Of a stretch of 64,000 nt of DNA, positions 1 to 64,000 are shown piece by piece. The position numbers and the translations under genes were made by a program. Source of the stretch: Pseudomonas baetica. GTDB taxonomy: Bacteria; Pseudomonadota; Gammaproteobacteria; Pseudomonadales; Pseudomonadaceae. The notes below the pieces were generated by a model. It saw only the letters and a list, made by a program, of their open reading frames with translations, did not search any database and was not told the origin of the DNA. How positions within the stretch are numbered: the stretch's first letter is position 1; each line of letters starts with the position of its first letter. The DNA lies in contig NZ_PHHE01000001.1 in assembly GCF_002813455.1 (NCBI RefSeq), positions 2,480,001 through 2,544,000 on the forward strand. Direction: 5' to 3'.

Positions 1-16
1 CACACGGGACAGCATC

Positions 17-349
17 ATGCCAATTAAAAATATCCGCAGTTTGTTGCTACTTCCAATAGCATTGGCCTACAGCAGCTATGCCGCATCTGCCCATGAGCAG
101 GATCAGCTCAGTCTAGTCCAGCGGCAACTCGACATTGTCGAACGCGTTGCAATGCAAGCTGAGGCAGCCAGCACTACTGAACCCGACGATCGCTATCGCT
201 TCGACTATCCCCGCCTGTCTCAGGACATCCAACGCATCCGTCACGGTGTGCAGGGTTACCTGTCCCCTTCCCGCGCTCAACCCTGCGATCCCACTGAATT
301 GGTCGGCGATTACTGCCTCGACGCCCTGCCCGTGGAGCCGTCGCCATGA
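17..349 (+). CDS. RAQPRD-family integrative conjugative element protein
   Basis: A 110-residue protein with an N-terminal signal peptide (hydrophobic stretch at about residues 8-24, likely cleavage after AASA). It carries the short motif RAQPCDP near residue 86, which matches the signature of the small RAQPRD family found in GI-type integrative conjugative elements. These proteins are exported and belong to the conjugation gene block; their exact role is not known. The stop overlaps the next start (ATGA), so the two genes are translationally coupled as in intact ICEs. The rest of the element would lie upstream of the window. The family call rests on the motif, size, signal peptide and neighbour. 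Confidence 0.8.
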   Translation: MPIKNIRSLLLLPIALAYSSYAASAHEQDQLSLVQRQLDIVERVAMQAEAASTTEPDDRYRFDYPRLSQDIQRIRHGVQGYLSPSRAQPCDPTELVGDYCLDALPVEPSP

Positions 350-804
350 GCATGACTGACGCTCAGACCGCTGCCTTCCAAAACGCCTCCGGCTTCGCAC
401 CGCAGAGCAGCTCGACGCTCTGGCTATCACTAGTTCTGGTTCTGGCTTTGCTTTGGTGCGCGTGGGTGACGTGGACGGCTTACCGGGGTTGGGCCACCGG
501 CAGTGTGCGCTTCGGCGCGCTTGGCGGAAGTACCGCACGCGTGCTGCTCACCTTGTTGGTCCTGATGTTCTTCACCCTGTCCTACCGTCCCACGCAAAGT
601 CATGCTCGTGCTGATGATGTTCGTCATGTGCATGACGATGGTCGTGCTGATGATGTTCGTCATGTGCATGACGATGGTCGTGCTCAAGCGGTTCATGTTG
701 ATGCTCGTGGGCATGGTTCTCCATCAGGTGAATCCACACACCGAAGGCCATCAGCGCAGCAGCGAGCAGGAACATCAGGGATACCGATTCCCCCAGCACC
801 ATGA
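346..804 (+). CDS. TIGR03758-like ICE membrane protein with chimeric C-terminus
   Basis: The first 78 or so residues look like the small ICE protein that normally follows RAQPRD: an N-terminal NASGF motif, one membrane segment (about residues 27-45), a TAYRGWATGS motif and a second hydrophobic segment ending in FFTLS. From memory, family members stop at about that serine. Here the frame runs on for about 74 further residues that are simply the antisense of the neighbouring EamA gene's His-rich tail (RADDVRHVHDDG repeats). The natural stop codon seems to have been lost at a recombination junction near 575-600. The N-terminal part is a real gene; the extension is probably meaningless. Confidence 0.6.
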   Translation: MSMTDAQTAAFQNASGFAPQSSSTLWLSLVLVLALLWCAWVTWTAYRGWATGSVRFGALGGSTARVLLTLLVLMFFTLSYRPTQSHARADDVRHVHDDGRADDVRHVHDDGRAQAVHVDARGHGSPSGESTHRRPSAQQRAGTSGIPIPPAP

Positions 805-1570
805 TCGAGATCACCGCGCCCAGAAAAGGCGCTGTGGAAAAGTAAGCCCCGGTGCGAGCGCTACCGAGCCCGCGAAGGGCGAGAACGAACAGCACCAGGC
901 TGACGCCGTAGCCGAGTAATCCCACCAGCATGATTGAGACCAACGGGCCCGGCGCTGGCAGTTGCGTACCGATACCCCATGCGAGGGCGCAATTGACCAC
1001 ACCGGCCGCCAACCCCTTGCTGCCGGCGATAAACAGCGCGTCCGAGGCCGAGACTTTACGGGTCAGGTTGTTGTCGATCGCCCAACACAGGCAGGCGAAA
1101 GCCACCGCCAACGGCCCTGTCCAGTCATGAGCCGTCGCGGTGTCTTGCGGCCACGCCAGCACCACACCGCCCAATACAATCGCGATCATGCCGATCACAA
1201 TTCGGCGATCGGCGTTTTCCTTGAACACCACCCACGCCAGCACCGCCGTCAGCACCGATTCCAGATTAAGCATCAACGAGGCCGTTGCCCCCGTCGTTCG
1301 CGTCAGACCGAACATCAAGGCGGTCGGCGCCAGTACACCGCCAAAGACGATGGCACCGATCAGCCACGGCCACTCTTTTGCCGCAAACCCTGACCGTCGC
1401 CAACCCTGATCGCGAACAACACGAACAACGGCCAGCCCCAGACCGCTTCCCAGGTAGAGCAGCCCGGCCAACAGAACAGGATTGGTCTGCACGCCCAGAA
1501 GTTTGGCGAGTGGCGTGCTGGCACCGAACAATGCCGCAGCCGCCAACGCATAAAGAACATTCAATTTCAT
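572..1570 (-). CDS. EamA/DMT-family transporter with truncated His-rich tail
   Basis: An inner-membrane protein with ten predicted membrane segments in two EamA repeats, typical of drug/metabolite transporters. The start chosen is the ATG at 1570 (MKLNVLYALAAAALFGAS), because the protein then begins directly with the first membrane helix. After the last helix comes a tail very rich in His, Asp and Glu (HAHEHQHEP, HDHRHAHDEHHQ twice). Such tails suggest divalent metal binding, so metal export is a reasonable guess, but the substrate is unknown. The tail ends abruptly in DFAWDGRTG, whose last residues are antisense to the ICE gene, so the native 3' end appears to have been replaced. Confidence 0.8.
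   Translation of the reverse strand: MKLNVLYALAAAALFGASTPLAKLLGVQTNPVLLAGLLYLGSGLGLAVVRVVRDQGWRRSGFAAKEWPWLIGAIVFGGVLAPTALMFGLTRTTGATASLMLNLESVLTAVLAWVVFKENADRRIVIGMIAIVLGGVVLAWPQDTATAHDWTGPLAVAFACLCWAIDNNLTRKVSASDALFIAGSKGLAAGVVNCALAWGIGTQLPAPGPLVSIMLVGLLGYGVSLVLFVLALRGLGSARTGAYFSTAPFLGAVISIMVLGESVSLMFLLAAALMAFGVWIHLMENHAHEHQHEPLEHDHRHAHDEHHQHDHRHAHDEHHQHEHDFAWDGRTG
606..684. repeat. 36-bp tandem repeat encoding a His-rich motif
   Basis: Two perfect copies of a 36-bp unit lie at 606-641 and 642-677, with the start of a third. On the minus strand each unit codes for the 12 residues HDHRHAHDEHHQ in the transporter tail. Unit gain or loss would change the tail in 12-residue steps without a frameshift. 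Confidence 0.85.
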
Positions 1571-1740
1571 TGTGGAGTCGCCCTGCCAGATCCAATGCTC
1601 GTGCATGAACAGCATAGCTTTGCCCGCGTGAGCGTTATGTGAACGACTGAGTGTGCGACTCTGCCAACATCATTGATTGGACGCCTGCGCCGCCTCGGAT
1701 CTATGCTTCGGGCAATCAGACAACTATCCGCAGGACGCTC

Positions 1741-2667
1741 ATGAACATCTGGCTCGGCGCCGCACTGGCAACCCTCGTTTCACTCTCTGCTCACGCAGCC
1801 ACTACCGACGTCCCGCCGAGAATCCAGCAGGTCGTCTACAAAAGCGGCTATGGCAGCGTGCAGTTCAAACAGTCGATCAAGGGCTATAAGACCGCGGAGT
1901 ACAAGCTCGACGCCAAGGCCGGGCAGATGCTGACGGTGGACTTCAAACCCTCCAACACCTCGGCCTACTTCAACATCACCGCCAAAGGTGCTGATTACGC
2001 GCTGTTCAACGGCTCGATCATGGGTAATCGCTTCCTCGGCTCGATACCCGCCGATGGCGAGTACACGGTGCAGGTCTATCTCATGCGCAATGCAGCACGG
2101 CGCAGTGAAGTGGCCAACTACGACATCACCTTGATCCTTTCCAGCGCCGACACTGTGGACAACAGCCAGCCCTTCGAGCAGAACCTTACGCTGCAGGGCA
2201 TCGACTTTCATGTGCAAGCCGATCAGGTTGATGGCAAACCCGCTCTGCGCATTGAGCCCAAAGGGCTGGAAATCGATAACTCGGCGATCATCCGTCCGCT
2301 CACCGGCAACATCGTCCGCGCCGAAGTCGCCGACCTCAATAACGATGGCTCACCGGAAATCTACGTCTCTACCCGCTCCCCCGGTCGCGGCCTGCCGGGC
2401 GAGTTGATCGCCTACTCGGCCAACCACAAAAAATCCCTGAGCGAAATCTACCTGCCAGCCGTCAGCGACAACCCGAAGACGGCCGAGGGTTATCAGGGTG
2501 AGGATGCGTTTTCAGTGGTGGAAAACAAGCTGGTGCAGCGGTTTCCGGTGTATGACAGCGCGGATGCCAACGCAGGCCGGACGGGAAAGATGCGGCAGAT
2601 TGAATACAAGCTGATGGCGGGGGAAGCGGGATGGGTCTTGCGCGAGGATAAAGTCTCGGAGCAGTGA
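1741..2667 (+). CDS. Periplasmic lysozyme-inhibitor-like protein, PliG-like plus PliI-like domains
   Basis: A 308-residue exported protein. The start at 1741 is preferred over an upstream in-frame codon because it gives a clean signal peptide (MNIWLGAALATLVSLSAHA) and has a GCAGGA ribosome site. Residues about 25-140 resemble the PliG fold (g-type lysozyme inhibitor): an IKGYKTAEYKL segment and a later VQVYLMRNAARR segment ending in YDITL. Residues about 200-305 resemble PliI (i-type inhibitor): DLNNDGSPEIYVSTRS, then YSANHKKSLSEIYLP and GYQGEDAFSVVENKLVQRFP. The likely role is to protect peptidoglycan in the periplasm against host or predator lysozymes. Domain calls come from remembered family motifs. 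Confidence 0.6.
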   Translation: MNIWLGAALATLVSLSAHAATTDVPPRIQQVVYKSGYGSVQFKQSIKGYKTAEYKLDAKAGQMLTVDFKPSNTSAYFNITAKGADYALFNGSIMGNRFLGSIPADGEYTVQVYLMRNAARRSEVANYDITLILSSADTVDNSQPFEQNLTLQGIDFHVQADQVDGKPALRIEPKGLEIDNSAIIRPLTGNIVRAEVADLNNDGSPEIYVSTRSPGRGLPGELIAYSANHKKSLSEIYLPAVSDNPKTAEGYQGEDAFSVVENKLVQRFPVYDSADANAGRTGKMRQIEYKLMAGEAGWVLREDKVSEQ

Positions 2668-2861
2668 AAACCGCTCGGACGTGTTTAGCGGGCGGCTTTC
2701 GCTTCCTACATTTCACGTCCTAGGAAATTTCCCTCAACACGTGTCGGCTTTCATGAACTGGTGAACCGTTTTTCAGGGCGCTAACCTCCACGCTTCGCTG
2801 CTATCCAGCGGACGGTTAGACAGGCCGCATCCGCAGAGATGTTCACTCACGGAGCTACGTC

Positions 2862-3230
2862 ATGAAAAAAATCACCCGACTTACACTTGTCGGACCGGTA
2901 CCTGCCGATGGGCAAACGCCCGGCTTGAAACCGCAACCCGACAGCACCGGTTCGAGCCGACGCCCCCGCCGTACGATACCCCTCAAGCAGATGCTCAGCG
3001 TGCGCGACGATGTCGACACGCTGACGCTACTGGCACATGCCAGTGATCTCCTGGATTCTCTCGCCGTCATCAGCGCCAACTTTGCCGACGAGTTCGACGG
3101 TTCCAAACGTCATGTCGCTGTGGCTATCAAGCAACTGAGCGCATTGGCCGAAATCGTGATCTGCCGGGCTCGGGATCAAGTGATGCAGCAAGGGTCGCCG
3201 ACTTCATCCGGCCCTGAAGTTCGCCACTGA
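2862..3230 (+). CDS. DUF6124-like small protein
   Basis: A 122-residue soluble protein that starts MKKITRLTLVGPVP. Its second half is helical: ASDLLDSLAVISANFADEFDGSKRHVAVAIKQLSALAEIVICRA. This pattern, two helices around a short charged loop, is the same as in the DUF6124 gene at 21937 (SETLGSATVMINNHIALVEGTHRKTLQGIAQVVMLAEL), and the lengths agree. The function of this Pseudomonas family is unknown. The start has GGAG at 2852-2855. The leader contains an inverted repeat (CTAACC...GGTTAG, about 2786-2820), and a hairpin AACGAGG/CCTCGTT follows the stop at 3233-3260. Confidence 0.65.
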   Translation: MKKITRLTLVGPVPADGQTPGLKPQPDSTGSSRRPRRTIPLKQMLSVRDDVDTLTLLAHASDLLDSLAVISANFADEFDGSKRHVAVAIKQLSALAEIVICRARDQVMQQGSPTSSGPEVRH

Positions 3231-3385
3231 CCAACGAGGCCTGCATCGGCCGACCTCGTTACCGGAGAATTCTTGATGTGCGGATCCAGCGGCCTCGAGG
3301 TCGCGCGGCGAGATGAATTTTTCTTCACTGCTGCCGTTCGGCCAAACCGGTAAAGTCCGCTCGCTCATTCAAGAAACTACGGTTC

Positions 3386-3414
3386 GCCCGCGGCTCTCCC
3401 GCGGGCTTTTTTTT
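3386..3414 (+). terminator. Intrinsic terminator interrupted by the IS
   Basis: An 8-bp stem GCCCGCGG (3386-3393) / CCGCGGGC (3399-3406) is followed by eight T (3407-3414). The IS begins directly after the T run, and the T run is repeated at its other end (4723-4730). It terminates plus-strand transcription; the transcript it ends is unclear because the nearest gene stops 155 bp upstream. Confidence 0.85.
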
Positions 3415-4722
3415 GGTTCTTCACGGAATCCCGGGAAACACAGAAACAAGAACGCCGATTTGCTTGATGATGTTCGTGCGAGCAAACACATCTAACAAAC
3501 CGGCGTTCTTATGCGCGATATTAATACTTTCCTTCCTTTTTGGGAGGGCTTTTCTGTCGTCACGATCAAGCCTGATGGTGATGCCCTCCAGATCGATCTT
3601 ACACCCCACGCCACCCGATTCCCTTCCTGTGGTGGGTGCCAAAAACCCTGTTCAACCACGCATGAGTATTGCCAGCGAGTCATTCGTGATTTACCCATTC
3701 TCGGTCGCGCAGTACGCCTGAGCGTTTTGCTCCGACGCGTTGGTTGCCGCGACTGTGGCAAACGCATGGAGGCCGTCAGTTGGCTGGATCGCTATGCCCG
3801 TATGACACGGCGTCTGGCAGAGGCGGTCATTCAAGCCTGTGAACGCCTTCCCACGTTGCACGTAGCGCAGATGTTTGGGCTGCATTGGGAGACCGTTCGG
3901 GTGCTGGAGCGTCGAGCCTTGCAAGCAGCATTGAGCGTTTTGCCAAAGGCGCAACCGCGACGTTTGGTGATGGACGAGTTCGCATTGTTCAAAGGTCATC
4001 GTTATGCCAGCGTTGTTCTGGATGCGGATACGCGACGGGTGCTGTGGATCGGCGAAGGCCGCAGCCGGGCGGCGGTCAGGCCATTTTTCGAAGAGCTGGG
4101 GCCAGAGGGGTGCGCCCGAATCGAAGCGGTGGCAATGGACATGAACACCGCTTTTGATCTGGAGGTTCGTCAGCACTGCCCAAAAGCGCGAGTGGTCTAC
4201 GATCTTTTCCATGTGGTGGCCAAATATGGCCGAGAGGTGATTGATCGGGTTCGCGTCGACGAAGCCAATCGACTGCGTCACGACAAGCCGGCCCGAAAGG
4301 TCATCAAGCAAGCGCGTTGGCTGCTCCTGCGCAACCCGCAGAACCTGAAAACACCGGAGCAACAGGTCCGCTTGGAGGATTTGCTGGCGGCCAACCAAGC
4401 GTTGATGACGGTCTACTTGATGAAAGCTGAACTCAAAACGCTCTGGACGCCAAGTACCGCCTGGGGCTGGAGATCAGCCTGGAAGCAATGGCTGCGCCAC
4501 GCTGATGAAAGCGCGATACCGGCTCTGATCCTGTTCGCCAAACGGCTAAAGGGTTACTGGCGGGGAATCGTCAGCCGGGTTCGCTGGCCGATGCACACGG
4601 GGCAGTTGGAAGGCATAAACAATCGAATAAAGGTTATCAAACGGATGGCGTACGGTTACCGGGATAGCGAATTCTTTTTCATGAAAATCAAGAGCGTCTT
4701 TCCCGGTAATCCGTGAAGAACC
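3415..4722 (+). mobile_element. ISL3-family insertion sequence, complete
   Basis: A 1308-bp element with 23-bp terminal inverted repeats matching at 21 of 23 positions (left 3415-3437, right 4700-4722, both starting GGTTCTTCACGGA read inward). It is flanked by an 8-bp direct repeat made only of T (3407-3414 and 4723-4730), the target duplication length usual for ISL3. It holds one full-length transposase. The near-perfect ends and intact gene suggest a recent, possibly still active copy. Confidence 0.93.
3511..4716 (+). CDS. ISL3-family transposase
   Basis: A 401-residue transposase. The N-terminal part has the zinc-finger-like cysteines of the family (CGGCQKPC near residue 40 and CRDCGKR near 75), followed by a helix-turn-helix region (VAQMFGLHWETVRVLERR). 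The catalytic DDE core includes DEFALFKG (first Asp, about residue 155), VAMDMNTAF (second Asp, about 211) and a C-terminal GQLEGINNRIKVIKR segment bearing the Glu. The length is normal for the family and there is no frameshift. The ATG follows immediately after the downstream arm of a hairpin (3448-3510), which may limit its translation. Confidence 0.95.
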   Translation: MRDINTFLPFWEGFSVVTIKPDGDALQIDLTPHATRFPSCGGCQKPCSTTHEYCQRVIRDLPILGRAVRLSVLLRRVGCRDCGKRMEAVSWLDRYARMTRRLAEAVIQACERLPTLHVAQMFGLHWETVRVLERRALQAALSVLPKAQPRRLVMDEFALFKGHRYASVVLDADTRRVLWIGEGRSRAAVRPFFEELGPEGCARIEAVAMDMNTAFDLEVRQHCPKARVVYDLFHVVAKYGREVIDRVRVDEANRLRHDKPARKVIKQARWLLLRNPQNLKTPEQQVRLEDLLAANQALMTVYLMKAELKTLWTPSTAWGWRSAWKQWLRHADESAIPALILFAKRLKGYWRGIVSRVRWPMHTGQLEGINNRIKVIKRMAYGYRDSEFFFMKIKSVFPGNP

Positions 4723-4825
4723 TTTTTTTTGCCTGGCGTTCAACGTCACTCGTCTCTCTATCACTTGCCGAACGCCGGGTATTACGCGACTCTGCCAGCA
4801 GTCTTCTCGCCCACCGGAGCACCCG

Positions 4826-5413
4826 ATGCCGCTGCTGACCCTGCCCTGCCAACGTCTGACGCTCGCCATCCTTGCCCCGGAGCAGGCAGAACTGGAAAGT
4901 GATTTCTACCGACGCAATCAGCGTCACCTGGCGCCGTGGTCGCCGATTCGTACCACCGACTACTTTTCCACCGAGCAGATACGTCGACGCCTCGACATCC
5001 AGGCCAGTGCCTTCGACGCCGGGTTGGCGATGCATTTTGCCCTGCTGACAGCGGACGGCCAGCAGATGATCGGTGCGTGCAACTTCAGCGGCATCATTCG
5101 CGGGGCGTTTCAGGCGTGTTACCTGGGCTATCACATCGACGAAGCGCATCAGGGCCAGGGCTTGATGCAGGAAGGGCTGGTGGCCGGCATCGGCTATATG
5201 TTCGAGACCCAGAACCTGCACCGGATCATGGCCAATTACGTGCCCGGCAACGAGCGCAGTGCTCGCCTGCTTGAGCGACTGGGCTTCGAACAGGAAGGCT
5301 ACGCCAAGGCGTATCTGAACATTGCCGGGCGCTGGCAGGATCATGTGCTGACGGCACTGGTCAATCCGGGCTTCGAAACACCGGATCAGCGTTGGTCGCG
5401 CCGACTGGGGTGA
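4826..5413 (+). CDS. rimJ: RimJ-like ribosomal protein alanine N-acetyltransferase
   Basis: A 195-residue GNAT-fold enzyme. It transfers acetyl from acetyl-CoA to the N-terminal alanine of a ribosomal protein (S5 in E. coli). Visible features are the N-terminal TERLTL-like strand (PCQRLTLAIL), the CYLGYHIDEAHQGQGLMQEGL acetyl-CoA loop region (Q/R-x-x-G-x-G/A type, about residue 107-120) and the C-terminal NERSARLLERLGFEQEGYAK motif that RimJ/RimL proteins share. The length equals E. coli RimJ. It sits just downstream of the IS right end, 95 bp away, so its original promoter may have been separated from upstream DNA. RimI or RimL is less likely because of the length and the HLAPWSP motif. Confidence 0.85.
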   Translation: MPLLTLPCQRLTLAILAPEQAELESDFYRRNQRHLAPWSPIRTTDYFSTEQIRRRLDIQASAFDAGLAMHFALLTADGQQMIGACNFSGIIRGAFQACYLGYHIDEAHQGQGLMQEGLVAGIGYMFETQNLHRIMANYVPGNERSARLLERLGFEQEGYAKAYLNIAGRWQDHVLTALVNPGFETPDQRWSRRLG

Positions 5414-5443
5414 TGTTCACAATTTGTTCAGCAATGGCGATTT

Positions 5444-6922
5444 ATGCTCAGGCCTCCCGCCCTTGCCGGTTGCCTGAAACCCATGTCGCGTGCCGCCACT
5501 TCGCTGTTTGTGCTTGCTGCCCTGCTGTTTTTCTTCGCGCTAGGCAACCATCAATTGCAAGGCTCCACCGAAGCCCGCGTCGCCGGGATCGCCATGGAGA
5601 TGCACCTGGACAATGACTGGGTGACGCCCCGTCTGTTCGGCGAGCCGTTTCTGGAAAAACCACCCCTGAGCCTGTGGCTGGATGCCGGCGCCATGCGCGT
5701 GTTCGGCGTTTCGCCGTGGGCGGTGCGACTGGCGTCGGCGCTGGCCGGGTTGCTCAGCGTGATGTTGCTCTACGGTATGTTGCGGCGCTTCGAACGGCCC
5801 AAGGCAATTGCGTGGACGGCGGGAATTCTGCTGGCAACCATGGCCAGTTATTGGAGTAACGTGCGCGGTGTGGGCGAGGATGCGCTGCTGGCCCTCGGTG
5901 TGACGGCGGCGTTGCTGGCATTTTTCCAGGCGCAACGTGCAGCGACCTTCGGCAGTTCGCTGCTGTTTGTCGTCGGCATTGCCATCGCCACGCTGAGTAA
6001 AGGCGTGCTGGGCCTGGCGATGCCGGGGGTGGTGATTTTCGCTTATCTGCTAGCCGATAACCTGATGGACAAACGTCTTAAAGTCGGTGACTGGCTGAGG
6101 CCGGGATTGCTCACCGTGGTCGGGCTGATTCCACTGCTGATCTGGCTCGTCGTGCTTTATCAGCATGGCGGTGCACAAGCGCTCAAAGAAGTGCTGCTGA
6201 CCAACAGTGTCGGGCGTTTCAGCGGATCATTCGTCGAGGCAGGGCACTACGAGCCATTCTATTACTACCTGGCGAAACTGCCCGAAGCCTTCCTGCCGTG
6301 GAACATTCTGGTGTACCTGGGGCTGTGGCATTTGCGTAAACAGTTGAAGGCCAATCGTTACCTGCTGTTTTTCAGCCTGTGGATCATCGCGCAATTCATC
6401 ATGCTGACCCTCGCGTCGAGCAAGCGCACGGTGTACCTGATGTCGATGACGCCGGCGGCTGCAGTCATAGCGGCGGAGTATGCGGGGGTGCTTTTCGAGC
6501 GATTGAGAAGGCATGAAACCACCAATCGATTTGTCGGACGAATCGCCCGTCATCGTCAGACGCTGGCAATGAGCATCCTCACACTGGTGATCGTCAGTTA
6601 TCTCGGCGCCGCGCAATGGGCGCTGCCCCAAGCAGATAAAAAGCTCTCGTTCCTGCCGCTGACCGAACACATTCAAACGCTGCAGGCCGAGGGGCAGCAA
6701 GTGGCACTGTTTCAAGCCAATGAGCGGGTCGGCGGTGCCAGCGTGTTCTACACCCGGCAGGTGCTCAAAGGCCTGGATACCGAGGCGCAGCTAGGGGAAT
6801 ACCTGGCCGCCGCCTCATCGCATGTTGCGGTGATGGCCGCAGACAAAGAACCCGCCGCTCCGTTGAAAGTGCTCAAGACCTTGATGGTCGGGCGGCAGGC
6901 TTATTACTTCGTCAGCTACTAA
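5444..6922 (+). CDS. ArnT-like glycosyltransferase family 39 membrane protein
   Basis: An integral membrane protein of 492 residues with about 11-12 hydrophobic segments. The first periplasmic loop holds STEARVAGIAMEM (acidic E-x-R type catalytic region) and the second FLEKPPLSLWLDAG, both characteristic of GT39/ArnT enzymes that move a sugar from undecaprenyl phosphate to an outer acceptor. ArnT itself adds aminoarabinose to lipid A; this protein is shorter in its periplasmic C-terminal domain, so the sugar and acceptor are not certain. The start is ambiguous: 5444 or an ATG at 5483 (MSRAATSLFVLAALL), neither with a clear ribosome site. It follows rimJ by 30 bp. A broken histidine phosphatase gene lies next to it. 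Confidence 0.8.
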   Translation: MLRPPALAGCLKPMSRAATSLFVLAALLFFFALGNHQLQGSTEARVAGIAMEMHLDNDWVTPRLFGEPFLEKPPLSLWLDAGAMRVFGVSPWAVRLASALAGLLSVMLLYGMLRRFERPKAIAWTAGILLATMASYWSNVRGVGEDALLALGVTAALLAFFQAQRAATFGSSLLFVVGIAIATLSKGVLGLAMPGVVIFAYLLADNLMDKRLKVGDWLRPGLLTVVGLIPLLIWLVVLYQHGGAQALKEVLLTNSVGRFSGSFVEAGHYEPFYYYLAKLPEAFLPWNILVYLGLWHLRKQLKANRYLLFFSLWIIAQFIMLTLASSKRTVYLMSMTPAAAVIAAEYAGVLFERLRRHETTNRFVGRIARHRQTLAMSILTLVIVSYLGAAQWALPQADKKLSFLPLTEHIQTLQAEGQQVALFQANERVGGASVFYTRQVLKGLDTEAQLGEYLAAASSHVAVMAADKEPAAPLKVLKTLMVGRQAYYFVSY

Positions 6923-7075
6923 AACACTGTGGCGAGGGAGCTTGCTGACGCTTGCGCGGCTTTGGAGTAATCGCAGCGCTCGACGTGGCGCACCAGCACG
7001 ATCATGTCGCCCTTGGCCCACCCAGCCGCCATCGCCTGCGCGCCAGCCGTGTGGGCAGGCCGTGACCCCCCATGT
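6919..7075 (-). pseudogene. Remnant of a histidine phosphatase gene
   Basis: One minus-strand frame reads WAKGDMIVLVRHVERCDYS, which is the N-terminal phosphohistidine motif (LVRHxERCD) of periplasmic histidine phosphatases related to Ais/PmrG. After DYS the reading changes to sequence resembling a REP fragment (GCGTCAGCAAGCTCCCTCGCCAC) and soon stops. The rest of the enzyme, including the second catalytic His, is missing, and there is no usable start. Ais-like phosphatases act on LPS core heptose phosphates, which fits the adjacent ArnT-like gene. The evidence is a short match, so this is a moderate call. Confidence 0.45.
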
Positions 7076-7125
7076 GAAAAAAGTCTTGGGAGCCCTTATT
7101 ACAAATTCCGTAGGACAAAACCCTT

Positions 7126-7150
7126 TCAGCTCTCGCATTTGCGGCCGATA
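7126..7150 (+). promoter_or_regulatory. Candidate FliA (sigma-28) promoter of the chemoreceptor gene
   Basis: TCAGC (7126-7130), 13 bp, then GCCGATA (7144-7150) fits the flagellar sigma-28 pattern TCAAG-N13-GCCGATA with one mismatch. It lies 93 bp upstream of the methyl-accepting protein start. Confidence 0.6.
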
Positions 7151-7242
7151 CAGTGCTGCTAAGACCCTTGCTGGCTCAAAAAAACAACAATCTTCCAGCC
7201 AAACCGACGATCAAGATGCACAACGTTTCTGGAGGAATTGTG

Positions 7243-9162
7243 ATGAATAGCTGGTTCGGCAACATCAGCGTGAACATGAAATTGGGGCTGGGCTTTGGCC
7301 TTGTCCTGGCTCTGACTTGCGTCCTGGCCCTGACCGGCTGGACGAGCCTGGGCGGCCTGATTGACCGCAGCAACTGGATGAGCGACATCACCCAGCTCAA
7401 CGCCGGCCTGACCAAACTGCGCGTGGTGCGCCTGCAATACATGCTGACTAACGGCGATGAAACCGCCGCGCAGAATGTGCAGACCACCCTTGAAAGCTTC
7501 GCCGCACAGCAGCAAGCGCTAATCAGCAAATTCAAGAGCCCGGAAAACGTCAAACTGCTCAAGGAGCAGGCGGCAACTATCGCCGAATACCAGACGTCGC
7601 TGAACAAAATGCGCAACGCGTATCGCACCGGCAACAGCGCGCGCGACGTCATGAACACAAACGCCGAAAGCGCTTACAACCTGATCGAGTCGATCAGTAA
7701 GCGTGTTCAGCAGATGCCGCTGAGCGATCAGCGTTTCGAACAGTTCCAGACCATCACTGCCGCCAAGGAAGCGTTCATCCTCGCGCGCTATGAAGTGCGT
7801 GGCTACACCGCCAGCACCAATGCCGAAACCGAGCAGAAAGCCGTCGGCCAGATCGACCTGGCCATTGCCAGTCTCAAGCAACTGAACGTGCATTTTGCCG
7901 ATACCCAGCAAGACGCCTTGCGTCAGCTGGAAACGGCACTGACCAACTACCGCAGCGCATTGATGGCCTATAAAAACGCCAACAGCGAAGCCGTGCAGGC
8001 ACGTAAGGAAATGACCGATCAGGGCGCAGCGATCGTCACCACCAGCGAGCAGCTGTACCAGATCCAGCTTGATCGTCGTGACATCGAAAGCGCCCAGGCG
8101 CGCACCTTCCAGTTGATCAGCACCCTGCTGGCCCTGTTGGTTGGCGTGATTGCCGCCGTGATCATCACCCGTCAGATAACCCGTCCACTGCAAGAAACCC
8201 TGGCCGTGGTCGAGCGCATCGCCAGCGGCGACCTGTCGCAAAACGTCGTCGTCACCCGTCGCGACGAACTCGGCGTGCTGCAACAAGGCATCGCCCGCAT
8301 GGGCGTGACCCTGCGTGACCTGATCAACGGCATCCGCGACGGTGTGACCCAGATCGCCAGCGCCGCCGAAGAACTGTCGGCCGTGACCGAACAGACCAGC
8401 GCCGGGGTGAACAGCCAGAAGATCGAGACCGATCAGGTCGCCACCGCCATGCACGAGATGACCGCCACCGTGCAGGAAGTCGCGCGCAACGCCGAAGAAG
8501 CCTCGCAAGCTGCGGCCGCCGCTGACGGCGAAGCCCGTGAAGGCGACAAGGTTGTGAATGAGGCCATCGCTCAGATCGAACGTCTGGCCAGCGAAGTGGT
8601 GCGCTCCACTGAAGCCATGAGCGTGCTGCAACAGGAAAGCGACAAGATTGGCAGCGTCATGGACGTGATCAAGGCTGTTGCTGAACAGACCAACCTGCTG
8701 GCACTCAACGCCGCAATCGAAGCGGCCCGTGCCGGTGAAGCCGGGCGTGGTTTTGCCGTGGTGGCCGACGAAGTCCGTGGTCTGGCCCAGCGCACGCAGA
8801 AATCCACCGAAGAAATCGAAGGTCTGGTCGCCGGTCTGCAAAACGGCACCCAGCAAGTCTCGGCCGTAATGAACAACAGCCGCGCCCTGACCGACAGCAG
8901 CGTCGCCCTGACCCGCAAGGCCGGGGTATCCCTGGAAAACATCACCCGCACGGTGTCGAACATCCAGTCGATGAACCAGCAGATCGCCGCCGCTGCCGAA
9001 CAGCAAAGCGCCGTGGCTGAAGAGATCAGCCGCAGCATTATTAATGTGCGCGACGTGTCTGAGCAGACCGCAGCGGCCAGCGACGAAACCGCCGCCTCCA
9101 GTGTTGAACTGGCGCGGTTGGGTGGTCAGTTGCAGCAGATGGTGAGCCACTTCCGCGTTTGA
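7243..9162 (+). CDS. Methyl-accepting chemotaxis protein with helical bimodular (McpS-like) sensor domain
   Basis: A 639-residue chemoreceptor. The start is the ATG at 7243, 5 bp after TGGAGGAA; an in-frame codon 90 bp upstream would add a non-membrane leader. Layout: cytoplasmic [10 protein letters not shown], membrane helix 1 (about 12-33), an all-helical periplasmic sensor of about 250 residues, membrane helix 2 (about 287-309), HAMP domain (about 310-362) and the signalling domain with the conserved tip [19 protein letters not shown] (about residue 480). The sensor length fits the HBM class, whose founder McpS in P. putida binds TCA-cycle acids; the ligand here is not shown. A methylation helix Q/E pattern is visible but no C-terminal pentapeptide for CheR binding. 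Confidence 0.9.
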
Positions 9163-9185
9163 TCCTGATTTAGCGCTGAAGCTAC

Positions 9186-9288
9186 AACGCATCGCGAGCA
9201 GGCGAAGGCCTACAAGAAATGGTGTTGATCACAGATTATGTGAACGACGCCAATCCCCTGTAGGCCTTCGCCTGCTCGCGATTGCGTT
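9186..9288. repeat. REP-type inverted repeat
   Basis: Arms 9186-9214 and 9259-9288 are nearly perfect inverted copies (core CGCGAGCAGGCGAAGGCCTACA). They lie between the chemoreceptor stop and the convergent higA stop and could fold as a terminator for either. Confidence 0.8.
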
Positions 9289-9308
9289 AGACCTGTCACG
9301 GCATCCCG

Positions 9309-9782
9309 TCAAACCACACCGTGCATAAAAAACTCGACCGGCACTTTAAAGAACTCGGCGAATCCCTTTATCTGTGCAACGGTCATTTTTCGCTTGTTAT
9401 TCAATATCTCTGAAACGGCACTCTGGGTCGCAATCTCAGACAAGTCCTTCTGTTTGACGCCTCTTTCCGACAGCAGAAACGCCAGCGCTTCAGATTGGGA
9501 CGAATAAGCAATCAACACCGTTTCATTTTCGTACTCATAAACCCGATCAGCCACAAACTCCGCAAATCTTGCTGCTGCATGATCTTCGGTGCTTGCGTGG
9601 GAATAAAGCTCATCAATCAAGGCCATTCGCACTTGCAGATCGTCATCATTTTTTATCGGATCATGGCAGGCAGACAACAACTTGGACAAAGTCGCTAGCT
9701 GATCGCCCAGTCCCTCAAGCATGGGTGAAATATCGGCTATGAAGGAATCCAGTCCTGTCGCTTCGACTTTATTACGCTTCAT
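9309..9782 (-). CDS. HigA-like antitoxin with C-terminal HTH
   Basis: A 157-residue protein, the second gene of a two-gene toxin-antitoxin unit. The start used is ATG at 9782 because the GTG three codons upstream is itself part of the ribosome site AAGGTG. The C-terminal third is a Cro/CI-type helix-turn-helix (KQKDLSEIATQSAVSEILNNKRKMTVAQIKGFAEFF), as in COG5499 HigA proteins. The helical N-terminal part should bind and neutralise the toxin. As in other higBA units, the toxin gene comes first. The protein probably represses the operon through the palindrome at 10242-10260. Confidence 0.85.
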   Translation of the reverse strand: MKRNKVEATGLDSFIADISPMLEGLGDQLATLSKLLSACHDPIKNDDDLQVRMALIDELYSHASTEDHAAARFAEFVADRVYEYENETVLIAYSSQSEALAFLLSERGVKQKDLSEIATQSAVSEILNNKRKMTVAQIKGFAEFFKVPVEFFMHGVV

Positions 9783-9835
9783 TGAGATCACCTTTATTTT
9801 CGTTAAACATAAATAGCGTATTTCATTCTGGCCAA

Positions 9836-10189
9836 CTACTTGACATCACCCTTCCACCATTTGTCATATCCGGCATGGGGAAGAATGTCTTTGATATAGA
9901 TAGTGCCAGTCTTCGTGTTGATCCACGTAATGACACGGCACTCGTTTTTCTTGATATCAAAAACGTAAATATCAAGCGGACCTTTCTTGCTCGTCAGCCT
10001 CAGTTTCGAGTGAGGGATACGATCGACGTTCCAACCTGAGGCGCTGGCCCAGTCTTGACGAAGCTTCTCAAACGACTCGAAGCGCAGCGATGCTCTGTCG
10101 AAGATGGTTAGCCACAAGGTGAGAGGATCTCTCCACTGGCCATGAGTCTCAATGGCCCGCGCAACCGCCGCTTTTGTGATCACTCTCAT
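9836..10189 (-). CDS. HigB-type mRNA interferase toxin
   Basis: A 117-residue toxin, first gene of the pair, 53 bp ahead of the antitoxin. The core matches the HigB family (PF09907 type): a helical N-terminus, the strand KGPLDIYVFDIKKNECRVITWINTKTGTIYIKDILPHAGYDKW, ending in the family's H-A-x-Y-D-K motif near residue 106-112. Relatives are ribosome-associated RelE-fold endonucleases that cut translated mRNA. It is about 15 residues longer than usual at the N-terminus and in the loop before the core. Confidence 0.82.
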   Translation of the reverse strand: MRVITKAAVARAIETHGQWRDPLTLWLTIFDRASLRFESFEKLRQDWASASGWNVDRIPHSKLRLTSKKGPLDIYVFDIKKNECRVITWINTKTGTIYIKDILPHAGYDKWWKGDVK

Positions 10190-10241
10190 ACAATTATCGG
10201 TTCTGGTATCCCTACATGCGGCAAAATTATCTCAAATACAT

Positions 10242-10260
10242 ATATCTGTAAAGCAGATAT
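10242..10260. promoter_or_regulatory. Palindromic operator upstream of higBA
   Basis: ATATCTG (10242-10248), 5 bp, CAGATAT (10254-10260): a perfect 7-bp inverted repeat 53 bp upstream of the toxin start, a likely site for autorepression by the antitoxin. Confidence 0.55.
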
Positions 10261-10280
10261 TTTTAGCTCCACAGAACAAA

Positions 10281-10316
10281 CCCGAAGCTAAATGTATCAG
10301 TGGCTTCGGGCTTTTT
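10281..10316. terminator. Terminator after the DUF1329 gene
   Basis: Stem CCCGAAGC (10281-10288) / GCTTCGGG (10303-10310) with CTTTTTC on one side and a weaker U-rich run on the other. It lies between the DUF1329 stop and higB and may serve the minus-strand operon. Confidence 0.6.
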
Positions 10317-10345
10317 CTGTCAGTGGTGGACCTAGACTTCAGCCA

Positions 10346-11719
10346 TTACCGCGTCCCACGCTGCCGCAACGCCGACGGCATGAAGTACGCGTCCTCAGGC
10401 ACAGGCTGGGCGAAGTCGACGGTTTCCGATTCTTCGTTGTCGAGGTTCTGCACGTAGTAACGGCGCGCCTGCAAGTCGTGGAAAACGTCGAGCGCACTCC
10501 AGGTGGTGGGCAGGTCGTAGAAGTTTTTCAGGTAGGCCATCGACACGCGCCACAACTCCCCTCGCCCGTCGTATTGATCGACCAGCGCAGCCCCCCAGCT
10601 GTCCTCATCCAGAAACAGCACGCGCTTGGAATAGATGTGCCGCGAACCGGGTTTGAGGTTGCCTTCCACCACCCACACGCGGTGCAGCTCATAGCGGGTG
10701 AATTGCGGGTTGAGGTGACCGGGGGTAAGCAGTTGCGCGTACTTCACGTCGGGGCTGGCGACTTTGTAGTTGTTGTAGGGGATGTAGATTTCCTGCTTGC
10801 CCTTGAGCTTCCAGTCGTAGCGATCCGGCGAGCCGTTGAACAGGTCGGTGTCGTCGGCAGTGCGCAGGCCATCGGACGAGGCGATTGGCGTGTCGTACGC
10901 AAGGTTCGGCGCGCGGCGCACACGGCGTTGGCCGGCGTCGTAGATCCAGGCCTGGCGCGCATCCTTGAGCTGATCGAGGGTTTCGTGCACCAGTGCGGCG
11001 CCGCCGGCCAGCCGTGCCGGGCTTTTCACAAATGCCACGTAGTAGAAGAGGATGTTCTTCAGATCGGCGAACTGCCCGCCGGGACGGTAATAGTTGAACA
11101 GCGCTTCCTGCTGCGAGGTCACCAGCGCGAAGCTGCCGTTGCGCTGGACCGGCGCTTCGGAGGCACGCCGTACAACGTAGATGCCGCGATACCGGGTGAT
11201 GTGATTCCACAGCACTTCGACGCCATACTTGGGCACCGGAAACGGCACGCCGCCATAGGCATCGGAGAACCCGCTGCCACCTTCGAGCAGCTTGGCCGAA
11301 GTCGCGTTTTTCAGGGTGTTGTCGTACAGCCATTGCGGCGCCGAACCTGATCGACGCGAAGGATAGACCGGCATCTGGAAGGTGTCGGGGTAGCTGTTGA
11401 AGAGCGCAATCTGGCCCGGGCTGAGATGGGATTTGTACTGGTCGAGGTTGGCTTTGGTGATGGTGAACAGCGGTTTGTCCGCCGCAAACGGGTCCGGGTG
11501 ATGCTGGCCCGGTTTGTAGCCGGCCGGGGCCTGGGTGATGCCGCCGGTCCACGCGGGGATGGTGCCGGCGGCGTTGCCGGCACGCTCGGCGCCCATGGGG
11601 GTCAGGGTAGTTTTCAGTTGTTCGGCTTGTTGCGGGGTGATGGCGGCTAGAGCGGTGCTGGCAGCCAGGCCCATAACGAGCGCCAGCGTGGTCTTGGTCA
11701 ATCGTGAAGTGTGAAACAT
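10346..11719 (-). CDS. DUF1329 periplasmic lipid-binding-type protein
   Basis: A 457-residue exported protein with a signal peptide ending in STALA. It has the DUF1329 features: an early GAERAGNAAGTIPAWTGG motif, then PDPFAADKPLFTI and a C-terminal region with VWVVEGNLKPGSRHIYSKRVLFLDEDSWG. The family has a LolB-like fold and is usually paired with a DUF1302 outer-membrane protein, as here. The substrate is presumed to be a hydrophobic molecule, which is inference from fold and pairing. It is the last gene of the run; 149 bp containing a REP separates it from the DUF1302 gene. Confidence 0.85.
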   Translation of the reverse strand: MFHTSRLTKTTLALVMGLAASTALAAITPQQAEQLKTTLTPMGAERAGNAAGTIPAWTGGITQAPAGYKPGQHHPDPFAADKPLFTITKANLDQYKSHLSPGQIALFNSYPDTFQMPVYPSRRSGSAPQWLYDNTLKNATSAKLLEGGSGFSDAYGGVPFPVPKYGVEVLWNHITRYRGIYVVRRASEAPVQRNGSFALVTSQQEALFNYYRPGGQFADLKNILFYYVAFVKSPARLAGGAALVHETLDQLKDARQAWIYDAGQRRVRRAPNLAYDTPIASSDGLRTADDTDLFNGSPDRYDWKLKGKQEIYIPYNNYKVASPDVKYAQLLTPGHLNPQFTRYELHRVWVVEGNLKPGSRHIYSKRVLFLDEDSWGAALVDQYDGRGELWRVSMAYLKNFYDLPTTWSALDVFHDLQARRYYVQNLDNEESETVDFAQPVPEDAYFMPSALRQRGTR

Positions 11720-11741
11720 GATCTTCTCCAGAATGCAGAAA

Positions 11742-11836
11742 CCTGTGGGAGCTGGCTGGCCAGCGATTACGGTGGATCAGCCACCATTGATGTCGAATGT
11801 GCTGCCGTCATCGCGGGCAAGCCCGCTCCCACAGGG
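11742..11836. repeat. REP pair
   Basis: Imperfect inverted units CCTGTGGGAGCTGGCTGG (from 11742) and CAAGCCCGCTCCCACAGG (to 11836) lie between the DUF1302 stop and the DUF1329 start. They may stabilise or attenuate the transcript between the two genes. Confidence 0.75.
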
Positions 11837-11868
11837 GGCCGGGGTGCCGCAAGATTTGTTCTGGGCAA

Positions 11869-13827
11869 TCAAAGGAAATACTTGAGGTTGAACCCGACGT
11901 TGTCGCGATCGCGAATGCCGTTGTTCTGCCCGCCGCCGTAGAACTCGGTGTATTGCAACTCGGCCTCGAGCTTGTTCTGGTAGTTGGCCTTGATCCCCAG
12001 CGTGTAGGCCTTGCGACCTTCGATGGTGTTGCCGGCCTGATAGCTGTTGCCCTTGAAGTCGTCCTTGTAGACGACGTAAGGCGAAACGTTGACCCCGGCA
12101 TACACGTCGTTCCACGTGCCGTTGAGCATCGCTGTGTAGCTGTAGGAATCGCGGTTGACCTGATCGTCACGCTCACCGCCGGACACATAGGAATAGTTAC
12201 CGGTGCCGGCGTAATAACGATTGCTGCCGTCGAAAGCGGTGTATTGCAGGTTGCTGCCGCGCAGGTGTTCGGAGGCCAGTTCGAAGATGCCGAACAGCGA
12301 GTCGAACGAAGCCGTGGGGCCGAAGTTGTAGATGGTGCCCAGCGAGGTGTTGAACGCTTCGACGCGCTCGGCGTTGTTGATCTGGCTGTCGAGGGTGACC
12401 ATTTGCCCGCCGACATTGATCGACTGGCCCGTTACCGCCGCAGCCGCACCGTTGGCCAGATCGCCGATCAGGTCGTTGGTGGCCGCAACGCCAATGGGCA
12501 AGTTCGGTCGATAAGCCACTTCACCGAACACCGAGGCCTCGCCCAACGTGGTGTTGAAGCTGAAACCGTACATGCGAATGTCTTCGGCATAGCGCCGATG
12601 CGCCTGGATATTGCCCATCACATCCGCCGTGGCCAGACCGTTGGCCAACGCCCCGGCCTGACTGCCGGCAACGCCCGTCAGCAGATTGGTCAGCGCATCC
12701 ATGTCGATGCCGTTGTACCCACCCAGATCCGCCGCGATGGTCGGTTCCTTGGCGTGGTAATTGACCATGTACAACCCAAACTCGGTGCTGTTGAGCTGCT
12801 CGGCGATGTAGCGAAAGGCAAAGCCGAACTGGCCATCGTTGCGCGCGTTGTAATCCTTGCCGATGCTCGCCACTTTCAGCGTGTTGCCATACGCCGGCGT
12901 CACGCCGTTGGCGTACAGGCCAGTGGTTTGCAGGGCGGAGTTGAGCAACGGGTTGTTGCCCAGCGCGCTGTACAAACCGATGACGTTGCCAAAACCCGGC
13001 ACCGGAGTATCAAGCGCGGTGCCGCTGAAATTGTTGTAACCGGTGTTGCCACCGTCGGCGAACAGGTCGGTCTGCGAGTAGAACGTGCCGACCGGATCGA
13101 TGCGGGTTTCCTTCCAGTTGGTCTGGTAGAAACTCTCCAGGGTCAGGCTGTCAGTCAGGCCGATGTTGAAGCTCAGCGCCTCCACCGGTACCAGCACTTC
13201 CTTGACCTCGGCGCCGGGCAAACGGTACTTCGCCGCGTCCACCGGATTGGTGGTGTTGATGCCGCCGCGATAGAAAATCCCCTCGCCCCAGTTGAACACC
13301 TGACGACCGACGCGCGCCGTCACCGGCATCTGCGCGACGTCCCAACTGCCGTGGACGTAAGCGTCGAGCATCTCGATCCGGCTGCCGGCGATGTCTCGGG
13401 TCTGACTGGTGAAGCGGTCGTCCTGCGGGTAGCTCTGACTCGGTTGCGACGGATTGTTGTTGCGGTAGTAATCGTTGCGCTTGTCCATCAGTTGGGTGTC
13501 GTAGAACGCGGTGCCGCGCACGAACAAGCCGTAGTTCTGATAGTTGGCCTCAAGCTCGGAGGTGATCTTGTACACCTCGGAAACCAGCCCGGTGTCGAAG
13601 TTGCGATTACCGTCGTTGGTATTAACGTCATCGTTGGTTTTGTCGCGACCCTGCACCCGCCATAAGCGACCATAAGACAAGGTCGTGTCGAACGAGCCGG
13701 TGACCTGTTTATCCAGCACACTGAACTCGGCGGCCTGCACCCCGTCGACCGCGCAGAATTGCAGCAGCCCTGCCAGGCCGACACCGGGTAGCGCCGCGCC
13801 GGACAGGCGCAATCGAGTACTGATCAT
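11869..13827 (-). CDS. DUF1302 outer-membrane barrel-type protein
   Basis: A 652-residue exported protein. The signal peptide is unusual in ending near VQAAEF. The rest is rich in alternating polar and aromatic strands (for example GSFDTTLSYGRLWRVQGRD, GRQVFNWGEGIFYRGG) and ends in a terminal Phe-Leu (LKYFL), as for outer-membrane barrels. The motif VNWGE/FNWGEG is typical of DUF1302. Such proteins sit next to DUF1329 genes and are thought to move hydrophobic compounds across the outer membrane. It starts 47 bp after the phospholipase-like gene stop and so is likely co-transcribed with it. Confidence 0.85.
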   Translation of the reverse strand: MISTRLRLSGAALPGVGLAGLLQFCAVDGVQAAEFSVLDKQVTGSFDTTLSYGRLWRVQGRDKTNDDVNTNDGNRNFDTGLVSEVYKITSELEANYQNYGLFVRGTAFYDTQLMDKRNDYYRNNNPSQPSQSYPQDDRFTSQTRDIAGSRIEMLDAYVHGSWDVAQMPVTARVGRQVFNWGEGIFYRGGINTTNPVDAAKYRLPGAEVKEVLVPVEALSFNIGLTDSLTLESFYQTNWKETRIDPVGTFYSQTDLFADGGNTGYNNFSGTALDTPVPGFGNVIGLYSALGNNPLLNSALQTTGLYANGVTPAYGNTLKVASIGKDYNARNDGQFGFAFRYIAEQLNSTEFGLYMVNYHAKEPTIAADLGGYNGIDMDALTNLLTGVAGSQAGALANGLATADVMGNIQAHRRYAEDIRMYGFSFNTTLGEASVFGEVAYRPNLPIGVAATNDLIGDLANGAAAAVTGQSINVGGQMVTLDSQINNAERVEAFNTSLGTIYNFGPTASFDSLFGIFELASEHLRGSNLQYTAFDGSNRYYAGTGNYSYVSGGERDDQVNRDSYSYTAMLNGTWNDVYAGVNVSPYVVYKDDFKGNSYQAGNTIEGRKAYTLGIKANYQNKLEAELQYTEFYGGGQNNGIRDRDNVGFNLKYFL

Positions 13828-13874
13828 CTATTCCTCCTTCCCTTTTTTTATTGTTTTTTGTCCTGCCGCGATGG

Positions 13875-15164
13875 CTAGGGCACGAGTCCCGCACTGACAT
13901 AAATCCGGCTGTGTGCGCCGAAATGGCCGAGCAGTCTGAACAGTTGTTGATTGAGTGCCGGATGGTCGAAATCTTCGCGGCGTAACTGATTGCCGCTGCT
14001 GAAATCACTGGTGACCGGCGCCGTTTCCAGCCACTGGCCGATGGCTTCATCGAACGCGGCGGAGTCATCAACAGACTCGGCGCTGACCACCTCACGCAGG
14101 TAGTCCACGGAGTACGGCGGATACTGTTTGTCTTGGGAAAAATCGGTGTAAGCGTCGAGCATCGGATGCGCTTGCCCGGTGCGCAGCAAGCGTCGCAGCC
14201 AGGTCGATTGGTATTTCTCGATTTCCATATGTCGGGTGGCAACACGCTCGATTGACGCTTGTTTGTCGCCCGAAAAACCGGCCAGCGCCTTACCTTCCAG
14301 CAGCAGAAGACTGGCAAGATCGACGCCGGGTAATGGCTTGGCGTGATAAGGCTGGGTCAGGTCCTGGACGTGGTGCAGGCCCCAGCCGAGAAAGCGATAA
14401 CCCCAATAAGGATGACCGCTGGCAAACGCCAGTCGCGCCAGGCCCATGTACTGATACGCACGCCAGTCTGGCCAGCTGCGCTCGAGGAAACCGGCAGCCG
14501 CATACACCACCGCGCTTTCATGGAAGAAGCCCATATGGAACGGCGCCTGCGAGCTGTACTGGAAACGCGCATCGCCGAACGGTTGCGGGCCGAAACCGTA
14601 CAGCGCGCCGACGTCGCCAGGGTTGTCGCTGAACAGATTGATGTCGTGGCCGTAATCCGGCTCATCAGCAGCGCTGGCGAGCACCGCAAGAGGCACGACT
14701 TTTTCGCCTTCAGCGACAACGATGAAGCGCTGGCGATTCCACGGCGAGAGCGTCTGCTCGACCATGACTTGCTCGGCGCTGAGGTGTTCGCGCTCCGGCA
14801 GATCCTTGCCTGGCATTGGCTGGATCACCATCGCCAGATGAATCTGTGGATTGATGCGCAGCGCGGTGAAGAAATCGTGGCGCAGATTGTCCCCCGGCAC
14901 GGCGGGCAATTGCAGATTGTCGGGGCGCGGAGGGTATTGGGCGAAGTGCTCGCGGGCGAAGCTTTCCTGTTGCTCGAGCAGCGCAACCACGGCCGGATAT
15001 TGCTGCACAAGAAACTGCTCCAGCGGCTCGACTTCAATGCCTGAAGCGTCACGCAGCGCTGGCAAATCCTGCAACGCCAGGTAGCTGCCCACCGTATGGT
15101 TCGACCAGCCCCAAGCAGTCGGGGCCGTTGCAAAAAGCAGCAACAGGAGGAATGTCAGCTTCAT
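13875..15164 (-). CDS. Secreted phospholipase C / S1-P1 nuclease-like zinc protein
   Basis: A 429-residue exported protein. The signal peptide (MKLTFLLLLLFATAPTAWG) leaves Trp as the first mature residue (WSNHTVGSYLA), which is the classic arrangement in zinc-dependent phospholipase C and P1 nuclease, where the free N-terminal Trp binds zinc. Further expected ligands are visible: YGHDINLFSDNPGD, FFHESAVVYAAAG and LHHVQDLTQPYHAK (H-x3-D-x5-H-type motif). It is longer than B. cereus PLC by an inserted middle section. It could release glycerol ethers or head groups from phospholipids for the adjacent kinase and flavoproteins; that link is inferred. Confidence 0.65.
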   Translation of the reverse strand: MKLTFLLLLLFATAPTAWGWSNHTVGSYLALQDLPALRDASGIEVEPLEQFLVQQYPAVVALLEQQESFAREHFAQYPPRPDNLQLPAVPGDNLRHDFFTALRINPQIHLAMVIQPMPGKDLPEREHLSAEQVMVEQTLSPWNRQRFIVVAEGEKVVPLAVLASAADEPDYGHDINLFSDNPGDVGALYGFGPQPFGDARFQYSSQAPFHMGFFHESAVVYAAAGFLERSWPDWRAYQYMGLARLAFASGHPYWGYRFLGWGLHHVQDLTQPYHAKPLPGVDLASLLLLEGKALAGFSGDKQASIERVATRHMEIEKYQSTWLRRLLRTGQAHPMLDAYTDFSQDKQYPPYSVDYLREVVSAESVDDSAAFDEAIGQWLETAPVTSDFSSGNQLRREDFDHPALNQQLFRLLGHFGAHSRIYVSAGLVP

Positions 15165-15298
15165 TGCTTGTGATTCTTATTGGAGATGCCGAGGGGGATG
15201 AGCCTAACAACCGCCCCCGCCGCTGACACTGTCCAATCTCACCAGAAAAGGTCTCCGATGGCGCCATTTACCCGTTATCAAAAACACCACCGTCCCCC

Positions 15299-15386
15299 TG
15301 TGGGAGCGAGCCTGCTCGCGAATGCGGTGGGTCAGTGAAGTCATTAGTGACTGACACTCCGCTTTCGCGAGCAGGCTCGCTCCCAC
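15299..15386. repeat. REP pair
   Basis: Inverted copies of TGTGGGAGCGAGCCTGCTCG (15299 onward) and CGAGCAGGCTCGCTCCCAC (to 15386) with a 45-bp centre. They separate the FGGY kinase from the phospholipase-like gene. Confidence 0.9.
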
Positions 15387-15405
15387 CGGGATTTACAGTG
15401 TTCTG

Positions 15406-16974
15406 TCAGGCGGGGTAACCGGTGATTTTGCGGATGCTCTGATACAGAGGCTTGAGTTGGCGGTACATGCGCAGGTAGACCTCTTTGTACAGTTGCTCGT
15501 AGATTTTTTGCGCCTCGGGTTGCGGCATGAACACCGCGCCCACCCGAGTCATCGCCGCGATTGCGGTAGGGAAATCCGCATGCAGCCCCAACCCTACCGC
15601 GCAGCAAATCGCCGCGCCCAGGCCGGACGCTTCGTACACGTGCGGACGCTCGGCGGGCAGGCCAAAAATGTTCGCCGTCAGCTGCATCGCCGCATCACTT
15701 TGCGAACCGCCGCCAGCAACACGCAGCCGTTTGACCGACACCTTCGAACGCCGCTCGATGTTCTCCAGGCCCTGACGCAACGCATACGCCAGCCCTTCCA
15801 GAATCGCCCGGTAAATATGCGCGCGGGTGTGCACATCGCCGAAGCCGATCATCGCGCCTTTCGCCTCGACACCTGGCTCACGAATCCCCGGCGACCAATA
15901 CGGTTGCAGCATCAAGCCCATCGACCCCGGCGGCACCGCATCAACCAGTGCATCGAACAACTGCTCAGGCTCGATACCCTGCTCTTTCGCCTGCTGCATC
16001 TCGCGCAAACCGAACTCGTTCTTGAACCAGCTGACCATCCAGTAACCGCGATAAATCATCACCTCGCAGTTGTACTGATCCGGCACCGCCGATGGATATG
16101 GCGGGATCAACGGGACGATTTCCAGATAGCGCGAGCGGGTGCTGGTAATCGTCGCCGTGGTGCCGTAGGACAGGCACACCGTGCTCGCATCGACCACGCC
16201 AGAGCCGACCACTTCGCAAGCCTTGTCGGCGCCGGCAGCGATCAGCGGCAGCCCTTCGGGAATCCCGGTGTGGCGGCTGGCTTGCGCGGTGATGTAGCCG
16301 AGGGTTTCACCGGGTTTGTGCAGGGTCGGCAGTTGCTCGGGGCGCACGACCAGGGCCTGCCATTTCCAGTCACTCGGCGCAGCCCATTTCAGGCGTTTGA
16401 AGTCGAACGGCAGGTAGCCGACGCAGCAACCCACAGAGTCGACAAAACGCCCACACAAGCGATGGGTGAGAAACCCCGAGAGCAGCAAAAACTTGTCGGT
16501 CGCCGCCCACACGTCAGGTTGATGCTTGGCGATCCAGTTGGCCTCGGCCTGGGCGCGAAAATGGTCCACGGTGGCCTGCGCACCGACCAGTTTGAACAGC
16601 CACCCCCACGGCCCTTTTATTCCACCTTCGACCTCACTCTGGCGTTGATCAAGCCACAGAATCGCCGGGCGCAACGGTTTGCCTTCGGCATCGACATTGA
16701 TCACGGTGCCGCGCTGTGTGGTCAGGGAAACGCCGGCAATCTCTGAGCGATCAATGCCGGTTTGTTGCCAGACTTGCTGGCAGGCCTCGCCGAGTTTCGC
16801 CCAGTAATATTCCGGATCCTGCTCGGCCCAGCCCGGTTGCGTCGAGTAATAGGCCTGCAACTCGACTTTGCCTTTACCGAGCAAATTACCCTGCAGATCG
16901 AAGAGCAGCGCGCGCACGCTCTGGGTGCCGTTGTCGATGGCCAGCAGGTAACGCTTGTTCGGGTGGTTATCCAT
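15406..16974 (-). CDS. FGGY-family carbohydrate kinase
   Basis: A 522-residue cytoplasmic sugar/polyol kinase. The start is ATG at 16974 ([19 protein letters not shown]) with AGAGAG upstream; longer frames upstream are the shadow of the GlpD-like gene. Features: phosphate-1 motif [15 protein letters not shown], substrate region [19 protein letters not shown], and the C-terminal [23 protein letters not shown] adenosine motif with [16 protein letters not shown]. It belongs to the xylulokinase/glycerol kinase superfamily. It lies 20 bp after a GlpD-like gene, so a polyol or glycerol-like substrate whose phosphate is then oxidised fits best; an erythritol-type pathway (kinase plus GlpD-like dehydrogenase) is an alternative. 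Confidence 0.85.
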
Positions 16975-16994
16975 GGAGCTCTCTTCTGGGGGCA

Positions 16995-18596
16995 TCAAGG
17001 CGTGACATCCGGCAAACCGTGATGGCGTTGCCACAACGCCCGATAACGCTGTTCTTCCTGCTGCCAGTGTTCGTCGCTCCAGCCCAGTCGAGGCTGGCAG
17101 AGTTGGCGGATGGCGGCGAAATATTCTTCGCCACCGCGCGGCAACAGCAGGCCCAGACGCGTGCGGCGCAGCAGCAGATCGTCGAGGTGCAAGACCAGTT
17201 CTGCTTCGCAGGCGAAGGCCAGTTCGGCCCACAAGGTGTCGGTGTTGCCGACCGTGTCGTGGCCCAGTTCCGTGAGCCGTTGCGCCAGTCTTGGCAAGTC
17301 TCGTCCATGCCGCCCGGCCAGACGCCGCCACTGCTGCGCGCCAAGTCCGGGGATCGCCAGCGGCGGCACGGCGGCGAACACCGGCGCGGCGTCATCATCA
17401 AACGGCCGATCAAGTATTGCCGCGCAAGCCTTGAGTACTTCGATGGCTTGCGGGCGAAACGTCGTCAGTTTGCCGCCGGCCAGGGTCACGCAACCCGGTT
17501 CCTGCCACAGCACGTGCTCACGGGTTTCGTTAGAGGGTTTGTCTTGATTCGCCCCCACGCCACCGACCACCGGACGCACGCCCGACCAGGTCGAAAGCAC
17601 ATCGGCGGCAACCACTTCGGCGCCGGGGAACTGTTGCGTGCAAGCCGCCAACAAATAGTCGAGTTCTTCAGCGCTGATGCTCGCGCTTTGATCCAGATTT
17701 TCGTGATGATCCAGATCCGTGGTGCCGACCACTGTCGCGCCTTCCCACGGAAAAACAAACACCGGTCGCCGATCACGCTCATGCAAAAAGGTGAATGCCT
17801 GCGCCACCGGCAGACGCCAGCCCGGCAACAACAAATGACTGCCGCGCAACGGGCGCAATTGCCGTGGTGCCTCGGCGGGTCGTAGGCGTTCAGCCCAAGC
17901 GCCGGTGGCCACGGCCAGCACGCCACAGCGCAACTGCAGGGACGCGCCAGCCTCGCAGTCCTCAACCTGAACCCCGCACACGCGCCCGTCTTCACGCAGC
18001 AAATGCTCAACGCGCACGCCGTTTAGCATCACCGCGCCGTCGGCCCGCGCCTCGCTCAATACACGCATCACCAGCCGCGCATCATCGGTCAGCGCATCGA
18101 CAAAACAGGTGCCGCCGAGCAACTCGGGTTCCTTCACGCCCGGCGCCAGATATCGCAGTTGCTGCGCGTCATGAAAACGGTGGCTGCGCCGCCCGGCCAA
18201 GGCGTCGTACACCGACAACAAACCACCCAAAACCCGAGGCCCGGGAAAGCCGCCGCGATAGTGCGGCATCATGAAACTCATCGGCTCGACCAGCCCCGGC
18301 GCTTCGTCGAGCAAACGCTGACGTTCGCGCACCGAGTCGCGGGTCAGGCGCCACTGGCCTTTGGCGATGTAACGTAAACCACCGTGGACCATTTTCGACG
18401 ATCGACTGGAGGTGCCCCAGGCAAAATCGCGCTGTTCCAGCAGCAGACAGCGCCAGCCTCGACGCGCCGCTTCGCGCAGGATGCCGGCGCCGCTGATACC
18501 GCCGCCGATGACAATCAGATCCCAGGTCTGATCGGCCAGCGTCGGCAAAACCTGCTGGCGCCACGCGGCGTTCCAGTCCGGACTCATGGCCGTCAC
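16995..18596 (-). CDS. GlpD-like FAD-dependent glycerol-3-phosphate dehydrogenase family protein
   Basis: A 533-residue flavoprotein. It has the N-terminal dinucleotide motif [19 protein letters not shown] (about residue 29-47), the GlpD signature [21 protein letters not shown] (about 77-95), TGAWAERLR and the second motif [15 protein letters not shown], then the helical C-terminal domain of GlpD. It should oxidise a polyol phosphate and pass electrons to quinone at the inner membrane. This is likely a second, specialised copy and not the housekeeping glpD, because it sits in an operon with an alkyl-DHAP-synthase-like gene (ATGA overlap, 18593-18596) and an FGGY kinase rather than glpFKR. Confidence 0.85.
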
Positions 18597-20188
18597 TCCG
18601 GCAACAGCGTGCCGGGGTTGAGGCGCCCAGCCGGATCGAAGTGTTTGCTCAACGCCTGCAAGGTGTCCATCGCCAGTGCGCCCTTCTCACGCAACAGATA
18701 CGGCGCGTGATCCTTGCCGACACCGTGTTGGTGACTGATGGTGCCGTGGTTGTCGACGATGGTCTGGCTGGCCGCATGCTTGAGCGCCTGCCAGCGCGCC
18801 AGCGTCGCGGGGTAATCCGCCGCCGGGCGAAACACGTAGGTGGTGTAGATGCTCGACCCTTCACCGTAAACGTGGGACAGGTGAGTGAACACATGCACCC
18901 GCTCGCCTTCAGCGGCCAAGGCCTCGCGCAGGCTGTTTTCAACGAGGTTGAGCAGGTGGTCGACATTGCTCCAGTCGGTGGCGGTTTCGAGGGTGTCGAC
19001 CACGTAACCGGCGTTCCACAGGTTCTCGCGCAGGTAGGGGAAACGGAAGCGGTTCTGCGCCCATTTCTTGCCGAGCAAGGTGCCAGTGAACACGCCGCCG
19101 AAGGCCTTCAAATGTTGCCGTGCCTGTGTCAGCGACAATGCGTTTTGTCGGCGATTGCCGGTCACGCCAAAGGTCAGCAAGCACTTGCCCGCACCGGCGC
19201 CGCGCAGCTTCAGGTACTTTTCCAGCCAGGCGATTTGTTGCGGATGACCGGCCAGTGCCAGTTGCGTTTCGGTTTCCACGGCGTTGGACAGGCGCAGCAT
19301 CGACAGCGGCACGCGCGCCTGAGCCAATTGACGGATGGCTTGCAGTGCCTTGGTCCAAGAGGGCAGAAATACACCGTAGAAACGCTCATCGGCAGGCAGC
19401 GCGCTGACCCGCACCTTGACCTCAGAGATGATCCCGAAACGCCCCTCGCAGCCCAGCACCACTTCACGCAGATCGGGGCCGGCGGCCGAGGCCGGGAACG
19501 TGGGGATTTGCAGAGGGCCGGCGAACGTTTCCAGCGTGCCCCCGGCGAACAATTGCTCGATCCGCCCATAACGCAGTGATTGCTGACCACTGGAACGGCT
19601 GGCAACCCAACCGCCCAACGTCGACAGCTCCCACGACTGCGGAAAATGCCCCAGCGTGTAACCCCGCGCCCGCAGCTGACTTTCCACCTGTGGACCACTG
19701 GCACCGGGGCCGAACGTTGCCAGCAAGCTTTGTTCATCAAGGTCGATCAGACGATTCATCCGCGCCAGCGACACCGTCACCACCGGCCGCGCGGAATCCG
19801 GCGGGTTGATGTGCCCGACCACCGACGTGCCGCCGCCGTAAGGAATCAGGCACAGGTCTTGTTCATGGGCGAGCACCAGCAATTGGCGGATCTGCTCGGC
19901 TGTCTCGGGGAATGCCACCGCATCGGGATAATTGCCCAACGTGCCTTCGCGTAACGCCAGCCAATCCGGCAGGCTCTGGCCGCGAGCGTGCAGTAACCGG
20001 TCATGAGCATCGACGCTGTACAACGTGTGAGCCCGCAACCGCGATTCAGGCACGCGGGCCAGCGCCGTTTCCAGCGTCGCATCGGGCAGCGCTCGACCGT
20101 CGCCCAACCGTTCGGCGAGAAAACTCGCGCCCTGGGCCGGCAGTTCGACCACCGTGGTTGCATCTCCCCAGCCGTTCCAGCGTCGCAT
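18593..20188 (-). CDS. Alkyl-dihydroxyacetonephosphate-synthase-like FAD oxidase
   Basis: A 531-residue flavoprotein of the VAO/PCMH type. The FAD-binding part has PDAVAFPETAEQIRQLLVLA, LIPYGGGTSVVGHINPP and TLGHFPQSWELSTLGGWVASRSSGQQS, which closely follow alkyl-DHAP synthase. The C-terminal part holds HVYGEGSSIYTTYVFR and the His cluster NHGTISHQHGVGKDHAPYL that lines the active site in that enzyme. In eukaryotes this enzyme makes the ether bond of ether lipids. Beside a GlpD-like dehydrogenase and a kinase the bacterial protein could work on ether or related glycerol phosphates in either direction. First gene of the operon, ribosome site AAGGA before the ATG. Confidence 0.75.
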   Translation of the reverse strand: MRRWNGWGDATTVVELPAQGASFLAERLGDGRALPDATLETALARVPESRLRAHTLYSVDAHDRLLHARGQSLPDWLALREGTLGNYPDAVAFPETAEQIRQLLVLAHEQDLCLIPYGGGTSVVGHINPPDSARPVVTVSLARMNRLIDLDEQSLLATFGPGASGPQVESQLRARGYTLGHFPQSWELSTLGGWVASRSSGQQSLRYGRIEQLFAGGTLETFAGPLQIPTFPASAAGPDLREVVLGCEGRFGIISEVKVRVSALPADERFYGVFLPSWTKALQAIRQLAQARVPLSMLRLSNAVETETQLALAGHPQQIAWLEKYLKLRGAGAGKCLLTFGVTGNRRQNALSLTQARQHLKAFGGVFTGTLLGKKWAQNRFRFPYLRENLWNAGYVVDTLETATDWSNVDHLLNLVENSLREALAAEGERVHVFTHLSHVYGEGSSIYTTYVFRPAADYPATLARWQALKHAASQTIVDNHGTISHQHGVGKDHAPYLLREKGALAMDTLQALSKHFDPAGRLNPGTLLPE

Positions 20189-20397
20189 GCGTGTGTCCTT
20201 TTTCGGTTCTTATCAGCGATATTTCAGGCGTCCATACTAGTCGGCGGCCGAAAAGTGTCACGGTCGCATCCGGCCAGTTCGTGTAGCCAATTGAGTCAAA
20301 CGTCGCGCAAGCGTCAGCCATTTACTTTAGCCGTGGTTTCAAATTACCTTTCAGGCATTCATCCGCTCATGCACGCTTTGATCAAGGGAATACGATC

Positions 20398-21414
20398 ATG
20401 CAATCGCTCGGCTACACCTCGGTTCCGCCCCTGCTCAAATACCTGCGCCACGCCGAACAACTGGGCATGGCCATCGAGCCGGCGTTGGCAGCAGCGGGTT
20501 TGCAGGCGCAGCAGTTGAGCGACAACACCCTGCGTTTGCCCGGTGAGGCGCATGAACGGTTGCTGGAGTATTTCTGCGAGCACTCGGGCGATCCGTTGTT
20601 CGGGCTCAACGCGGCGAATTTCGTCCTGCCCAATTCGTGGAGCGTGCTCGGTTACATCACCATGAACTGCGCGACCCTCGGCGATGCGATGAGCCGGATC
20701 ATGCCGTTCGAGAAACTGGTCGGCGACATGGGCGTCAGCCGCGCCGAGGTTCAGGACGGTCACGTGCATCTGATCTGGACTTGCCGTTATCAGCGCCCGC
20801 GCATTCGTCGGCATCTGGTGGAGAACGTGTTGGGGTCATGGCTGCAATATGCGCGCTGGATTGCCGACACGCAGATGTCGCCGGCCGCGGTCTGGCTGGA
20901 GCACTCATGCCCGGCGGAGGCCACGCCAGCGCAGTACGAAGCGTTTTTTGATTGCCCGGTGTTGTTCGATCAGCCGTATTCGGCGCTGGTCGTGCCGCTG
21001 GCTTATTTGCAGTTGCCGTTGCGCCAGGCCGATGCGCAGTTGCTGCGCACGCTGGAAGAACATGCGCTGGGCTTGATGGCGACACTGGAGGATGCGTCGC
21101 TGGAACAGCAGGTGAAGAACATTCTGCGGCAGTTGCTCAAGGAAGGCCTGCCACGCAAGGAACAGGTCGCCGAACAGCTCGCTGTTTCCGTGCGGACGTT
21201 GCAGCGGCAGTTGCATCAGGCGGGGACATCGTATCAGCAGATTCTCGATGATTTGCGTCAGGAGCTGGCTGAGCATTACCTGTTGAACAGTACGTTGCCG
21301 ATTCAGGACATAGCCCTGTATCTGGGGTTTACCGAACCGCGTTCGTTTCATCGTGCGTTCAAGAGTCGGCGCGGGATGCCGCCAGGGGAGTTTCGGCAGA
21401 CGCATCGGGGGTGA
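20398..21414 (+). CDS. AraC-family regulator, divergent from the ether-lipid-like operon
   Basis: A 338-residue regulator. The N-terminal about 200 residues match the arabinose-binding-type domain of the OruR/ArgR-like subgroup (LPGEAHERLLEYFCEHSGDPLFGLNAA, VLGYITMNCATLGDAM). The C-terminal AraC DNA-binding domain has two helix-turn-helix motifs: EQVAEQLAVSVRTLQRQLHQAG and the family signature IQDIALYLGFTEPRSFHRAFKSRRGMPPGEFR. Start at 20398 with AAGGGA upstream. It is transcribed away from the 20188 operon with a 209-bp gap, so control of that operon is the obvious prediction. Confidence 0.9.
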   Translation: MQSLGYTSVPPLLKYLRHAEQLGMAIEPALAAAGLQAQQLSDNTLRLPGEAHERLLEYFCEHSGDPLFGLNAANFVLPNSWSVLGYITMNCATLGDAMSRIMPFEKLVGDMGVSRAEVQDGHVHLIWTCRYQRPRIRRHLVENVLGSWLQYARWIADTQMSPAAVWLEHSCPAEATPAQYEAFFDCPVLFDQPYSALVVPLAYLQLPLRQADAQLLRTLEEHALGLMATLEDASLEQQVKNILRQLLKEGLPRKEQVAEQLAVSVRTLQRQLHQAGTSYQQILDDLRQELAEHYLLNSTLPIQDIALYLGFTEPRSFHRAFKSRRGMPPGEFRQTHRG

Positions 21415-21426
21415 TTGTGCGGGCCC

Positions 21427-21520
21427 CTTCGCGAGCAGGCTCGCTCCCACAGTTGAACTGTAGTGGACTCAGGTTTTGTGGACAGCACAACTCACTGTGG
21501 GAGCGAGCCTGCTCGCGAAG
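21427..21520. repeat. REP pair
   Basis: CTTCGCGAGCAGGCTCGCTC (21427 onward) and its inverse GAGCGAGCCTGCTCGCGAAG (to 21520). Placed just after the AraC stop. Confidence 0.9.
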
Positions 21521-21809
21521 GCGTCCGTCGCCGCACCAAAAACCCGACAGGCAAATCCCCAATTTCCGATCGCAATAAACATCTTTTAGCGCAGACGTTT
21601 AAGGACACTCAGCGTTACGCGAAACCACCCACAAATCCTTGCGCCGCTGCCTACGCCTAAGCCAGAATCCGCCGGCTTGTGCGCCCTGGCCATGCTGCGT
21701 AACTTCAATCGGGTCACTGATTCCCAGTGATCGGGTTTAGTAGCCCGGATTAGTTGACTTACGGTTGCACAAGAAGCATCCAGTCGGGCTTTGGCTTGCA
21801 CTTGATGGT

Positions 21810-21881
21810 AGCTGTGCGCATGGCATCTTCGGGTGCGCCGGATCTTGAGTCTTCTACCGGTCTACTAACTTGCGCACAGCT
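21810..21881 (+). ncRNA. Structured leader upstream of the DUF6124 gene
   Basis: A perfect 10-bp inverted repeat AGCTGTGCGC (21810-21819) / GCGCACAGCT (21872-21881) encloses a second short pairing (GCCGG about 21837 with CCGGT about 21857). The 21521-21936 stretch has no other recognisable gene. From memory, similar leaders precede DUF6124/DUF3077-type genes in other Pseudomonas strains, so this could be a conserved cis-acting RNA. The downstream segment GGCTGCAGCTC before the ribosome site could pair with AGCTGCC. Confidence 0.45.
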
Positions 21882-21936
21882 GCCTCCCCTTTCGTTTAGT
21901 AGCGAGATGGCTGCAGCTCTTCTGGAGAAAGACTCA

Positions 21937-22302
21937 ATGTTCAAAGTAACGCCAAACCCGCCGGTCACCGACCCGGCCTCGCCCTACGAATCGTCTGATT
22001 CAAAGAAATTCCACGAAGCCGCCGAACGCGCCCTCGACCATTACCTAGGCCCACCAACCGCCGAGATCATGGCCGCGCCCTACAAACCCAACGCGCTGTA
22101 CATGGCACACCCCGAGTCCGATAACGAATCCCTGTTGGTGGATGCCAGTGAAACACTGGGTTCGGCCACCGTCATGATCAACAACCACATCGCGCTGGTT
22201 GAAGGCACCCACCGCAAGACCCTGCAAGGCATCGCGCAGGTGGTGATGCTTGCGGAGTTGGCGGTTAATCGCGTGCTGGATCGATTAGTGCCGACCGAGT
22301 AA
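21937..22302 (+). CDS. DUF6124 family protein
   Basis: A 121-residue soluble protein of a Pseudomonas-specific family of unknown role. The start is ATG at 21937 (MFKVTPNPP), 11 bp after GGAGA; an in-frame codon at 21754 would put the structured leader inside the gene and is rejected. It has the usual opening KVTPNPPxTDPxSPYES, then RALDHYLG and the helical end LVDASETLGSATVMINNHIALVEGT with QVVMLAELAVNRVLDRLVP. A bidirectional terminator follows at 22311. Confidence 0.85.
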   Translation: MFKVTPNPPVTDPASPYESSDSKKFHEAAERALDHYLGPPTAEIMAAPYKPNALYMAHPESDNESLLVDASETLGSATVMINNHIALVEGTHRKTLQGIAQVVMLAELAVNRVLDRLVPTE

Positions 22303-22310
22303 CGAAAAAA

Positions 22311-22348
22311 CCCGCAGTCAAACCGTGATGGTTTGGCTGCGGGCTTTT
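22311..22348. terminator. Bidirectional terminator
   Basis: A 14-bp stem CCCGCAGTCAAACC (22311-22324) with GGTTTGGCTGCGGG (22330-22343), one T-G mispair; A6 on the left side and TTTTC on the right side. It serves the convergent DUF6124 and glyoxalase-like genes. Confidence 0.88.
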
Positions 22349-22368
22349 CTGGGCGGCTTGAAACTGCT

Positions 22369-22737
22369 TCAAACACTGATCGCGTTGGTAAACACCAACC
22401 GATTGCCAAAGGGGTCAGCAATGGTCATGTCCTGACTGCCCCACGGCATCGCCTGAATCTGCGGGTGCGAAAACTTGTAATCCTTGGCCACCAACTGCTG
22501 CTGAAACGCTTCCAGCTCATCGGTCTCGATGCGCAGCGCCGAACCGGGCGTGGCATCGCCATGGTGCTCAGACAAATGCAGCACACACTCCCCCCGCGAC
22601 ACTTGCAGATACAACGGGAAGTTCGCTTCGAAACGATGCTGCCAGTCGATCTTGAAGCCAAGGAAGTCGACGTAGAATTCTACGGCTTTGGCTTCATCGA
22701 AAATCCGCAGGATCGGAGTGGTTTTGCCGAAGCTCAT
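22369..22737 (-). CDS. Glyoxalase/bleomycin-resistance superfamily protein
   Basis: A 122-residue VOC-fold protein, start ATG at 22737 (MSFGKTTPILRIFDEAKAVEFY) with AGGGAG upstream. Two beta-alpha-beta-beta-beta repeats are visible: PILRIFDEAKAVEFYVDFLGFKIDW and the second half ending DMTIADPFGNRLVFTN. The segment HLSEHHGDATPGSALRIE is typical of a Pseudomonas subgroup annotated as glyoxalase superfamily. Possible functions are bleomycin-type drug binding or a metal-dependent dioxygenase or lyase reaction; no substrate can be named. Single-gene unit. Confidence 0.85.
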   Translation of the reverse strand: MSFGKTTPILRIFDEAKAVEFYVDFLGFKIDWQHRFEANFPLYLQVSRGECVLHLSEHHGDATPGSALRIETDELEAFQQQLVAKDYKFSHPQIQAMPWGSQDMTIADPFGNRLVFTNAISV

Positions 22738-22846
22738 GGGGTGCTCCCTGACTGGTTGGCCCAAGAGTGTAGCCGGGCTGGATGTCAGCAATTCGGCCTG
22801 TTGATGACTTTCTTTAATCTCAGAGTGCCACTATGAGACGTGAATC

Positions 22847-22922
22847 AAAAGATCGCAGCCTTCGGCAGCTCCTACAGGGATATACGTTCCACTGTAGGAG
22901 CTGCCGAAGGCTGCGATCTTTT
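22847..22922. repeat. Perfect 31-bp inverted repeat of the GATCGCAGCCTTCGGC type
   Basis: Arms 22847-22877 and 22892-22922 are exact reverse complements with a 14-bp loop. The outer ends are A4 and T4, so the element can act as a bidirectional terminator between the glyoxalase-like and D-aminoacylase genes. The same repeat type occurs at 29972-30043. Confidence 0.95.
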
Positions 22923-22935
22923 GGCGCCATCAGAA

Positions 22936-24393
22936 TCAATGAAACCCTTGGCGCAAATCACCTTCGCGTGCCAGAAAACGCCCCTCCCTCCGGCCATTCG
23001 CCTGACCATCGTGATAACTCAACACGCCGTTAATCCACACGCCATCAATACCCTGTGCCGCGCGTTGCGGATCACTGAAATCCGCCACATCACGCACGGT
23101 CGCCGGATCGAACAACACCAGATCAGCCCAATGTCCTTCACGGATCTCGCCCCTTTCCTTCAAGCCAAATCGCGCTGCCGACAGACCGGTCATCTTGTGT
23201 ACGGCGGTGTGCAGCGGAAACAGCCCGACGTCGCGACTGAAATGTCCGAGCACCCGTGGGAAAGCGCCCCACAGGCGTGGGTGCGGGAACGGGTCTTCCG
23301 GCAGTCCGTCAGAGCCCACCATCGACAACGGGTGCGCGAGGATTCTTCGTACGTCCGCCTCGTCCATGCCGTAGTACACCGCGCCCGCCGGTTGCAGGCG
23401 TTTGGCGGCGTCGAGCAGCGGCATGTTCCATTCGGCGGCGATGTCGATCAGGTCGCGGCCGCTGACTTCCGGGTGCGGCGTCGACCAGGTGATGGTGATG
23501 CGGTGGGCATCGGTGACTTGCTTCAGATCCAGCGTCGAGGAGCTCGCCGCATACGGATAGCAGTCGCAGCCGACCGGATGGGTTTTCGCCGCTTCTTCGA
23601 GTGAGGCGAGCAACTGCGGACTACGCCCCCAGTTACCGACACCGGCGCATTTGAGGTGGGAAATGATCACTGGTGACTGTGCGTGTTTTCCGATGCGAAA
23701 CGCCTCATCCATCGCTTCCAGCACCGGGGCGAATTCGCTGCGCAGGTGGGTCGTGTACACCGCGCCGAATGCCGTGAGTTCTTCGGTCAGTTGCATGACT
23801 TCATCGGTGGAAGCGTTGTAGGCGCTGGCGTAGGCCAGACCTGTGGATAACCCCAGTGCACCGGCCTCTAGACTTTCGCGCAACTGCTCGCGCATGGCGG
23901 CAATTTCGGCAGGCGTCGCGGTGCGGAACAAGTCATCGAGGTGATTGCTGCGCAGCGCCGTATGCCCGACCAACGCTGCCACATTCAACGTGGTGTTGGC
24001 CGCTTCGACTGCGGCGCGGTAATCGCTGAAGCGTGGATAAACGAATGCCGCTGCCGTACCGAGCAGATTCATCGGATCCGGCGGATTGCCTTTCAGACTG
24101 ACCGGCGACGCGCTGATCCCACAGTTGCCGACAATCACCGTGGTCACGCCCTGGCTGAGCTTGGGCAGCATCTCGGGTTGGCGGATGACCACGGTGTCGT
24201 CGTGGGTGTGCACGTCGATAAAACCCGGCGCCAGCACACGCCCGGCGGCGTCGATTTCTTCTTTGGCGGTGGCGTCATGCAAGTCGCCGATCCGTTCGAT
24301 GCGACCGTTGAAAATCGCCACATCGGCGCAGTAGCCGGGCGTGTTGCTGCCGTCGATGATCAGGGCGTTGCGAATCAGCGTGTCGTACAGCAT
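22936..24393 (-). CDS. N-acyl-D-amino-acid deacylase (D-aminoacylase family)
   Basis: A 485-residue amidohydrolase, start ATG at 24393 with GGGAGA upstream. It hydrolyses N-acyl-D-amino acids to D-amino acid and carboxylate. Seen: the metal-binding GFIDVHTHDD (about residue 57-66), the Cys ligand region VIVGNCGISASP, a GHTALRSNHLDD helix, SHLKCAGVGNWGRS, and the catalytic Asp motif MVGSDGLPEDPFPHPRLWGAFPRVLG. It lies 1 bp after the RpiR regulator stop and forms a three-gene operon with that regulator and a GntP permease, a common arrangement for D-amino-acid derivative use. Confidence 0.88.
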   Translation of the reverse strand: MLYDTLIRNALIIDGSNTPGYCADVAIFNGRIERIGDLHDATAKEEIDAAGRVLAPGFIDVHTHDDTVVIRQPEMLPKLSQGVTTVIVGNCGISASPVSLKGNPPDPMNLLGTAAAFVYPRFSDYRAAVEAANTTLNVAALVGHTALRSNHLDDLFRTATPAEIAAMREQLRESLEAGALGLSTGLAYASAYNASTDEVMQLTEELTAFGAVYTTHLRSEFAPVLEAMDEAFRIGKHAQSPVIISHLKCAGVGNWGRSPQLLASLEEAAKTHPVGCDCYPYAASSSTLDLKQVTDAHRITITWSTPHPEVSGRDLIDIAAEWNMPLLDAAKRLQPAGAVYYGMDEADVRRILAHPLSMVGSDGLPEDPFPHPRLWGAFPRVLGHFSRDVGLFPLHTAVHKMTGLSAARFGLKERGEIREGHWADLVLFDPATVRDVADFSDPQRAAQGIDGVWINGVLSYHDGQANGRREGRFLAREGDLRQGFH

Positions 24394-24394
24394 G

Positions 24395-25255
24395 TCAGTC
24401 TCCCAGCGGCAGGTGATCGTCGCCGCCACGGTATTCGTCGAGGGCGAGTTTAATCCGCCGAAGACGTTCTTGATTGTCTTCAGGATTGGCCAGCGCCAGC
24501 TCGGTCGCGAGCACGTCGATGGCAAGCAACATGCCGTAACGCGCCGCCGTCGGTTTGTAGATGAACGATGTCTCTGCGCCTTGCAGCGGCAGGACGATGT
24601 CGGCCAGTTCCGCCAGCGGCGAGTCGGCACGAGTGATGGCGAGGATGCGCGCGCCGTAGTTGCGCGCCAGCTCGACAGTCTCCAGCAATTCCGGGGTGAT
24701 GCCGGTCAGCGAGCAGACGATCAGCACCTGTTCGGCGTTGAGGCTGGCGGCAGTGACACGCATCATCACCGCGTCGTGACACACCGCAATCGGGTAGCCG
24801 AGGCGCACCAGACGTACCTGCAATTCATCGCTGCACAGGGTCGAGCAACCGCCCATGCCGAACGCGTGAATCATCCGCGCCTGGCCGAGCAATTTCACCG
24901 CATCGGCGAAGCGTGATTCGTCGAACCCGGCCAAGTGCTGACGCAACGTGGTTTCGATATCGCCGACAATCTGCCCGTAAAACGCCGACTGTTCAGGCGT
25001 GCCCGCCGGGTCGAGAAAACGACTGCCGACGCCGCTGGCCTGGGCCAGTTGCAGACGCAGATCGCGCAGGTCACGACAGCCGACGGTGCGGGCAAACCGC
25101 GACAGTGTGGCGGTGCTGACTTCGGCGCGTTGCGCCAGATCTTCGAGGCTGGCGGAGGCGGCAAAGCCGACGTCGTCGAGCATCAGCCGGGCGATGCGCC
25201 CTTCGCCGGCGCTGAAGGAATCCTGGCGGGCGCGGATCTGGTAGAGGATGTCCAT
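24395..25255 (-). CDS. RpiR-family regulator (HTH plus SIS domain)
   Basis: A 286-residue regulator. The N-terminal HTH_6 domain includes LEDLAQRAEVSTATLSRFARTVGCRDLRDLRLQLAQ. The C-terminal SIS domain (about 120-260) has the sugar-phosphate-binding type loops HAFGMGGCSTLCSDELQVRL and LIVCSLTGITPELLETVELA. It probably senses a small metabolite and controls the gntP-rpiR-aminoacylase operon in which it lies. The start ATG at 25255 is 15 bp before the permease stop. Confidence 0.9.
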   Translation of the reverse strand: MDILYQIRARQDSFSAGEGRIARLMLDDVGFAASASLEDLAQRAEVSTATLSRFARTVGCRDLRDLRLQLAQASGVGSRFLDPAGTPEQSAFYGQIVGDIETTLRQHLAGFDESRFADAVKLLGQARMIHAFGMGGCSTLCSDELQVRLVRLGYPIAVCHDAVMMRVTAASLNAEQVLIVCSLTGITPELLETVELARNYGARILAITRADSPLAELADIVLPLQGAETSFIYKPTAARYGMLLAIDVLATELALANPEDNQERLRRIKLALDEYRGGDDHLPLGD

Positions 25256-25270
25256 GGCGGCGGGCTCCGG

Positions 25271-26620
25271 TTACAGCAGGTAAGAAAGGCCGACGGTCAG
25301 ACCGAAAGCGACCAGCGAGATCAGCGTCTCAAGCACGGTCCAGGTCTTGAACGTCTGCGCGACCGTCATGTTGAAGTATTCCTTGATCAACCAGAAGCCG
25401 CCGTCGTTGACGTGGGAAAAGATAACCGACCCGGCACCGGTCGCCAGCACCAACAGTTCGGGGTGTGGATAACCCAGACCGATGGCAACGGGCGCGACCA
25501 CGCCAGACGCCGTGGTCATCGCCACCGTGGCCGAACCGGTGGCGACCCGCATTAGCGCCGCAAACAGCCAGCCCATGATCAGCGGCGACAGGTGAAATTC
25601 GTGGGCGAGGCCGACAATCTGATCGGTCACACCGGCATCGACCAGAATCCGGTTCAGACCACCGCCCGCGCCGACCAGCAAAGTAATGCTGGCGGTCGGC
25701 GCCAGACATTCGTTGGTGAACTTGAGGATCGATTCACGGTTGAAACCCTGCGCAATCCCAAGCGTCCAGAAGCTCAGCAATGTCGCCAGCAAAAGCGCAA
25801 TCACCGAGTTGCCGATGAACAACAGGAACTGGTTGAAACCGCTGCCCGGTGTGGATATCAGGTTGGCCCAACCGCCGATCAGCATCAACACCACCGGCAA
25901 CAGAATGGTCGCCATGGTGATGCCAAAACCCGGCAGTTTGTCGCGCGGTTCGCGGTCGAGGAATTGTTTTTCCAGCGGGTTATCCGCCGGCAATTGAATA
26001 CGCGGCACGATGAATTTGGCGTACAGCGGGCCAGCGATGATTGCGGTCGGAATGCCGATGGCAATCGCATACAACAACGTCTGCCCGACCGACGCCTGAT
26101 AGGCCTGCACCGCCAGCATCGCCGCCGGGTGCGGCGGTACCAGCGCATGCACCACCGACAGCCCCGCGACCATCGGCAAACCGACCATCAGAATCGACAC
26201 GCCGACGCGCCGCGCCACGGTAAAGGCAATCGGCACCAGCAACACGAAACCGACTTCGAAGAACAGCGGCAGCCCCACCAGAAACGCGATGCAGACCATC
26301 GCCCAGTGCGCGTTCTTTTCACCAAACTTATCGATCAACGTGCGCGCCATCTGATCCGCGCCACCGGACTCGGCCATCATCTTGCCGAGCATCGTCCCCA
26401 GCGCCACCACCAGCGCAATGTGCCCGAGCGTCTTGCCGACCCCGGCCTCATACGCCCCCACCACACCCGACGGCGGCATCCCCGCCACCAGTGCCAGACC
26501 AATGGAAATCAGCGTGATGACAATGAACGGATTGAGCCGGTAACGGGCGATCAGCACGATCAAAGCAATGATGGCGACGGCGGCGTAGACCAGCAGCCAA
26601 TAGCCGAAGGAAGGCGTCAT
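25271..26620 (-). CDS. GntP-family proton-coupled permease
   Basis: A 449-residue inner-membrane transporter with about 12-14 helices. Start ATG at 26620 (MTPSFGYWLLVYAAVAI) has GGAG 8 bp ahead; the longer reading adds a hydrophilic leader without a ribosome site. GntP motifs are present: VVALGTMLGKMMAESGGADQMA, the HALVPPHPAAMLA motif (about residue 165) and MRVATGSATVAMTTASG, plus GAGSVIFSHVNDGGFWL near the end. Members import gluconate or other small acids; the operon context suggests an N-acyl-D-amino acid or related compound. It is the first gene of the operon. Confidence 0.88.
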   Translation of the reverse strand: MTPSFGYWLLVYAAVAIIALIVLIARYRLNPFIVITLISIGLALVAGMPPSGVVGAYEAGVGKTLGHIALVVALGTMLGKMMAESGGADQMARTLIDKFGEKNAHWAMVCIAFLVGLPLFFEVGFVLLVPIAFTVARRVGVSILMVGLPMVAGLSVVHALVPPHPAAMLAVQAYQASVGQTLLYAIAIGIPTAIIAGPLYAKFIVPRIQLPADNPLEKQFLDREPRDKLPGFGITMATILLPVVLMLIGGWANLISTPGSGFNQFLLFIGNSVIALLLATLLSFWTLGIAQGFNRESILKFTNECLAPTASITLLVGAGGGLNRILVDAGVTDQIVGLAHEFHLSPLIMGWLFAALMRVATGSATVAMTTASGVVAPVAIGLGYPHPELLVLATGAGSVIFSHVNDGGFWLIKEYFNMTVAQTFKTWTVLETLISLVAFGLTVGLSYLL

Positions 26621-26812
26621 GCGGTACTCCTCGCAAGGGTCACGTTCGAATGGGTTGTGAAACTCATAAATCATTTCGAGATCGAGATTTCAAACCACAT
26701 GAAAGTAATTTTCGTGGAGAGGCAAGGCGTGTCGCGGATGGATATGTCTTGTCGTGATTAATGAAAATCGTAGGCCGGGATTTACATGGCTTTTCGGTGA
26801 ACGAGAAACCAA

Positions 26813-26902
26813 TGTGGGAGCGAGCCTGCTCGCGAAGGCGACTTCACATTCAACATCTTTGCCGACTGATCCACCGCTTTCGCGAGCAAGCTCGCTCCCA
26901 CA
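26813..26902. repeat. REP pair
   Basis: TGTGGGAGCGAGCCTGCTCG (26813 onward) and the inverse CGAGCAAGCTCGCTCCCACA (to 26902). Part of the 26621-27113 gap, which otherwise holds only the gntP promoter region and the next REP pair. Confidence 0.9.
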
Positions 26903-26940
26903 GTTTTGATCGCAGTCCTCCAGACAGGATGCGCAAAACC

Positions 26941-27030
26941 TGCGGGAGCTGGCTTGCCAGCGATGATGGCTGCACATTCAACTTAAATGCTGACTGACCG
27001 ACCGCTATCGCTGGCAAGCCAGCTCCCACC
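26941..27030. repeat. REP pair, GCTGGCTTGCCAGCGATG variant
   Basis: TGCGGGAGCTGGCTTGCCAG (26941 onward) and CTGGCAAGCCAGCTCCCACC (to 27030) are inverted units of a second REP subtype, 38 bp after the preceding pair. Confidence 0.88.
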
Positions 27031-27113
27031 GGTTCGGTGTCCAGCCATACGTTATATTTTTCAAATCCAGCCAAGCGCTATACTCGCCTGACAACCTCCG
27101 CGGAGTCCCTGCC

Positions 27114-27275
27114 ATGAGCCCCACACCTCGCACCAAAAAAAAACTGACAACCGAAACGTTGATCCGCGCAGTTGCCAGTTCGACAGCCATCGAGACGGGT
27201 CAAAGCGTGGAGACCATTGAGCGCAAACTCAAACTCAGATCCAGTAAATTTCTGCATTTGTCCCTGGCCAAGTAG
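27114..27275 (+). CDS. Small basic ORF (53 residues), unknown
   Basis: ATG at 27114, GGAG 8-10 bp upstream, stop at 27273. It encodes MSPTPRTKKKLTTETLI and continues as a basic, probably helical peptide ending LHLSLAK. It is convergent with the fic gene, whose stop is 7 bp away. No family is recognised. The good ribosome site and codon use resembling neighbours support coding, but a chance ORF cannot be excluded. Known Fic antitoxins lie upstream on the same strand, so this position argues against an antitoxin role. Confidence 0.45.
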   Translation: MSPTPRTKKKLTTETLIRAVASSTAIETGQSVETIERKLKLRSSKFLHLSLAK

Positions 27276-27282
27276 CCCCGCC

Positions 27283-27900
27283 TCAAGTCCACAACGCCTG
27301 TCGTACCCAATACTCCATGGGTTCGTAGTTGCATTTCAGCCCTTGGTTGATGGCTGCAGAATAAGCCTCTTTATTCCGCTCCCAACTGCTGTAGTCCAGC
27401 GGCACGTAGCCCGCCTGCACGGCCATGACATCCGCCAGTAATCGCGACAAGCGTCCGTTACCTTCACGAAAGGGATGAATCAGGATGAACTCGACGTGCG
27501 TGACAGCAATGGCGCGAATCAGGTTCTCGTCCAGATCGGGCCGACATGGCGTGTATTTGGCAAGACAGTCCCTTTCAAATACGTCGAGCAACCGAGGAAT
27601 TTGCGGCGCAGCGGCGAAGAAAAATCCATCCTTGCCCAAATTTACCGCACGGACATCGCCCGCCCATGGATAGATGTTCCCGAGCCAGTGTCGATGCCAA
27701 TCCTTCAGATCCTGAACAGTGATTGACCGATCAGGCAAATGCTCGATGAGCACAGATTGGTAGAGCTTTTCCAACAAAACCAGCTCTGCATCATCCATGT
27801 CTTCGGGTTCGATAACTCCCAGTTTATTGCTCAGCACTTGCTCATTCGAGCCGGGCTGAAAGCTGCTTTGCGCCCCTTCTGCGTCATAACGGTTAATCAT
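27283..27900 (-). CDS. Fic-domain protein (probable AMP/NMP transferase)
   Basis: A 205-residue protein using the ATG at 27900 with AAGG directly upstream; a GTG at 27954 would add 18 residues. The catalytic motif HPFREGNGRLSR (about residue 145-156) fits the active Fic consensus HxFx(D/E)GNGRxxR completely, so AMP transfer from ATP to a target hydroxyl is expected. The preceding LKDWHRHWLGNIYPWAGDVRAVN region is the usual Fic helical core. No separate antitoxin gene is seen upstream and no clear inhibitory S/TxxxE(G/N) helix is evident in the N-terminus. AT-richer codon use than the neighbours suggests acquisition. Confidence 0.88.
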   Translation of the reverse strand: MINRYDAEGAQSSFQPGSNEQVLSNKLGVIEPEDMDDAELVLLEKLYQSVLIEHLPDRSITVQDLKDWHRHWLGNIYPWAGDVRAVNLGKDGFFFAAAPQIPRLLDVFERDCLAKYTPCRPDLDENLIRAIAVTHVEFILIHPFREGNGRLSRLLADVMAVQAGYVPLDYSSWERNKEAYSAAINQGLKCNYEPMEYWVRQALWT

Positions 27901-28040
27901 CCTTGTACCTGCTGAACTGGCAATGTTCAGAGCACCATAGGTCTGACGTGACACAAGCGCAAAGCCCGAAACGAAAACGGCTGCACGATGGCAGCCGTTC
28001 TAAAGGGTGATCACAAAGCCCGGCGGGGCTCAAACTGCAA

Positions 28041-28934
28041 TCACACCATTTCGTTACGAATCCATTCAACCACCGAGGTGCGCTTCGGCACCCAACCCAG
28101 CAGTTCGCGGGCGTGTTTGCCGCGCACTCGGCTGTTGGAGCCTAGGCCGTAGTTGGCCATTTCGTAGCCCCACTCCGCTTCGGCGTCTTTCAGTGGCCAG
28201 TCTTGTGGTTGGCCCAGGTTCAGGGCTTCGGCCATGGCGGTGGTCATGTCGATGAACGAGGCTTCGCCGCTTTCGACAAAGTAGAACGTGCCCGGGACGT
28301 TTTTGGTCAGCGCCAGCAGGTAGAGGGCGACGACGTCTTCGATGTGCACGTTGGACCAGATGTTCTGGCCTGTGCCGACATGGCGCACTACGCCGCTTTT
28401 GCGTGCTTGTTTGAGCAGTCGCGGCAATTGCACGCTGTCGCGATTGACGCCTAGACTGTGACCATAGATCAGCGTGTTGCAGATCACTGCCGAATTCACG
28501 CCGTCCTGCGCCGCGGCGAGGATCAGGTTGTCGATGGCCACGCGGGCGGCCTTGTCGACGGTCGGCTCCGGCAGGTTGTCTTCGAAATAGATGACGTCGC
28601 TGGACTTGCCGCCGGATGCATCGCCAACAATGCTCGAACCGCTGGTGTGCAGGAATACTTTGTTGGAACCGCGCAAGGCATCAAGCAACGCTTCAACTGC
28701 ACCGCGATGGTCGCTGCTGGCGGCGTTGATCACCGCATCGGCAGCGCGGGCCTGTTCGGCGAGCAGGGCTTTGTCATCAAGGGTGCCGATGAGCGCAGTC
28801 ATGCCGAGCGCTTTCAGTTCTTCAGCCTGTTCGACGCTGCGCACCAGGCCTGTGACTTTGTGCCCGGCCTTGACCAGACCGGTAGCGATCGAGCCGCCGA
28901 TAAAACCGGCAGCGCCGGTGACGAATACGTTCAT
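28041..28934 (-). CDS. NAD-dependent epimerase/dehydratase-type SDR protein
   Basis: A 297-residue extended-SDR protein. Start ATG at 28934 (MNVFVTGAAGFIGGSIATGLV) with GGGAG upstream; the nucleotide motif TGAAGFIG is at residues 6-13. The domain continues with DAVINAASSD and HTSGSSIVGD; the usual YxxxK is replaced by a weaker pattern around ICNTLIYG, as in atypical or NmrA-like members. It has no operon partner; a LysR gene (29949 to 29038) on the same strand precedes it. Substrate unknown; quinone or carbonyl reduction is possible. Confidence 0.82.
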   Translation of the reverse strand: MNVFVTGAAGFIGGSIATGLVKAGHKVTGLVRSVEQAEELKALGMTALIGTLDDKALLAEQARAADAVINAASSDHRGAVEALLDALRGSNKVFLHTSGSSIVGDASGGKSSDVIYFEDNLPEPTVDKAARVAIDNLILAAAQDGVNSAVICNTLIYGHSLGVNRDSVQLPRLLKQARKSGVVRHVGTGQNIWSNVHIEDVVALYLLALTKNVPGTFYFVESGEASFIDMTTAMAEALNLGQPQDWPLKDAEAEWGYEMANYGLGSNSRVRGKHARELLGWVPKRTSVVEWIRNEMV

Positions 28935-29037
28935 GGAATAACTCCCTGCGTGAATAAGTGATGGGACGAGTATCGGCCTGTGGATCCGAGGGAAAAACCC
29001 GCCCTCGCCCAATTCACTCTTGCGCAGAGATCACGAA

Positions 29038-29949
29038 TCAGCCCTTGAAGTCGGCGCTGGCGTAGGCCGCGAGTTTGCTCTGGATGAAGTCGAGGAAGCA
29101 CTGAATGCGCAGCGCCAGTTGCGAATTACGGTAGTACACGGCGTTGATCGGTTGGCGATAACCGCTGTTGAATTCCGCCAACACGACCTGCAAACGCCCG
29201 GCGCGAATGTCGTCGATGGTCATGAAGTGCGACAGGCAGGCGATGCCTTGCCCTTCCAGCGCCAGGTGCCGCACGGTCTCGCCGCTGGAGGCGCTGATGG
29301 CCGCGGTGATCGGCCAGCGATCACCGTGCACATAGCGCAGCGGCCATTGGTTGAGGCCTTCGTTCTGGGTGAAGCCGAGCAAGGTGTGTTCGCTGAGGTC
29401 AGCCACTTGCTGCGGCGTGCCGTGTTTTTTCAGATACGCGGGACTGGCGACGATCAGCAGCGGACTGCAACCGAGCGAACGTGCGTGCAACGTGGAATCG
29501 GCGAGGGTGCCGATACGGATGGCGATATCGGTGCTTTGTTCCAGCAAGTCAATGATCAGGTCATTGCTGTTGAGTTCGAGCTGGATGTCCGGGTAGAGCC
29601 GGCGGAATTCGTCGATGTACGGGACAACGGCGTGGAGCATGAATGGCGATGCGGCGTTGATCCGCAAGCGCCCGGACGGGGTTTGCTGGCGCGAGGACAG
29701 CCGCTCTTCGAGTTGCTCCATCTGGTCGAGAATCAGCTTGGCCTGTTCGAAGAAATACTTGCCCTCCTCGGTCAGGTCCATGCGCCGCGTGGTGCGGTTG
29801 ATCAGCGTGGTATCAAGCTTGGCTTCCAGCCGCGACAGCGTGCGACTGACCGCCGACGGCGTCTGCCCGACCTGCTCGGCAGCAGCGGAAATCGAACCGC
29901 ACTCGATCACACAGACGAAAATCTGCAACTCATCGGATCTGGCTTTCAC
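29038..29949 (-). CDS. LysR-family regulator
   Basis: A 303-residue LTTR. The start chosen is GTG at 29949, 5 bp after AGAGGA; the in-frame TTG at 29973 has no ribosome site. N-terminal HTH: DELQIFVCVIECGSISAAAEQVGQTPSAVSRTLSRLEAKL. The effector domain has SPFMLHAVVPYIDEFRRLYPDIQLEL and a C-terminal AVYYRNSQLALRIQCFLDFI, closest to the AaeR/DsdC-like CrgA group that often controls nearby quinone reductases and SDR enzymes. It lies between the SDR gene and mdaB, either of which may be its target. Confidence 0.88.
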   Translation of the reverse strand: MKARSDELQIFVCVIECGSISAAAEQVGQTPSAVSRTLSRLEAKLDTTLINRTTRRMDLTEEGKYFFEQAKLILDQMEQLEERLSSRQQTPSGRLRINAASPFMLHAVVPYIDEFRRLYPDIQLELNSNDLIIDLLEQSTDIAIRIGTLADSTLHARSLGCSPLLIVASPAYLKKHGTPQQVADLSEHTLLGFTQNEGLNQWPLRYVHGDRWPITAAISASSGETVRHLALEGQGIACLSHFMTIDDIRAGRLQVVLAEFNSGYRQPINAVYYRNSQLALRIQCFLDFIQSKLAAYASADFKG

Positions 29950-29971
29950 GGGTGTCCTCTTTGAAATCGCC

Positions 29972-30043
29972 AAGATCGCAGCCTTCGGCAGCTCCTACAG
30001 TGAAATGCGTTCCCCTGTAGGAGCTGCCGAAGGCTGCGATCTT
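29972..30043. repeat. Perfect 29-bp inverted repeat of the GATCGCAGCCTTCGGC type
   Basis: Arms 29972-30000 and 30015-30043 are exact inverses with a 14-bp loop, the same family as 22847-22922. It lies between mdaB and the LysR gene and can terminate mdaB transcription. Confidence 0.95.
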
Positions 30044-30076
30044 TTGCTGTTACAACCGATAGTAGCCCGAAACCAC

Positions 30077-30667
30077 TCAAGCCTTGAGGCCAAACACCTC
30101 GCTCAAATGCTGCTCGTAGCGCGCCACATCATTTTCGATGTTCGGGCGTTTCATCACGTCCACACAGAGGAAGGTCGGCAAAGCAGTCATGCCCAAAAAT
30201 TCATTAGCCTTGTGAAACGGGAAGTACACCGCGTCGACGCCTTTGGCTTCGAAGAAATCATTCGGATCATCGAAGGCTTGCTGCGGCGCGTTCCAGGTCA
30301 GCGACAGCATGTATTGCTTGCCCTGAATCAGACCGCCGCTGCCGTACTTCTGCGAGGCATCGGAACGGGTACGACCATCGCTGGCATAGAGGCTGCCGTG
30401 GCCTTCGGTGAAGACTTCGTCGAGGTACTTTTTTACCGTCCACGGCGCGCCCATCCACCAGCCCGGCATCTGATAAATGATCACGTCGGCCCAGAGAAAT
30501 TTCGCCACTTCTGCGGCGACGTCATAGCCCTCGTCGATGAAAGTGGTTTTGACGTCGACACCGCCACGATCCAGCACGCTCAGCGCGGCCTCATGCAGGG
30601 TGGTGTTGTAGCGACCGTCGGAGTGGGCGAACTTTTTACCGCCATTGAGCAACAGCACTTTTTTCAT
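30077..30667 (-). CDS. mdaB: MdaB-like NAD(P)H quinone reductase
   Basis: A 196-residue flavodoxin-fold enzyme. MdaB reduces quinones by two electrons using NADPH and FAD. Visible motifs: LLLNGGKKFAHSDGRYN at the N-terminus, IYQMPGWWMGAPWTVKKYLDEVFTEGHG in the flavin/quinone site and the C-terminal FLCVDVMKRPNIENDVARYEQHL. Length is that of E. coli MdaB (193). A YgiN-like monooxygenase gene lies divergently 184 bp away; in E. coli mdaB and ygiN form one operon working on quinol/quinone cycling, so the pairing is kept here in another arrangement. Confidence 0.88.
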   Translation of the reverse strand: MKKVLLLNGGKKFAHSDGRYNTTLHEAALSVLDRGGVDVKTTFIDEGYDVAAEVAKFLWADVIIYQMPGWWMGAPWTVKKYLDEVFTEGHGSLYASDGRTRSDASQKYGSGGLIQGKQYMLSLTWNAPQQAFDDPNDFFEAKGVDAVYFPFHKANEFLGMTALPTFLCVDVMKRPNIENDVARYEQHLSEVFGLKA

Positions 30668-30851
30668 GAGAAAGCCTCGGCGCAGCCCTTGGGCTGGATG
30701 GAGAAGGGAAAATTGAATGGCCGCAGATTAACGATCCGCCTCACGCGGAATAAGCCAGGGTTGCGCAAAATACATTTGAGTAAAACGCACGAATCGACAG
30801 TGGATTGTTGCCGTAGCATCCGCAGCCATCTGAATCCGAGGAGTTGTTGTG

Positions 30852-31166
30852 ATGAGTGAACGCCAGGGTTTCATCCTGCACGCCAAGACCCGCCCGGAAA
30901 AAGCCGAGGCTTTCGAAGCGCTGTTTCGCGCCTATGTCGAGCCGAGTCGCGCCGAACCGGGCTGCATCGAGTACCACATGCTGCGCGATAAAGAAGATCC
31001 GACGCTGTTCATCTTCTACGAGATCTGGGAATCCCAGGCCCATCTCGATGTGCATTCGGCGCTGCCGCACATGAAGCAGTTTTTCGAGCAGCGCATGGAC
31101 TATCTGGAGCGCGACTTCGATATCCGCCTGATCGACATGCTCAGCGAAGCATCGGCTAACCGCTGA
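30852..31166 (+). CDS. YgiN-like antibiotic biosynthesis monooxygenase (quinol monooxygenase)
   Basis: A 104-residue ABM-domain protein that forms a ferredoxin-like dimer. Start ATG at 30852 with GAGGAG 8 bp ahead; a GTG directly before it is in frame. The domain shows the typical order: GFILHAKTRPEKAEAFEALF, PSRAEPGCIEYHMLRDKEDPTLFIFYEIWESQAHLDVH and a final helix HMKQFFEQRMDYLE. E. coli YgiN converts menadiol to menadione with MdaB as its partner. Its last 11 bases overlap the end of the convergent TSUP transporter gene. Confidence 0.85.
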   Translation: MSERQGFILHAKTRPEKAEAFEALFRAYVEPSRAEPGCIEYHMLRDKEDPTLFIFYEIWESQAHLDVHSALPHMKQFFEQRMDYLERDFDIRLIDMLSEASANR

Positions 31167-31920
31167 TCAGCAAGTGGGCGCCGAGCGCGCCCAGACCGAC
31201 GAAGAACACGCGCTTGAATAGGATGGCGCTGATTCGCTGCCGCAGCCATTGGCCGAGCAGCATGCCGAGTACGGCCGGAATCAGCGCCAGCAGCGAGGCA
31301 CTCAACTCGCCGCCACCAAGGGCGTCGCGCCAGAACAGGCCGCCGGCCAGCGCCAGGGTCGAAACGGTGAAGGACAGGCCGAGCGCTTGCACCAGTTCAT
31401 CGCGACTTAAATTGAGCGCCTGCATATACGGCACGGCCGGGATGACAAACACGCCAGTGGCCGACGTAATAGCGCCAGTGATGACACCGCAGACCGGGCC
31501 AAGCCAGGGTTCATGGCGAGGCTTGATGTGCAGCGTCGGCAGGAACAATCCGCTCAACGCATACAGCAACAGCGCCGCGCCCAGTCCGCGCACCACCCAA
31601 TGTCCGCCCGCCATGCCGATCCACAATGTGCCGACGCCGGTGCCGAGGAAGATCATCAGCAGCATCGGCCACAGGCGTTTGATCAGCCCTTTCAAATGAC
31701 CACCGAATGCCAGTTGCCACAGGTTGGTCAGTGTTGCCGGGATGATCAGTAACGCCGCTGCCTGCGAAGGTGCCATAGCCAGACCGAGCAGGCCCATGGC
31801 AACGGTGGGCAGGCCGAGGCCGATGATGCCTTTGACCAGACCGGCCAGGATGAAAGTGGCGATCACCAGTAACGAAAGGGCCAGGCCGAGGTTTTGGTAG
31901 AAATCTGCGAGTGTGTTCAT
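31156..31920 (-). CDS. TSUP (TauE/SafE) family membrane permease
   Basis: A 254-residue protein with eight predicted helices in two repeats. The repeat signatures are ILAGLVKGIIGLGLPTVAMGLL (about 23-44) and VCGVITGAITSATGVFVIPAVPYMQAL (about 135-160), both typical of the TSUP family that exports sulfite, sulfoacetate or other small organic anions. It is divergent from a LysR gene at 32137, which probably regulates it. Substrate unknown. Confidence 0.87.
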   Translation of the reverse strand: MNTLADFYQNLGLALSLLVIATFILAGLVKGIIGLGLPTVAMGLLGLAMAPSQAAALLIIPATLTNLWQLAFGGHLKGLIKRLWPMLLMIFLGTGVGTLWIGMAGGHWVVRGLGAALLLYALSGLFLPTLHIKPRHEPWLGPVCGVITGAITSATGVFVIPAVPYMQALNLSRDELVQALGLSFTVSTLALAGGLFWRDALGGGELSASLLALIPAVLGMLLGQWLRQRISAILFKRVFFVGLGALGAHLLISG

Positions 31921-32018
31921 GGCGCTAATGTGCGCCGGTCGAGGGCGGTTGAAAATCTGCCATATACTGAGGAAGCCTCTCTTTTAACAAGAGGCTGATA
32001 TTTTCATTAGGCGACTGC

Positions 32019-32101
32019 CCCCTTCGCGAGCAGGCTCGCTCCCACATTGGATGGGTGTCGTACACAATTCCCCTGTGGGAGCGAGCCTGCTCGCGAAGGG
32101 G
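32019..32101. repeat. REP pair
   Basis: CCCCTTCGCGAGCAGGCTCG (32019 onward) and CGAGCCTGCTCGCGAAGGGG (to 32101) form an almost perfect inverted pair in the gap between the TSUP gene and its divergent regulator, an unusual place for a REP because it separates two promoters. Confidence 0.9.
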
Positions 32102-32136
32102 CCAGCCCAAACCCACTAAAACCAGAGGCCACCCTC

Positions 32137-33018
32137 ATGCACTTCGACCTCACCGACCTGCGCCTCTACCTGCACATCCTCGACACCGGCAACATCACCG
32201 CCGGCGCAGCCCGCAGCCATTTATCCCTGGCCGCCGCCAGCGCCAGAATCCGCGCCATGGAAGCCTCGCTTGGCGTCGATTTTCTTGAGCGCGGCCGCCG
32301 TGGCGTCACACCGACGGCCGCCGGAAAGGCGCTGGCCCAGCACGCGCGCATCCTCCTGCAACAGGCCGAGCGCCTGCAGCAGGATCTGGCCGACTATGCC
32401 CAAGGCGTCAAAGGTCAGGTGCGTTTGCTGTGCAACACCACGGCGATCACCGAATACCTGCCGGAAGTACTCGCGGACTTCCTGCGCGATCATCCCAATC
32501 TCGACATCGACTTGCAGGAACTGCCCAGCGCGCGCATCACTCACGCCTTGCGCCAGGGCGCGGCGGACCTGGGGATCGTCTCCGATGCGGTCGACACCCA
32601 CGGCCTGCAAACCCGACCCTTTCGCGACGATCCATTGGTGCTGATCCTGCCCCCCGAGCATGTTTTGGCGAGTCAGGCGTCGCTGACGTTTGGTGAAACC
32701 CTGGCGCACGACTACGTGGCGCTTGGCAGCCACAGCGCGCTGGCGATTCACTTGGAGGAACAAGCGCTGCACATCGGCCAGCGCATGTCGATCCGGATCC
32801 GTGCCGATGGCTTCGAGGCCGTCATGCGCATGGTGGCGCGAGGTGCGGGGCTGGCCATCGTGCCCAAGGTGGCCATCGAGCGCTGGGCGGCGGTGCACTC
32901 GATAACGTGCCGGCCGCTGGACGAAGTCTGGGCGCATCGCACTCTGCAATTGTGCGCGCGGGACTTCGACCACCTGCCCGGTTACGCCCGGGCCTTGTTT
33001 GATGCGCTGGTGCCTTGA
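32137..33018 (+). CDS. LysR-family regulator, divergent from the TSUP permease
   Basis: A 293-residue LTTR. Start ATG at 32137 (MHFDLTDLRLYLHILDTGNIT) with AGAGG upstream; the longer frame runs through the REP and is rejected. The HTH is AGAARSHLSLAAASARIRAMEASLGVDFL. The effector domain (ITEYLPEVLADFLRDHPNLDIDLQE, GAGLAIVPKVAIERW) fits the CysL/AllS-like group found next to TauE/SafE permeases. Its stop codon overlaps the -35 element of the next gene's promoter. Confidence 0.88.
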   Translation: MHFDLTDLRLYLHILDTGNITAGAARSHLSLAAASARIRAMEASLGVDFLERGRRGVTPTAAGKALAQHARILLQQAERLQQDLADYAQGVKGQVRLLCNTTAITEYLPEVLADFLRDHPNLDIDLQELPSARITHALRQGAADLGIVSDAVDTHGLQTRPFRDDPLVLILPPEHVLASQASLTFGETLAHDYVALGSHSALAIHLEEQALHIGQRMSIRIRADGFEAVMRMVARGAGLAIVPKVAIERWAAVHSITCRPLDEVWAHRTLQLCARDFDHLPGYARALFDALVP

Positions 33019-33046
33019 CTCTACCGCTAGGGGCAGACTCTATCCT
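33015..33046 (+). promoter_or_regulatory. MerR-type promoter of the oxidoreductase gene
   Basis: TTGACT (33015-33020), a 20-bp spacer CTACCGCTAGGGGCAGACTC, and TATCCT (33041-33046). The long spacer with a dyad-like centre is the mark of promoters activated by MerR-family proteins. The spacer matches that of the promoter at 49103-49134 at 14 of 20 positions. Confidence 0.65.
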
Positions 33047-33073
33047 GTGCGCTTCATTTCAGGAGTACACACA

Positions 33074-33649
33074 ATGAGCAAACGAATGCTCGTGATACTG
33101 GGTCACCCCTCCACCGACAGCTTTTGCGGGGCATTGAGTGAGACTTACGTTCAGGCCGCCAAGGACGCCGGGCATGACGTGCGGCTGCTGCGTCTGGATG
33201 CGCTGGAGTTCGACCCGGTCCTGCACGAAGGCTACAACAAGGTGCAGCCACTGGAGCCGGACCTGCTGCAAGCGCAGGCCGATATCACCTGGGCCGAGCA
33301 CCTGACATTCGTCTATCCGATCTGGTGGGGCGGGATTCCGGCGCTGTTGAAAGGCTTCGTCGACCGGATTTTCCTGCCGGGTTTCGCCTTCAAATATCGC
33401 GAAGGCAAAGCCTTCCCCGACAAGCTGCTCAAGGGCCGCACCGCGCATTTGCTGGTGACCATGGACACGCCGTACTGGTACTACAAATGGATCTATGGGA
33501 TGCCGGGGCTGAATCAGATGCGCAAGACCACGCTGGAATTCTGCGGCATCAAGCCACTGAAGACGCTGACCTTCGGGCCGATCCTTGGCTCCAAGCCAAA
33601 CCAGCGCGATGCCTGGCTGGAAAAGGCGCGCGTGACCGCCGCCGTCTAG
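33074..33649 (+). CDS. NAD(P)H-dependent flavodoxin-fold oxidoreductase
   Basis: A 191-residue quinone-reductase-like protein. Start ATG at 33074 with AGGAG 8 bp upstream. Features: VILGHPSTDSFCGALSETYVQAAKDAGHDVRLLRL, the flavin-site motif FVYPIWWGGIPALLKGFVDRIFLPGFAFKY and a C-terminal FGPILGSKPNQRDAWLEKA. It belongs to the YwrO/KefF/NQO1-like family that reduces quinones or nitro compounds with NAD(P)H. It is followed by a merR gene, and its promoter is of MerR type, so induction by that regulator is likely. Confidence 0.87.
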   Translation: MSKRMLVILGHPSTDSFCGALSETYVQAAKDAGHDVRLLRLDALEFDPVLHEGYNKVQPLEPDLLQAQADITWAEHLTFVYPIWWGGIPALLKGFVDRIFLPGFAFKYREGKAFPDKLLKGRTAHLLVTMDTPYWYYKWIYGMPGLNQMRKTTLEFCGIKPLKTLTFGPILGSKPNQRDAWLEKARVTAAV

Positions 33650-33848
33650 GGTTTTCCAGCCGCCTCAACTGACGGCGCACCCGCCGCCGTCAGTGCCTCT
33701 TCGGGTTCCCTTCACGAGCCCGTCCGTCGCCTGTGCACGTCATTTACGCGCAGTTGCAATTTTCCGATGGTATTGGACATATAATCGCCGCCGATCCGGC
33801 ATGACGCCTGATCGCGCTACGCTATGTTTGACCATCGAGACGGACCTT

Positions 33849-34259
33849 ATGTATATCGGCAAAGCCGCCCAGCTGTCGGGCACCACAGTCAAAAGCATTC
33901 GCCATTACGAAGAAATCGGCCTGTTGCCAGAGCCCAAGCGTGAAGGCAAATACCGCATCTACAGCCAGCAAAGTGTCGAGGTGTTGACGTTCATCAAGTG
34001 CGCCCAGCAACTGGGTTTCAAGCTCAAAGAGCTGCAGGTGATCCTCAACAACTACCGCGGCGACGAATTCCCATGGGACATGGCGCAACGAGCCATTGCC
34101 GAAAAAAAAGCCGAACTGGTGACCCAGATCGGCGATTTGCAGCAGTTGCACGACGGCCTCGAAGCGTTCGAAAACAACCTCAACGATGCGCGACAGGAAT
34201 GTCAGTTCGAGCGCATTGCCCGTTATGGCGAAAAAAACCCGGGCACTACCCTGAACTGA
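33849..34259 (+). CDS. MerR-family transcriptional regulator
   Basis: A 136-residue regulator. The N-terminal winged helix has YIGKAAQLSGTTVKSIRHYEEIGLLPEPKREGKYRIYSQQSVEVLTFIKCAQQLGFKLKELQ, followed by a dimer helix (AIAEKKAELVTQIGDLQQLHDGLEAFENNL) and a short tail with one Cys (ECQF). The metal-binding Cys pair of CueR/ZntR is not present, so a drug-, redox- or lipid-type signal is more likely. It lies between the oxidoreductase gene and the 3' end of the biosynthetic operon, and matching promoters occur in front of both. A candidate own promoter, TTGCAA-N20-TATAAT, spans 33754-33785. Confidence 0.88.
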   Translation: MYIGKAAQLSGTTVKSIRHYEEIGLLPEPKREGKYRIYSQQSVEVLTFIKCAQQLGFKLKELQVILNNYRGDEFPWDMAQRAIAEKKAELVTQIGDLQQLHDGLEAFENNLNDARQECQFERIARYGEKNPGTTLN

Positions 34260-34328
34260 AAACCCTGCTGCGCCGCATGACCGGGTTCGCCTGTCGTCTC
34301 AGGGCAGGCGCGCCCGGTCGTTGGCGAG

Positions 34329-36950
34329 TCAGCCCGGCACCGCCTCCCCTTCTGTGCGCAGCGCTTGAACCGGCGCATGCACCGGCGTAATCGCCGCAAA
34401 GAACCACGGCGATACCAGCGTCACCAGGACAATGGTCATGACCCCGCTGGAAAACAGCGCCATCGCCACCAATGCGCCGAGATCGACAATCGGCTTGAAG
34501 TCGGAAAACAGCAGCGCCATGAAGCCCACGGAGAAGATCACCACGTTGATCACCGTCGAACGGCCGACGCTGTGCATCGCCTGCAAGATAGCCGCGTCGA
34601 TCTCAATGCCCTGCTGCACCAGCAACTTGATCCGCGACAGCAGGTGCACGGCGTAATCGACCACCCCGACCACGAGGAACGTCACCAGCGTCGTGCCGAT
34701 GTTCAGCTCGATGCCGAACAGGAACATGAAGCCGTAGACCGTCACCGACGTGGTCAGCAAGGTCAACATGCCGAGCACCCCGAGGCGTACCGATTTGAGC
34801 CAGTACATCATCATCAACGTGACGACCAGCAAGGCGAGGGAAAAACTCAGCACCTGACCCTGAGTGATTTCCTGCAACACCCCGGTCCAGATCAACGGCG
34901 TGCCGGCGTGGGTCACCTCAAGGTTGGCCGGTTTGTTCACCAGTAGCCAGGCGTCTAGGCGGTCGAGCATGCCCTGATAGTCGCTGGCGACCGACGAGGT
35001 CATGGTGTACAGGGTCAGGGCCTTGGAGAAGTCGGCATTGAGCACGTTGTTCAGGTCCGAACCGCCACCGTTTTCGAACAGCATCACGTGCTGCTCGATC
35101 AGCGAATTGCCCGGCACTTCAAAGCGCTCGATCTGCCCGTCATCATTGACCGACGTTACTTTCTCCACGGCATTCGGTACCCGCAGATATTCCGGGTTCA
35201 TGTCGTTGAGCACCAGGTTCATGCGCTTGACGTAAGTCGCCAGCGAGTAGCCGTAACTGACGTTCGGCTGCTGTTTGATGAAGTGGTCGAGCTTATCGAT
35301 GAACTGCACCACTTCGGTGGTCAGCACGCCGCGTGGTTCTTTGCTGTCGATGGCGATCCAGCCCGGCGCCGTGCCCGCTACTTTGGCGTGGTTGATGAAC
35401 TGATCGGACACGCGAATGTGGCTTTCCGGCTTGAAGTAAGCAATGCCGGAGTCTTCAATATCGACGCGGAAGGTGAACACGGTGGCCAGTGCCAGCAACG
35501 GCAGCATGACCATCAGGATCGGTTTGCGAAAGCGGATCATCCAGGCACAGAACGCCACCAGATACCGCGAGATGATCGATTCCTTGTGCACTTCAGCCTT
35601 GGCCTGCTGCGGCTGATCCTTGCCCCAAATGGAAATCCACGCCGGAATCAGCAACAACGAAATGATCAGCGCCGCGGTCAGACCGATCGACATGAACACG
35701 CCGAAATTGCGGATGCTGACAATGTTGTTGGTGGTGGAAATCATGAACGTGGCGATGGTCGTCACGGTCGTCAACACCACCGGCACCACCATCAAGCGCT
35801 GGGTTTCGCGGTTGGCCTCACGATTGCTCTTGCCCGCGTTTTTCTGCTCGTAATATTCAGCCATCACATGGATCGCATCGGAGCAGCAAATGGTGAACAG
35901 GAACACCGGCAGCACACTGGTCAGCAGGTCGAACGGCACCCGCAACAGCGCCATCAGGCCCAAGGTCCAGATGGTGCAGAACAGAATATTGAACAGCGGC
36001 AGCAGCACGCCCAGTGGTTTGCGGAAGAAGAAAATCAGCAGCAAGGTAATCAGCAAAAACACGATCGGGAACAACACCGCCAGGTCGTGATCGATGATCT
36101 CCTGCTGCGCGGCGATGAAGATCGGCATGCCGGCAATGAAGATTTCGTCCTTGTACTCCGGGTGCTCGGCCTGATACTGCGCGACGATGCCGCGCACGAT
36201 CTGATAGGCGCGCAATTGCGCCTGGGCGTCGTCCTGCTTGGTGCCGAGTTCAGCCACCAGCATCGCGACTTTCTTGTCCTTTGACACCACCCCGTCGACC
36301 ATCAACTCGTTGCCCATGATCTGCGACTCGACCAGCGCCGGGTCCATGTCATAGGCATTGAGGGTTTTGTGGATCAACAACTCGCCGTCGTCGGTCAGGA
36401 CGATGTTTTCCAGGTCGCCCATCGAGGCCATTTCGCGGATCGGGTTGATCCGCTCGGCGAGAAAGGTCAGGAACAGCTGATCATGGGAATCCCAGTTCTG
36501 GCTCTGGGCATGATCACGCAAGGCCTTGGCGTTGGCGTAATCGTTCTGCGAAAAACCACCCTCGAGAATGTCCCGGGTCAACAACTGCGCACGACTGTCG
36601 TCCGGGTGCCGGGCAACGATCTGCGCCAACTGATCCTTGTCGGCATCGTTGGCCAGGATCATCTTGCGCACCGACTGCGACATCGAAAACAGCGCGTTGA
36701 GCGTGTTTTTGTTGAACACCGTTTGCGGGTTGTTCAGCGCCACCATCACCGAGTCGAACGTGCCGGTGAACTCACCCTGCAAATCGATGATGGTCTTGCG
36801 CGCCGGGTGGCTTTCCTTGAGCAGATAAGGGTTGGTGTCGGACACCAGCGCGCCCAGCGTATAAGTGAAATACGCCGTAATCGCCACCAGCAGGAAAACA
36901 ATCGCCCGCGCATAGCGCTCGACGAAATTCAGATATCTTTCCATGATCAT
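34329..36950 (-). CDS. MMPL/RND-superfamily lipid exporter of the biosynthetic operon
   Basis: An 873-residue inner-membrane protein with two repeats, each with one helix, a large periplasmic domain and five further helices (about residues 17-35, 270-450, 478-495, 700-860). The fourth-helix region VFLFTICCSDAIHVMAEYYEQK and its partner TFLVVGVVDYAVHLLSR hold the acidic residues used for proton coupling in COG1033/HpnN-type RND proteins. Members export hydrophobic molecules such as hopanoids or mycobacterial lipids. It is the last gene of the operon, 27 bp after the LolA-like gene, and most likely moves the pathway product out of the inner membrane. Confidence 0.88.
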   Translation of the reverse strand: MIMERYLNFVERYARAIVFLLVAITAYFTYTLGALVSDTNPYLLKESHPARKTIIDLQGEFTGTFDSVMVALNNPQTVFNKNTLNALFSMSQSVRKMILANDADKDQLAQIVARHPDDSRAQLLTRDILEGGFSQNDYANAKALRDHAQSQNWDSHDQLFLTFLAERINPIREMASMGDLENIVLTDDGELLIHKTLNAYDMDPALVESQIMGNELMVDGVVSKDKKVAMLVAELGTKQDDAQAQLRAYQIVRGIVAQYQAEHPEYKDEIFIAGMPIFIAAQQEIIDHDLAVLFPIVFLLITLLLIFFFRKPLGVLLPLFNILFCTIWTLGLMALLRVPFDLLTSVLPVFLFTICCSDAIHVMAEYYEQKNAGKSNREANRETQRLMVVPVVLTTVTTIATFMISTTNNIVSIRNFGVFMSIGLTAALIISLLLIPAWISIWGKDQPQQAKAEVHKESIISRYLVAFCAWMIRFRKPILMVMLPLLALATVFTFRVDIEDSGIAYFKPESHIRVSDQFINHAKVAGTAPGWIAIDSKEPRGVLTTEVVQFIDKLDHFIKQQPNVSYGYSLATYVKRMNLVLNDMNPEYLRVPNAVEKVTSVNDDGQIERFEVPGNSLIEQHVMLFENGGGSDLNNVLNADFSKALTLYTMTSSVASDYQGMLDRLDAWLLVNKPANLEVTHAGTPLIWTGVLQEITQGQVLSFSLALLVVTLMMMYWLKSVRLGVLGMLTLLTTSVTVYGFMFLFGIELNIGTTLVTFLVVGVVDYAVHLLSRIKLLVQQGIEIDAAILQAMHSVGRSTVINVVIFSVGFMALLFSDFKPIVDLGALVAMALFSSGVMTIVLVTLVSPWFFAAITPVHAPVQALRTEGEAVPG

Positions 36951-36977
36951 GCGGTTCCAGGTCGTCGGGGTCGGCGC

Positions 36978-37814
36978 TTAGCGGGCAGACACGGCAAAGT
37001 CCGGCAGGTCACCGGTTTTCAGCCCGCGTTTGATGGCGGTCTGGGTGAAGAGGCGGTCTTCCAGAGAGACGTTGTACTGCAACTGGTTGAAGCGCATTTC
37101 CGAGCGCGTGCCGTCGATAAAGTGTTCGGTCTCACTGAGCACGATGCTGTCGATCGAATCGATGGTCGCGACTTTCTGCGTGCGCATCTGCTTGATCAGC
37201 ACACCTTTGACGTCGAAGAAGTCCTGACGCATGACCAGGAAATTCTGCTTGTCGATCCACACCTTCAGCTTGTTGTAACCGGTCTTGGCCAGCACTTCGG
37301 GGGAGGCGGGTTCGCGCTCGATCACGTAGCAGTCGCGGCCCTTGATCTGTTCTTCGCCGACGAGTTTCTGCGAGTAGTCCTTGACGCGGATCTTGTCCAG
37401 ATCGGCGTACGAGTACTCACTGCCCATGAACGAGCCGCGCTTGTCGGTGGTGGAGATGCGGCGGGTTTGACGGCTGACCGGCAGGTACATCCACTGGCTG
37501 TCTTCCAGGCCGAGGGGTTCGTGCGGGTTTTCGATGTGGAAGGCCACGTCACGGACATCGGTCGGCGCGGAAAAGTACATGCTGAACTTGTCGCTGTCCG
37601 GGTAATCCTTTTGCAGGTAGGTGAACTCGCGAACCCGGGTATTGCCTTTCTTGTCATGCAGGATCAGCGAAACCTGGGACATGAAGCTGTTCCCGTCATT
37701 GCGATCGCGCACCTGACGGATGATCTCATCGGCATTGCCGGCCTCGGCGGCACTGGCGCAGGCGCTGCCGAGGATCAGTGCGGCGGTGGTCAGACTTTTC
37801 AAAAACGGCAACAT
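36978..37814 (-). CDS. LolA-like outer-membrane lipoprotein-sorting/lipid-carrier protein
   Basis: A 278-residue exported protein. Start ATG at 37814 (MLPFLKSLTTAALILGSACASA) with AAGGAAG upstream; longer readings enter the preceding gene. After the signal peptide the domain matches COG2834-type proteins that accompany RND lipid exporters: MSQVSLILHDKKGNTRVREF, GLEDSQWMYLPVSRQTRRIS, GSFMGSEYSYADLD and CYVIEREPASPEVLAKTGYNKLKVWIDKQNFLVMRQDFFD. The fold is an open barrel that carries one hydrophobic molecule through the periplasm. It fits as shuttle between the RND exporter and the DUF1302-type barrel encoded on either side. Confidence 0.85.
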   Translation of the reverse strand: MLPFLKSLTTAALILGSACASAAEAGNADEIIRQVRDRNDGNSFMSQVSLILHDKKGNTRVREFTYLQKDYPDSDKFSMYFSAPTDVRDVAFHIENPHEPLGLEDSQWMYLPVSRQTRRISTTDKRGSFMGSEYSYADLDKIRVKDYSQKLVGEEQIKGRDCYVIEREPASPEVLAKTGYNKLKVWIDKQNFLVMRQDFFDVKGVLIKQMRTQKVATIDSIDSIVLSETEHFIDGTRSEMRFNQLQYNVSLEDRLFTQTAIKRGLKTGDLPDFAVSAR

Positions 37815-37873
37815 GACAACTTCCTTTTCGTTGGATGAATGCACCTGCGCACGAGAGCGGCAGGCGTGATGGG

Positions 37874-39172
37874 TCAGAACAGATAACCGGCCGACAGCCG
37901 CACTTGATCGCGCTTGCTGTACTCGCCAAAAGTCTTCTCGGGCTTGCCGAAAAACACGTCGACTTCCAGGCCGAGCTTGATGTAGTCGACCGGCTTGTAG
38001 GTGAAGATGCCTTGCAGCAAGGCGTCGTCCTGAAACGGCGGTGAGCCACCGACCACCAGACGACTCTTGAGACGGTCCTGCCAATGGGTGCCCTCGGCCG
38101 ACAGGGTGAACAGCGGCTCATACTTGTCCTGCAACATGCCGTCCTGCCAGTCGAGCAGCACTTGTTCCTGCCATTGCGCGGAGATCAGCCAGTCGCGCAG
38201 CAGGTAGTCGACACCCAGCAGCGACTTGACCATGGGCGTGCTGTCGGCACCGTAGGCTCGCGTCGGATTGGTCACGCGCCAGTTGTCGAAATACGCGACC
38301 TCGCTGCGCACCACGATGCTGTGCCCGGCGTCGATCGCCAGCCCGGCACCGCCCATGGTGTAACGGGGAAACTGCCGTTCCAGCCGCGTGCGACCGTCGT
38401 CGGCGAGGCCTTCGACCGCGTACACAGGATCTTGCTGACGGGCGCTCAAGGCTACAAAACTGGTGTCCACCGCGCCGATCCGGCCATTGGCGCTCAGGCC
38501 ATAGGAATAGCCCTTGTCGCCGTCATAACCGGGCTTGGAGTCGAGCAGGAAATACTGCGGATCCGGCGTGGCAAACAGCGGCGCGGCAAATTCACTGCCC
38601 TCCACCGGCGCCCGGTTTTTCAAGAAGTCAGTGATCCACAGCGCCTCCAGTTCCCACTCGCCCACCGGTTGTGCAAAACGCACCATGGGCACGGCGATGC
38701 GACTGTCTTCGAGCAGCGGCGTCAGGCCATCGCGATAGTCCAGCGGGTTGATCTGATCGAGCACGCGCAATTCATCCGCACGGCCCCAGACCACTTGCTG
38801 CCAGCCCACCGTCACTTCGCCGTCACCCAGCGAATGGCCAACGTAGAGGTGCCGCCAATCGGCGTCGAAACGGTACTTGTCCCGCGCCCGTTCGCTGTAC
38901 GGATTGTTGCCGTCGTAGCGCGCGTCATAACGCACGCGGCCCTTGGCCTTGTAGTAACCGCCCTCCCAGTTGTCTTCCAGATTGGCCTTGAAATACACGG
39001 CTTTTTGCGTGACCTGATCGTCGCCGTGCAGGCGCAAAGCCGTGGCCACGCCGACTTCACCGTCGGCGTAATCGGGCTTCAGATCATCGATGGTCAATTC
39101 GGCCATCGCGGTGGGCGCAGCCATGCACGCCCACACCGCATACACGATGTGACTGTTGTGAAATCGAGGCAT
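37874..39172 (-). CDS. DUF1302-type outer-membrane protein
   Basis: A 432-residue exported protein. Signal sequence at residues 1-24 (AVWACMAAPTAMA). The body is a chain of amphipathic beta-strands with DUF1302-like motifs: GWQQVVWGRADELRVLDQINPLDYRDG and WLISAQWQEQVL, ending LSAGYLF with a terminal Phe as outer-membrane barrels do. It is shorter than the DUF1302 protein at 11869. It begins 2 bp after the upstream SDR gene stop and precedes the LolA-like gene, so it is the likely outer-membrane component for the same product. Confidence 0.75.
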   Translation of the reverse strand: MPRFHNSHIVYAVWACMAAPTAMAELTIDDLKPDYADGEVGVATALRLHGDDQVTQKAVYFKANLEDNWEGGYYKAKGRVRYDARYDGNNPYSERARDKYRFDADWRHLYVGHSLGDGEVTVGWQQVVWGRADELRVLDQINPLDYRDGLTPLLEDSRIAVPMVRFAQPVGEWELEALWITDFLKNRAPVEGSEFAAPLFATPDPQYFLLDSKPGYDGDKGYSYGLSANGRIGAVDTSFVALSARQQDPVYAVEGLADDGRTRLERQFPRYTMGGAGLAIDAGHSIVVRSEVAYFDNWRVTNPTRAYGADSTPMVKSLLGVDYLLRDWLISAQWQEQVLLDWQDGMLQDKYEPLFTLSAEGTHWQDRLKSRLVVGGSPPFQDDALLQGIFTYKPVDYIKLGLEVDVFFGKPEKTFGEYSKRDQVRLSAGYLF

Positions 39173-39174
39173 CG

Positions 39175-39939
39175 CTACATTCCCAACCCGACACCGCCAT
39201 CGATCACCAGACTCTGCGCGGTCACCCCGCCAGCCTCGGGGCTGGCCAGGTAACGCACCATCGCCGCCACTTCTTCGCTCTGGATGAAACGGCGCATCGG
39301 CAGTTTCTTCTTCGCGTTGCGAACGATCTGTTCCTGGGTCAAACCGGCAATCGCCGCTTGCGTCGCCAGTTCACCCTGCAACATCGGCGTATCGATCCAC
39401 GCCGGCAGAATCGCATTGACGGTGATCTGCCGCGAAGCGAGATCCAGCGCCAGCGCCTTGGTCATGCCGACGATGCCGTGTTTGGAGGCGCAGTACGCGG
39501 TGTTGCGCACCTTGCCGGCACGGCCGAGGATCGACGACATGTTGATGATTCGCCCACGGTCGGGCATCAGCGCCAGGCACAACGAGGTCACGTAGAACGT
39601 GCCGTTGAGGTTGACCGAAATCACCTTGTGCCAGTTGTGCAGATCCTCCGGCTCGTTCTCGTTGCAGATGCCGGCACTGTTGACCAGCACATCAACGTAT
39701 TCGACTTGCGAACCGAGTTTCTTGAACAACGCCTCCATGGCCGGCAGGTCGGCAATGTTTGCTGCATGGGTTTCGACCCGCGCCTTGATCTGCTTCTGTT
39801 GCTCGTCGACCCAGCGTTGCAGTTCGGCCAGATCGAGATCCAGCAGGATCAGGCGATTGTCGGCGTCGGCGGCAAAGTTCTCGGCAACCGCGCGGCCGAT
39901 GCCTTTGGCCGCACCGGTGATCAGAATGGTCCGGCTCAT
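39175..39939 (-). CDS. SDR-family ketoreductase-like enzyme 1
   Basis: A 254-residue classical short-chain dehydrogenase. NAD(P) motif TGAAKGIGRAV (residues 8-18), NSAG (about 90), catalytic Ser in NMSSILG and the pair YCASKHG. The Asp-rich LLDLDLAEL after strand 2 suggests preference for NAD(H) over NADP(H). It resembles 3-hydroxybutyrate-dehydrogenase-type SDRs more than FabG. In this operon it could reduce a beta-keto or other carbonyl of the growing or released chain. Its start overlaps the stop of the FabG-like gene (ATGA). Confidence 0.85.
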   Translation of the reverse strand: MSRTILITGAAKGIGRAVAENFAADADNRLILLDLDLAELQRWVDEQQKQIKARVETHAANIADLPAMEALFKKLGSQVEYVDVLVNSAGICNENEPEDLHNWHKVISVNLNGTFYVTSLCLALMPDRGRIINMSSILGRAGKVRNTAYCASKHGIVGMTKALALDLASRQITVNAILPAWIDTPMLQGELATQAAIAGLTQEQIVRNAKKKLPMRRFIQSEEVAAMVRYLASPEAGGVTAQSLVIDGGVGLGM

Positions 39940-40673
39940 GGCATTTTCAACCCGCCGTTGACCGACAGGACCTCCCCGGTCAGGTACAAACCGCGATCGG
40001 CGAGGTACAGCACCGCTTCGGCAATTTCTTCCGGTTCCGCGTAGCGCTTGATCAGCAGACGCGACTGGATTTCTTCCTCCTGACTGCCGATCAGCGCCGT
40101 ACTCATCTCGGTCTTGACGATGCCCGGCGCTACCGCGTTGACGCGAATATTGCGTGGCGCCAGCTCCACCGCCAAGGCACGGGTCAACGATTCGACCCCG
40201 CCCTTGGCGGCGGCATAGTTGCTCTGCCCTTTGCCAGGCTTCTGCGCCGCCACCGAACTGATGTTAACGATGCAACCTTTGCGCTGGCGCAACATGCCCG
40301 GCACCACCTGCTGACAGCAAAGCATCGTGCCAATCAGGTTGGTCTGGATCACGTCGACCAGGTCGCGCGCCGACATCGTCGCCAGCAGACCGTCGCGGGT
40401 GATGCCGGCGTTGTTGACCAACAGATCGATACGCTGAAAATGCTGATCGACCCGCTCGAAAAACGCCTTGATGCTGTCGCCGCTGCTGACATCGCACTGC
40501 AATGCCAAGCAATCGATGCCCGACGCCTGAACTTCATCGCGCAAGGTCATTGCCGCGACTTCATCGCGCACGTAACTGAACGCGATCTGATAACCCGCCC
40601 CGGCCAGGGCCAGGACAATCGCCCGACCGATGCCACGACTGCCACCGGTCACCACTGCTACTTTATTCGGCAT
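39936..40673 (-). CDS. FabG-like 3-oxoacyl-ACP reductase
   Basis: A 245-residue SDR with all FabG marks: TGGSRGIGRAI (residues 9-19), NNAGITRDGLLATM, NISSVAAQKPGKGQSNYAAAKGG holding the catalytic Ser, Tyr and Lys, and the ending YLTGEVLSVNGGLKMP. The expected reaction is NADPH-dependent reduction of 3-oxoacyl-ACP to 3-hydroxyacyl-ACP, here on the ACP of this operon. It is a paralogue of the housekeeping gene, which sits in the fab cluster elsewhere. It is 9 bp downstream of the aminotransferase/reductase fusion gene. Confidence 0.88.
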   Translation of the reverse strand: MPNKVAVVTGGSRGIGRAIVLALAGAGYQIAFSYVRDEVAAMTLRDEVQASGIDCLALQCDVSSGDSIKAFFERVDQHFQRIDLLVNNAGITRDGLLATMSARDLVDVIQTNLIGTMLCCQQVVPGMLRQRKGCIVNISSVAAQKPGKGQSNYAAAKGGVESLTRALAVELAPRNIRVNAVAPGIVKTEMSTALIGSQEEEIQSRLLIKRYAEPEEIAEAVLYLADRGLYLTGEVLSVNGGLKMP

Positions 40674-40682
40674 GACCGTTCC

Positions 40683-43553
40683 TTAGAGCGAGTTGTCGGT
40701 TTTGAACTGCGCGAGGCTGAAGCCGTGAGTCGCCGCCAGTGCACGAATCTGCTGCACCTGCTCACGACTGATGTCGCCATAGGAGTAGTGCTGTTTCATC
40801 CCGGACAGGCCCATCAACACCGATTCGGCCATGCACGCGTACAACTGACCTTGCTTGAGATAGGCCCGAACGTTTTTCACCAGGCCATCGCCCAGCGGCG
40901 TCTGCACGATGCCGCCGTGCATGTAGAGCACGTCGGAGCGCTGACTGGCGAGGTTCTGGTCGACGTTCAGCGGCACGGCGATGTCGCAGATCACGCCGTT
41001 TTCGGCGAAGTGCTCGGCAAAGAGAAACGGCTGCGGTGCGTTCGCCGCGCAGAGCACGATGCGCGCCTGTTTCAGCACATCAAGATCGTTACTGACGGTG
41101 ATGAAGGCGTTCGCGCCCAAGCGTTCCTCGACCAGTTTCGCCACGCGCTGCCCCAGATCGGCACTGCTGCCATGGGCCTGCAACAGCGCATCGATGCCGT
41201 CGATTTTCTGCAGGCGACGGGCGAGGCGATCGTGCTCGGCCACGCCCTTGAGAATCGCGCGGGCGGCTTCGGCGTAAATCTGTTGCGCGGTTTTTTCCAG
41301 ACGACGCAGGGAACCGTCGCGGCCGCTACCGATGAGGATCAGGTGCTCGACACTGGTCGACAGCAGCGAGGCGTAGGTCGAGGCGATGTTGCCGGCGGCA
41401 CCGACCACCGCAGCGGTTTGCTCGCTCAGTTCCAGGCCTTGCTGCTTGCAGCCCTGTTCGATGGCTTCCAGGCCCATGCCGATGGTCAGCGCGTTACCGG
41501 AAGTCAGCGCCATGTCGGGAATCTGCAAGGCCTGGCAGTTGTTGGTGACGATCGAGGTGTACATGCCCAGCCCGGCGACGGTGTAGCCATCGGCGCGGGC
41601 GTCCTTGATGCGATTGCCGACTTCTTCGCGGATGGTTTGCAGATCACCGCTGGCGATGTACGCCGCCATGGCGTCGGAATCCATGCACAGCGGGTACAGG
41701 GTGAACTCCACGGCGGTGCCGAGTTTCGAGCGAATCAGCACCGGGCCGATCGGCGCGGCACGGCGCTCGGGGGCCATGCGCTTGATGAATTCGCGTTTCT
41801 GCTCAGCGCTCAGGGTCGACAGTGAAGGATCGACGTCACTGAGCATGTCCGAATCAATCAGATGGTTGATGAACGCCACGCGCGCCACCACGCGCACGTT
41901 CTCATCAGACTTTGGGAGGCTTTCATCCTCCTTGAAGCTGACCTCGCGGGCCGGCACTTGCGCGATGCTGTCGGCACACACACCGGCGGCCAGCGGGAAA
42001 GCATCGCGGCGGCGCAGCATGTCGCAGACTTTCTGCAAAGAACCGATCAAGCCGTCGATTTCTTCGAAGGTGATGCACACCGGCGGTTCCAGACGGATCA
42101 CATTGGCGTTGCTGCCCGACGGCGCCACGCGCAGGGATTCGAATTGCAGCAGGTAGCCGGCGATGATGTAGCCCAGCGCATCGTTGTACTGCGCCGATGC
42201 CTGAACCAGTGAGCTGGTGCCGGTCAGATCGTGCAGTTCGAAGCCCAGCAACAAGCCACGCCCGCGCACGTCGGCGATCACGTCCGGATAGGCCGCTTTG
42301 AGTTCCAGCAGCGAAGACTTGAGGTATTCGCCCTTCTTGTTCACGTCCTTGAGCATCGCGCTATCGTTCTCGAACAGACGGCGCAGGGCCGACAGGGCGA
42401 TATGGCAGGACGCGTCATCTTCGGCAAAGGTCGAACTGTGGATGTAGCTGAAATCGTTTTCGTAGTGGCTGGCGCGAATCACCGTCGCGGCAATCTTCAT
42501 CAGGCCACCGCCCAAGGCTTTCGACAGGCAGTAATAATCACCCTGCAAGTTGAAATGGCTGGCGCCGAGCAAGGTGCCGGTGCGGCCGAAACCGGATTGC
42601 ACTTCATCGATGATCAGCGGGCATTGCTGCTCGTTGCACAGACGCCGCAGGCCCAGATAGAACTCATTGGCGAACTCGTTGATGCCGCCCTCGCCCTGAA
42701 TCGGCTCCAGCAATACCGCCGTGATCGCGCTGAATGCTTCGCGGCGGACCTGCAGGGTTTCGCCGCTCCATTCCAGGCTCAGCCAGTGACGAATATGACG
42801 GGCCGGCAGCTCTTGCAATTGCTGGGGTTGCTGCGGGTCGATGAACTCGACGTTGAGGCCGAAACGGGCGAACGGCTTGCGGTACTGCTTGCCGTACGTC
42901 AGTTGAACGGTGTTCACCAGTTTGCCGTGAAAGCTGCCGCGCACAGCGAGGAACACCGGCTCGACATGCAGTTGCGCCAGGTTGTGCTGACGCACCGCTT
43001 CGGCCACTTGGCGCACGGTGACGCAGGACAGATTCTGCGGTAGCAGACCGGCGGGCAAATCGAGATCGTCGATGTCCAGTTCGACGTAAGCCTTGTCGCT
43101 GGCAACCAGATTGGCGAGGGCGAAATCACGCTCGTCGAATTGCTTCTGCAGGTTTTTCTGACGACGGTATTCGGCGTGCTTGACGGCGATTTCCACCGAC
43201 TCGGCGCCACTGTTGGAGAAGGTCGAGATGTAGCGTTCGCTGTTGTTCAGTTCACGATTGAACGCTTCACTGAGTTCACGCCCCAACTGCCCCGCCGCAC
43301 CGCGCACCGACATCTGCGCGTTGAACGGCACATCGGCACGCAGCAGGTCGACGAGTTGATCGACAAATTGCGGATCGTTGTGGCCATACAGCGCGGCGCC
43401 GTAACCGCCGAGGAAGTCAGTGACAGTCACCTCTTCGCCCTGGCGGTCGCGGTAAAACAGTTTGCTGCCCAGCGCTCTGTGGAACTGGCATTCGAGGCCC
43501 AGGGCCTGCATCAATTCTACGAATTTCGGCCGTACGTAATCGCGGTAATCCAT
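40683..43553 (-). CDS. Fusion of class III aminotransferase and acyl-ACP-reductase-like domain
   Basis: A 956-residue two-domain protein. Residues about 1-470 form a class III PLP aminotransferase: YGAALYGHNDPQF, NSGAESVEIAVKHAEYRR, EPIQGEGGINEF, IIDEVQSGFGRTG and the PLP lysine in CLSKALGGGLMK (about K344). Residues about 540-956 resemble the fatty acyl-ACP reductases of cyanobacteria: VAGLGMYTSIVTNN, LTSGNALTIGMGLEAI, the nucleotide motif AVVGAAGNIAST (about 713-724), MHGGIVQTPLGD and QLYACMAES with the presumed catalytic Cys near 905. Together they can turn acyl-ACP into an aldehyde and then a primary amine. The domain order matches the reductase/aminotransferase logic of tambjamine-type pathways. 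The acyl chain and amino donor are not known. Confidence 0.82.
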   Translation of the reverse strand: MDYRDYVRPKFVELMQALGLECQFHRALGSKLFYRDRQGEEVTVTDFLGGYGAALYGHNDPQFVDQLVDLLRADVPFNAQMSVRGAAGQLGRELSEAFNRELNNSERYISTFSNSGAESVEIAVKHAEYRRQKNLQKQFDERDFALANLVASDKAYVELDIDDLDLPAGLLPQNLSCVTVRQVAEAVRQHNLAQLHVEPVFLAVRGSFHGKLVNTVQLTYGKQYRKPFARFGLNVEFIDPQQPQQLQELPARHIRHWLSLEWSGETLQVRREAFSAITAVLLEPIQGEGGINEFANEFYLGLRRLCNEQQCPLIIDEVQSGFGRTGTLLGASHFNLQGDYYCLSKALGGGLMKIAATVIRASHYENDFSYIHSSTFAEDDASCHIALSALRRLFENDSAMLKDVNKKGEYLKSSLLELKAAYPDVIADVRGRGLLLGFELHDLTGTSSLVQASAQYNDALGYIIAGYLLQFESLRVAPSGSNANVIRLEPPVCITFEEIDGLIGSLQKVCDMLRRRDAFPLAAGVCADSIAQVPAREVSFKEDESLPKSDENVRVVARVAFINHLIDSDMLSDVDPSLSTLSAEQKREFIKRMAPERRAAPIGPVLIRSKLGTAVEFTLYPLCMDSDAMAAYIASGDLQTIREEVGNRIKDARADGYTVAGLGMYTSIVTNNCQALQIPDMALTSGNALTIGMGLEAIEQGCKQQGLELSEQTAAVVGAAGNIASTYASLLSTSVEHLILIGSGRDGSLRRLEKTAQQIYAEAARAILKGVAEHDRLARRLQKIDGIDALLQAHGSSADLGQRVAKLVEERLGANAFITVSNDLDVLKQARIVLCAANAPQPFLFAEHFAENGVICDIAVPLNVDQNLASQRSDVLYMHGGIVQTPLGDGLVKNVRAYLKQGQLYACMAESVLMGLSGMKQHYSYGDISREQVQQIRALAATHGFSLAQFKTDNSL

Positions 43554-43607
43554 GACAGTTCTATCCCTTAAGTAAAAAATCAGATGCGTTTCGTTGCGTG
43601 CCGACGG

Positions 43608-44816
43608 TCAGTCGGCCGCGTGAAATTCGAGTTGGTAACCGGCGCTGAAACCGTTGTCGTCGCGGTTGATCACCAGGCAATCGTGGAGCACGGCATCGCG
43701 CGGACCGCCGAGCACAAACGGCAGGTGCGCATCCAGCGGTTGCTGCAGACCACTGACCGGCGGGATGCTTTGCGCCTGCAAGACCTGCCGGGCAAAGATC
43801 AGATCAACCAGGCTCGGTGCACCACTTAGAATGCCGGTCAGCGGCGTGCTGCTGGTGATGTGCGCAGCGCCGGTTCGCGCCAGCGTGCGGGCCAGATCGG
43901 CATCCTTGTGCGGATCGCCAGTGGCGCTGCTGATCAGCAGATCCACCTGTTTGTCGGGCAGGTTCAGCGAGTCCAGACGCGGATGGGCGAAGAGCGCCGT
44001 CAGGCAGGTTTGCGGGCCTGCCGGCAGATCATCGGCGCGGCGCAGTACCAACGCTGCCGCGCCTTCGCCGGCAATACCACCACGGCCCTGGCGATCAAAG
44101 GCACGCAGGCTTGGCGTTCCTTCGGTACTGATCACCCCCGCCTCGGCCAGTGCGGCGAGCGCCAACGGATCCAGTTCACTGCCCGCGCCCACCACAATGG
44201 CCGCATCGATCCGACCGCTCTGCAACGCCGCGCAGGCTTCGCGCAGCGCCGCCAGGTTGCCGGCCACGCCTTGCATGTAGGCGTTGCATTCGCACTCAAG
44301 CTTCAAGGCCAGACTGACGACGCCGAGCAAACCGTTGCTCAGGCTTTTGAGGACCAGAAACGGATCGAGCGCGCGCTCCTGCAACACGCGTTTGGCCAGA
44401 CGCTGCATGTCGGCACCGCTCTCGGTCTGACACTCGTGCAACAGTTCGCCGTAGGACGCGAGCGAGGGATGGGTGTAACCGCCCTGGCAGCAATAGAGAC
44501 CAAAACGCACGTTGTCGCGGCCCGGTTCAAGCCCGGCCTCGGCCAACGCCTGGCGCACGGCACTGACGCCCCAGATCACTGCCGGCGGACAGTAGCGCTG
44601 GAGGTTTTGCGCAACGTCCTGACGGCTACGTTGATGGTCTCGATCAGCGATGTGTCCGAATGCAGTGACCCGCTCGCTGTGGAACAACGACGAGTTCAGA
44701 GGCGAGATCGCGCTACGTCCTTCGCGGGCCGCCGACCAGAAGCCCTCAACGCCCCAGCCGGTGGGCAACACACAACCGCTGCCGGCGATCGCTACACGTA
44801 CAGTGGCGTCAGTCAT
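43608..44816 (-). CDS. Degenerate ketosynthase, chain-length-factor-like (second pair)
   Basis: A 402-residue thiolase-fold protein. Start ATG at 44816 in a 4-bp ATGA overlap with the KS before it. The N-terminal half follows ketosynthases (VAIAGSGCVLPTGWGVEGFW, GVISTEGTPSLRAFDRQGRGGIAGEGAAALVL). At the nucleophile position it has LECECNAYMQG, keeping a Cys, but both catalytic histidines are lost: the NAHGTST segment is replaced by ISSATGDPHKD and the GH motif by TGILSGAP. This is the pattern of KS-beta/chain length factors that pair with an active KS. It probably dimerises with the product of the 44813-46108 gene. Confidence 0.75.
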   Translation of the reverse strand: MTDATVRVAIAGSGCVLPTGWGVEGFWSAAREGRSAISPLNSSLFHSERVTAFGHIADRDHQRSRQDVAQNLQRYCPPAVIWGVSAVRQALAEAGLEPGRDNVRFGLYCCQGGYTHPSLASYGELLHECQTESGADMQRLAKRVLQERALDPFLVLKSLSNGLLGVVSLALKLECECNAYMQGVAGNLAALREACAALQSGRIDAAIVVGAGSELDPLALAALAEAGVISTEGTPSLRAFDRQGRGGIAGEGAAALVLRRADDLPAGPQTCLTALFAHPRLDSLNLPDKQVDLLISSATGDPHKDADLARTLARTGAAHITSSTPLTGILSGAPSLVDLIFARQVLQAQSIPPVSGLQQPLDAHLPFVLGGPRDAVLHDCLVINRDDNGFSAGYQLEFHAAD

Positions 44817-46108
44817 TGTCCATGCTCCCGATATTTGCCAAGGGCCAGCGAGGTATTGAGGCCACCGAAACCGAAGGAATTGCTCAACGCGTAATCCACT
44901 CGGCGGCTGACGGCTTGACCGGCGCAGTAATCCAGATCGCACTGTTCGTCAGCGTCATGCAGGTTCACCGTGGGTGTGACCAGATCGTTGAGGCAGGCCA
45001 ACGCGGTGACGATGCATTCCGGTGCGCCAGCCGCGGCGATCAGGTGACCGAACTGTGATTTGTTGGCGCTGACGGCCAGGGTTCGATAATGCTTGTGCTC
45101 GGCGAACACACTTTTGATCGCCAGGGTTTCGGCGACGTCATTGAGTGGGGTCGAGGTGCCGTGGGCGTTGATCAGATCAATCTGCTGCGCGCGCAAACCG
45201 GCGTCATCCAGCGCGGCCTGCATCGCCAGTGCCGCGCCACGTCCTTCCGGTTGCGGTGCGGTGACTTTGTAAGCGTCCAGACTGCTGCCGAAACCCAACA
45301 CTTCGGCATACGGCGTGGCGCCACGGGCCAAGGCATGTTCGAGGCTTTCCAGCACGACGAAACCACCACCCTCGCCGGCAATCAGACCGCTGCGGTCACG
45401 ATCGAACGGACGGCACAGATCCGCGCCCCAGCGCTGCTCGCTCGACGCGGCACCGAGTAAATACAACGCGGCCATGGTGTCGAGGTTGAGCACCGAGTCG
45501 GCGCCACCCGCCAGCGCAACGCTGACTTCTCCGCGACGAATCATCTGAAAGGCATTGCCGATGGCTTGTGAAGCGCCGGCACAGGCACTGCTGATGTTGA
45601 TCACCGGCCCTTCACAACCCAGGTCGTCGGCGATTACCCGCGCCAGACGGTCGTTGCTCTGACGCAGCGAGCCATCGGCATTCACTTGCCCGGCCCGCGA
45701 CATCAGGTACGACCAGCTCGGGGTGCCGCCATTCGGGGCTTCGCTCAGCAGCATGTCGGCGAGCATGTGCTGCGGTGCTCCCGAGGCACACAGCACCGCC
45801 GCGCCCCGCAACTGTTCTGGCTGCAAGCCGCTGTCACCGACTGCCTGCGTGGCAGCCACCCAGCCAAAGCGACTGCGCTTTTCCAGCGGCATCGTCCAGG
45901 CCGGATGGCTTTGCAGTTTTTCCGGCAACAGGCGCATGTCGACAGGCGCTGCATAACGCACCGCGAACGAGGCCTCTTGCAGGTCGTCCGGCTGCCATGG
46001 CCGTACGCAATGTTCGGCGCCGAGCATTTTTTCCCAGAGGGTCTGCCATTCGAAACCGAAACCGGTGACGGCGCCCATGCCGGTGATCACAATCCGTGTC
46101 GCACTCAT
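44813..46108 (-). CDS. Beta-ketoacyl-ACP synthase, active (second pair)
   Basis: A 431-residue FabF-type ketosynthase. The full Cys-His-His triad is present: SSACAGASQAIGNA (Cys about 175), INAHGTSTPLND (His about 313) and SANKSQFGHLIAAAGAPE (His about 353). The end NSFGFGGLNTSLALGKY is the normal KS C-terminus. It should carry out decarboxylative condensation of malonyl-ACP with an acyl chain. It overlaps both neighbours by ATGA, which indicates tightly coupled synthesis with the degenerate KS genes on each side. Confidence 0.9.
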   Translation of the reverse strand: MSATRIVITGMGAVTGFGFEWQTLWEKMLGAEHCVRPWQPDDLQEASFAVRYAAPVDMRLLPEKLQSHPAWTMPLEKRSRFGWVAATQAVGDSGLQPEQLRGAAVLCASGAPQHMLADMLLSEAPNGGTPSWSYLMSRAGQVNADGSLRQSNDRLARVIADDLGCEGPVINISSACAGASQAIGNAFQMIRRGEVSVALAGGADSVLNLDTMAALYLLGAASSEQRWGADLCRPFDRDRSGLIAGEGGGFVVLESLEHALARGATPYAEVLGFGSSLDAYKVTAPQPEGRGAALAMQAALDDAGLRAQQIDLINAHGTSTPLNDVAETLAIKSVFAEHKHYRTLAVSANKSQFGHLIAAAGAPECIVTALACLNDLVTPTVNLHDADEQCDLDYCAGQAVSRRVDYALSNSFGFGGLNTSLALGKYREHGQ

Positions 46109-47163
46109 GCGTGCTTCTCCATGGTTTCACTGGCCAACAGCAATGCGCCCCAGTGACCGGCGCGAGTGTGGCTGACAAGCAACGTGTAGCCCGGCGTCGC
46201 CGCGACTTCACGGCTGAGGTGCAAGGTCAGTGCGACCTCTGTCAGCAAGGCGCTGGCGCCCAGTTCACCGGTCATGGCGCGAGTGCTGCGAATCTCGCGC
46301 GGGAAAGCTTCGAGCAACTTCATCACTTGCCCGTCAGCGCAATTGCCGACGATATGCTCGACGTCGCCGACCCGCAGTTTCTCGACACTCAGGACCTGGT
46401 CGATCACGCGCCGACCCACCGCCACAGACCGCTGTGGATCGGTGCTGTAACCACGGGCAAACCCGGCAATGCGCACGGCGTGTGCCGCACCCGGCGGGGG
46501 TGTCGACGCCAGCAGCAGCGCGGCGGCGCCCTCACCGAAAATCGGTTCTCTCGCCTGATCGGGCTCGCGCAGGTACAGGGCAGGGGTCAGGTTCGGACTG
46601 CTGCTGACCACCAACGCGGCGTCGGCATGCCGCTCGCCGATCTGCTGGCAGGCCTCGATCAGCGCATCCAGCCCGGCATTGTCCTGGGAACAAAATCCGC
46701 CCATTGGCCCATGGCATTCGAGCGCTTCAGCCACATACGCCATCACGCTGCTGTTGAGCAGGGTCAGCGCATGCAGGGGCGGCGTGTTGGCCAACAATTG
46801 GCTGAGTTGTTTGTGGGGCTGTTCGATGATCGCCTGCACCGCATCCCAGCAAGGACTCGGCGCATCGACTTCGGGAATGGCCGCTGTCAGGGCAATGCGT
46901 GACGCAGGCAATTGCAGCGCCGCCAGTGCCGGCGCCAGCCGTGCGGCGCAATGCAACAGGCGCAAGCCCTGCGGTTCGACGCTGCGCTGGATCTTGCGAT
47001 CAAACAGGTCACTGGCCAGTCGCGGCGTCGGCAATGCAAATGCCTGACGCTGTGCGTCAAAGGCCAGCGGTTGCGCCGCGCAGGGCGTGCCGAGCAAGTC
47101 AGCGCAATCACTGCCCGCCACATTCAGCACCGCAGCGGCATTCAGGTAGATGGCTCGGTTCAT
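46105..47163 (-). CDS. Degenerate ketosynthase-like protein (first pair)
   Basis: A 352-residue protein that keeps the thiolase fold only in outline. It starts AIYLNAAAVLNVAGSDCADLL and ends YTLLVSHTRAGHWGALLLASE, in place of the usual NSFGFGG ending. The nucleophile region reads MGGFCSQDNAGLDALIEA, and neither HGT nor GH histidine motif is present; IFGEGAAALLLAS is the best-kept KS motif. It is about 80 residues shorter than a full KS. It is most likely a partner subunit that sets chain length or recruits ACP for the KS encoded 1 bp upstream. Confidence 0.7.
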   Translation of the reverse strand: MNRAIYLNAAAVLNVAGSDCADLLGTPCAAQPLAFDAQRQAFALPTPRLASDLFDRKIQRSVEPQGLRLLHCAARLAPALAALQLPASRIALTAAIPEVDAPSPCWDAVQAIIEQPHKQLSQLLANTPPLHALTLLNSSVMAYVAEALECHGPMGGFCSQDNAGLDALIEACQQIGERHADAALVVSSSPNLTPALYLREPDQAREPIFGEGAAALLLASTPPPGAAHAVRIAGFARGYSTDPQRSVAVGRRVIDQVLSVEKLRVGDVEHIVGNCADGQVMKLLEAFPREIRSTRAMTGELGASALLTEVALTLHLSREVAATPGYTLLVSHTRAGHWGALLLASETMEKHA

Positions 47164-47164
47164 G

Positions 47165-48439
47165 TCATGCCCTCCCCAAAACCAGCGAGCTGTTGATGCC
47201 GCCGAAGCCGAACGAGTTGGACATCACCACGCTGATCGGCTGTCGCACCGGCTCGCTCAAGAACTTCAGCGAAGGGTATTCGGCACGCTCGGGGTCGTAA
47301 TTCAGGGTCGGCAACAGCACACCGTCACGCAGGCTCATCAGCGACAGCACTGCTTCGATCGCGCCACTGCCCGCCAGCGAATGGCCGATGGCGGACTTGT
47401 TGGCGGTGAAGGTCATGAAATCCTGGCAGCCGTCGAACAGACGCTGCAGCGCCAACGCTTCACAACTGTCATTGGCCTGCGTGGAGGTACCGTGGGTGTT
47501 GACGTGTTGCACGGCGCTGCGCAACAGCCCGGCATCTTCGATTGCTGCTTCCATGCATTCCTCGTATTTACTGCCATCGCGGCTGCTGGAGGTCATTTTC
47601 TGCGCCTCGCAGACATTCGCGTAACCCAACACCCGGCCCAGTAGCGCAGCCTTGCGCCGTTGTGCGTGTTCAGCGGATTCGAGAATGACCATCGCCGAGC
47701 CTTCGCTGAGGACAAAACCGCTACGGTCCGGCATGAACGGGCGGCTTTGTTCGCTCGCCGGCAAGTCGGCCTGACAGAGCGCGCCAAGGCTGTTGAACAT
47801 GTAATAAGGCAGTTCGTTGGCCATCAGTTCGACGGCGCCGCAGATAGCCAGATCGATCTCTCCGCGCTCGATCGCCCGGTAAGCGCTGCCGATGGCCATG
47901 GTGCCGGCGGCACAGGCATCGGAATGGGTCGAGATGTGATCGCGGATGCCGAGCCAATCGGCCAGGTGTTGTGTCTGTTGATCGACCCGCCGGGTGAAAG
48001 TCGCGCTGGACGGTGCCGGACTGTCCAGCAGACGATCGAGGTCGACGCGTCCGGCCTCATCCATGCAACGGCTGATCCGCTGCAGATCGTGGCTGTCGGC
48101 ACAGTACTTGTTGGCGCCCAGAAACAGACCGCTGCGACTGTGAGCAAAGTCTGCCGGCGTCAAGCCGGCGTGCTCCAGCGCCTGCCGGGCAACGTACTCG
48201 GCCAGCACACTTTGCCGTGGGTGCAGCGCCGCGTTGCCGCCGAAACCGGCCTCGATCCGCTGCCACTGCGTATCGTCGATAAATCCGGCTGCGCTGTTGT
48301 TGAATCCCAGCGCCTTGAATCGAGGATGTTCGCGGACACAGGATTGCTTCCGGCAAATCCGCTCGAACAACGTGGCAGCGTCCAGCGCCATGGGCGCCAC
48401 CAGACCGAACCCGCTCACATAGACTTCTCGTGCCCGCAT
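47165..48439 (-). CDS. Beta-ketoacyl-ACP synthase, active (first pair)
   Basis: A 424-residue FabF-type ketosynthase with all catalytic parts: HSDACAAGTMAIGSAYRAI (Cys about 173), VNTHGTSTQANDS (His about 314), TANKSAIGHSLAGSGAIE (His about 352) and the C-terminal MSNSFGFGGINSSLVLGRA. It differs from housekeeping FabF in its N-terminal half (RKQSCVREHPRFKALGFNNSAAGF). It follows the ACP gene by 8 bp and could start the chain or take the first elongation rounds, with the second pair extending further; that division of labour is a guess. Confidence 0.9.
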   Translation of the reverse strand: MRAREVYVSGFGLVAPMALDAATLFERICRKQSCVREHPRFKALGFNNSAAGFIDDTQWQRIEAGFGGNAALHPRQSVLAEYVARQALEHAGLTPADFAHSRSGLFLGANKYCADSHDLQRISRCMDEAGRVDLDRLLDSPAPSSATFTRRVDQQTQHLADWLGIRDHISTHSDACAAGTMAIGSAYRAIERGEIDLAICGAVELMANELPYYMFNSLGALCQADLPASEQSRPFMPDRSGFVLSEGSAMVILESAEHAQRRKAALLGRVLGYANVCEAQKMTSSSRDGSKYEECMEAAIEDAGLLRSAVQHVNTHGTSTQANDSCEALALQRLFDGCQDFMTFTANKSAIGHSLAGSGAIEAVLSLMSLRDGVLLPTLNYDPERAEYPSLKFLSEPVRQPISVVMSNSFGFGGINSSLVLGRA

Positions 48440-48447
48440 GAGAACTC

Positions 48448-49017
48448 CTACACCGCTTCTTTGGCGTGAGTGGTAACAAACTGCTCAACCAATTGACGGG
48501 ACACTTCATCGCCATCCGCCGGCACCAGGCGCGCACTGCACGCGCCACAGACCACTTGTTGGCGCTCGTTCAGCACCGCCTGGTGAGCATTGCAATCCGG
48601 GCAGGTCGCCGGCAGGTAGTTGAAGAGATCGCGGCACTGGTTGGCCCAGTTACGCACGGTGGTCGCGGCGAACACCTGAGCCGGTTGCATGCCCGCCTTC
48701 AGTTGATCCGGGGTGTAGGCGCTCAGGCTTTGCTCAAGCAGGCGCTTGCCGCTTTCGGTAATACGACCGTTGGCGAGAAACTCGCTGGCATCACCGCAAA
48801 CCGTCAACGCATGATCAAGCACGCTGGTTTTCGGCAGTGTGCAGCCATATTGGCGGCCCAGCTGGAAGCTCAGGTCAACGATGTCCAGCGAGTCGGCACC
48901 GAGGTCTTCGACAATGCTGCTGTTTTCTTCGATGTCATTCGCATCCATCACCAACAGCTGTGCGAGGATTTCGCGAGTGCTGGCAACGACATGTTCCAAG
49001 TCCAATGGATTGTTCAT
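48448..49017 (-). CDS. Acyl carrier protein with C-terminal zinc ribbon
   Basis: A 189-residue protein, first gene of the operon. Start ATG at 49017 (MNNPLDLEHVVASTREILAQL) with AGGGAGA 7 bp ahead; an upstream in-frame codon would place the MerR-type promoter inside the gene. Residues 1-85 are a carrier domain with GADSLDIVDLSFQL; Ser43 is the expected phosphopantetheine site. A helical linker follows, then a zinc-ribbon-like unit with Cys pairs CPDC (139-142) and CGAC (157-160), and a helical tail. ACPs of normal length are about 80 residues, so the extension more than doubles it. No phosphopantetheinyl transferase is encoded nearby. Confidence 0.85.
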   Translation of the reverse strand: MNNPLDLEHVVASTREILAQLLVMDANDIEENSSIVEDLGADSLDIVDLSFQLGRQYGCTLPKTSVLDHALTVCGDASEFLANGRITESGKRLLEQSLSAYTPDQLKAGMQPAQVFAATTVRNWANQCRDLFNYLPATCPDCNAHQAVLNERQQVVCGACSARLVPADGDEVSRQLVEQFVTTHAKEAV

Positions 49018-49102
49018 TTCTATCTCCCTATATGTCGTGACTACTTCATGAATTCGACTTATGAAAAGTAACTTTTCCCACAGCAACTTCTCACGCGGCG
49101 GG

Positions 49103-49134
49103 AATCTAAACTCTGCCCTTAAGGGGAGAGTCAA
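49103..49134 (-). promoter_or_regulatory. MerR-type promoter of the biosynthetic operon
   Basis: On the minus strand: TTGACT (49134-49129), 20-bp spacer CTCCCCTTAAGGGCAGAGTT, TAGATT (49108-49103). A dyad CTCTGCCCTTAAGGGGAGAG covers 49111-49130 with only one mismatched base pair position. An over-long spacer filled by a dyad is diagnostic for activation by MerR-family proteins. The start codon of the ACP gene is 86 bp downstream. Confidence 0.78.
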
Positions 49135-49530
49135 CGAACTATTCAAGGTTTTTTTACAACTCGAAAAAAGTCTGCAAAACCCCACAGACACCGCACCTCC
49201 TTGGTGCGGCGAACGACTTATTTACTTAACAAAGACGGGGTATGGTGGGGCGCCCGCGCTATCGGCAAGGCTGACTATCGAAAGCAACTAAGGACGCAAC
49301 GGAACCGACGTACTAAAAGCAAAAACCAGACAAGTAAAATAGTTATAACTTCATAACCTTTGTTGTAGATCAGTACTGCCGTTAATTGATTTTGCTGGAA
49401 GGTTTACGCCTCCATCCGAAAAACGCTGGCAGCGTTTATGGATATCTAAATGTCGAGCACAGACATCTGGGCCAAGGCTCGGCGCTATAGGGTGCAGCTT
49501 CCGTTTGATCGCCTTGTCTGGAGCCGACAC
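49135..49530. other. AT-rich intergenic region between the operon promoter and the cupin gene
   Basis: No gene is recognised here. The stretch is clearly richer in A and T than its surroundings. It contains a short palindrome GTTAT-N6-ATAAC (49342-49357) that could be an operator, and an imperfect hairpin AACGCTGGCAGCGTT (49422-49436). It must hold the cupin promoter and any upstream activating sites of the minus-strand operon. Confidence 0.5.
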
Positions 49531-49875
49531 ATGACTGCCCCTATCACCGTTCTGCGCGACACCCATCCGCTGCCGGTACTCGATGCCTGCAAATGGGAAA
49601 AACTCGAAGGCGACCCGCACACCGTCAACCTCAACGCCTACACCAGCGAAGACGGCAGCAAGATCATGGGCACGTGGATCTGCACACCGGGCAAGTGGCG
49701 CGTCGATTATGTGAAGTGGGAGTACTGCCATTTCCAGGAAGGCTACTGCGTGATCACCCCGGACGGCATGGCGCCGATTCACCTGCGCGCCGGTGACATT
49801 TTCGTGGTTGAACCGGGGATGAAAGGCACGTGGGAAGTGGTCGAGACCGTGCGCAAATATTTCGTGTTTGCCTGA
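49531..49875 (+). CDS. Small cupin-domain protein (EutQ/DUF861-like)
   Basis: A 114-residue single cupin. Start ATG at 49531 with GGAG 9 bp upstream. The sequence TWICTPGKWRVDYVKWEYCHFQEGYCVITPDG fits the DUF861 cupin pattern, including the EYCHFQEGY stretch at the first motif and LRAGDIFVVEPGMKGTWEV at the second. Relatives are annotated as ureidoglycine aminohydrolase-like cupins, but most are uncharacterised. Single gene followed by a strong terminator, divergent from the biosynthetic operon. Confidence 0.85.
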   Translation: MTAPITVLRDTHPLPVLDACKWEKLEGDPHTVNLNAYTSEDGSKIMGTWICTPGKWRVDYVKWEYCHFQEGYCVITPDGMAPIHLRAGDIFVVEPGMKGTWEVVETVRKYFVFA

Positions 49876-49884
49876 TGCAAAAAA

Positions 49885-49915
49885 GCCGGGAAATCACCCG
49901 ACGTGATTTCCCGGC
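49885..49915. terminator. Strong hairpin after the cupin gene
   Basis: A perfect 13-bp stem GCCGGGAAATCAC (49885-49897) / GTGATTTCCCGGC (49903-49915) with a 5-base loop, 10 bp after the stop. The T-run is weak on the plus side; A6 precedes it. Confidence 0.8.
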
Positions 49916-49943
49916 AAACAATATCAGATACACGCAATGCCCT

Positions 49944-50032
49944 TGTGGGAGCGAGCCTGCTCGCGAAAGCGGACGGTCAGTCACTTCCTTGTTGAAGCGA
50001 CCGCCGTCATCGCGAGCAGGCTCGCTCCCACA
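49944..50032. repeat. REP pair
   Basis: TTGTGGGAGCGAGCCTGCTC (49943 onward) and GAGCAGGCTCGCTCCCACAG (to 50032) between the cupin terminator and the mmsB stop. Confidence 0.9.
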
Positions 50033-50038
50033 GTTTGT

Positions 50039-50941
50039 TCAGCGCTGCCCTTCAATTGCAGGCTTGCGATAGCTGTTGATGATCGCCGAGAAGTCTTTCC
50101 CGCCGTCCCCGCGCAGGCTCATCGCCTGATACAACTGTTGCGCCACCGCGCCGAGCACCACCGGTTGGTGCGCCTGCCGCGCCGCTTCCGTGGCCAGCCC
50201 CAGATCCTTGAGCATCAACTCCGCCCCGAAACCACCGGTATAACCACGCGAGGCCGGCGCCGTTTCGACGATGCCCGGCCACGGGTTATACATCTCCGAA
50301 CTCCAGCAGCGACCGGTCGAGCTGTTGATGATGCCGGCCAGCACCGAGGTATCAATCCCCAGTGCATCGCCCAGCGCCATCGCTTCACTGACGCCAACCA
50401 TCGAAATCGCCAGCAGCAAGTTGTTGCAGATCTTGGCGATCTGCCCGGTGCCGACTTCGCCGCAATGCACGATGTTACGGCCCATCTGCGCCAGCACCGG
50501 TTGCAGGGTGGCGAACAGTTGCGGGGTGGCGCCGACCATAAAGGTCAGCGTGCCAGCGGTCGCACCACCAGTGCCACCGGACACTGGTGCATCGGCCATG
50601 GCCACGCCTTGTTTGGCCGCAGCGGCCGCTACGTCACGGGCAGTCTGCGGATCAATGGTGCTGCAATCCACCGCTGGCACACCTTGGCGAATGCCAGCCA
50701 GAACACCGTCCTCACCGAGCCAGACGCTGCGCACATGCACGGCGGCCGGCAGCATGGTGATCACCAGTTCAGCATCCTCGGCCGCCTCACGCGCCGAAGC
50801 GCGAATAGTGCCGCCCAGTTGTTCCAGTTCCGCCAGCACGGTTTTGTTCAGGTCGACCAGGTTCAGCGAATGGCCGGCCTTGATCAGGTTGCGCGCCATC
50901 GGCGCGCCCATGTTACCCAGACCGATAAATGCGATTTTCAT
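50039..50941 (-). CDS. mmsB: 3-hydroxyisobutyrate dehydrogenase
   Basis: A 300-residue NAD-dependent enzyme of valine catabolism that oxidises 3-hydroxyisobutyrate to methylmalonate semialdehyde. Motifs: IAFIGLGNMGAPMARNLIKAGH (nucleotide fold), substrate motif DAPVSGGTGGATAGTLTFMVG and the catalytic GTGQIAKICNNLLLA with Lys about 171, then GFGAELMLKDLGLA. Length and order are standard for MmsB. It is 9 bp downstream of mmsA, as in other pseudomonads. Confidence 0.95.
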   Translation of the reverse strand: MKIAFIGLGNMGAPMARNLIKAGHSLNLVDLNKTVLAELEQLGGTIRASAREAAEDAELVITMLPAAVHVRSVWLGEDGVLAGIRQGVPAVDCSTIDPQTARDVAAAAAKQGVAMADAPVSGGTGGATAGTLTFMVGATPQLFATLQPVLAQMGRNIVHCGEVGTGQIAKICNNLLLAISMVGVSEAMALGDALGIDTSVLAGIINSSTGRCWSSEMYNPWPGIVETAPASRGYTGGFGAELMLKDLGLATEAARQAHQPVVLGAVAQQLYQAMSLRGDGGKDFSAIINSYRKPAIEGQR

Positions 50942-50950
50942 GGCAGTTCC

Positions 50951-52477
50951 TCAGCGCAGGTTGATAGTGGTGTTCACGCCGTCGTTGACGCTGTCGTCAT
51001 CGAACCAGCGCGCCGTGACCGTTTTGGTCTGCGTGTAGAACTGCACCACTTGCTTGCCGTACGGGCCGAGGTCGCCGAGTTTCGAACCGCGCGAACCGGT
51101 GAAGCTGAAGAACGGCACCGGCACTGGAATCGGGATGTTGATACCGACCTGACCGACGTCGATTTCCGTCTGGAATTTACGCGCAGCCGCGCCGCTCTGG
51201 GTGAACAGGCCGGTGCCGTTGCCGAACGGGTTGGCGTTGACCAGGGCGATGGCTTGATCAAGGGTGTCGACTTCCAGCACCACCAGCACCGGGCCAAAGA
51301 TTTCCTGGGTGTAGATCTGCATGTCGGTGGTCACCCCGGAGAACAGGGTCGGGCCGACGAAGTTGCCTTGCTCGTAACCCGGCACGCTGATGTCGCGACC
51401 GTCCAGCTCAAGCTTGGCGCCTTCCTTGATGCCGCTTTCGATCAGATCGAGAATCCGTGCCTTGGCTTTCTTCGAGATCACCGGGCCGACATCGGTGCCC
51501 GGCTCGCTGCCGGCGTTGACCTTGAGTTTCTGCGCCAGCGCTTTCAGGTCAGGCAGCCATTGTTTCGCCGCGCCCACCAGCACCACCACCGAAGTGGCCA
51601 TGCAACGTTGCCCGGCCGCACCAAAACCGGCGCCAACCAGCGCATTCAGCGCTTGCTCGCGATTGGCGTCCGCCAGCACCACGGCGTGGTTCTTCGCACC
51701 CATCATCGATTGCACGCGTTTGCCATGCTTGCCGGCCAAGTCATAAACGTGGGTGCCGACAGCGGTCGAACCGACGAACGAAATCGCCTTGATGTCCTCG
51801 TGCGTGCACAGGCCATCAACCACATCTTTACCGCCATGCACCACGTTGAGCACGCCTGCCGGAACGCCCGCCTCGATGGCCAGTTCCACCAGAAGCAGGG
51901 TCGACAGCGGATCCTGTTCGGAAGGCTTCAATACAAAAGTGTTGCCGCAGGCGATGGCCATCGGGAACATCCACAGCGGAATCATCGCCGGGAAGTTGAA
52001 CGGGGTGATGCCGGCGCACACACCGATCGGCTGGCGCAGGGTATAGGTGTCAACGCCGCCGGCGACATTCTCGGCGAACTCGCCCATTTGCAGGCTGCCG
52101 ATGGAGCAGGCGTGCTCGACCACTTCCAGGCCACGGAAAATGTCGCCCTCGGCGTCGGCAATGGTTTTGCCCTGCTCAGCGCTCAGCACCACGGCGATGC
52201 GTTTGGAATGCTCGCGGATCAGCGCTTGCAGCTTGAGCATGATGCGCATGCGCGCGCCGATCGGGGTCAGTTTCCAGGTCTGAAAGGCGCGCTGCGCGGC
52301 GCTGACGGCGGCATCGACTTCAGCGGCGGTGGCGAATGGGACTTTGGCCAGCACTTGCTGGGTCGCCGGATTGACGATGTCGTGCCACTCGGTGGTCTGC
52401 GACTCGACCCACTCGCCGTTGATCAGCAGCTTGACCTTCTGGACCGTGGTTTCGTTGGGCGTAAGCGATGCGTTCAT
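50951..52477 (-). CDS. mmsA: CoA-acylating methylmalonate-semialdehyde dehydrogenase
   Basis: A 508-residue aldehyde dehydrogenase that converts (methyl)malonate semialdehyde to propionyl-CoA or acetyl-CoA in valine, inositol and beta-alanine breakdown. Seen: [25 protein letters not shown], the nucleotide loop [12 protein letters not shown], catalytic Cys in [12 protein letters not shown], and [24 protein letters not shown]. The general-base Glu of ordinary aldehyde dehydrogenases is replaced by the MMAKNHAVV-type motif ([15 protein letters not shown]), which marks the CoA-dependent class. Divergent from a LysR gene. Confidence 0.95.
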
Positions 52478-52626
52478 GCTGGTCTCCGAAATTTGTTTTT
52501 ATCGTAGGAGCCAAGGCGAAAGGTTCGCCTTGAGATGAGGCGTGTGTCACGAATTGGTTGTCGGACTGTTTTTGGAGTATAGATGTGCAAACTTCTAATA
52601 AGAACGCACATATAAGCCCGTCCATC

Positions 52627-53574
52627 ATGCAAAAAAACATCACCTCTCTCGGTTCGCTGAACTGGGACGACCTCAAGTTTTTCCTTGAAGTCGCCCGCAC
52701 CCGCAAGGCCAGCACCGCCGCCAAACGGCTCGCGGTCGACTACACCACGGTGTCGCGGCGCATCAGTTCGCTGGAAGCGGCGCTGGGCACATTGCTGTTC
52801 GAGAAGTCACGCACCAGCGGCTTCGTCTTGACCACCGAAGGCCAGCGCTTGCTGGGTTATGCCGAGTCGATTGAAAGCACGTTGCACATGGCGTGCGAAC
52901 AGGTGTCAGGCTCCGGCGTGGCGTTATCGGGCCATGTGCGCATGGGCTGCACCGAAGGGTTCGGCAGCTTTTTCATCACGCCGCAATTGAGCCATTTCGT
53001 CGACGCCTACCCGGCAATCTCGGTGGACATCCTGCCGCTGCCGCACTTCATCAGCCTGTCCAAGCGCGAGGCCGATATCGTCATCGCTCTGGAGCGCCCG
53101 GAGCACGGGCCATACGTGTGCTGCAAACTCTGCGACTACCGCTTGCAGCTGTACGCAACCCAGGACTACCTCGACAAACACCCACCGATCCGCCGCCCGG
53201 CGGATTTGAGCAAGCATCAATTCATCAGCTATGTGGATGACCTGGCGTTCAGCTCGGAGCTGCTGTACCTGGCGAACGTGCTGCCTGGCGCCAACGCGCA
53301 TTTGCGCAGCACCAGCGTCATCGCGCAATTCGTCGCGGCGCAGCAAGGGCGCTCACTGGCGATTCTGCCGTGCTTCCTCGCCGCACAAGACCCGCGCCTG
53401 CTGCCGGTGTTGCCGGAGGACATCGACATCACCCGGCAGTTCTGGATGTACTGCCGGGAGGATCTGCGCAAGTTGAAGCGGATTACCCTGTTGTGGGATT
53501 ACATCCGCGAGGTGACCGAGCGCAATCAGGGTCTGTTGATGGGGCAGACCCGTGAGATGCAGTTTGCTGACTGA
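52627..53574 (+). CDS. LysR-family regulator of mmsAB (predicted)
   Basis: A 315-residue LTTR, start ATG at 52627, 149 bp from the divergent mmsA start. HTH: LKFFLEVARTRKASTAAKRLAVDYTTVSRRISSLEAALGTLLFEK. Effector domain: HVRMGCTEGFGSFFITPQLSHFVDAYPAISVDILPLPHF. The position makes control of mmsAB likely; in P. aeruginosa that role is held by an AraC-type MmsR. The last 71 bp (53504-53574), coding REVTERNQGLLMGQTREMQ and the final residues, are repeated at 56450-56520, on the far side of the bacteriocin island. Confidence 0.88.
   Translation: MQKNITSLGSLNWDDLKFFLEVARTRKASTAAKRLAVDYTTVSRRISSLEAALGTLLFEKSRTSGFVLTTEGQRLLGYAESIESTLHMACEQVSGSGVALSGHVRMGCTEGFGSFFITPQLSHFVDAYPAISVDILPLPHFISLSKREADIVIALERPEHGPYVCCKLCDYRLQLYATQDYLDKHPPIRRPADLSKHQFISYVDDLAFSSELLYLANVLPGANAHLRSTSVIAQFVAAQQGRSLAILPCFLAAQDPRLLPVLPEDIDITRQFWMYCREDLRKLKRITLLWDYIREVTERNQGLLMGQTREMQFAD
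53504..53574 (+). repeat. Island left boundary: 3' end of the LysR gene, copy 1
   Basis: This 71-bp segment matches 56450-56520 with about eight differences, nearly all silent. It encodes the end of the intact regulator. Together the two copies bracket the bacteriocin genes. Confidence 0.9.
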
Positions 53575-53946
53575 TGATCTTCAAGGAATCAGGTGGCCGG
53601 ATCGTAGCGAGGTCAGCACGCCCTTTTCAACCGTTTTGTAACAGGGATTGGTACACGACTTGTAACTTTGAAAGCGCATCGAAGCCAATATCTTGATTGT
53701 TCGAATTTAACGCTGTCATGGCGGCTGCATTGTCGAAGATTGCGATGAAAGCGCTACGACAAACTGCCACCATTCAAAGTCCGTCCCCAACCATTTATCC
53801 TCCGCACCTCCAGCAATTGACATGGAACACAGGGAACTTTCAGTACGGCTTTTGGGATTTGTCCTACAGCCATTGCATGAGCTTCCCGCTAACGTCGATG
53901 CTGCCCAGCTACAGGTTGGAACTCCCCAAGGACGAAAGGAAGCGGC
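53575..53946. other. Gap between the LysR gene and the bacteriocin gene
   Basis: No convincing gene. It is AT-richer than the flanks and presumably holds the bacteriocin promoter. A plus-strand frame from 53822 reads RELSVRLLGFVLQPLHELP before running into the toxin gene out of frame; this looks like it could be the tail of a lost gene but is not assignable. No clear LexA box or P-box was identified. Confidence 0.4.
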
Positions 53947-55065
53947 ATGTCTGGCTATGTACCCAACCCGCCAAAGGGCTACCGCTACAGCGGTGTTGAG
54001 CCTGTCGATATCCATGCCCAGCGTTGGGCAGAATACAAAGACCTATCACCAAAACCAGAAGACAAGCCCGACACAATGGGCTGTGTGTTTGCCAAGAGCT
54101 GCAACCTCCCTGATGGTGTGATCGACCACAAGAACCAATCCGGGTTTGTGCCTGTTGAGAAACTGGCCGACTACGGACTGTGGGCTGTGCTTGGAACCGG
54201 GGCAGCGATTACCGCCCAAGGCACCCCACTCCAACTGGTGGGCGGGTCTGCTACTGGCAGTGCAATTGCTAAACGTCTTGGCGGGTCGCTATCACTGGGC
54301 CAGCTGAAAGGATCAGGCGTTGTTGCTGCTGGTTTTGTAACAGGTACTGTTGGGATGCTGATCCCGAACACCAGCATTTCACCTGATAGCGCCTTCTACA
54401 AGAACGATCAATACGCAACGCTTGAAACTGGCCGCACCCGTGTACGCGTCAACGTGAAGACTTTGCCGGATGGCTCCGTTAACGCCTACGGCTTCTACAC
54501 GGGCGGTAAAACGGATTGGGAGAATGTCCCTGTCATCAAGGGCGATAAAGTCGGTGAGACATATGTTGCTGACATCGGCAACGGGATTGGGCTCACTTGG
54601 ACGCCAGCGGCAAACCCTGATGGCGTACTGGGCATTCCTGCACTGGAAGGTGCTCCGCAATTGCCACCAGTGTGGGTTTATCCGCCGACCGAACAGGCCA
54701 ATAAGATATTGGTCAATCCGGTGCATCCACCAGACTACCAAGATGCAATCATCACATTTCCTAACGCCGATATTCAGCCGATTTACATTTCGCTGAGCGT
54801 ATCAGGTGATCATAGCTATCACCCGGCGCCTAAAGGACTGACGGCATTTCCTGATGCTGCGAGGGATAAATCAAAAAGCAGCGTTCAAGGTGGTGGTAAA
54901 AAACGTACCCGCTGGAAAGACTCTAAAGGGCGGATTTACGAGTGGGACAGTCAACACGGGGCTGTTGAAATGTATGATAAACAAGGCAAGCATTTGGGGG
55001 AGTACAACCCAGAGACAGGCGAGCAAACCAAGCCCGCAAAACCGGGAAGAACCACTCCTAAATAG
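53947..55065 (+). CDS. S-type pyocin-domain bacteriocin with colicin E3-type rRNase domain
   Basis: A 372-residue toxin with AGGAAG ribosome site. Residues about 95-285 match the S-type pyocin domain, including ALEGAPQLPPVWVYPPTEQANKI and VHPPDYQDAIITFPNADIQPIYISLS. The C-terminal about 85 residues follow colicin E3: HSYHPAPKGL, GGGKKRTRWKDSKGRIYEWDSQHGAVEMYDKQGKHLGEYNPETG. The catalytic Asp, His and Glu of E3 fall on D, H and E of YEWDSQHGAVE, so cleavage of 16S rRNA in the decoding site is predicted. No receptor-binding or TonB-type domain, signal peptide or PAAR motif is visible, so the delivery route is unclear. It sits in an island between LysR 3'-end repeats. Confidence 0.85.
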   Translation: MSGYVPNPPKGYRYSGVEPVDIHAQRWAEYKDLSPKPEDKPDTMGCVFAKSCNLPDGVIDHKNQSGFVPVEKLADYGLWAVLGTGAAITAQGTPLQLVGGSATGSAIAKRLGGSLSLGQLKGSGVVAAGFVTGTVGMLIPNTSISPDSAFYKNDQYATLETGRTRVRVNVKTLPDGSVNAYGFYTGGKTDWENVPVIKGDKVGETYVADIGNGIGLTWTPAANPDGVLGIPALEGAPQLPPVWVYPPTEQANKILVNPVHPPDYQDAIITFPNADIQPIYISLSVSGDHSYHPAPKGLTAFPDAARDKSKSSVQGGGKKRTRWKDSKGRIYEWDSQHGAVEMYDKQGKHLGEYNPETGEQTKPAKPGRTTPK

Positions 55066-55079
55066 ATTGAGAGATAGTT

Positions 55080-55319
55080 ATGTACTTATGCATCACAGGA
55101 TTTTTGCCTGACAGCTTTGAAGATAGCTCGTTGAAGTACGAACTGGACGTGGCGCCAGAGTTTGAACAAAGAGTAATGGATATTCTTGGTTGGAAGAGCC
55201 TTGAAGCTGAGGCCGATGGGGAGTTACCACTAACCCGTGAACAGGTTAGCCAGATCGCCGATGTCGTCGAGGAATCTCTGCCCGACAACCTTGATATGTT
55301 TATTGGAGTTGTTGCGTAG
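55080..55319 (+). CDS. Immunity protein for the E3-type toxin (pyocin S6 immunity-like)
   Basis: A 79-residue acidic protein 14 bp after the toxin stop, the standard place for an immunity gene. It begins MYLCITGFLPDSFEDSSLKYE and contains VMDILGWKSLEAEADGELPLTREQVSQI with a C-terminal LPDNLDMFIGVVA. The pattern recalls pyocin S6-type immunity proteins, which guard against E3-like rRNases. It should bind the toxin domain and block its active site. AT-rich codon use supports acquisition along with the toxin. Confidence 0.75.
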   Translation: MYLCITGFLPDSFEDSSLKYELDVAPEFEQRVMDILGWKSLEAEADGELPLTREQVSQIADVVEESLPDNLDMFIGVVA

Positions 55320-55363
55320 CGACAGAGCACATCACAGCCAGCAATCAGAATACAGATGAAGCT

Positions 55364-55392
55364 CGCCCACACCAAAGGACTGTCATCCTGCA
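55364..55392 (+). repeat. 29-bp direct repeat, left copy
   Basis: CGCCCACACCAAAGGACTGT and the following ATCCTGCA are identical to 56396-56424. The two copies bracket the two small genes 55511-55888 and 55911-56387. Confidence 0.92.
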
Positions 55393-55510
55393 TGGAGATA
55401 AAACTGAAGGTGTGAGCGAGCGGCGGGAATTGTACCAGTAACCCGGTATTACCGTGGATTTGCCAGAGTCGTAATTCCTCGACCTGATTCACCTTTCTGA
55501 GGGAGCAGAC

Positions 55511-55888
55511 ATGTCCATCGTAGAAACGAAAGTCGTCGATATTATTGCGGTGCCCGAGTGGGAGCCTGAAAACGTAATTTTGGTAATCACTGACCACCTT
55601 GAGTGGGGTGATAAAGCGCAACAAAGCGAACACCTGCTACTGCTTCAAGAAAAGGTCAACAGCTACGTTGCTTTCATTGAGAGCGGAGAGCTGCTGGAAA
55701 GCTACCCGCCAGCGAAAGACAAGCTACCAATCATCCGAGTTAACGGTTTGTATGAGCTGCCAGCACAAGGCGAAACCTTTGTAGACCGAGTCACTGACCT
55801 GCTGAAAGGTGCAGGTATCGGCTTTGAGTTCGTGCTGAAAGAAAGCGAGAAAATTCGCAATATGTTACTACCCGTGTCCAAAGGCTAG
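55511..55888 (+). CDS. DUF6572-like protein, possible orphan immunity
   Basis: A 125-residue acidic soluble protein with GAGGGAGCA ahead of the ATG. Motif ILVITDHLEWGDKAQQSEHLLLLQEKVNSYVAFIESGELLESYPPAKDK agrees with DUF6572 proteins, which recur near toxin-immunity loci and elsewhere. The C-terminal FVDRVTDLLKGAGIGFEF closes a small alpha/beta fold. It is likely an immunity or accessory gene of the bacteriocin island, but no target is known. Confidence 0.65.
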   Translation: MSIVETKVVDIIAVPEWEPENVILVITDHLEWGDKAQQSEHLLLLQEKVNSYVAFIESGELLESYPPAKDKLPIIRVNGLYELPAQGETFVDRVTDLLKGAGIGFEFVLKESEKIRNMLLPVSKG

Positions 55889-55910
55889 CGGATTGCTCAA
55901 GGAGAAAACT

Positions 55911-56387
55911 ATGAAGCTTCGCCCTGACTTAATGCCACCGATGCTGGATGAACCCTTGGTTGCTCGATTGACGATGCTTGCAGAAGAAATTGATTGCGGG
56001 CACGAAGAACAAACCCAGAGTCAGGTGGCAGCATTCAACCGGGAAGCAATGACCGCACTTGAGTTCATCGACTTTCAGGGAATCTATGGTGGGCAATCTC
56101 ACGACACATGGGTTCGAAAAGTCTTAGCAACACCCTATGAGCGGCGCCTGACGGATGTAACCAAGCAAGAGTTGGTTGAGTTGGCTCGAAGGGTCATGGA
56201 GGGTGTTGGCGCTGACCATGAAGTCGAGTTCTGGTTGAGCATGTTGGCAATCAACATACCCAATGAACGCATATCCGATCTGATCTTCTGGCCAGACGAA
56301 TACTTCGATGAAGCAGATTATCCACAGCAACTATCCCCAGAGCAGGTGATAGAAATCGCGTTGAAAGACAAAGATGTAGTGCTGTAA
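55911..56387 (+). CDS. Uncharacterised acidic protein of the bacteriocin island
   Basis: A 158-residue soluble, acidic, mainly helical protein (MKLRPDLMPPMLDEPLVARLT, then TKQELVELARRVMEGVGADHEVEFWLSMLAIN and a Pro-rich end SPEQVIEIALKDKDVVL). Start ATG at 55911 with GGAGA 7 bp upstream, 22 bp after the DUF6572-like gene. No family is recognised with confidence. Its low GC, small size and place inside the direct-repeat cassette suggest an immunity-type role. Confidence 0.6.
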   Translation: MKLRPDLMPPMLDEPLVARLTMLAEEIDCGHEEQTQSQVAAFNREAMTALEFIDFQGIYGGQSHDTWVRKVLATPYERRLTDVTKQELVELARRVMEGVGADHEVEFWLSMLAINIPNERISDLIFWPDEYFDEADYPQQLSPEQVIEIALKDKDVVL

Positions 56388-56395
56388 TCAAGACC

Positions 56396-56424
56396 CGCCC
56401 ACACCAAAGGACTGTCATCCTGCA
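56396..56424 (+). repeat. 29-bp direct repeat, right copy
   Basis: Identical to 55364-55392. Lies 8 bp after the last gene of the cassette and 25 bp before the second LysR-end copy. Confidence 0.92.
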
Positions 56425-56449
56425 CGCGGTAATAATCTCAAATTGTGTG

Positions 56450-56520
56450 TCCGCGAGGTAATCGAGCGCAATCAGGGTCTGTTGATGGGGCAGACCCGTG
56501 AAATGCAGTTCGCCGATTAG
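56450..56520 (+). repeat. Island right boundary: LysR gene 3' end, copy 2 (gene remnant)
   Basis: Encodes REVIERNQGLLMGQTREMQ and the last three residues FAD with a stop at 56518, the same peptide as the end of the intact LysR gene with one change (Thr to Ile), but with several silent differences. It directly abuts yfiB, which suggests that it is the ancestral gene end left when the island entered. Confidence 0.9.
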
Positions 56521-57011
56521 TCGGCGCTGACCACAATCGACACCCGGCGGTTTTCCGTTCGGCCCGCAGCGGTGTCGTTGGACGCCACAGGTTCGCTGCT
56601 GCCCAAGCCTCGCAGCTGAATGTTCTCTTGGTTCATGCCAACCGTGCCCAGCACTTTGGCGACACTCTCGGCGCGGCGCAGCGAGAGTTGCTGGTTGTAA
56701 CTTTCCTTGCCTGAGGCATCGGTGTGGCCATCGACGCGCACGCGCTCGATGCCGACACCCAGCAACGCCTTACCGATACGCTCGACGATCTCGGTGCTTT
56801 GGTTGTTCAGGCTCTCGACATCGCTGCCAAACAGTACTTTGCCAGACAGGCCAAATTCCCAGCCTTCGTCGGTCGGCTCAAAGCCTTGCTGTTTGAGCAC
56901 GGCGACTTGCGCCGGGGTCAGACCTTTTTGCGGGGCGGTCTGGCAACCGGCAAGGGTCAGCGTGACCATCAACAGCACGACGGAAAAAAATCGAATGGGC
57001 AGTGTGAACAC
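56517..57011 (-). CDS. yfiB: YfiB-type OmpA-domain lipoprotein
   Basis: A 164-residue outer-membrane lipoprotein. GTG start at 57011 after GGAG. Lipobox TLAGC places the lipidated Cys at 23. The C-terminal OmpA peptidoglycan-binding domain shows VDGHTDASGKESYNQQLSLRRAESVAKVL and RGLGSSEPVASNDTAAGRTENRRVSIVV. In P. aeruginosa YfiB sequesters the periplasmic repressor YfiR at the cell wall and so frees the cyclase YfiN. It is the third gene of the yfiR-yfiN-yfiB operon, 5 bp after yfiN. Its stop overlaps the stop of the convergent LysR remnant. Confidence 0.9.
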   Translation of the reverse strand: MFTLPIRFFSVVLLMVTLTLAGCQTAPQKGLTPAQVAVLKQQGFEPTDEGWEFGLSGKVLFGSDVESLNNQSTEIVERIGKALLGVGIERVRVDGHTDASGKESYNQQLSLRRAESVAKVLGTVGMNQENIQLRGLGSSEPVASNDTAAGRTENRRVSIVVSAD

Positions 57012-57016
57012 GGGAA

Positions 57017-58284
57017 TCAGCTCCTGGTTTGAACGGGTTCGACCGGGTGCTCCGACCCAGCCGTGAATTGGGCGCCACGCGACAGGCGCTTGGCTTGATA
57101 CATCGCCGCATCGGCGGCATCGAGCAAGGCTCCCGGTGTAGCGCCATGATCGGGGTAAACCGCGATGCCGATACTGAGCGAGGTCACAACGCTGGTGTCA
57201 CCCGGCAGCGCGATGGGCATGTCCATGCTGGCGAGGATCTTGTCGGCAATGCGTTCGGCGTCTTCGATCTTGTGCAGGGGCGTGAGCAGTACGGCGAATT
57301 CGTCGCCGCCCAGCCGCGCGACCAGATCCTCTTCGCGCAACTGTGCGCGTATGCGATTGGCAACGGCCACCAGCACCGCGTCACCGGCCGCATGCCCAAA
57401 GCGATCGTTGATGCCTTTGAAGCGGTCGCTGTCGAGAAACAACACCGCTACGCGCTCATGGAGTTTGCTGGCGTTGCGCAGGGCACGGATCAGTCGACCC
57501 TCGAAAAAAGCGCGGTTCGGCAGACCGGTCAGACTGTCGTGACTGGCTTGGTGGGCCAGCGTTTCGTTTTCGTTTTGCAGATGGGTTTGCCAAGACTCCA
57601 ACTCGTCGAGCAAGGCATTGAAGTCGTTGCCGAGGTTGTCGAGTTCGGCGATCTGCGCGGGTGGCACGCGTCGATCCAGCGCGCGTTCGCTGCGAGCGGC
57701 GTGGGCCACGGCAGCGAGACTGCGCAGCGGGCCGGTAATGCCGCGCAACTGTCGACGCGCCAGATAGAGTGCAACCCAGGCACTGATCGCGTACAGAGAA
57801 TAATTCCCACCAGACCGCTGAGCAGAAAACGCATCAGGCTGCCGCCGTGGCCGGTGAGCAGGACGCGGCCGACTTCGCGATCTTGATGCAAGATCGGCAG
57901 GCTGATCGGTTTCTCCAGAAGGGCGCGGGTAATCTGCATTTCCAGCTCGGAGAACAAGCCGTTCTCCGACCGCTGCCAACGTGCAAGCAACTGGCCCTGC
58001 GCATCGAGCACCTGAGCCTGCGCCACCTCCTCGGTGGAAGCAATCAGCGCCAAGGCTTCAGTGGCAGCAGGCTTGTCGTTAAACACCACCGCCGCTTCCA
58101 CGGTGTAGCTGATCGAGCGGGCAATCAGTTGCAGGTTGTGATCGGCGTAAACCCGCAGCGCCAGAACGCCCAGCAAGGTCAACGAGACACTGGCCATCGC
58201 CACGGCCACCAGCGCCACAATCAAATGCCCGCGACCGATGACCGAGCCCAGCGTGGGGCGAATTTTGGAATTGAACAAACTCAT
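57017..58284 (-). pseudogene. yfiN: yfiN diguanylate cyclase gene with a frameshift
   Basis: The first frame (start 58284, ATGA overlap with yfiR) encodes the N-terminal helix (about 18-45), periplasmic PAS-like sensor and the start of the second helix (SLMRFLLSGLVGIILC), then goes wrong as TRSVPGLHSIW. The other frame resumes the protein at AISAWVALYLARRQLRGITGPL and holds the HAMP domain, the inhibitory site REED, the active motif GGDEF and the normal C-terminus. The switch lies within 57784-57800 and is repaired by one added base. No slippery heptamer is visible there. As read, no membrane-bound cyclase is made; a sequencing error in a single base is the alternative. Confidence 0.8.
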
Positions 58285-58856
58285 GGCACCGCCGCTTTGC
58301 GACGCGATAACTGCAGCACGCTTGGATGAATGCGCACGCCACTGCGGGCGACGGAGTCAAGATTGACTTCGAAGGACACCTGCTCGTCACCCACTCGCAG
58401 GCAGAACAGACTGCCGACGGTGCATTGATCGCCACCTTCGCTGATGCTCAGCACCGGGTGACCGGTCAATGAGGCGAACAGCCGACTGCGTTCATCAGCC
58501 GTGAGTTTGCCGATGTACACCGCATCGCACTCGCTGATGATGGCCGGGTTATCGGCCAGCAGTCGGCGCACGGCCACTGGCCGGCCGGTCGCTTGAGTGG
58601 TGCCTTTGACCAGGTCATCGGTGTATTCGGTCGGGCCGACGATACACAGGCGCAGTTGCGCAGGTTCCACCGGCCAGCGTGCGTAACTGAGGATGCCAAG
58701 AACGACTTGGGTAACAGATTTTGCCCGTTGCTCGGCCATGCCCACCGGCGCTTGGGATTGCGCGACGGCTACGCCTGTCAACAACCAGAGCAGAGCGACA
58801 AGCACTGCGTGCTTGCAGCGAAACACGCGCTCCGTCGCCCAGACAGTCACCTTCAT
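58281..58856 (-). CDS. yfiR: YfiR periplasmic repressor of YfiN
   Basis: A 191-residue exported protein using ATG at 58856 (MKVTVWATERVFRCKHAVLV); the signal sequence runs to about VAVAQS. The mature part has KSVTQVVLGILSYARWPVEPAQLRLCIVGP, YIGKLTADERSRLFASLTGHPVLSISEGGDQCTVGSLFCL and a C-terminal FEVNLDSVARSGVRIHPSVLQLSR, matching YfiR, including the paired Cys residues (CIVGP/CDAVY and CTVGSLFC). YfiR binds the periplasmic domain of YfiN and blocks cyclase activity; redox state of its cysteines matters in P. aeruginosa. Confidence 0.9.
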   Translation of the reverse strand: MKVTVWATERVFRCKHAVLVALLWLLTGVAVAQSQAPVGMAEQRAKSVTQVVLGILSYARWPVEPAQLRLCIVGPTEYTDDLVKGTTQATGRPVAVRRLLADNPAIISECDAVYIGKLTADERSRLFASLTGHPVLSISEGGDQCTVGSLFCLRVGDEQVSFEVNLDSVARSGVRIHPSVLQLSRRKAAVP

Positions 58857-58927
58857 GCAGGGATTCTCTTGGATCTTAACGAAATGATGCCGCAACGATA
58901 GCACAGCGCTGAATCACCAGCGATACA

Positions 58928-58957
58928 GCGAGTCCTGACTGGTTAGTCAGGACTCGC
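58928..58957. terminator. Hairpin between yfiR and recD
   Basis: A perfect 13-bp stem GCGAGTCCTGACT (58928-58940) / AGTCAGGACTCGC (58945-58957) with a 4-base loop, without a clear T-run. It lies 21 bp after the recD stop on the minus strand and probably ends the recBD transcript. Confidence 0.75.
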
Positions 58958-58978
58958 CGCGAACTGCAGCGTTCATCA

Positions 58979-61084
58979 TCACTGAACCTCAGCGCCCTCT
59001 TCCAGTTCCAGCATGAGTCCGCTAAGACGTTTTACCTTGCGCTGCACCGCCTCTTCAAAGACCCCCGCGCGGGGCTCGATCAGAGTAAACCAGTGCTTGG
59101 CTCGGGTAATGCCAGTGTAGATCAGCTCCTTGGTCAATACAGGGTTCAAGGCATCAGGCAGGATCAACGCGGTGTGGGCAAACTCAGACCCCTGGGATTT
59201 GTGCACGGTCATGGCGTACACGGTTTCGACGTCGTTAAGCCGACTCGGCAAAACGAAGCGCACGCCGCCCTGACCATCATTGCGCGGAAAGGCTACACGC
59301 AACACCGGTTTGCCGGCGTCGGGGCCTTCTCGCTCGGGGAGTTTCAAGGCAATGCCGATATCGCCGTTCATCAAACCCAGTCCGTAGTCATTACGGGTCA
59401 TCAACACCGGACGACCTTCGTACCATTGCTGGTCATTTTCGATCAGACGGGCCTTGAGCAATGCAGCCGTGATGCGCTGGTTCAAACCCTCAACGCCCCA
59501 TGGCCCTTTGCGCACCGCACACAACAACTGGAAGCTGTCGAACGCCTGCAAGACTTCACGGGCCCAGTCGATCCAGTCCGGATGTTCGAGCGGCCTGCCG
59601 AGCGCCGGGCGCTGATTGCGCAGCACGCTCAGATAATGCCGGTAACCTTGCGGGCCATCGCCATGGCCCTCTAGCAACAGTCGCTCCAGTTTGTGATCGT
59701 GCTCGCCTTTTAGCGGCAGCGAATACACATCGTCGTAGTGCCCCGCCGCCAGCAACTGCCGCGCTTCATCCGGAAGTTGCTGATTGACCCGCCGCGCGAG
59801 TTGGCCGATGCCGCTGCCTTCGCCGAATCGCCGTGAGTGGCGCAACATCACTACCTGTTGCGCCAGCGGATGGGAACCGTCGACGTCTTCGTGCAAACCA
59901 CTGTCCTGCAAGGATTCACCGCTAACCGACTCAAGCCACTGCCGGGTCTGCGGGCTGTACCAACCGCTTTCGGCATCGCGACACAGGTCCCCCAACACCG
60001 CTCCCGCCTCTACGGACGCCAATTGATCCTTGTCGCCCAGCAACACCAGTCGCGCGTGGGCCGGCAAAGCGTCGAGCAGGTTGGCCATCATTTCCAGGTC
60101 GATCATCGACGCTTCATCGACCACCAGCACGTCCAGTGGCAAGCGGTTGCCCGCGTGGTGACGAAAGTGACGAGTGCCGGGACGGCTGCCAAGCAAACGG
60201 TGCACCGTGGTTACGTCGCAGGGGATTTTGGCCCGCACGTCTTCCGCGACTTTCAGTGATTGCACTTGCTGACTGATGGACTCGGTCAACCGCGCCGCCG
60301 CTTTGCCAGTCGGCGCCGCCAGACGAATTCTCAATGGGTGGCCCGCCTCCACCGCTGGCGCCTGGAGCAATGCCAGCAAACGCACTACCGTGGTGGTTTT
60401 ACCCGTGCCAGGACCACCCGTGACGATGCTAAAGGCTCCACGTGTGGCAATGGCGCAGGCGAGTTTCTGCCAGTCGATCACATCGTCGGTTTTGACCGCC
60501 CCGAACAATTCATTCAGCCGCTGCGGCAGATCATCCGGCGTCGCCTCGCCCTGGGCCAGACGTTGGCGCAAAGCCGTATCGATGCGGCGCTCATAGGCCC
60601 AATAACGCCTGAGATAGAGGCGCTTCCCGGACAACACCAGTGGACGTTGCTGCGCCGAACCACTGCCATCGGCCGACAGCGCCACAAGAGGACTGTCTGC
60701 CAGCACCTTGCACCAGTGAGCACCGTCGAGTGCCTCCAGCAATTGCGACGGCAGCAACAGCACCCCGCCTTGTACATCGCCTTCGGGCGGAAGCGACAGG
60801 GCGAAATCCGGCGCTTTGAGAGTTTCGAACAGGTCAAGGCACACATGGCCATGACCGAGTTGATGGCTGGTCAGTGCGGCAGCGAGCAATACCAGTGGAT
60901 CAGTATCCGGCTCAAGCTCGTGCAGAAATGCGACGAATGCTTTGTCCAGCGCACGCAGCCAGCCTCGCTCGACCCAACGGGTAAGCAGCAACAGCAAATC
61001 ATCGGCGCTGGTCAGAGGCGAGAGTGAAGACAGGCTGTCCGCTGTCAGCGGCGTCGGCAACAGATCGTCGAAGGTGCGGCTCAT
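58979..61084 (-). CDS. recD: RecBCD enzyme subunit RecD
   Basis: A 701-residue 5'-3' helicase of the RecBCD recombination/degradation complex. The start is ATG at 61084, giving an ATGA overlap with recB. Walker A: IVTGGPGTGKTTTVVRLLAL (about residue 219-238); Walker B region DVLVVDEASMIDLEMM; Gln/Arg motif VLLGDKDQLASVEAGAVLGDL; late helicase motif TVHKSQGSEFAHTALILPD and ITRAKHWF. Length slightly exceeds E. coli RecD (608) because of insertions common in pseudomonads. RecD makes the complex fast and processive and is needed for Chi response. Confidence 0.95.
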   Translation of the reverse strand: MSRTFDDLLPTPLTADSLSSLSPLTSADDLLLLLTRWVERGWLRALDKAFVAFLHELEPDTDPLVLLAAALTSHQLGHGHVCLDLFETLKAPDFALSLPPEGDVQGGVLLLPSQLLEALDGAHWCKVLADSPLVALSADGSGSAQQRPLVLSGKRLYLRRYWAYERRIDTALRQRLAQGEATPDDLPQRLNELFGAVKTDDVIDWQKLACAIATRGAFSIVTGGPGTGKTTTVVRLLALLQAPAVEAGHPLRIRLAAPTGKAAARLTESISQQVQSLKVAEDVRAKIPCDVTTVHRLLGSRPGTRHFRHHAGNRLPLDVLVVDEASMIDLEMMANLLDALPAHARLVLLGDKDQLASVEAGAVLGDLCRDAESGWYSPQTRQWLESVSGESLQDSGLHEDVDGSHPLAQQVVMLRHSRRFGEGSGIGQLARRVNQQLPDEARQLLAAGHYDDVYSLPLKGEHDHKLERLLLEGHGDGPQGYRHYLSVLRNQRPALGRPLEHPDWIDWAREVLQAFDSFQLLCAVRKGPWGVEGLNQRITAALLKARLIENDQQWYEGRPVLMTRNDYGLGLMNGDIGIALKLPEREGPDAGKPVLRVAFPRNDGQGGVRFVLPSRLNDVETVYAMTVHKSQGSEFAHTALILPDALNPVLTKELIYTGITRAKHWFTLIEPRAGVFEEAVQRKVKRLSGLMLELEEGAEVQ

Positions 61085-64000
61085 AGCAAGACTCCCTGTT
61101 CCCATGCGGGTTCGGCCTTGGGTTCGGGTTTGCCCTGGAACATTCGATCAAGACGCTCGATGAGCTCACGGGGGGGACGCGCAAAGTAAACACCGCGACT
61201 GTCCGCCCGAGTACCGCGCAGAAACAGGTACAGCGCGCCACCAACATGCCGGTCGTAATCGTAGTCGGGCAATCGTGCCTTGAGCTGGCGATGCAACGCC
61301 AGCAGGTACAACACGTATTGCAGGTCGTAGCGGTTGTCGAGGATCGACTGTTCCATGGCCTGCTCGGTGTAGGCCAGGTCATCGACACCCAGCCAGTTGG
61401 ACTTGTAGTCGGCCACGTAATAGCGACCATCGAGCTCGAAGGTCAGGTCAATGAAGCCTTTGAACATGCCATTGAGCTGCACCGGTTCCGCCGCGACCCG
61501 CGCCACGCCTTTATGGGTGTACTGGCGCACCAGTTCGTCGAGTTTGAGCACGTCGACTTTATGGCTGGCGAACCAGAACTCCATTTCCACCCGGTACTGC
61601 TTGAGTTGCTCAAGAATGACCGGAGGTTGTCCGCCAGCAATCGGCAGCGGAGATTTGAGCAGGTGCTGCAGCCAGTCACTCAGCGTGATGATCCAGCCCT
61701 CCCAGCCGCGCAGATTACAGCGCCGGGCAATTGCATCCTCCAACGCCCCACGGGTCACGGCGAAACCATCGTCACCCGCCCATTCCAGCAAACCATGGAG
61801 AAACGTTCCCGGATTGGGCCCCCGGGGGAAGCGATGGATATCGGCGCCACCGGCGATGATTTCCCGTGGTGCATCGGGATCGAGGCGTTCGTCATCAAAC
61901 AGCTTCTGTGCTTGCGGGCTGTCCGGTGCCTCATCGCTGCCGACACTCAATACGTCACTGATGCGCAATGCGCTGTAGGACGCAATCCACCAGTTCTCGC
62001 TGGCCTTGCGCTTGGGTAGCAGGGTGGCACTAAGGACGGCCTCATTGCGCGGTGGCTGGTAATGCTCGTCGGTGGATTGCGGCATTTCACCAATGCTGAT
62101 GGCCGCACAGTCTTGTTGCAGATCTTGCAGCCATCGGTCCAGTCCCGTGGACTCCTTCAATGATTCGCCACCGCCAAGCAAGTAGCCCAAAGCAGAAAGA
62201 TTCAGGACCGAGCTATTGTTATTACCCCGTTTGAGATCTGTCACGCCCAGCCAGCAGGCATGTTGCGCGCGAGTCAGGGCGACATAAAGCAGGCGCAAGT
62301 CTTCGGCCAGACGCTCATCGTCCGCTTGCGCAATCAGCTCGGGGGTTGGCTTCAAGCTCACTTGAGCCTTGCCCGAAGCGTCGTGGTAATGCAGCGGCAA
62401 ACGGCTGCCGTCTACCGGTTTCGCCGAACAGATGAAGGGCAAAAACACCAACGGATATTCGAGGCCTTTGGACTTGTGGATGGTCACGACCTTGACCAGT
62501 TGCTCATCACTTTCCAGACGCAGAATCTGTTCTTCACCGGCTTGCCCGGACAATGCCAGAAGCTCCGCCAGATGACGGATCAGCGCTTGTTCACCGTCCA
62601 GTTCGGCGGCGGCTTGCTGCATCAGCTCCGACAGGTGCAACAGGTTAGTCAGCACTCGCTCGCCATCGCTGCGGGCGATCAGGGTTTGCGGCAAGTGGAA
62701 GTCGTGCAACAGGCGCCGCAACATCGGCAGCACACCTTGCTTGCGCCAGAGCTCTCGATAACCGCGGAACTGCATGACGCGGGTTTCCCAGACCAGTTCG
62801 TCCTGATTCAGCCGCTCCAGTTCAGCCAATGGCAGATTCAAGGTGACGCAAGCCAGCGCGGCTTTCAGGGAGCGCTCGACATCCGGCTCGGCGCAGGCCT
62901 TGAGCCAGGAAAGCAGATCGTGGGCTTCCTGCGCGGCGAAAACCGAATCCTTGTCCGACAGATAAACACTGCGCACGCCGCGGGTCGCGAGTTCACCACG
63001 TACCGCCTGGGCCTCTTTGCCGTCACGGACGAGAATCGCAATATCGGACGGTTGCAAGCCTTTGAAGTCCTTGCCGTCCTGAGTAAATCCGGCGCTACCG
63101 GTTTGCCCGCCGTTGAGCAGTGCCGTGATTTCGCTGGCGCATGCTGCCGCCAACTGCTGCCGATAGACCACGCCTGACAGCGGCTGATCAGTAGACAAGT
63201 TCCAGACATTCAGTGCCGCGACGTCTTGTCCGGCAATCTGCAGTTTCTCTTTACGGCCCTGCGATTCGACGGGGTGAAACGGTACCGGGTTGTCACCATT
63301 TTTCTCCCGGAACAAAAACGCGCCGCGTCCCTGCTCTCTGGACTCGGCGCGTTCGAACACGTGATTGACCGCTTTGACCATGCCATGGCTGGAACGGAAG
63401 TTGGTACCTAACGTATGCAGTCGGCCAGTGGTGGCTTGGCGAGCGCGCAAATAGGTGTAGATATCTGCGCCTCGGAAGGCGTAAATCGCCTGTTTGGGAT
63501 CACCGATCAAAAACAGGCCGGTATCCGGATTGTTGTCTTCGATGCGGTAGATGCTTTCGAAGATTCGGTATTGCACCGGATCGGTGTCCTGAAACTCGTC
63601 GATCAGGGCTACCGGAAATTGTTCGCGGATCAGCGTCGCCAGACGTTCGCCGCCCTCCGATTGCAGCGCGGCATCCAGGCGCAACAGCATGTCGTCGAAG
63701 CCCATTTCGGCGCGGCGACGTTTCTCTTCTTCGAAGCGCGCACCGACCCATTTGGCGGCGTGCTGCAACACCGCGGCATCTGGGGTCGGCAAAGAATCCA
63801 GACTCGACTTGAGTCCGGGCATGGCATCGAGTCCCGGATGGCTCGGAGCTTGACCTTTCCAGGCTTCGGCCATTCCGTCAGGCGTCAGTCGGGTGAAACC
63901 TGTGCCAATGTCGAGTTGTTCAAGGGACTCGTCTTCGGCCCAGGTTTTGAGCTTGTCGAACCACGGTTCGAAGTACCGTGCCTGCATCTTTCGACCGTCG
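61081..64000 (-). CDS. recB: RecBCD enzyme subunit RecB (5' end outside the window)
   Basis: The window holds about 972 codons of RecB; the frame continues without stop through 64000 (DGRK before MQARYFEP), and the N-terminal about 250 residues with the Walker A motif are missing. Visible UvrD-type motifs: PVALIDEFQDTDPVQYRIFE (motif II), LFLIGDPKQAIYAFRGADIYTY (III), VVTIHKSKGLEYPLVFLPF (V) and LYVALTRAQHACWLG (VI). The C-terminal nuclease domain has YYVADYKSNWLG (about 61393-61428) with the Asp-x-Lys catalytic pair. RecB unwinds 3'-5' and cuts DNA. Its stop overlaps the recD start. Confidence 0.97.
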   Translation of the reverse strand, partial: DGRKMQARYFEPWFDKLKTWAEDESLEQLDIGTGFTRLTPDGMAEAWKGQAPSHPGLDAMPGLKSSLDSLPTPDAAVLQHAAKWVGARFEEEKRRRAEMGFDDMLLRLDAALQSEGGERLATLIREQFPVALIDEFQDTDPVQYRIFESIYRIEDNNPDTGLFLIGDPKQAIYAFRGADIYTYLRARQATTGRLHTLGTNFRSSHGMVKAVNHVFERAESREQGRGAFLFREKNGDNPVPFHPVESQGRKEKLQIAGQDVAALNVWNLSTDQPLSGVVYRQQLAAACASEITALLNGGQTGSAGFTQDGKDFKGLQPSDIAILVRDGKEAQAVRGELATRGVRSVYLSDKDSVFAAQEAHDLLSWLKACAEPDVERSLKAALACVTLNLPLAELERLNQDELVWETRVMQFRGYRELWRKQGVLPMLRRLLHDFHLPQTLIARSDGERVLTNLLHLSELMQQAAAELDGEQALIRHLAELLALSGQAGEEQILRLESDEQLVKVVTIHKSKGLEYPLVFLPFICSAKPVDGSRLPLHYHDASGKAQVSLKPTPELIAQADDERLAEDLRLLYVALTRAQHACWLGVTDLKRGNNNSSVLNLSALGYLLGGGESLKESTGLDRWLQDLQQDCAAISIGEMPQSTDEHYQPPRNEAVLSATLLPKRKASENWWIASYSALRISDVLSVGSDEAPDSPQAQKLFDDERLDPDAPREIIAGGADIHRFPRGPNPGTFLHGLLEWAGDDGFAVTRGALEDAIARRCNLRGWEGWIITLSDWLQHLLKSPLPIAGGQPPVILEQLKQYRVEMEFWFASHKVDVLKLDELVRQYTHKGVARVAAEPVQLNGMFKGFIDLTFELDGRYYVADYKSNWLGVDDLAYTEQAMEQSILDNRYDLQYVLYLLALHRQLKARLPDYDYDRHVGGALYLFLRGTRADSRGVYFARPPRELIERLDRMFQGKPEPKAEPAWEQGVLL

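Follow-up and report, generated by a model that had tools for sequence, protein, structure and literature searches.

The window, a 64,000-nt stretch of the Pseudomonas baetica contig NZ_PHHE01000001.1, carries eleven minus-strand open reading frames between positions 34329 and 49017, overlapping or closely spaced as the first-pass annotation of this DNA had described them; all were recovered in an ORF check. Read in the order kecA to kecK, the intergenic gaps are 8, 1, -4, -4, 54, 9, -4, 2, 59 and 27 bp, the fourth and ninth values being computed with the preferred in-frame ATG starts of kecE (44816) and kecJ (37814). Two further genes, merR and nqo, lie beside kecK (Table 1). These two genes, the MerR-type operator shared by kecA and nqo and the zinc-ribbon-like cysteine motif of KecA had been overlooked at first pass.

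Table 1. Features of the kec locus in window coordinates.
Feature	Assignment	Position	Strand	Basis or remark
Inserted block	16.4 kb, with nqo, merR and kecA-K	33009..49449		flank alignment with L141
nqo promoter/operator	MerR-type, 19-bp layout as at kecA, 8/11 pairs	33015..33046	+	27 bp before ATG
nqo	Flavodoxin_2-fold NAD(P)H quinone-reductase-like enzyme	33074..33649	+	Pfam 140.6 bits
merR	MerR-family regulator, convergent with kecK	33849..34259	+	Pfam MerR_1 63.4 bits, cut-off 21.6
kecK	MMPL/RND transporter	34329..36950	-	Pfam MMPL 94.1 bits
kecJ	LolA-like protein, likely periplasmic	36978..37814	-	Pfam LolA_like 169.7 bits (scan of the longer frame 36978-37874)
kecI	DUF1302 protein, likely outer-membrane barrel	37874..39172	-	Pfam DUF1302 67.5 bits
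kecH	second SDR-type reductase	39175..39939	-	Pfam; NCBIfam FabG-like under cut-off
kecG	ketoreductase, counterpart of P. putida PpFabG4 (PP_2783)	39936..40673	-	S140, Y153, K157 present
kecF	class-III aminotransferase (Lys345) fused to acyl-ACP-reductase-like domain (Cys907)	40683..43553	-	Pfam Aminotran_3 211.6 bits
kecE	degenerate ketosynthase, chain-length-factor-like	43608..44816 (start corrected from 44942)	-	Pfam N-terminal KS only
kecD	active ketosynthase (C176, H316, H355)	44813..46108	-	Pfam; triad invariant 23/23
kecC	degenerate ketosynthase, chain-length-factor-like	46105..47163	-	Pfam just under cut-off
kecB	active ketosynthase (C176, H316, H353)	47165..48439	-	Pfam; triad invariant 23/23
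kecA	acyl carrier protein (Ser43) with C-terminal CxxC...CxxC zinc-ribbon-like extension	48448..49017	-	Pfam PP-binding 37.8 bits
kecA promoter/operator	MerR-type: TTGACT, 19-bp spacer within palindrome (10/11 pairs)	49103..49134	-	85 bp before ATG

Operon content and cluster type

Pfam names an MMPL/RND transporter, a LolA_like and a DUF1302 protein, two SDRs, a class-III aminotransferase and three ketosynthases in the operon; the fourth ketosynthase, kecC, scores marginally under the cut-off. The earlier division of the ketosynthases into an active and a degenerate pair is borne out. KecB and KecD keep their Cys-His-His residues in 23/23 sequences, at the aligned positions all three catalytic residues are missing from KecC in each of the 23, and KecE lacks the catalytic cysteine and the second histidine in all 23 and the first histidine in 22. 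Among the eleven operon proteins, Pfam identified neither a dehydratase nor an enoyl reductase, acyltransferase or thioesterase, as had been noted before. The co-directional series runs from an acyl carrier protein (ACP) through KS, KS-beta, KS and KS-beta to an aminotransferase-reductase, two reductases, two envelope proteins and a transporter. In KecA, both the phosphopantetheine site Ser43 and the cysteines 139, 142, 157 and 160 are invariant (23/23 sequences). Its C-terminal region is modelled with a pLDDT mostly above 80; a fold search with KecA gave nothing at E 0.001 or better, the top-ranked rows being mostly ACPs with E values from 0.38 upward.

The PLP lysine Lys345 and the reductase cysteine Cys907 of KecF are likewise kept in 23/23 sequences, and the best solved match of the protein is CrmG. 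Pfam names nothing above cut-off in its C-terminal half, which we read as an acyl-ACP reductase on the basis of the P. putida homologue (PMC10829540), the conserved Cys907 and a glycine motif. This fusion of a transaminase with a thioester reductase, turning an acyl thioester into an amine, is shared with PtTamH (tambjamine YP1) and PigE (prodigiosin), whose clusters yield pyrrole products. The domain order of PtTamH equals that of KecF (PMC9594044), whereas that of PigE is reversed and KecF stays far under the cut-off of the NCBIfam PigE equivalog model. KecG aligns with PDB entry 9ng1 at 419.5 bits across 245/245 residues. This entry would correspond to PpFabG4 (PP_2783), and KecG retains, besides the catalytic residues of that enzyme, the reported pocket residues A142 and I185. 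In the case of KecI, all 50 matches listed for the predicted model are outer-membrane barrels, nearly all porins, so that such a barrel is likely; with a pLDDT of 48.6 the model is too weak to count as proof.

By gene order and predicted function, the window operon is a koreenceine-type kecA-kecK cluster. Its eleven genes agree in order and roles with the published description of kecA-kecK of Pseudomonas koreensis, which makes the tetrahydropyridine antibiotics koreenceine A-D and whose kecA-K mutant lacks the koreenceine peaks (PMC6498172), and with the P. putida cluster. The P. koreensis CI12 cluster is deposited as MIBiG BGC0001987 (PMC11888242). Koreenceine is a hemlock-like antibiotic of soil Pseudomonas, and its class of product has been on record since 2019. 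For P. putida, a 100% antiSMASH match was reported for PP_2777-PP_2784 (PMC12490732), and assays on purified PP_2782, the fusion enzyme, are published (PMC10829540). Compared with the KT2440 region PP_2777-PP_2787, the cluster type is alike as far as the printed description goes, the sequence comparison being that of KecG; KecF has, like PpKTFusion, the transaminase followed by the reductase, with its conserved cysteine near the reported one. The first-pass annotation had rightly hinted at similar P. putida clusters, but its description of the operon as uncharacterised is overturned by the published match to the koreenceine class (PMC6498172). A new product class was also considered and rejected, the cluster type being already covered by PMC10829540 and PMC6498172.

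The inserted block, its companion genes and their operators

The published CI12 cluster ends at kecK, whereas the window adds merR and nqo within one inserted block, with an nqo operator nearly equal to that of kecA. The unit thus exceeds the eleven published genes. In the kec-less relative L141 the left flank matches up to window position 33008 and the right one from 49450 onward, the two lying 27 bp apart there, and the block is absent with both flanks in place in L141, L142, L147 and L150. Since these relatives join both flanks directly, the 16.4 kb with nqo, merR and kecA-K are a single insert. Two syntenic kec-less loci (L139, L140) do carry both companion genes, yet their MerR and Nqo are 54-57% and 72% identical to those of the window, against 76-98% for the flanking proteins. 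In the MerR tree the window protein falls within a 33-row clade (support 100/98) with L139 and L140 outside, a placement to be read with the long-branch warnings on L139, L140 and L144; in the nqo tree, the copies from the syntenic kec-less loci stand apart with weak support (79/73). The identity dip between better-conserved flanks and the MerR tree suggest that merR probably came in together with the kec block. A resident local merR-nqo copy is accordingly unlikely at the window site, with some care for the long branches, and the nqo tree weakly agrees.

Both window flanks recur at 12 of the 19 named loci, including P. mandelii L004, in keeping with the setting published for clade A. Among 298 Pseudomonas genomes, 17 carry kec and all 17 have a MerR relative (66-100% identity), which is also present in 102 of the 281 kec-less genomes. 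The arrangement varies: in L127 merR adjoins kecK and nqo was not found within 20 kb, in L010 nqo lies at the opposite cluster end, and in L012 merR is absent beside kecK, with a 68% homologue on another contig.

MerR promoters follow a rule of a 19-20-bp spacer (PMC9909328), and a palindrome within such a spacer of a -35/-10 promoter was found before both kecA and nqo. In the 6.9-Mb genome, a pattern derived from these same two sites, which it therefore matches partly by construction, occurred with up to 2 mismatches only at kecA and nqo, the reversed-pattern control giving 0. A degenerate box gave 42 matches in 29 of the 298 genomes (reversed control 0), partly by construction too because the loci used to build it overlap with the 17 kec genomes. 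Of the 13 kec-less genomes that have a box, 12 have it within 1.2 kb of the MerR gene. The kecA box was found in the window and at 19/19 named loci. Its identity across 9 diverse sequences is 0.835, against 0.359 in the remaining upstream region, and ranks top of all 32-base windows.

MerR itself stays under every cut-off of the NCBIfam subfamilies CueR, CadR-PbrR, SoxR, ZntR and NmlR (best score 75.9 against 147.4 for CueR; 43.4 against 175 for NmlR), so we rejected its assignment as any named sensor of metals or redox state. With CueR, CadR, SoxR and NmlR/AdhR it shares the MerR-type DNA-binding domain and a 19-bp spacer, separating -35 from -10, that contains a palindrome. The metal sensors carry a cysteine pair where the window MerR has the single Cys118, and it has in addition Cys51 in the DNA-binding domain; both residues are invariant in 40/40 relatives compared. 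NmlR has one cysteine near position 52. The solved structure nearest to Nqo by sequence is 3lcm (94.3 bits). The window genome holds five Flavodoxin_2 loci, of which two, located away from nqo, have azoreductase as best NCBIfam match (under cut-off), and the genome-wide pattern search found no MerR-type box at these two. The azoR gene, down more than 270-fold in the producer's kec mutant, may therefore be a different gene from nqo.

Alternative readings of product and control

The first-pass annotation had expected a linear lipid or polyketide primary amine, exported as such. Its route of condensation, reduction, aldehyde release, transamination and export comes near the published pathway; in addition, the P. 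putida counterpart of KecF accepts aliphatic aldehydes as transamination substrates in vitro (PMC10829540), and PtTamH, a related enzyme, produces fatty amines (PMC9594044). It is the free primary amine that disagrees with the published products. The isolated end products of the matching cluster are tetrahydropyridines, i.e., cyclic imines, and one chlorinated amide, with no free primary amine, and the koreenceine amine was proposed to cyclise onto a retained ketone without an enzyme (PMC6498172). A linear exported amine is hence very unlikely. Aryl polyene loci have KS, KR, ACP, LolA-like and RND parts in common with kec, and four stretches of KecF align to the PigE model, so that an aryl polyene or a tambjamine/prodiginine-type cluster might come to mind. 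The aryl polyene cluster definition, however, includes dehydratase and thioesterase genes, which the operon lacks by Pfam, no acyltransferase or pyrrole-forming gene was named in it either, and the KecF score of 264.9 contrasts with a PigE cut-off of 850. We give this reading practically no credence, and the earlier rejection of the aryl polyene set was right.

A different objection concerns control only: the cluster would be kec, but merR and nqo would be an unrelated resident stress module, and the kecA box would be bound by another regulator or merely inherited. The occurrence of merR-nqo without kec in many genomes fits such a view, as do the 5 or 6 changes that gain or loss of kec beside merR-nqo takes on the trees. 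It has more difficulty with the boxes of kecA and nqo, which are nearly one rare sequence at two places of the genome only, and with the conservation of the kecA box across loci at different chromosomal sites. Moreover, the window MerR and Nqo diverge from the syntenic copies more than the flanks do, as expected if they came with kec. We consider an unrelated neighbour improbable.

Proposed chemistry, regulation and significance

Our preferred reading, held with good confidence, is that a koreenceine-type cluster sits in a 16.4-kb block with merR and nqo and that MerR likely activates both units together, as the near-identical operators before kecA and nqo suggest. In the proposed chemistry, which follows the published scheme, a C10 acyl chain supplied by fatty-acid synthesis would be lengthened on KecA by two malonyl units, through the action of two ketosynthase pairs, KecB/KecC and KecD/KecE, and KecG and KecH would reduce keto groups. 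KecF would then convert the thioester into an aldehyde and transaminate it, after which the amine would close on the retained ketone to give the tetrahydropyridine. Export could proceed via KecK in the inner membrane, KecJ in the periplasm and KecI in the outer membrane.

MerR would occupy the overlong 19-bp spacer of the kecA and nqo promoters. A conserved cysteine would sense an electrophile, possibly koreenceine itself, and the resulting promoter distortion would make kec and nqo fire, while Nqo would detoxify the same compound class as that sensed. Since this MerR is also found in 102 kec-less genomes, the signal is probably more than koreenceine. More tentatively, and with considerable doubt, koreenceine could induce its own synthesis: the electrophilic product or a keto-aldehyde intermediate would modify MerR Cys51 and thereby switch on kecA-K and nqo, in a travelling 13-gene unit. 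Expression of the kec genes falls by a mean of 12.5-fold at low producer inoculum with F. johnsoniae present, which its authors read as a response to the partner; the drop is also compatible with product feedback. The transposon screen of 2,500 mutants that identified kec does not have merR among its reported genes, and our literature search gave no account of a MerR-type or other cluster-linked kec regulator.

In the THOR model rhizosphere community, koreenceine has a strong effect on gene expression, and the kec genes themselves respond to conditions and partners. A named regulator, an operator pair and a companion reductase make the control of kec directly testable. If the switch does sense the product, this would provide a simple account of feedback onset together with built-in self-protection.

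Identity and composition of the operon

In gene order and roles the eleven-gene operon equals the published koreenceine cluster kecA-kecK from Pseudomonas koreensis CI12 (PMC6498172), and the description as uncharacterised in the first-pass annotation therefore fails. Because, in addition, a P. putida version has already been noted (PMC10829540, PMC12490732) and 664 members of the koreenceine-type family have been counted by genome mining (preprint PMC11888242), the operon is a further representative of an already known cluster family. In a kecA-K mutant of P. koreensis CI12 four metabolites are reported to disappear, and koreenceines A-C are described as tetrahydropyridines related to the gamma-coniceine of hemlock (PMC6498172). 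Following the proposals of that paper, as carried over to the window, a C10 starter would be extended with two malonyl units on KecA by KecB/KecC and KecD/KecE, reduced by KecG/KecH, released as an aldehyde and then transaminated by the fusion protein KecF; ring closure would be spontaneous and export would take place via KecI-K.

All eleven minus-strand reading frames of the earlier reading are present, overlapping or separated by few to 59 bases, and their protein parts were named by Pfam. Two starts were corrected to more likely positions: that of the tenth gene, kecJ, to 37814, and that of the fifth gene, kecE, to 44816, with an ATG overlapping the preceding stop. The proposed division into two active and two degenerate ketosynthases is borne out by a comparison of 23 sequences (the window and 22 relatives), with the Cys-His-His set retained by two ketosynthases in 23/23 and largely lost in KecC and KecE. 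KecC holds none of the three catalytic residues in any sequence; KecE has neither the Cys nor the second His in all 23 and no first His in 22, a single row having a His at the aligned first-His column. The PLP lysine and reductase cysteine of KecF are kept in 23/23, and the window's genome, a single contig of 6.9 Mb, holds the fusion gene once at full length.

The carrier protein KecA bears a zinc-ribbon-like CxxC...CxxC extension, of which the four Cys are invariant in 23/23; its C-terminal region is mostly above pLDDT 80 in the predicted model. For the P. putida carrier protein, an unusual structure prediction and a failure to support activity with the enzymes tested have been reported (PMC12490732). 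Of the two P. putida reports (PMC10829540, PMC12490732), one describes the purified fusion enzyme and the other the solved ketoreductase structure. The ketoreductase KecG of the window aligns over 245/245 residues to PDB 9ng1 and carries A142 and I185, the pocket residues reported for the P. putida ketoreductase; as the deposited name differs, we only infer that 9ng1 is this structure. KecI matches DUF1302 in Pfam and its weak model points to a likely outer-membrane barrel, all 50 listed structure matches being such barrels, nearly all porins.

Features of the window in and around the kec operon
Feature	Position	Strand	Remark
kecA-kecK	34329-49017	-	eleven genes
kecA	48448-49017	-	
Predicted box before kecA	49103-49134	-	32 bases
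merR	33849-34259	+	MerR-family regulator
nqo	33074-33649	+	Flavodoxin_2 quinone-reductase-like
Predicted box before nqo	33015-33046	+	32 bases
Second Flavodoxin_2 gene	30077-30667	-	left flank, 2.4 kb from nqo; 115 bits in Pfam; KefF the top NCBIfam match, at a score far under the cut-off
Palindromic extragenic element, left	32020-32104		by eye; close to block end
Palindromic extragenic element, right	49932-50035		by eye; close to block end; many matches across the window's genome and related genomes
Cupin gene			right flank; Pfam-confirmed
3-hydroxyisobutyrate-dehydrogenase-like gene			right flank
Aldehyde dehydrogenase gene			right flank
S-type pyocin-like gene	53947-55065	+	Cytotoxic (PF09000) and Pyocin_S domains; adjoins low-GC stretch at 54-56 kb

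The regulator, its partner gene and the predicted operator boxes

Of the nineteen named loci of relatives compared, 12 share the window's outer flanks on both sides and seven (L006-L012) do not. In both flank sets the genes just past kecK, merR and nqo, accompany the cluster. MerR is present in 17/19 loci; the L008 stretch stops short of the merR position and L012 has no merR locally, and both genomes hold a 68-74% MerR homologue on a different contig from kec. The same 17 loci contain nqo, in L010 at the opposite cluster end.

Overlong promoter spacers are described as binding sites of MerR regulators (PMC9909328). The kecA promoter, recognized by eye and then computed, consists of TTGACT, then 19 bp of spacer in which an almost perfect palindrome lies, and a -10-like element; the nqo promoter is built alike, with similar letters. 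A pattern derived from these two sites matched, with up to two mismatches, exactly the kecA and nqo sites in the whole genome, the reversed control giving 0. The predicted box precedes kecA in the window and in 19/19 loci, 79-89 bp from the start and with 0-8 differences in 32 from that of the window, and precedes nqo in the window and all 17 nqo-holding loci. Another 21 nqo genes, taken from kec-bearing as well as kec-less stretches, read TTGACTCT at the box position in 20 cases and TTGACCCT in one. Upstream of kecA (11 regions aligned, 9 diverse ones used) pairwise identity is 0.835 in the box versus 0.359 elsewhere, and no 32-base window among the diverse regions exceeds the box.

Across 298 Pseudomonas genomes, KecF has a match in 18 (17 at an identity of at least 80%, one at 35%). 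MerR occurs in 17/17 kec genomes, at 66-100% identity; of the remaining 281 genomes, 102 have it as well. A degenerate form of the box was found at 42 sites in 29 genomes (reversed control 0), namely 16 of the 17 kec genomes and 13 kec-less ones, where MerR lies within 1.2 kb in all except G067. The sole kec genome lacking a match, G165, has an altered yet recognisable box. Since Fisher p-values for this association ignore kinship and the pattern was drawn from related loci, we place the weight on box specificity.

Against the named MerR subfamilies the regulator gave no score above cut-off. Its Cys51 and Cys118 are invariant in 40/40 sequences, with and without kec. Cys51 lies in the DNA-binding domain, a placement that resembles NmlR/AdhR. 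Metal sensors carry a cysteine pair at the ends of the C-terminal loop (PMC9909328), whereas the window's MerR has one cysteine in this region. As its partner gene is quinone-reductase-like, an electrophile would be the simplest guess for the signal. In published data, kec expression drops 12.5-fold on average at low producer inoculum, with F. johnsoniae also present, and koreenceine provokes redox-type stress in neighbouring species, which is compatible with feedback without proving it. The producer's azoR is published to fall more than 270-fold without kec; it may be a gene other than nqo, as azoreductase-type genes occur elsewhere in the window's genome. Two papers were found to mention both koreenceine and MerR, with MerR once in each and in one of them within a reference title; as most subscription papers fell outside the search, the lack of a described cluster-linked regulator there carries little weight.

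Empty sites and origin of the block

The empty-site comparison covered 14 stretches from relatives. In L141, L142, L147 and L150 the left flank (ABM, tauE, lysR) is directly followed by the right flank, and in L152 tauE-lysR is joined straight to the cupin gene. The left part of L141 extends to window position 33008 and its right part resumes from 49450, with 27 bp between. L139 and L140 hold nqo-merR alone between the flanks, while L144/L145, from one genome (G029), have at the same chromosomal site nqo-merR, then DNA other than kec, then the right flank. Different DNA separates the flanks in L149, L143 and L151 show the right side only, and L148 contains kec. L146 (G028) is a separate locus, in which a transaminase-reductase fusion at 10706-13618 (-) is 34-35% identical and no other kec gene was found in 20 kb; this fusion probably belongs to a different pathway.

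Between L139/L140 and the window, MerR identity is 54-57% and that of Nqo 72%, as against 76-98% for the flanking proteins. In the MerR tree (39 rows, one nqo-less kec locus excluded) the window's MerR falls in a 33-row clade with support 100/98, without the syntenic copies of L139 and L140, although L139, L140 and L144 form long branches; the nqo tree gives the same split weakly (79/73). Because of this low MerR and Nqo identity between better-kept flanks, together with the MerR clade, the regulator probably arrived with the kec cluster.

Elsewhere, the same site is seen in both versions, for example with kec in L126 and without it in L116 and L121. In L114 (G217), at about 8423-10100, nqo-merR stands beside a kecK fragment only (18% of the kecK length), apparently the scar of a lost cluster. 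The trees require five or six changes of the kec presence/absence label. From both versions of one site and the L114 fragment it follows that kec has been gained or lost several times next to the nqo-merR module.
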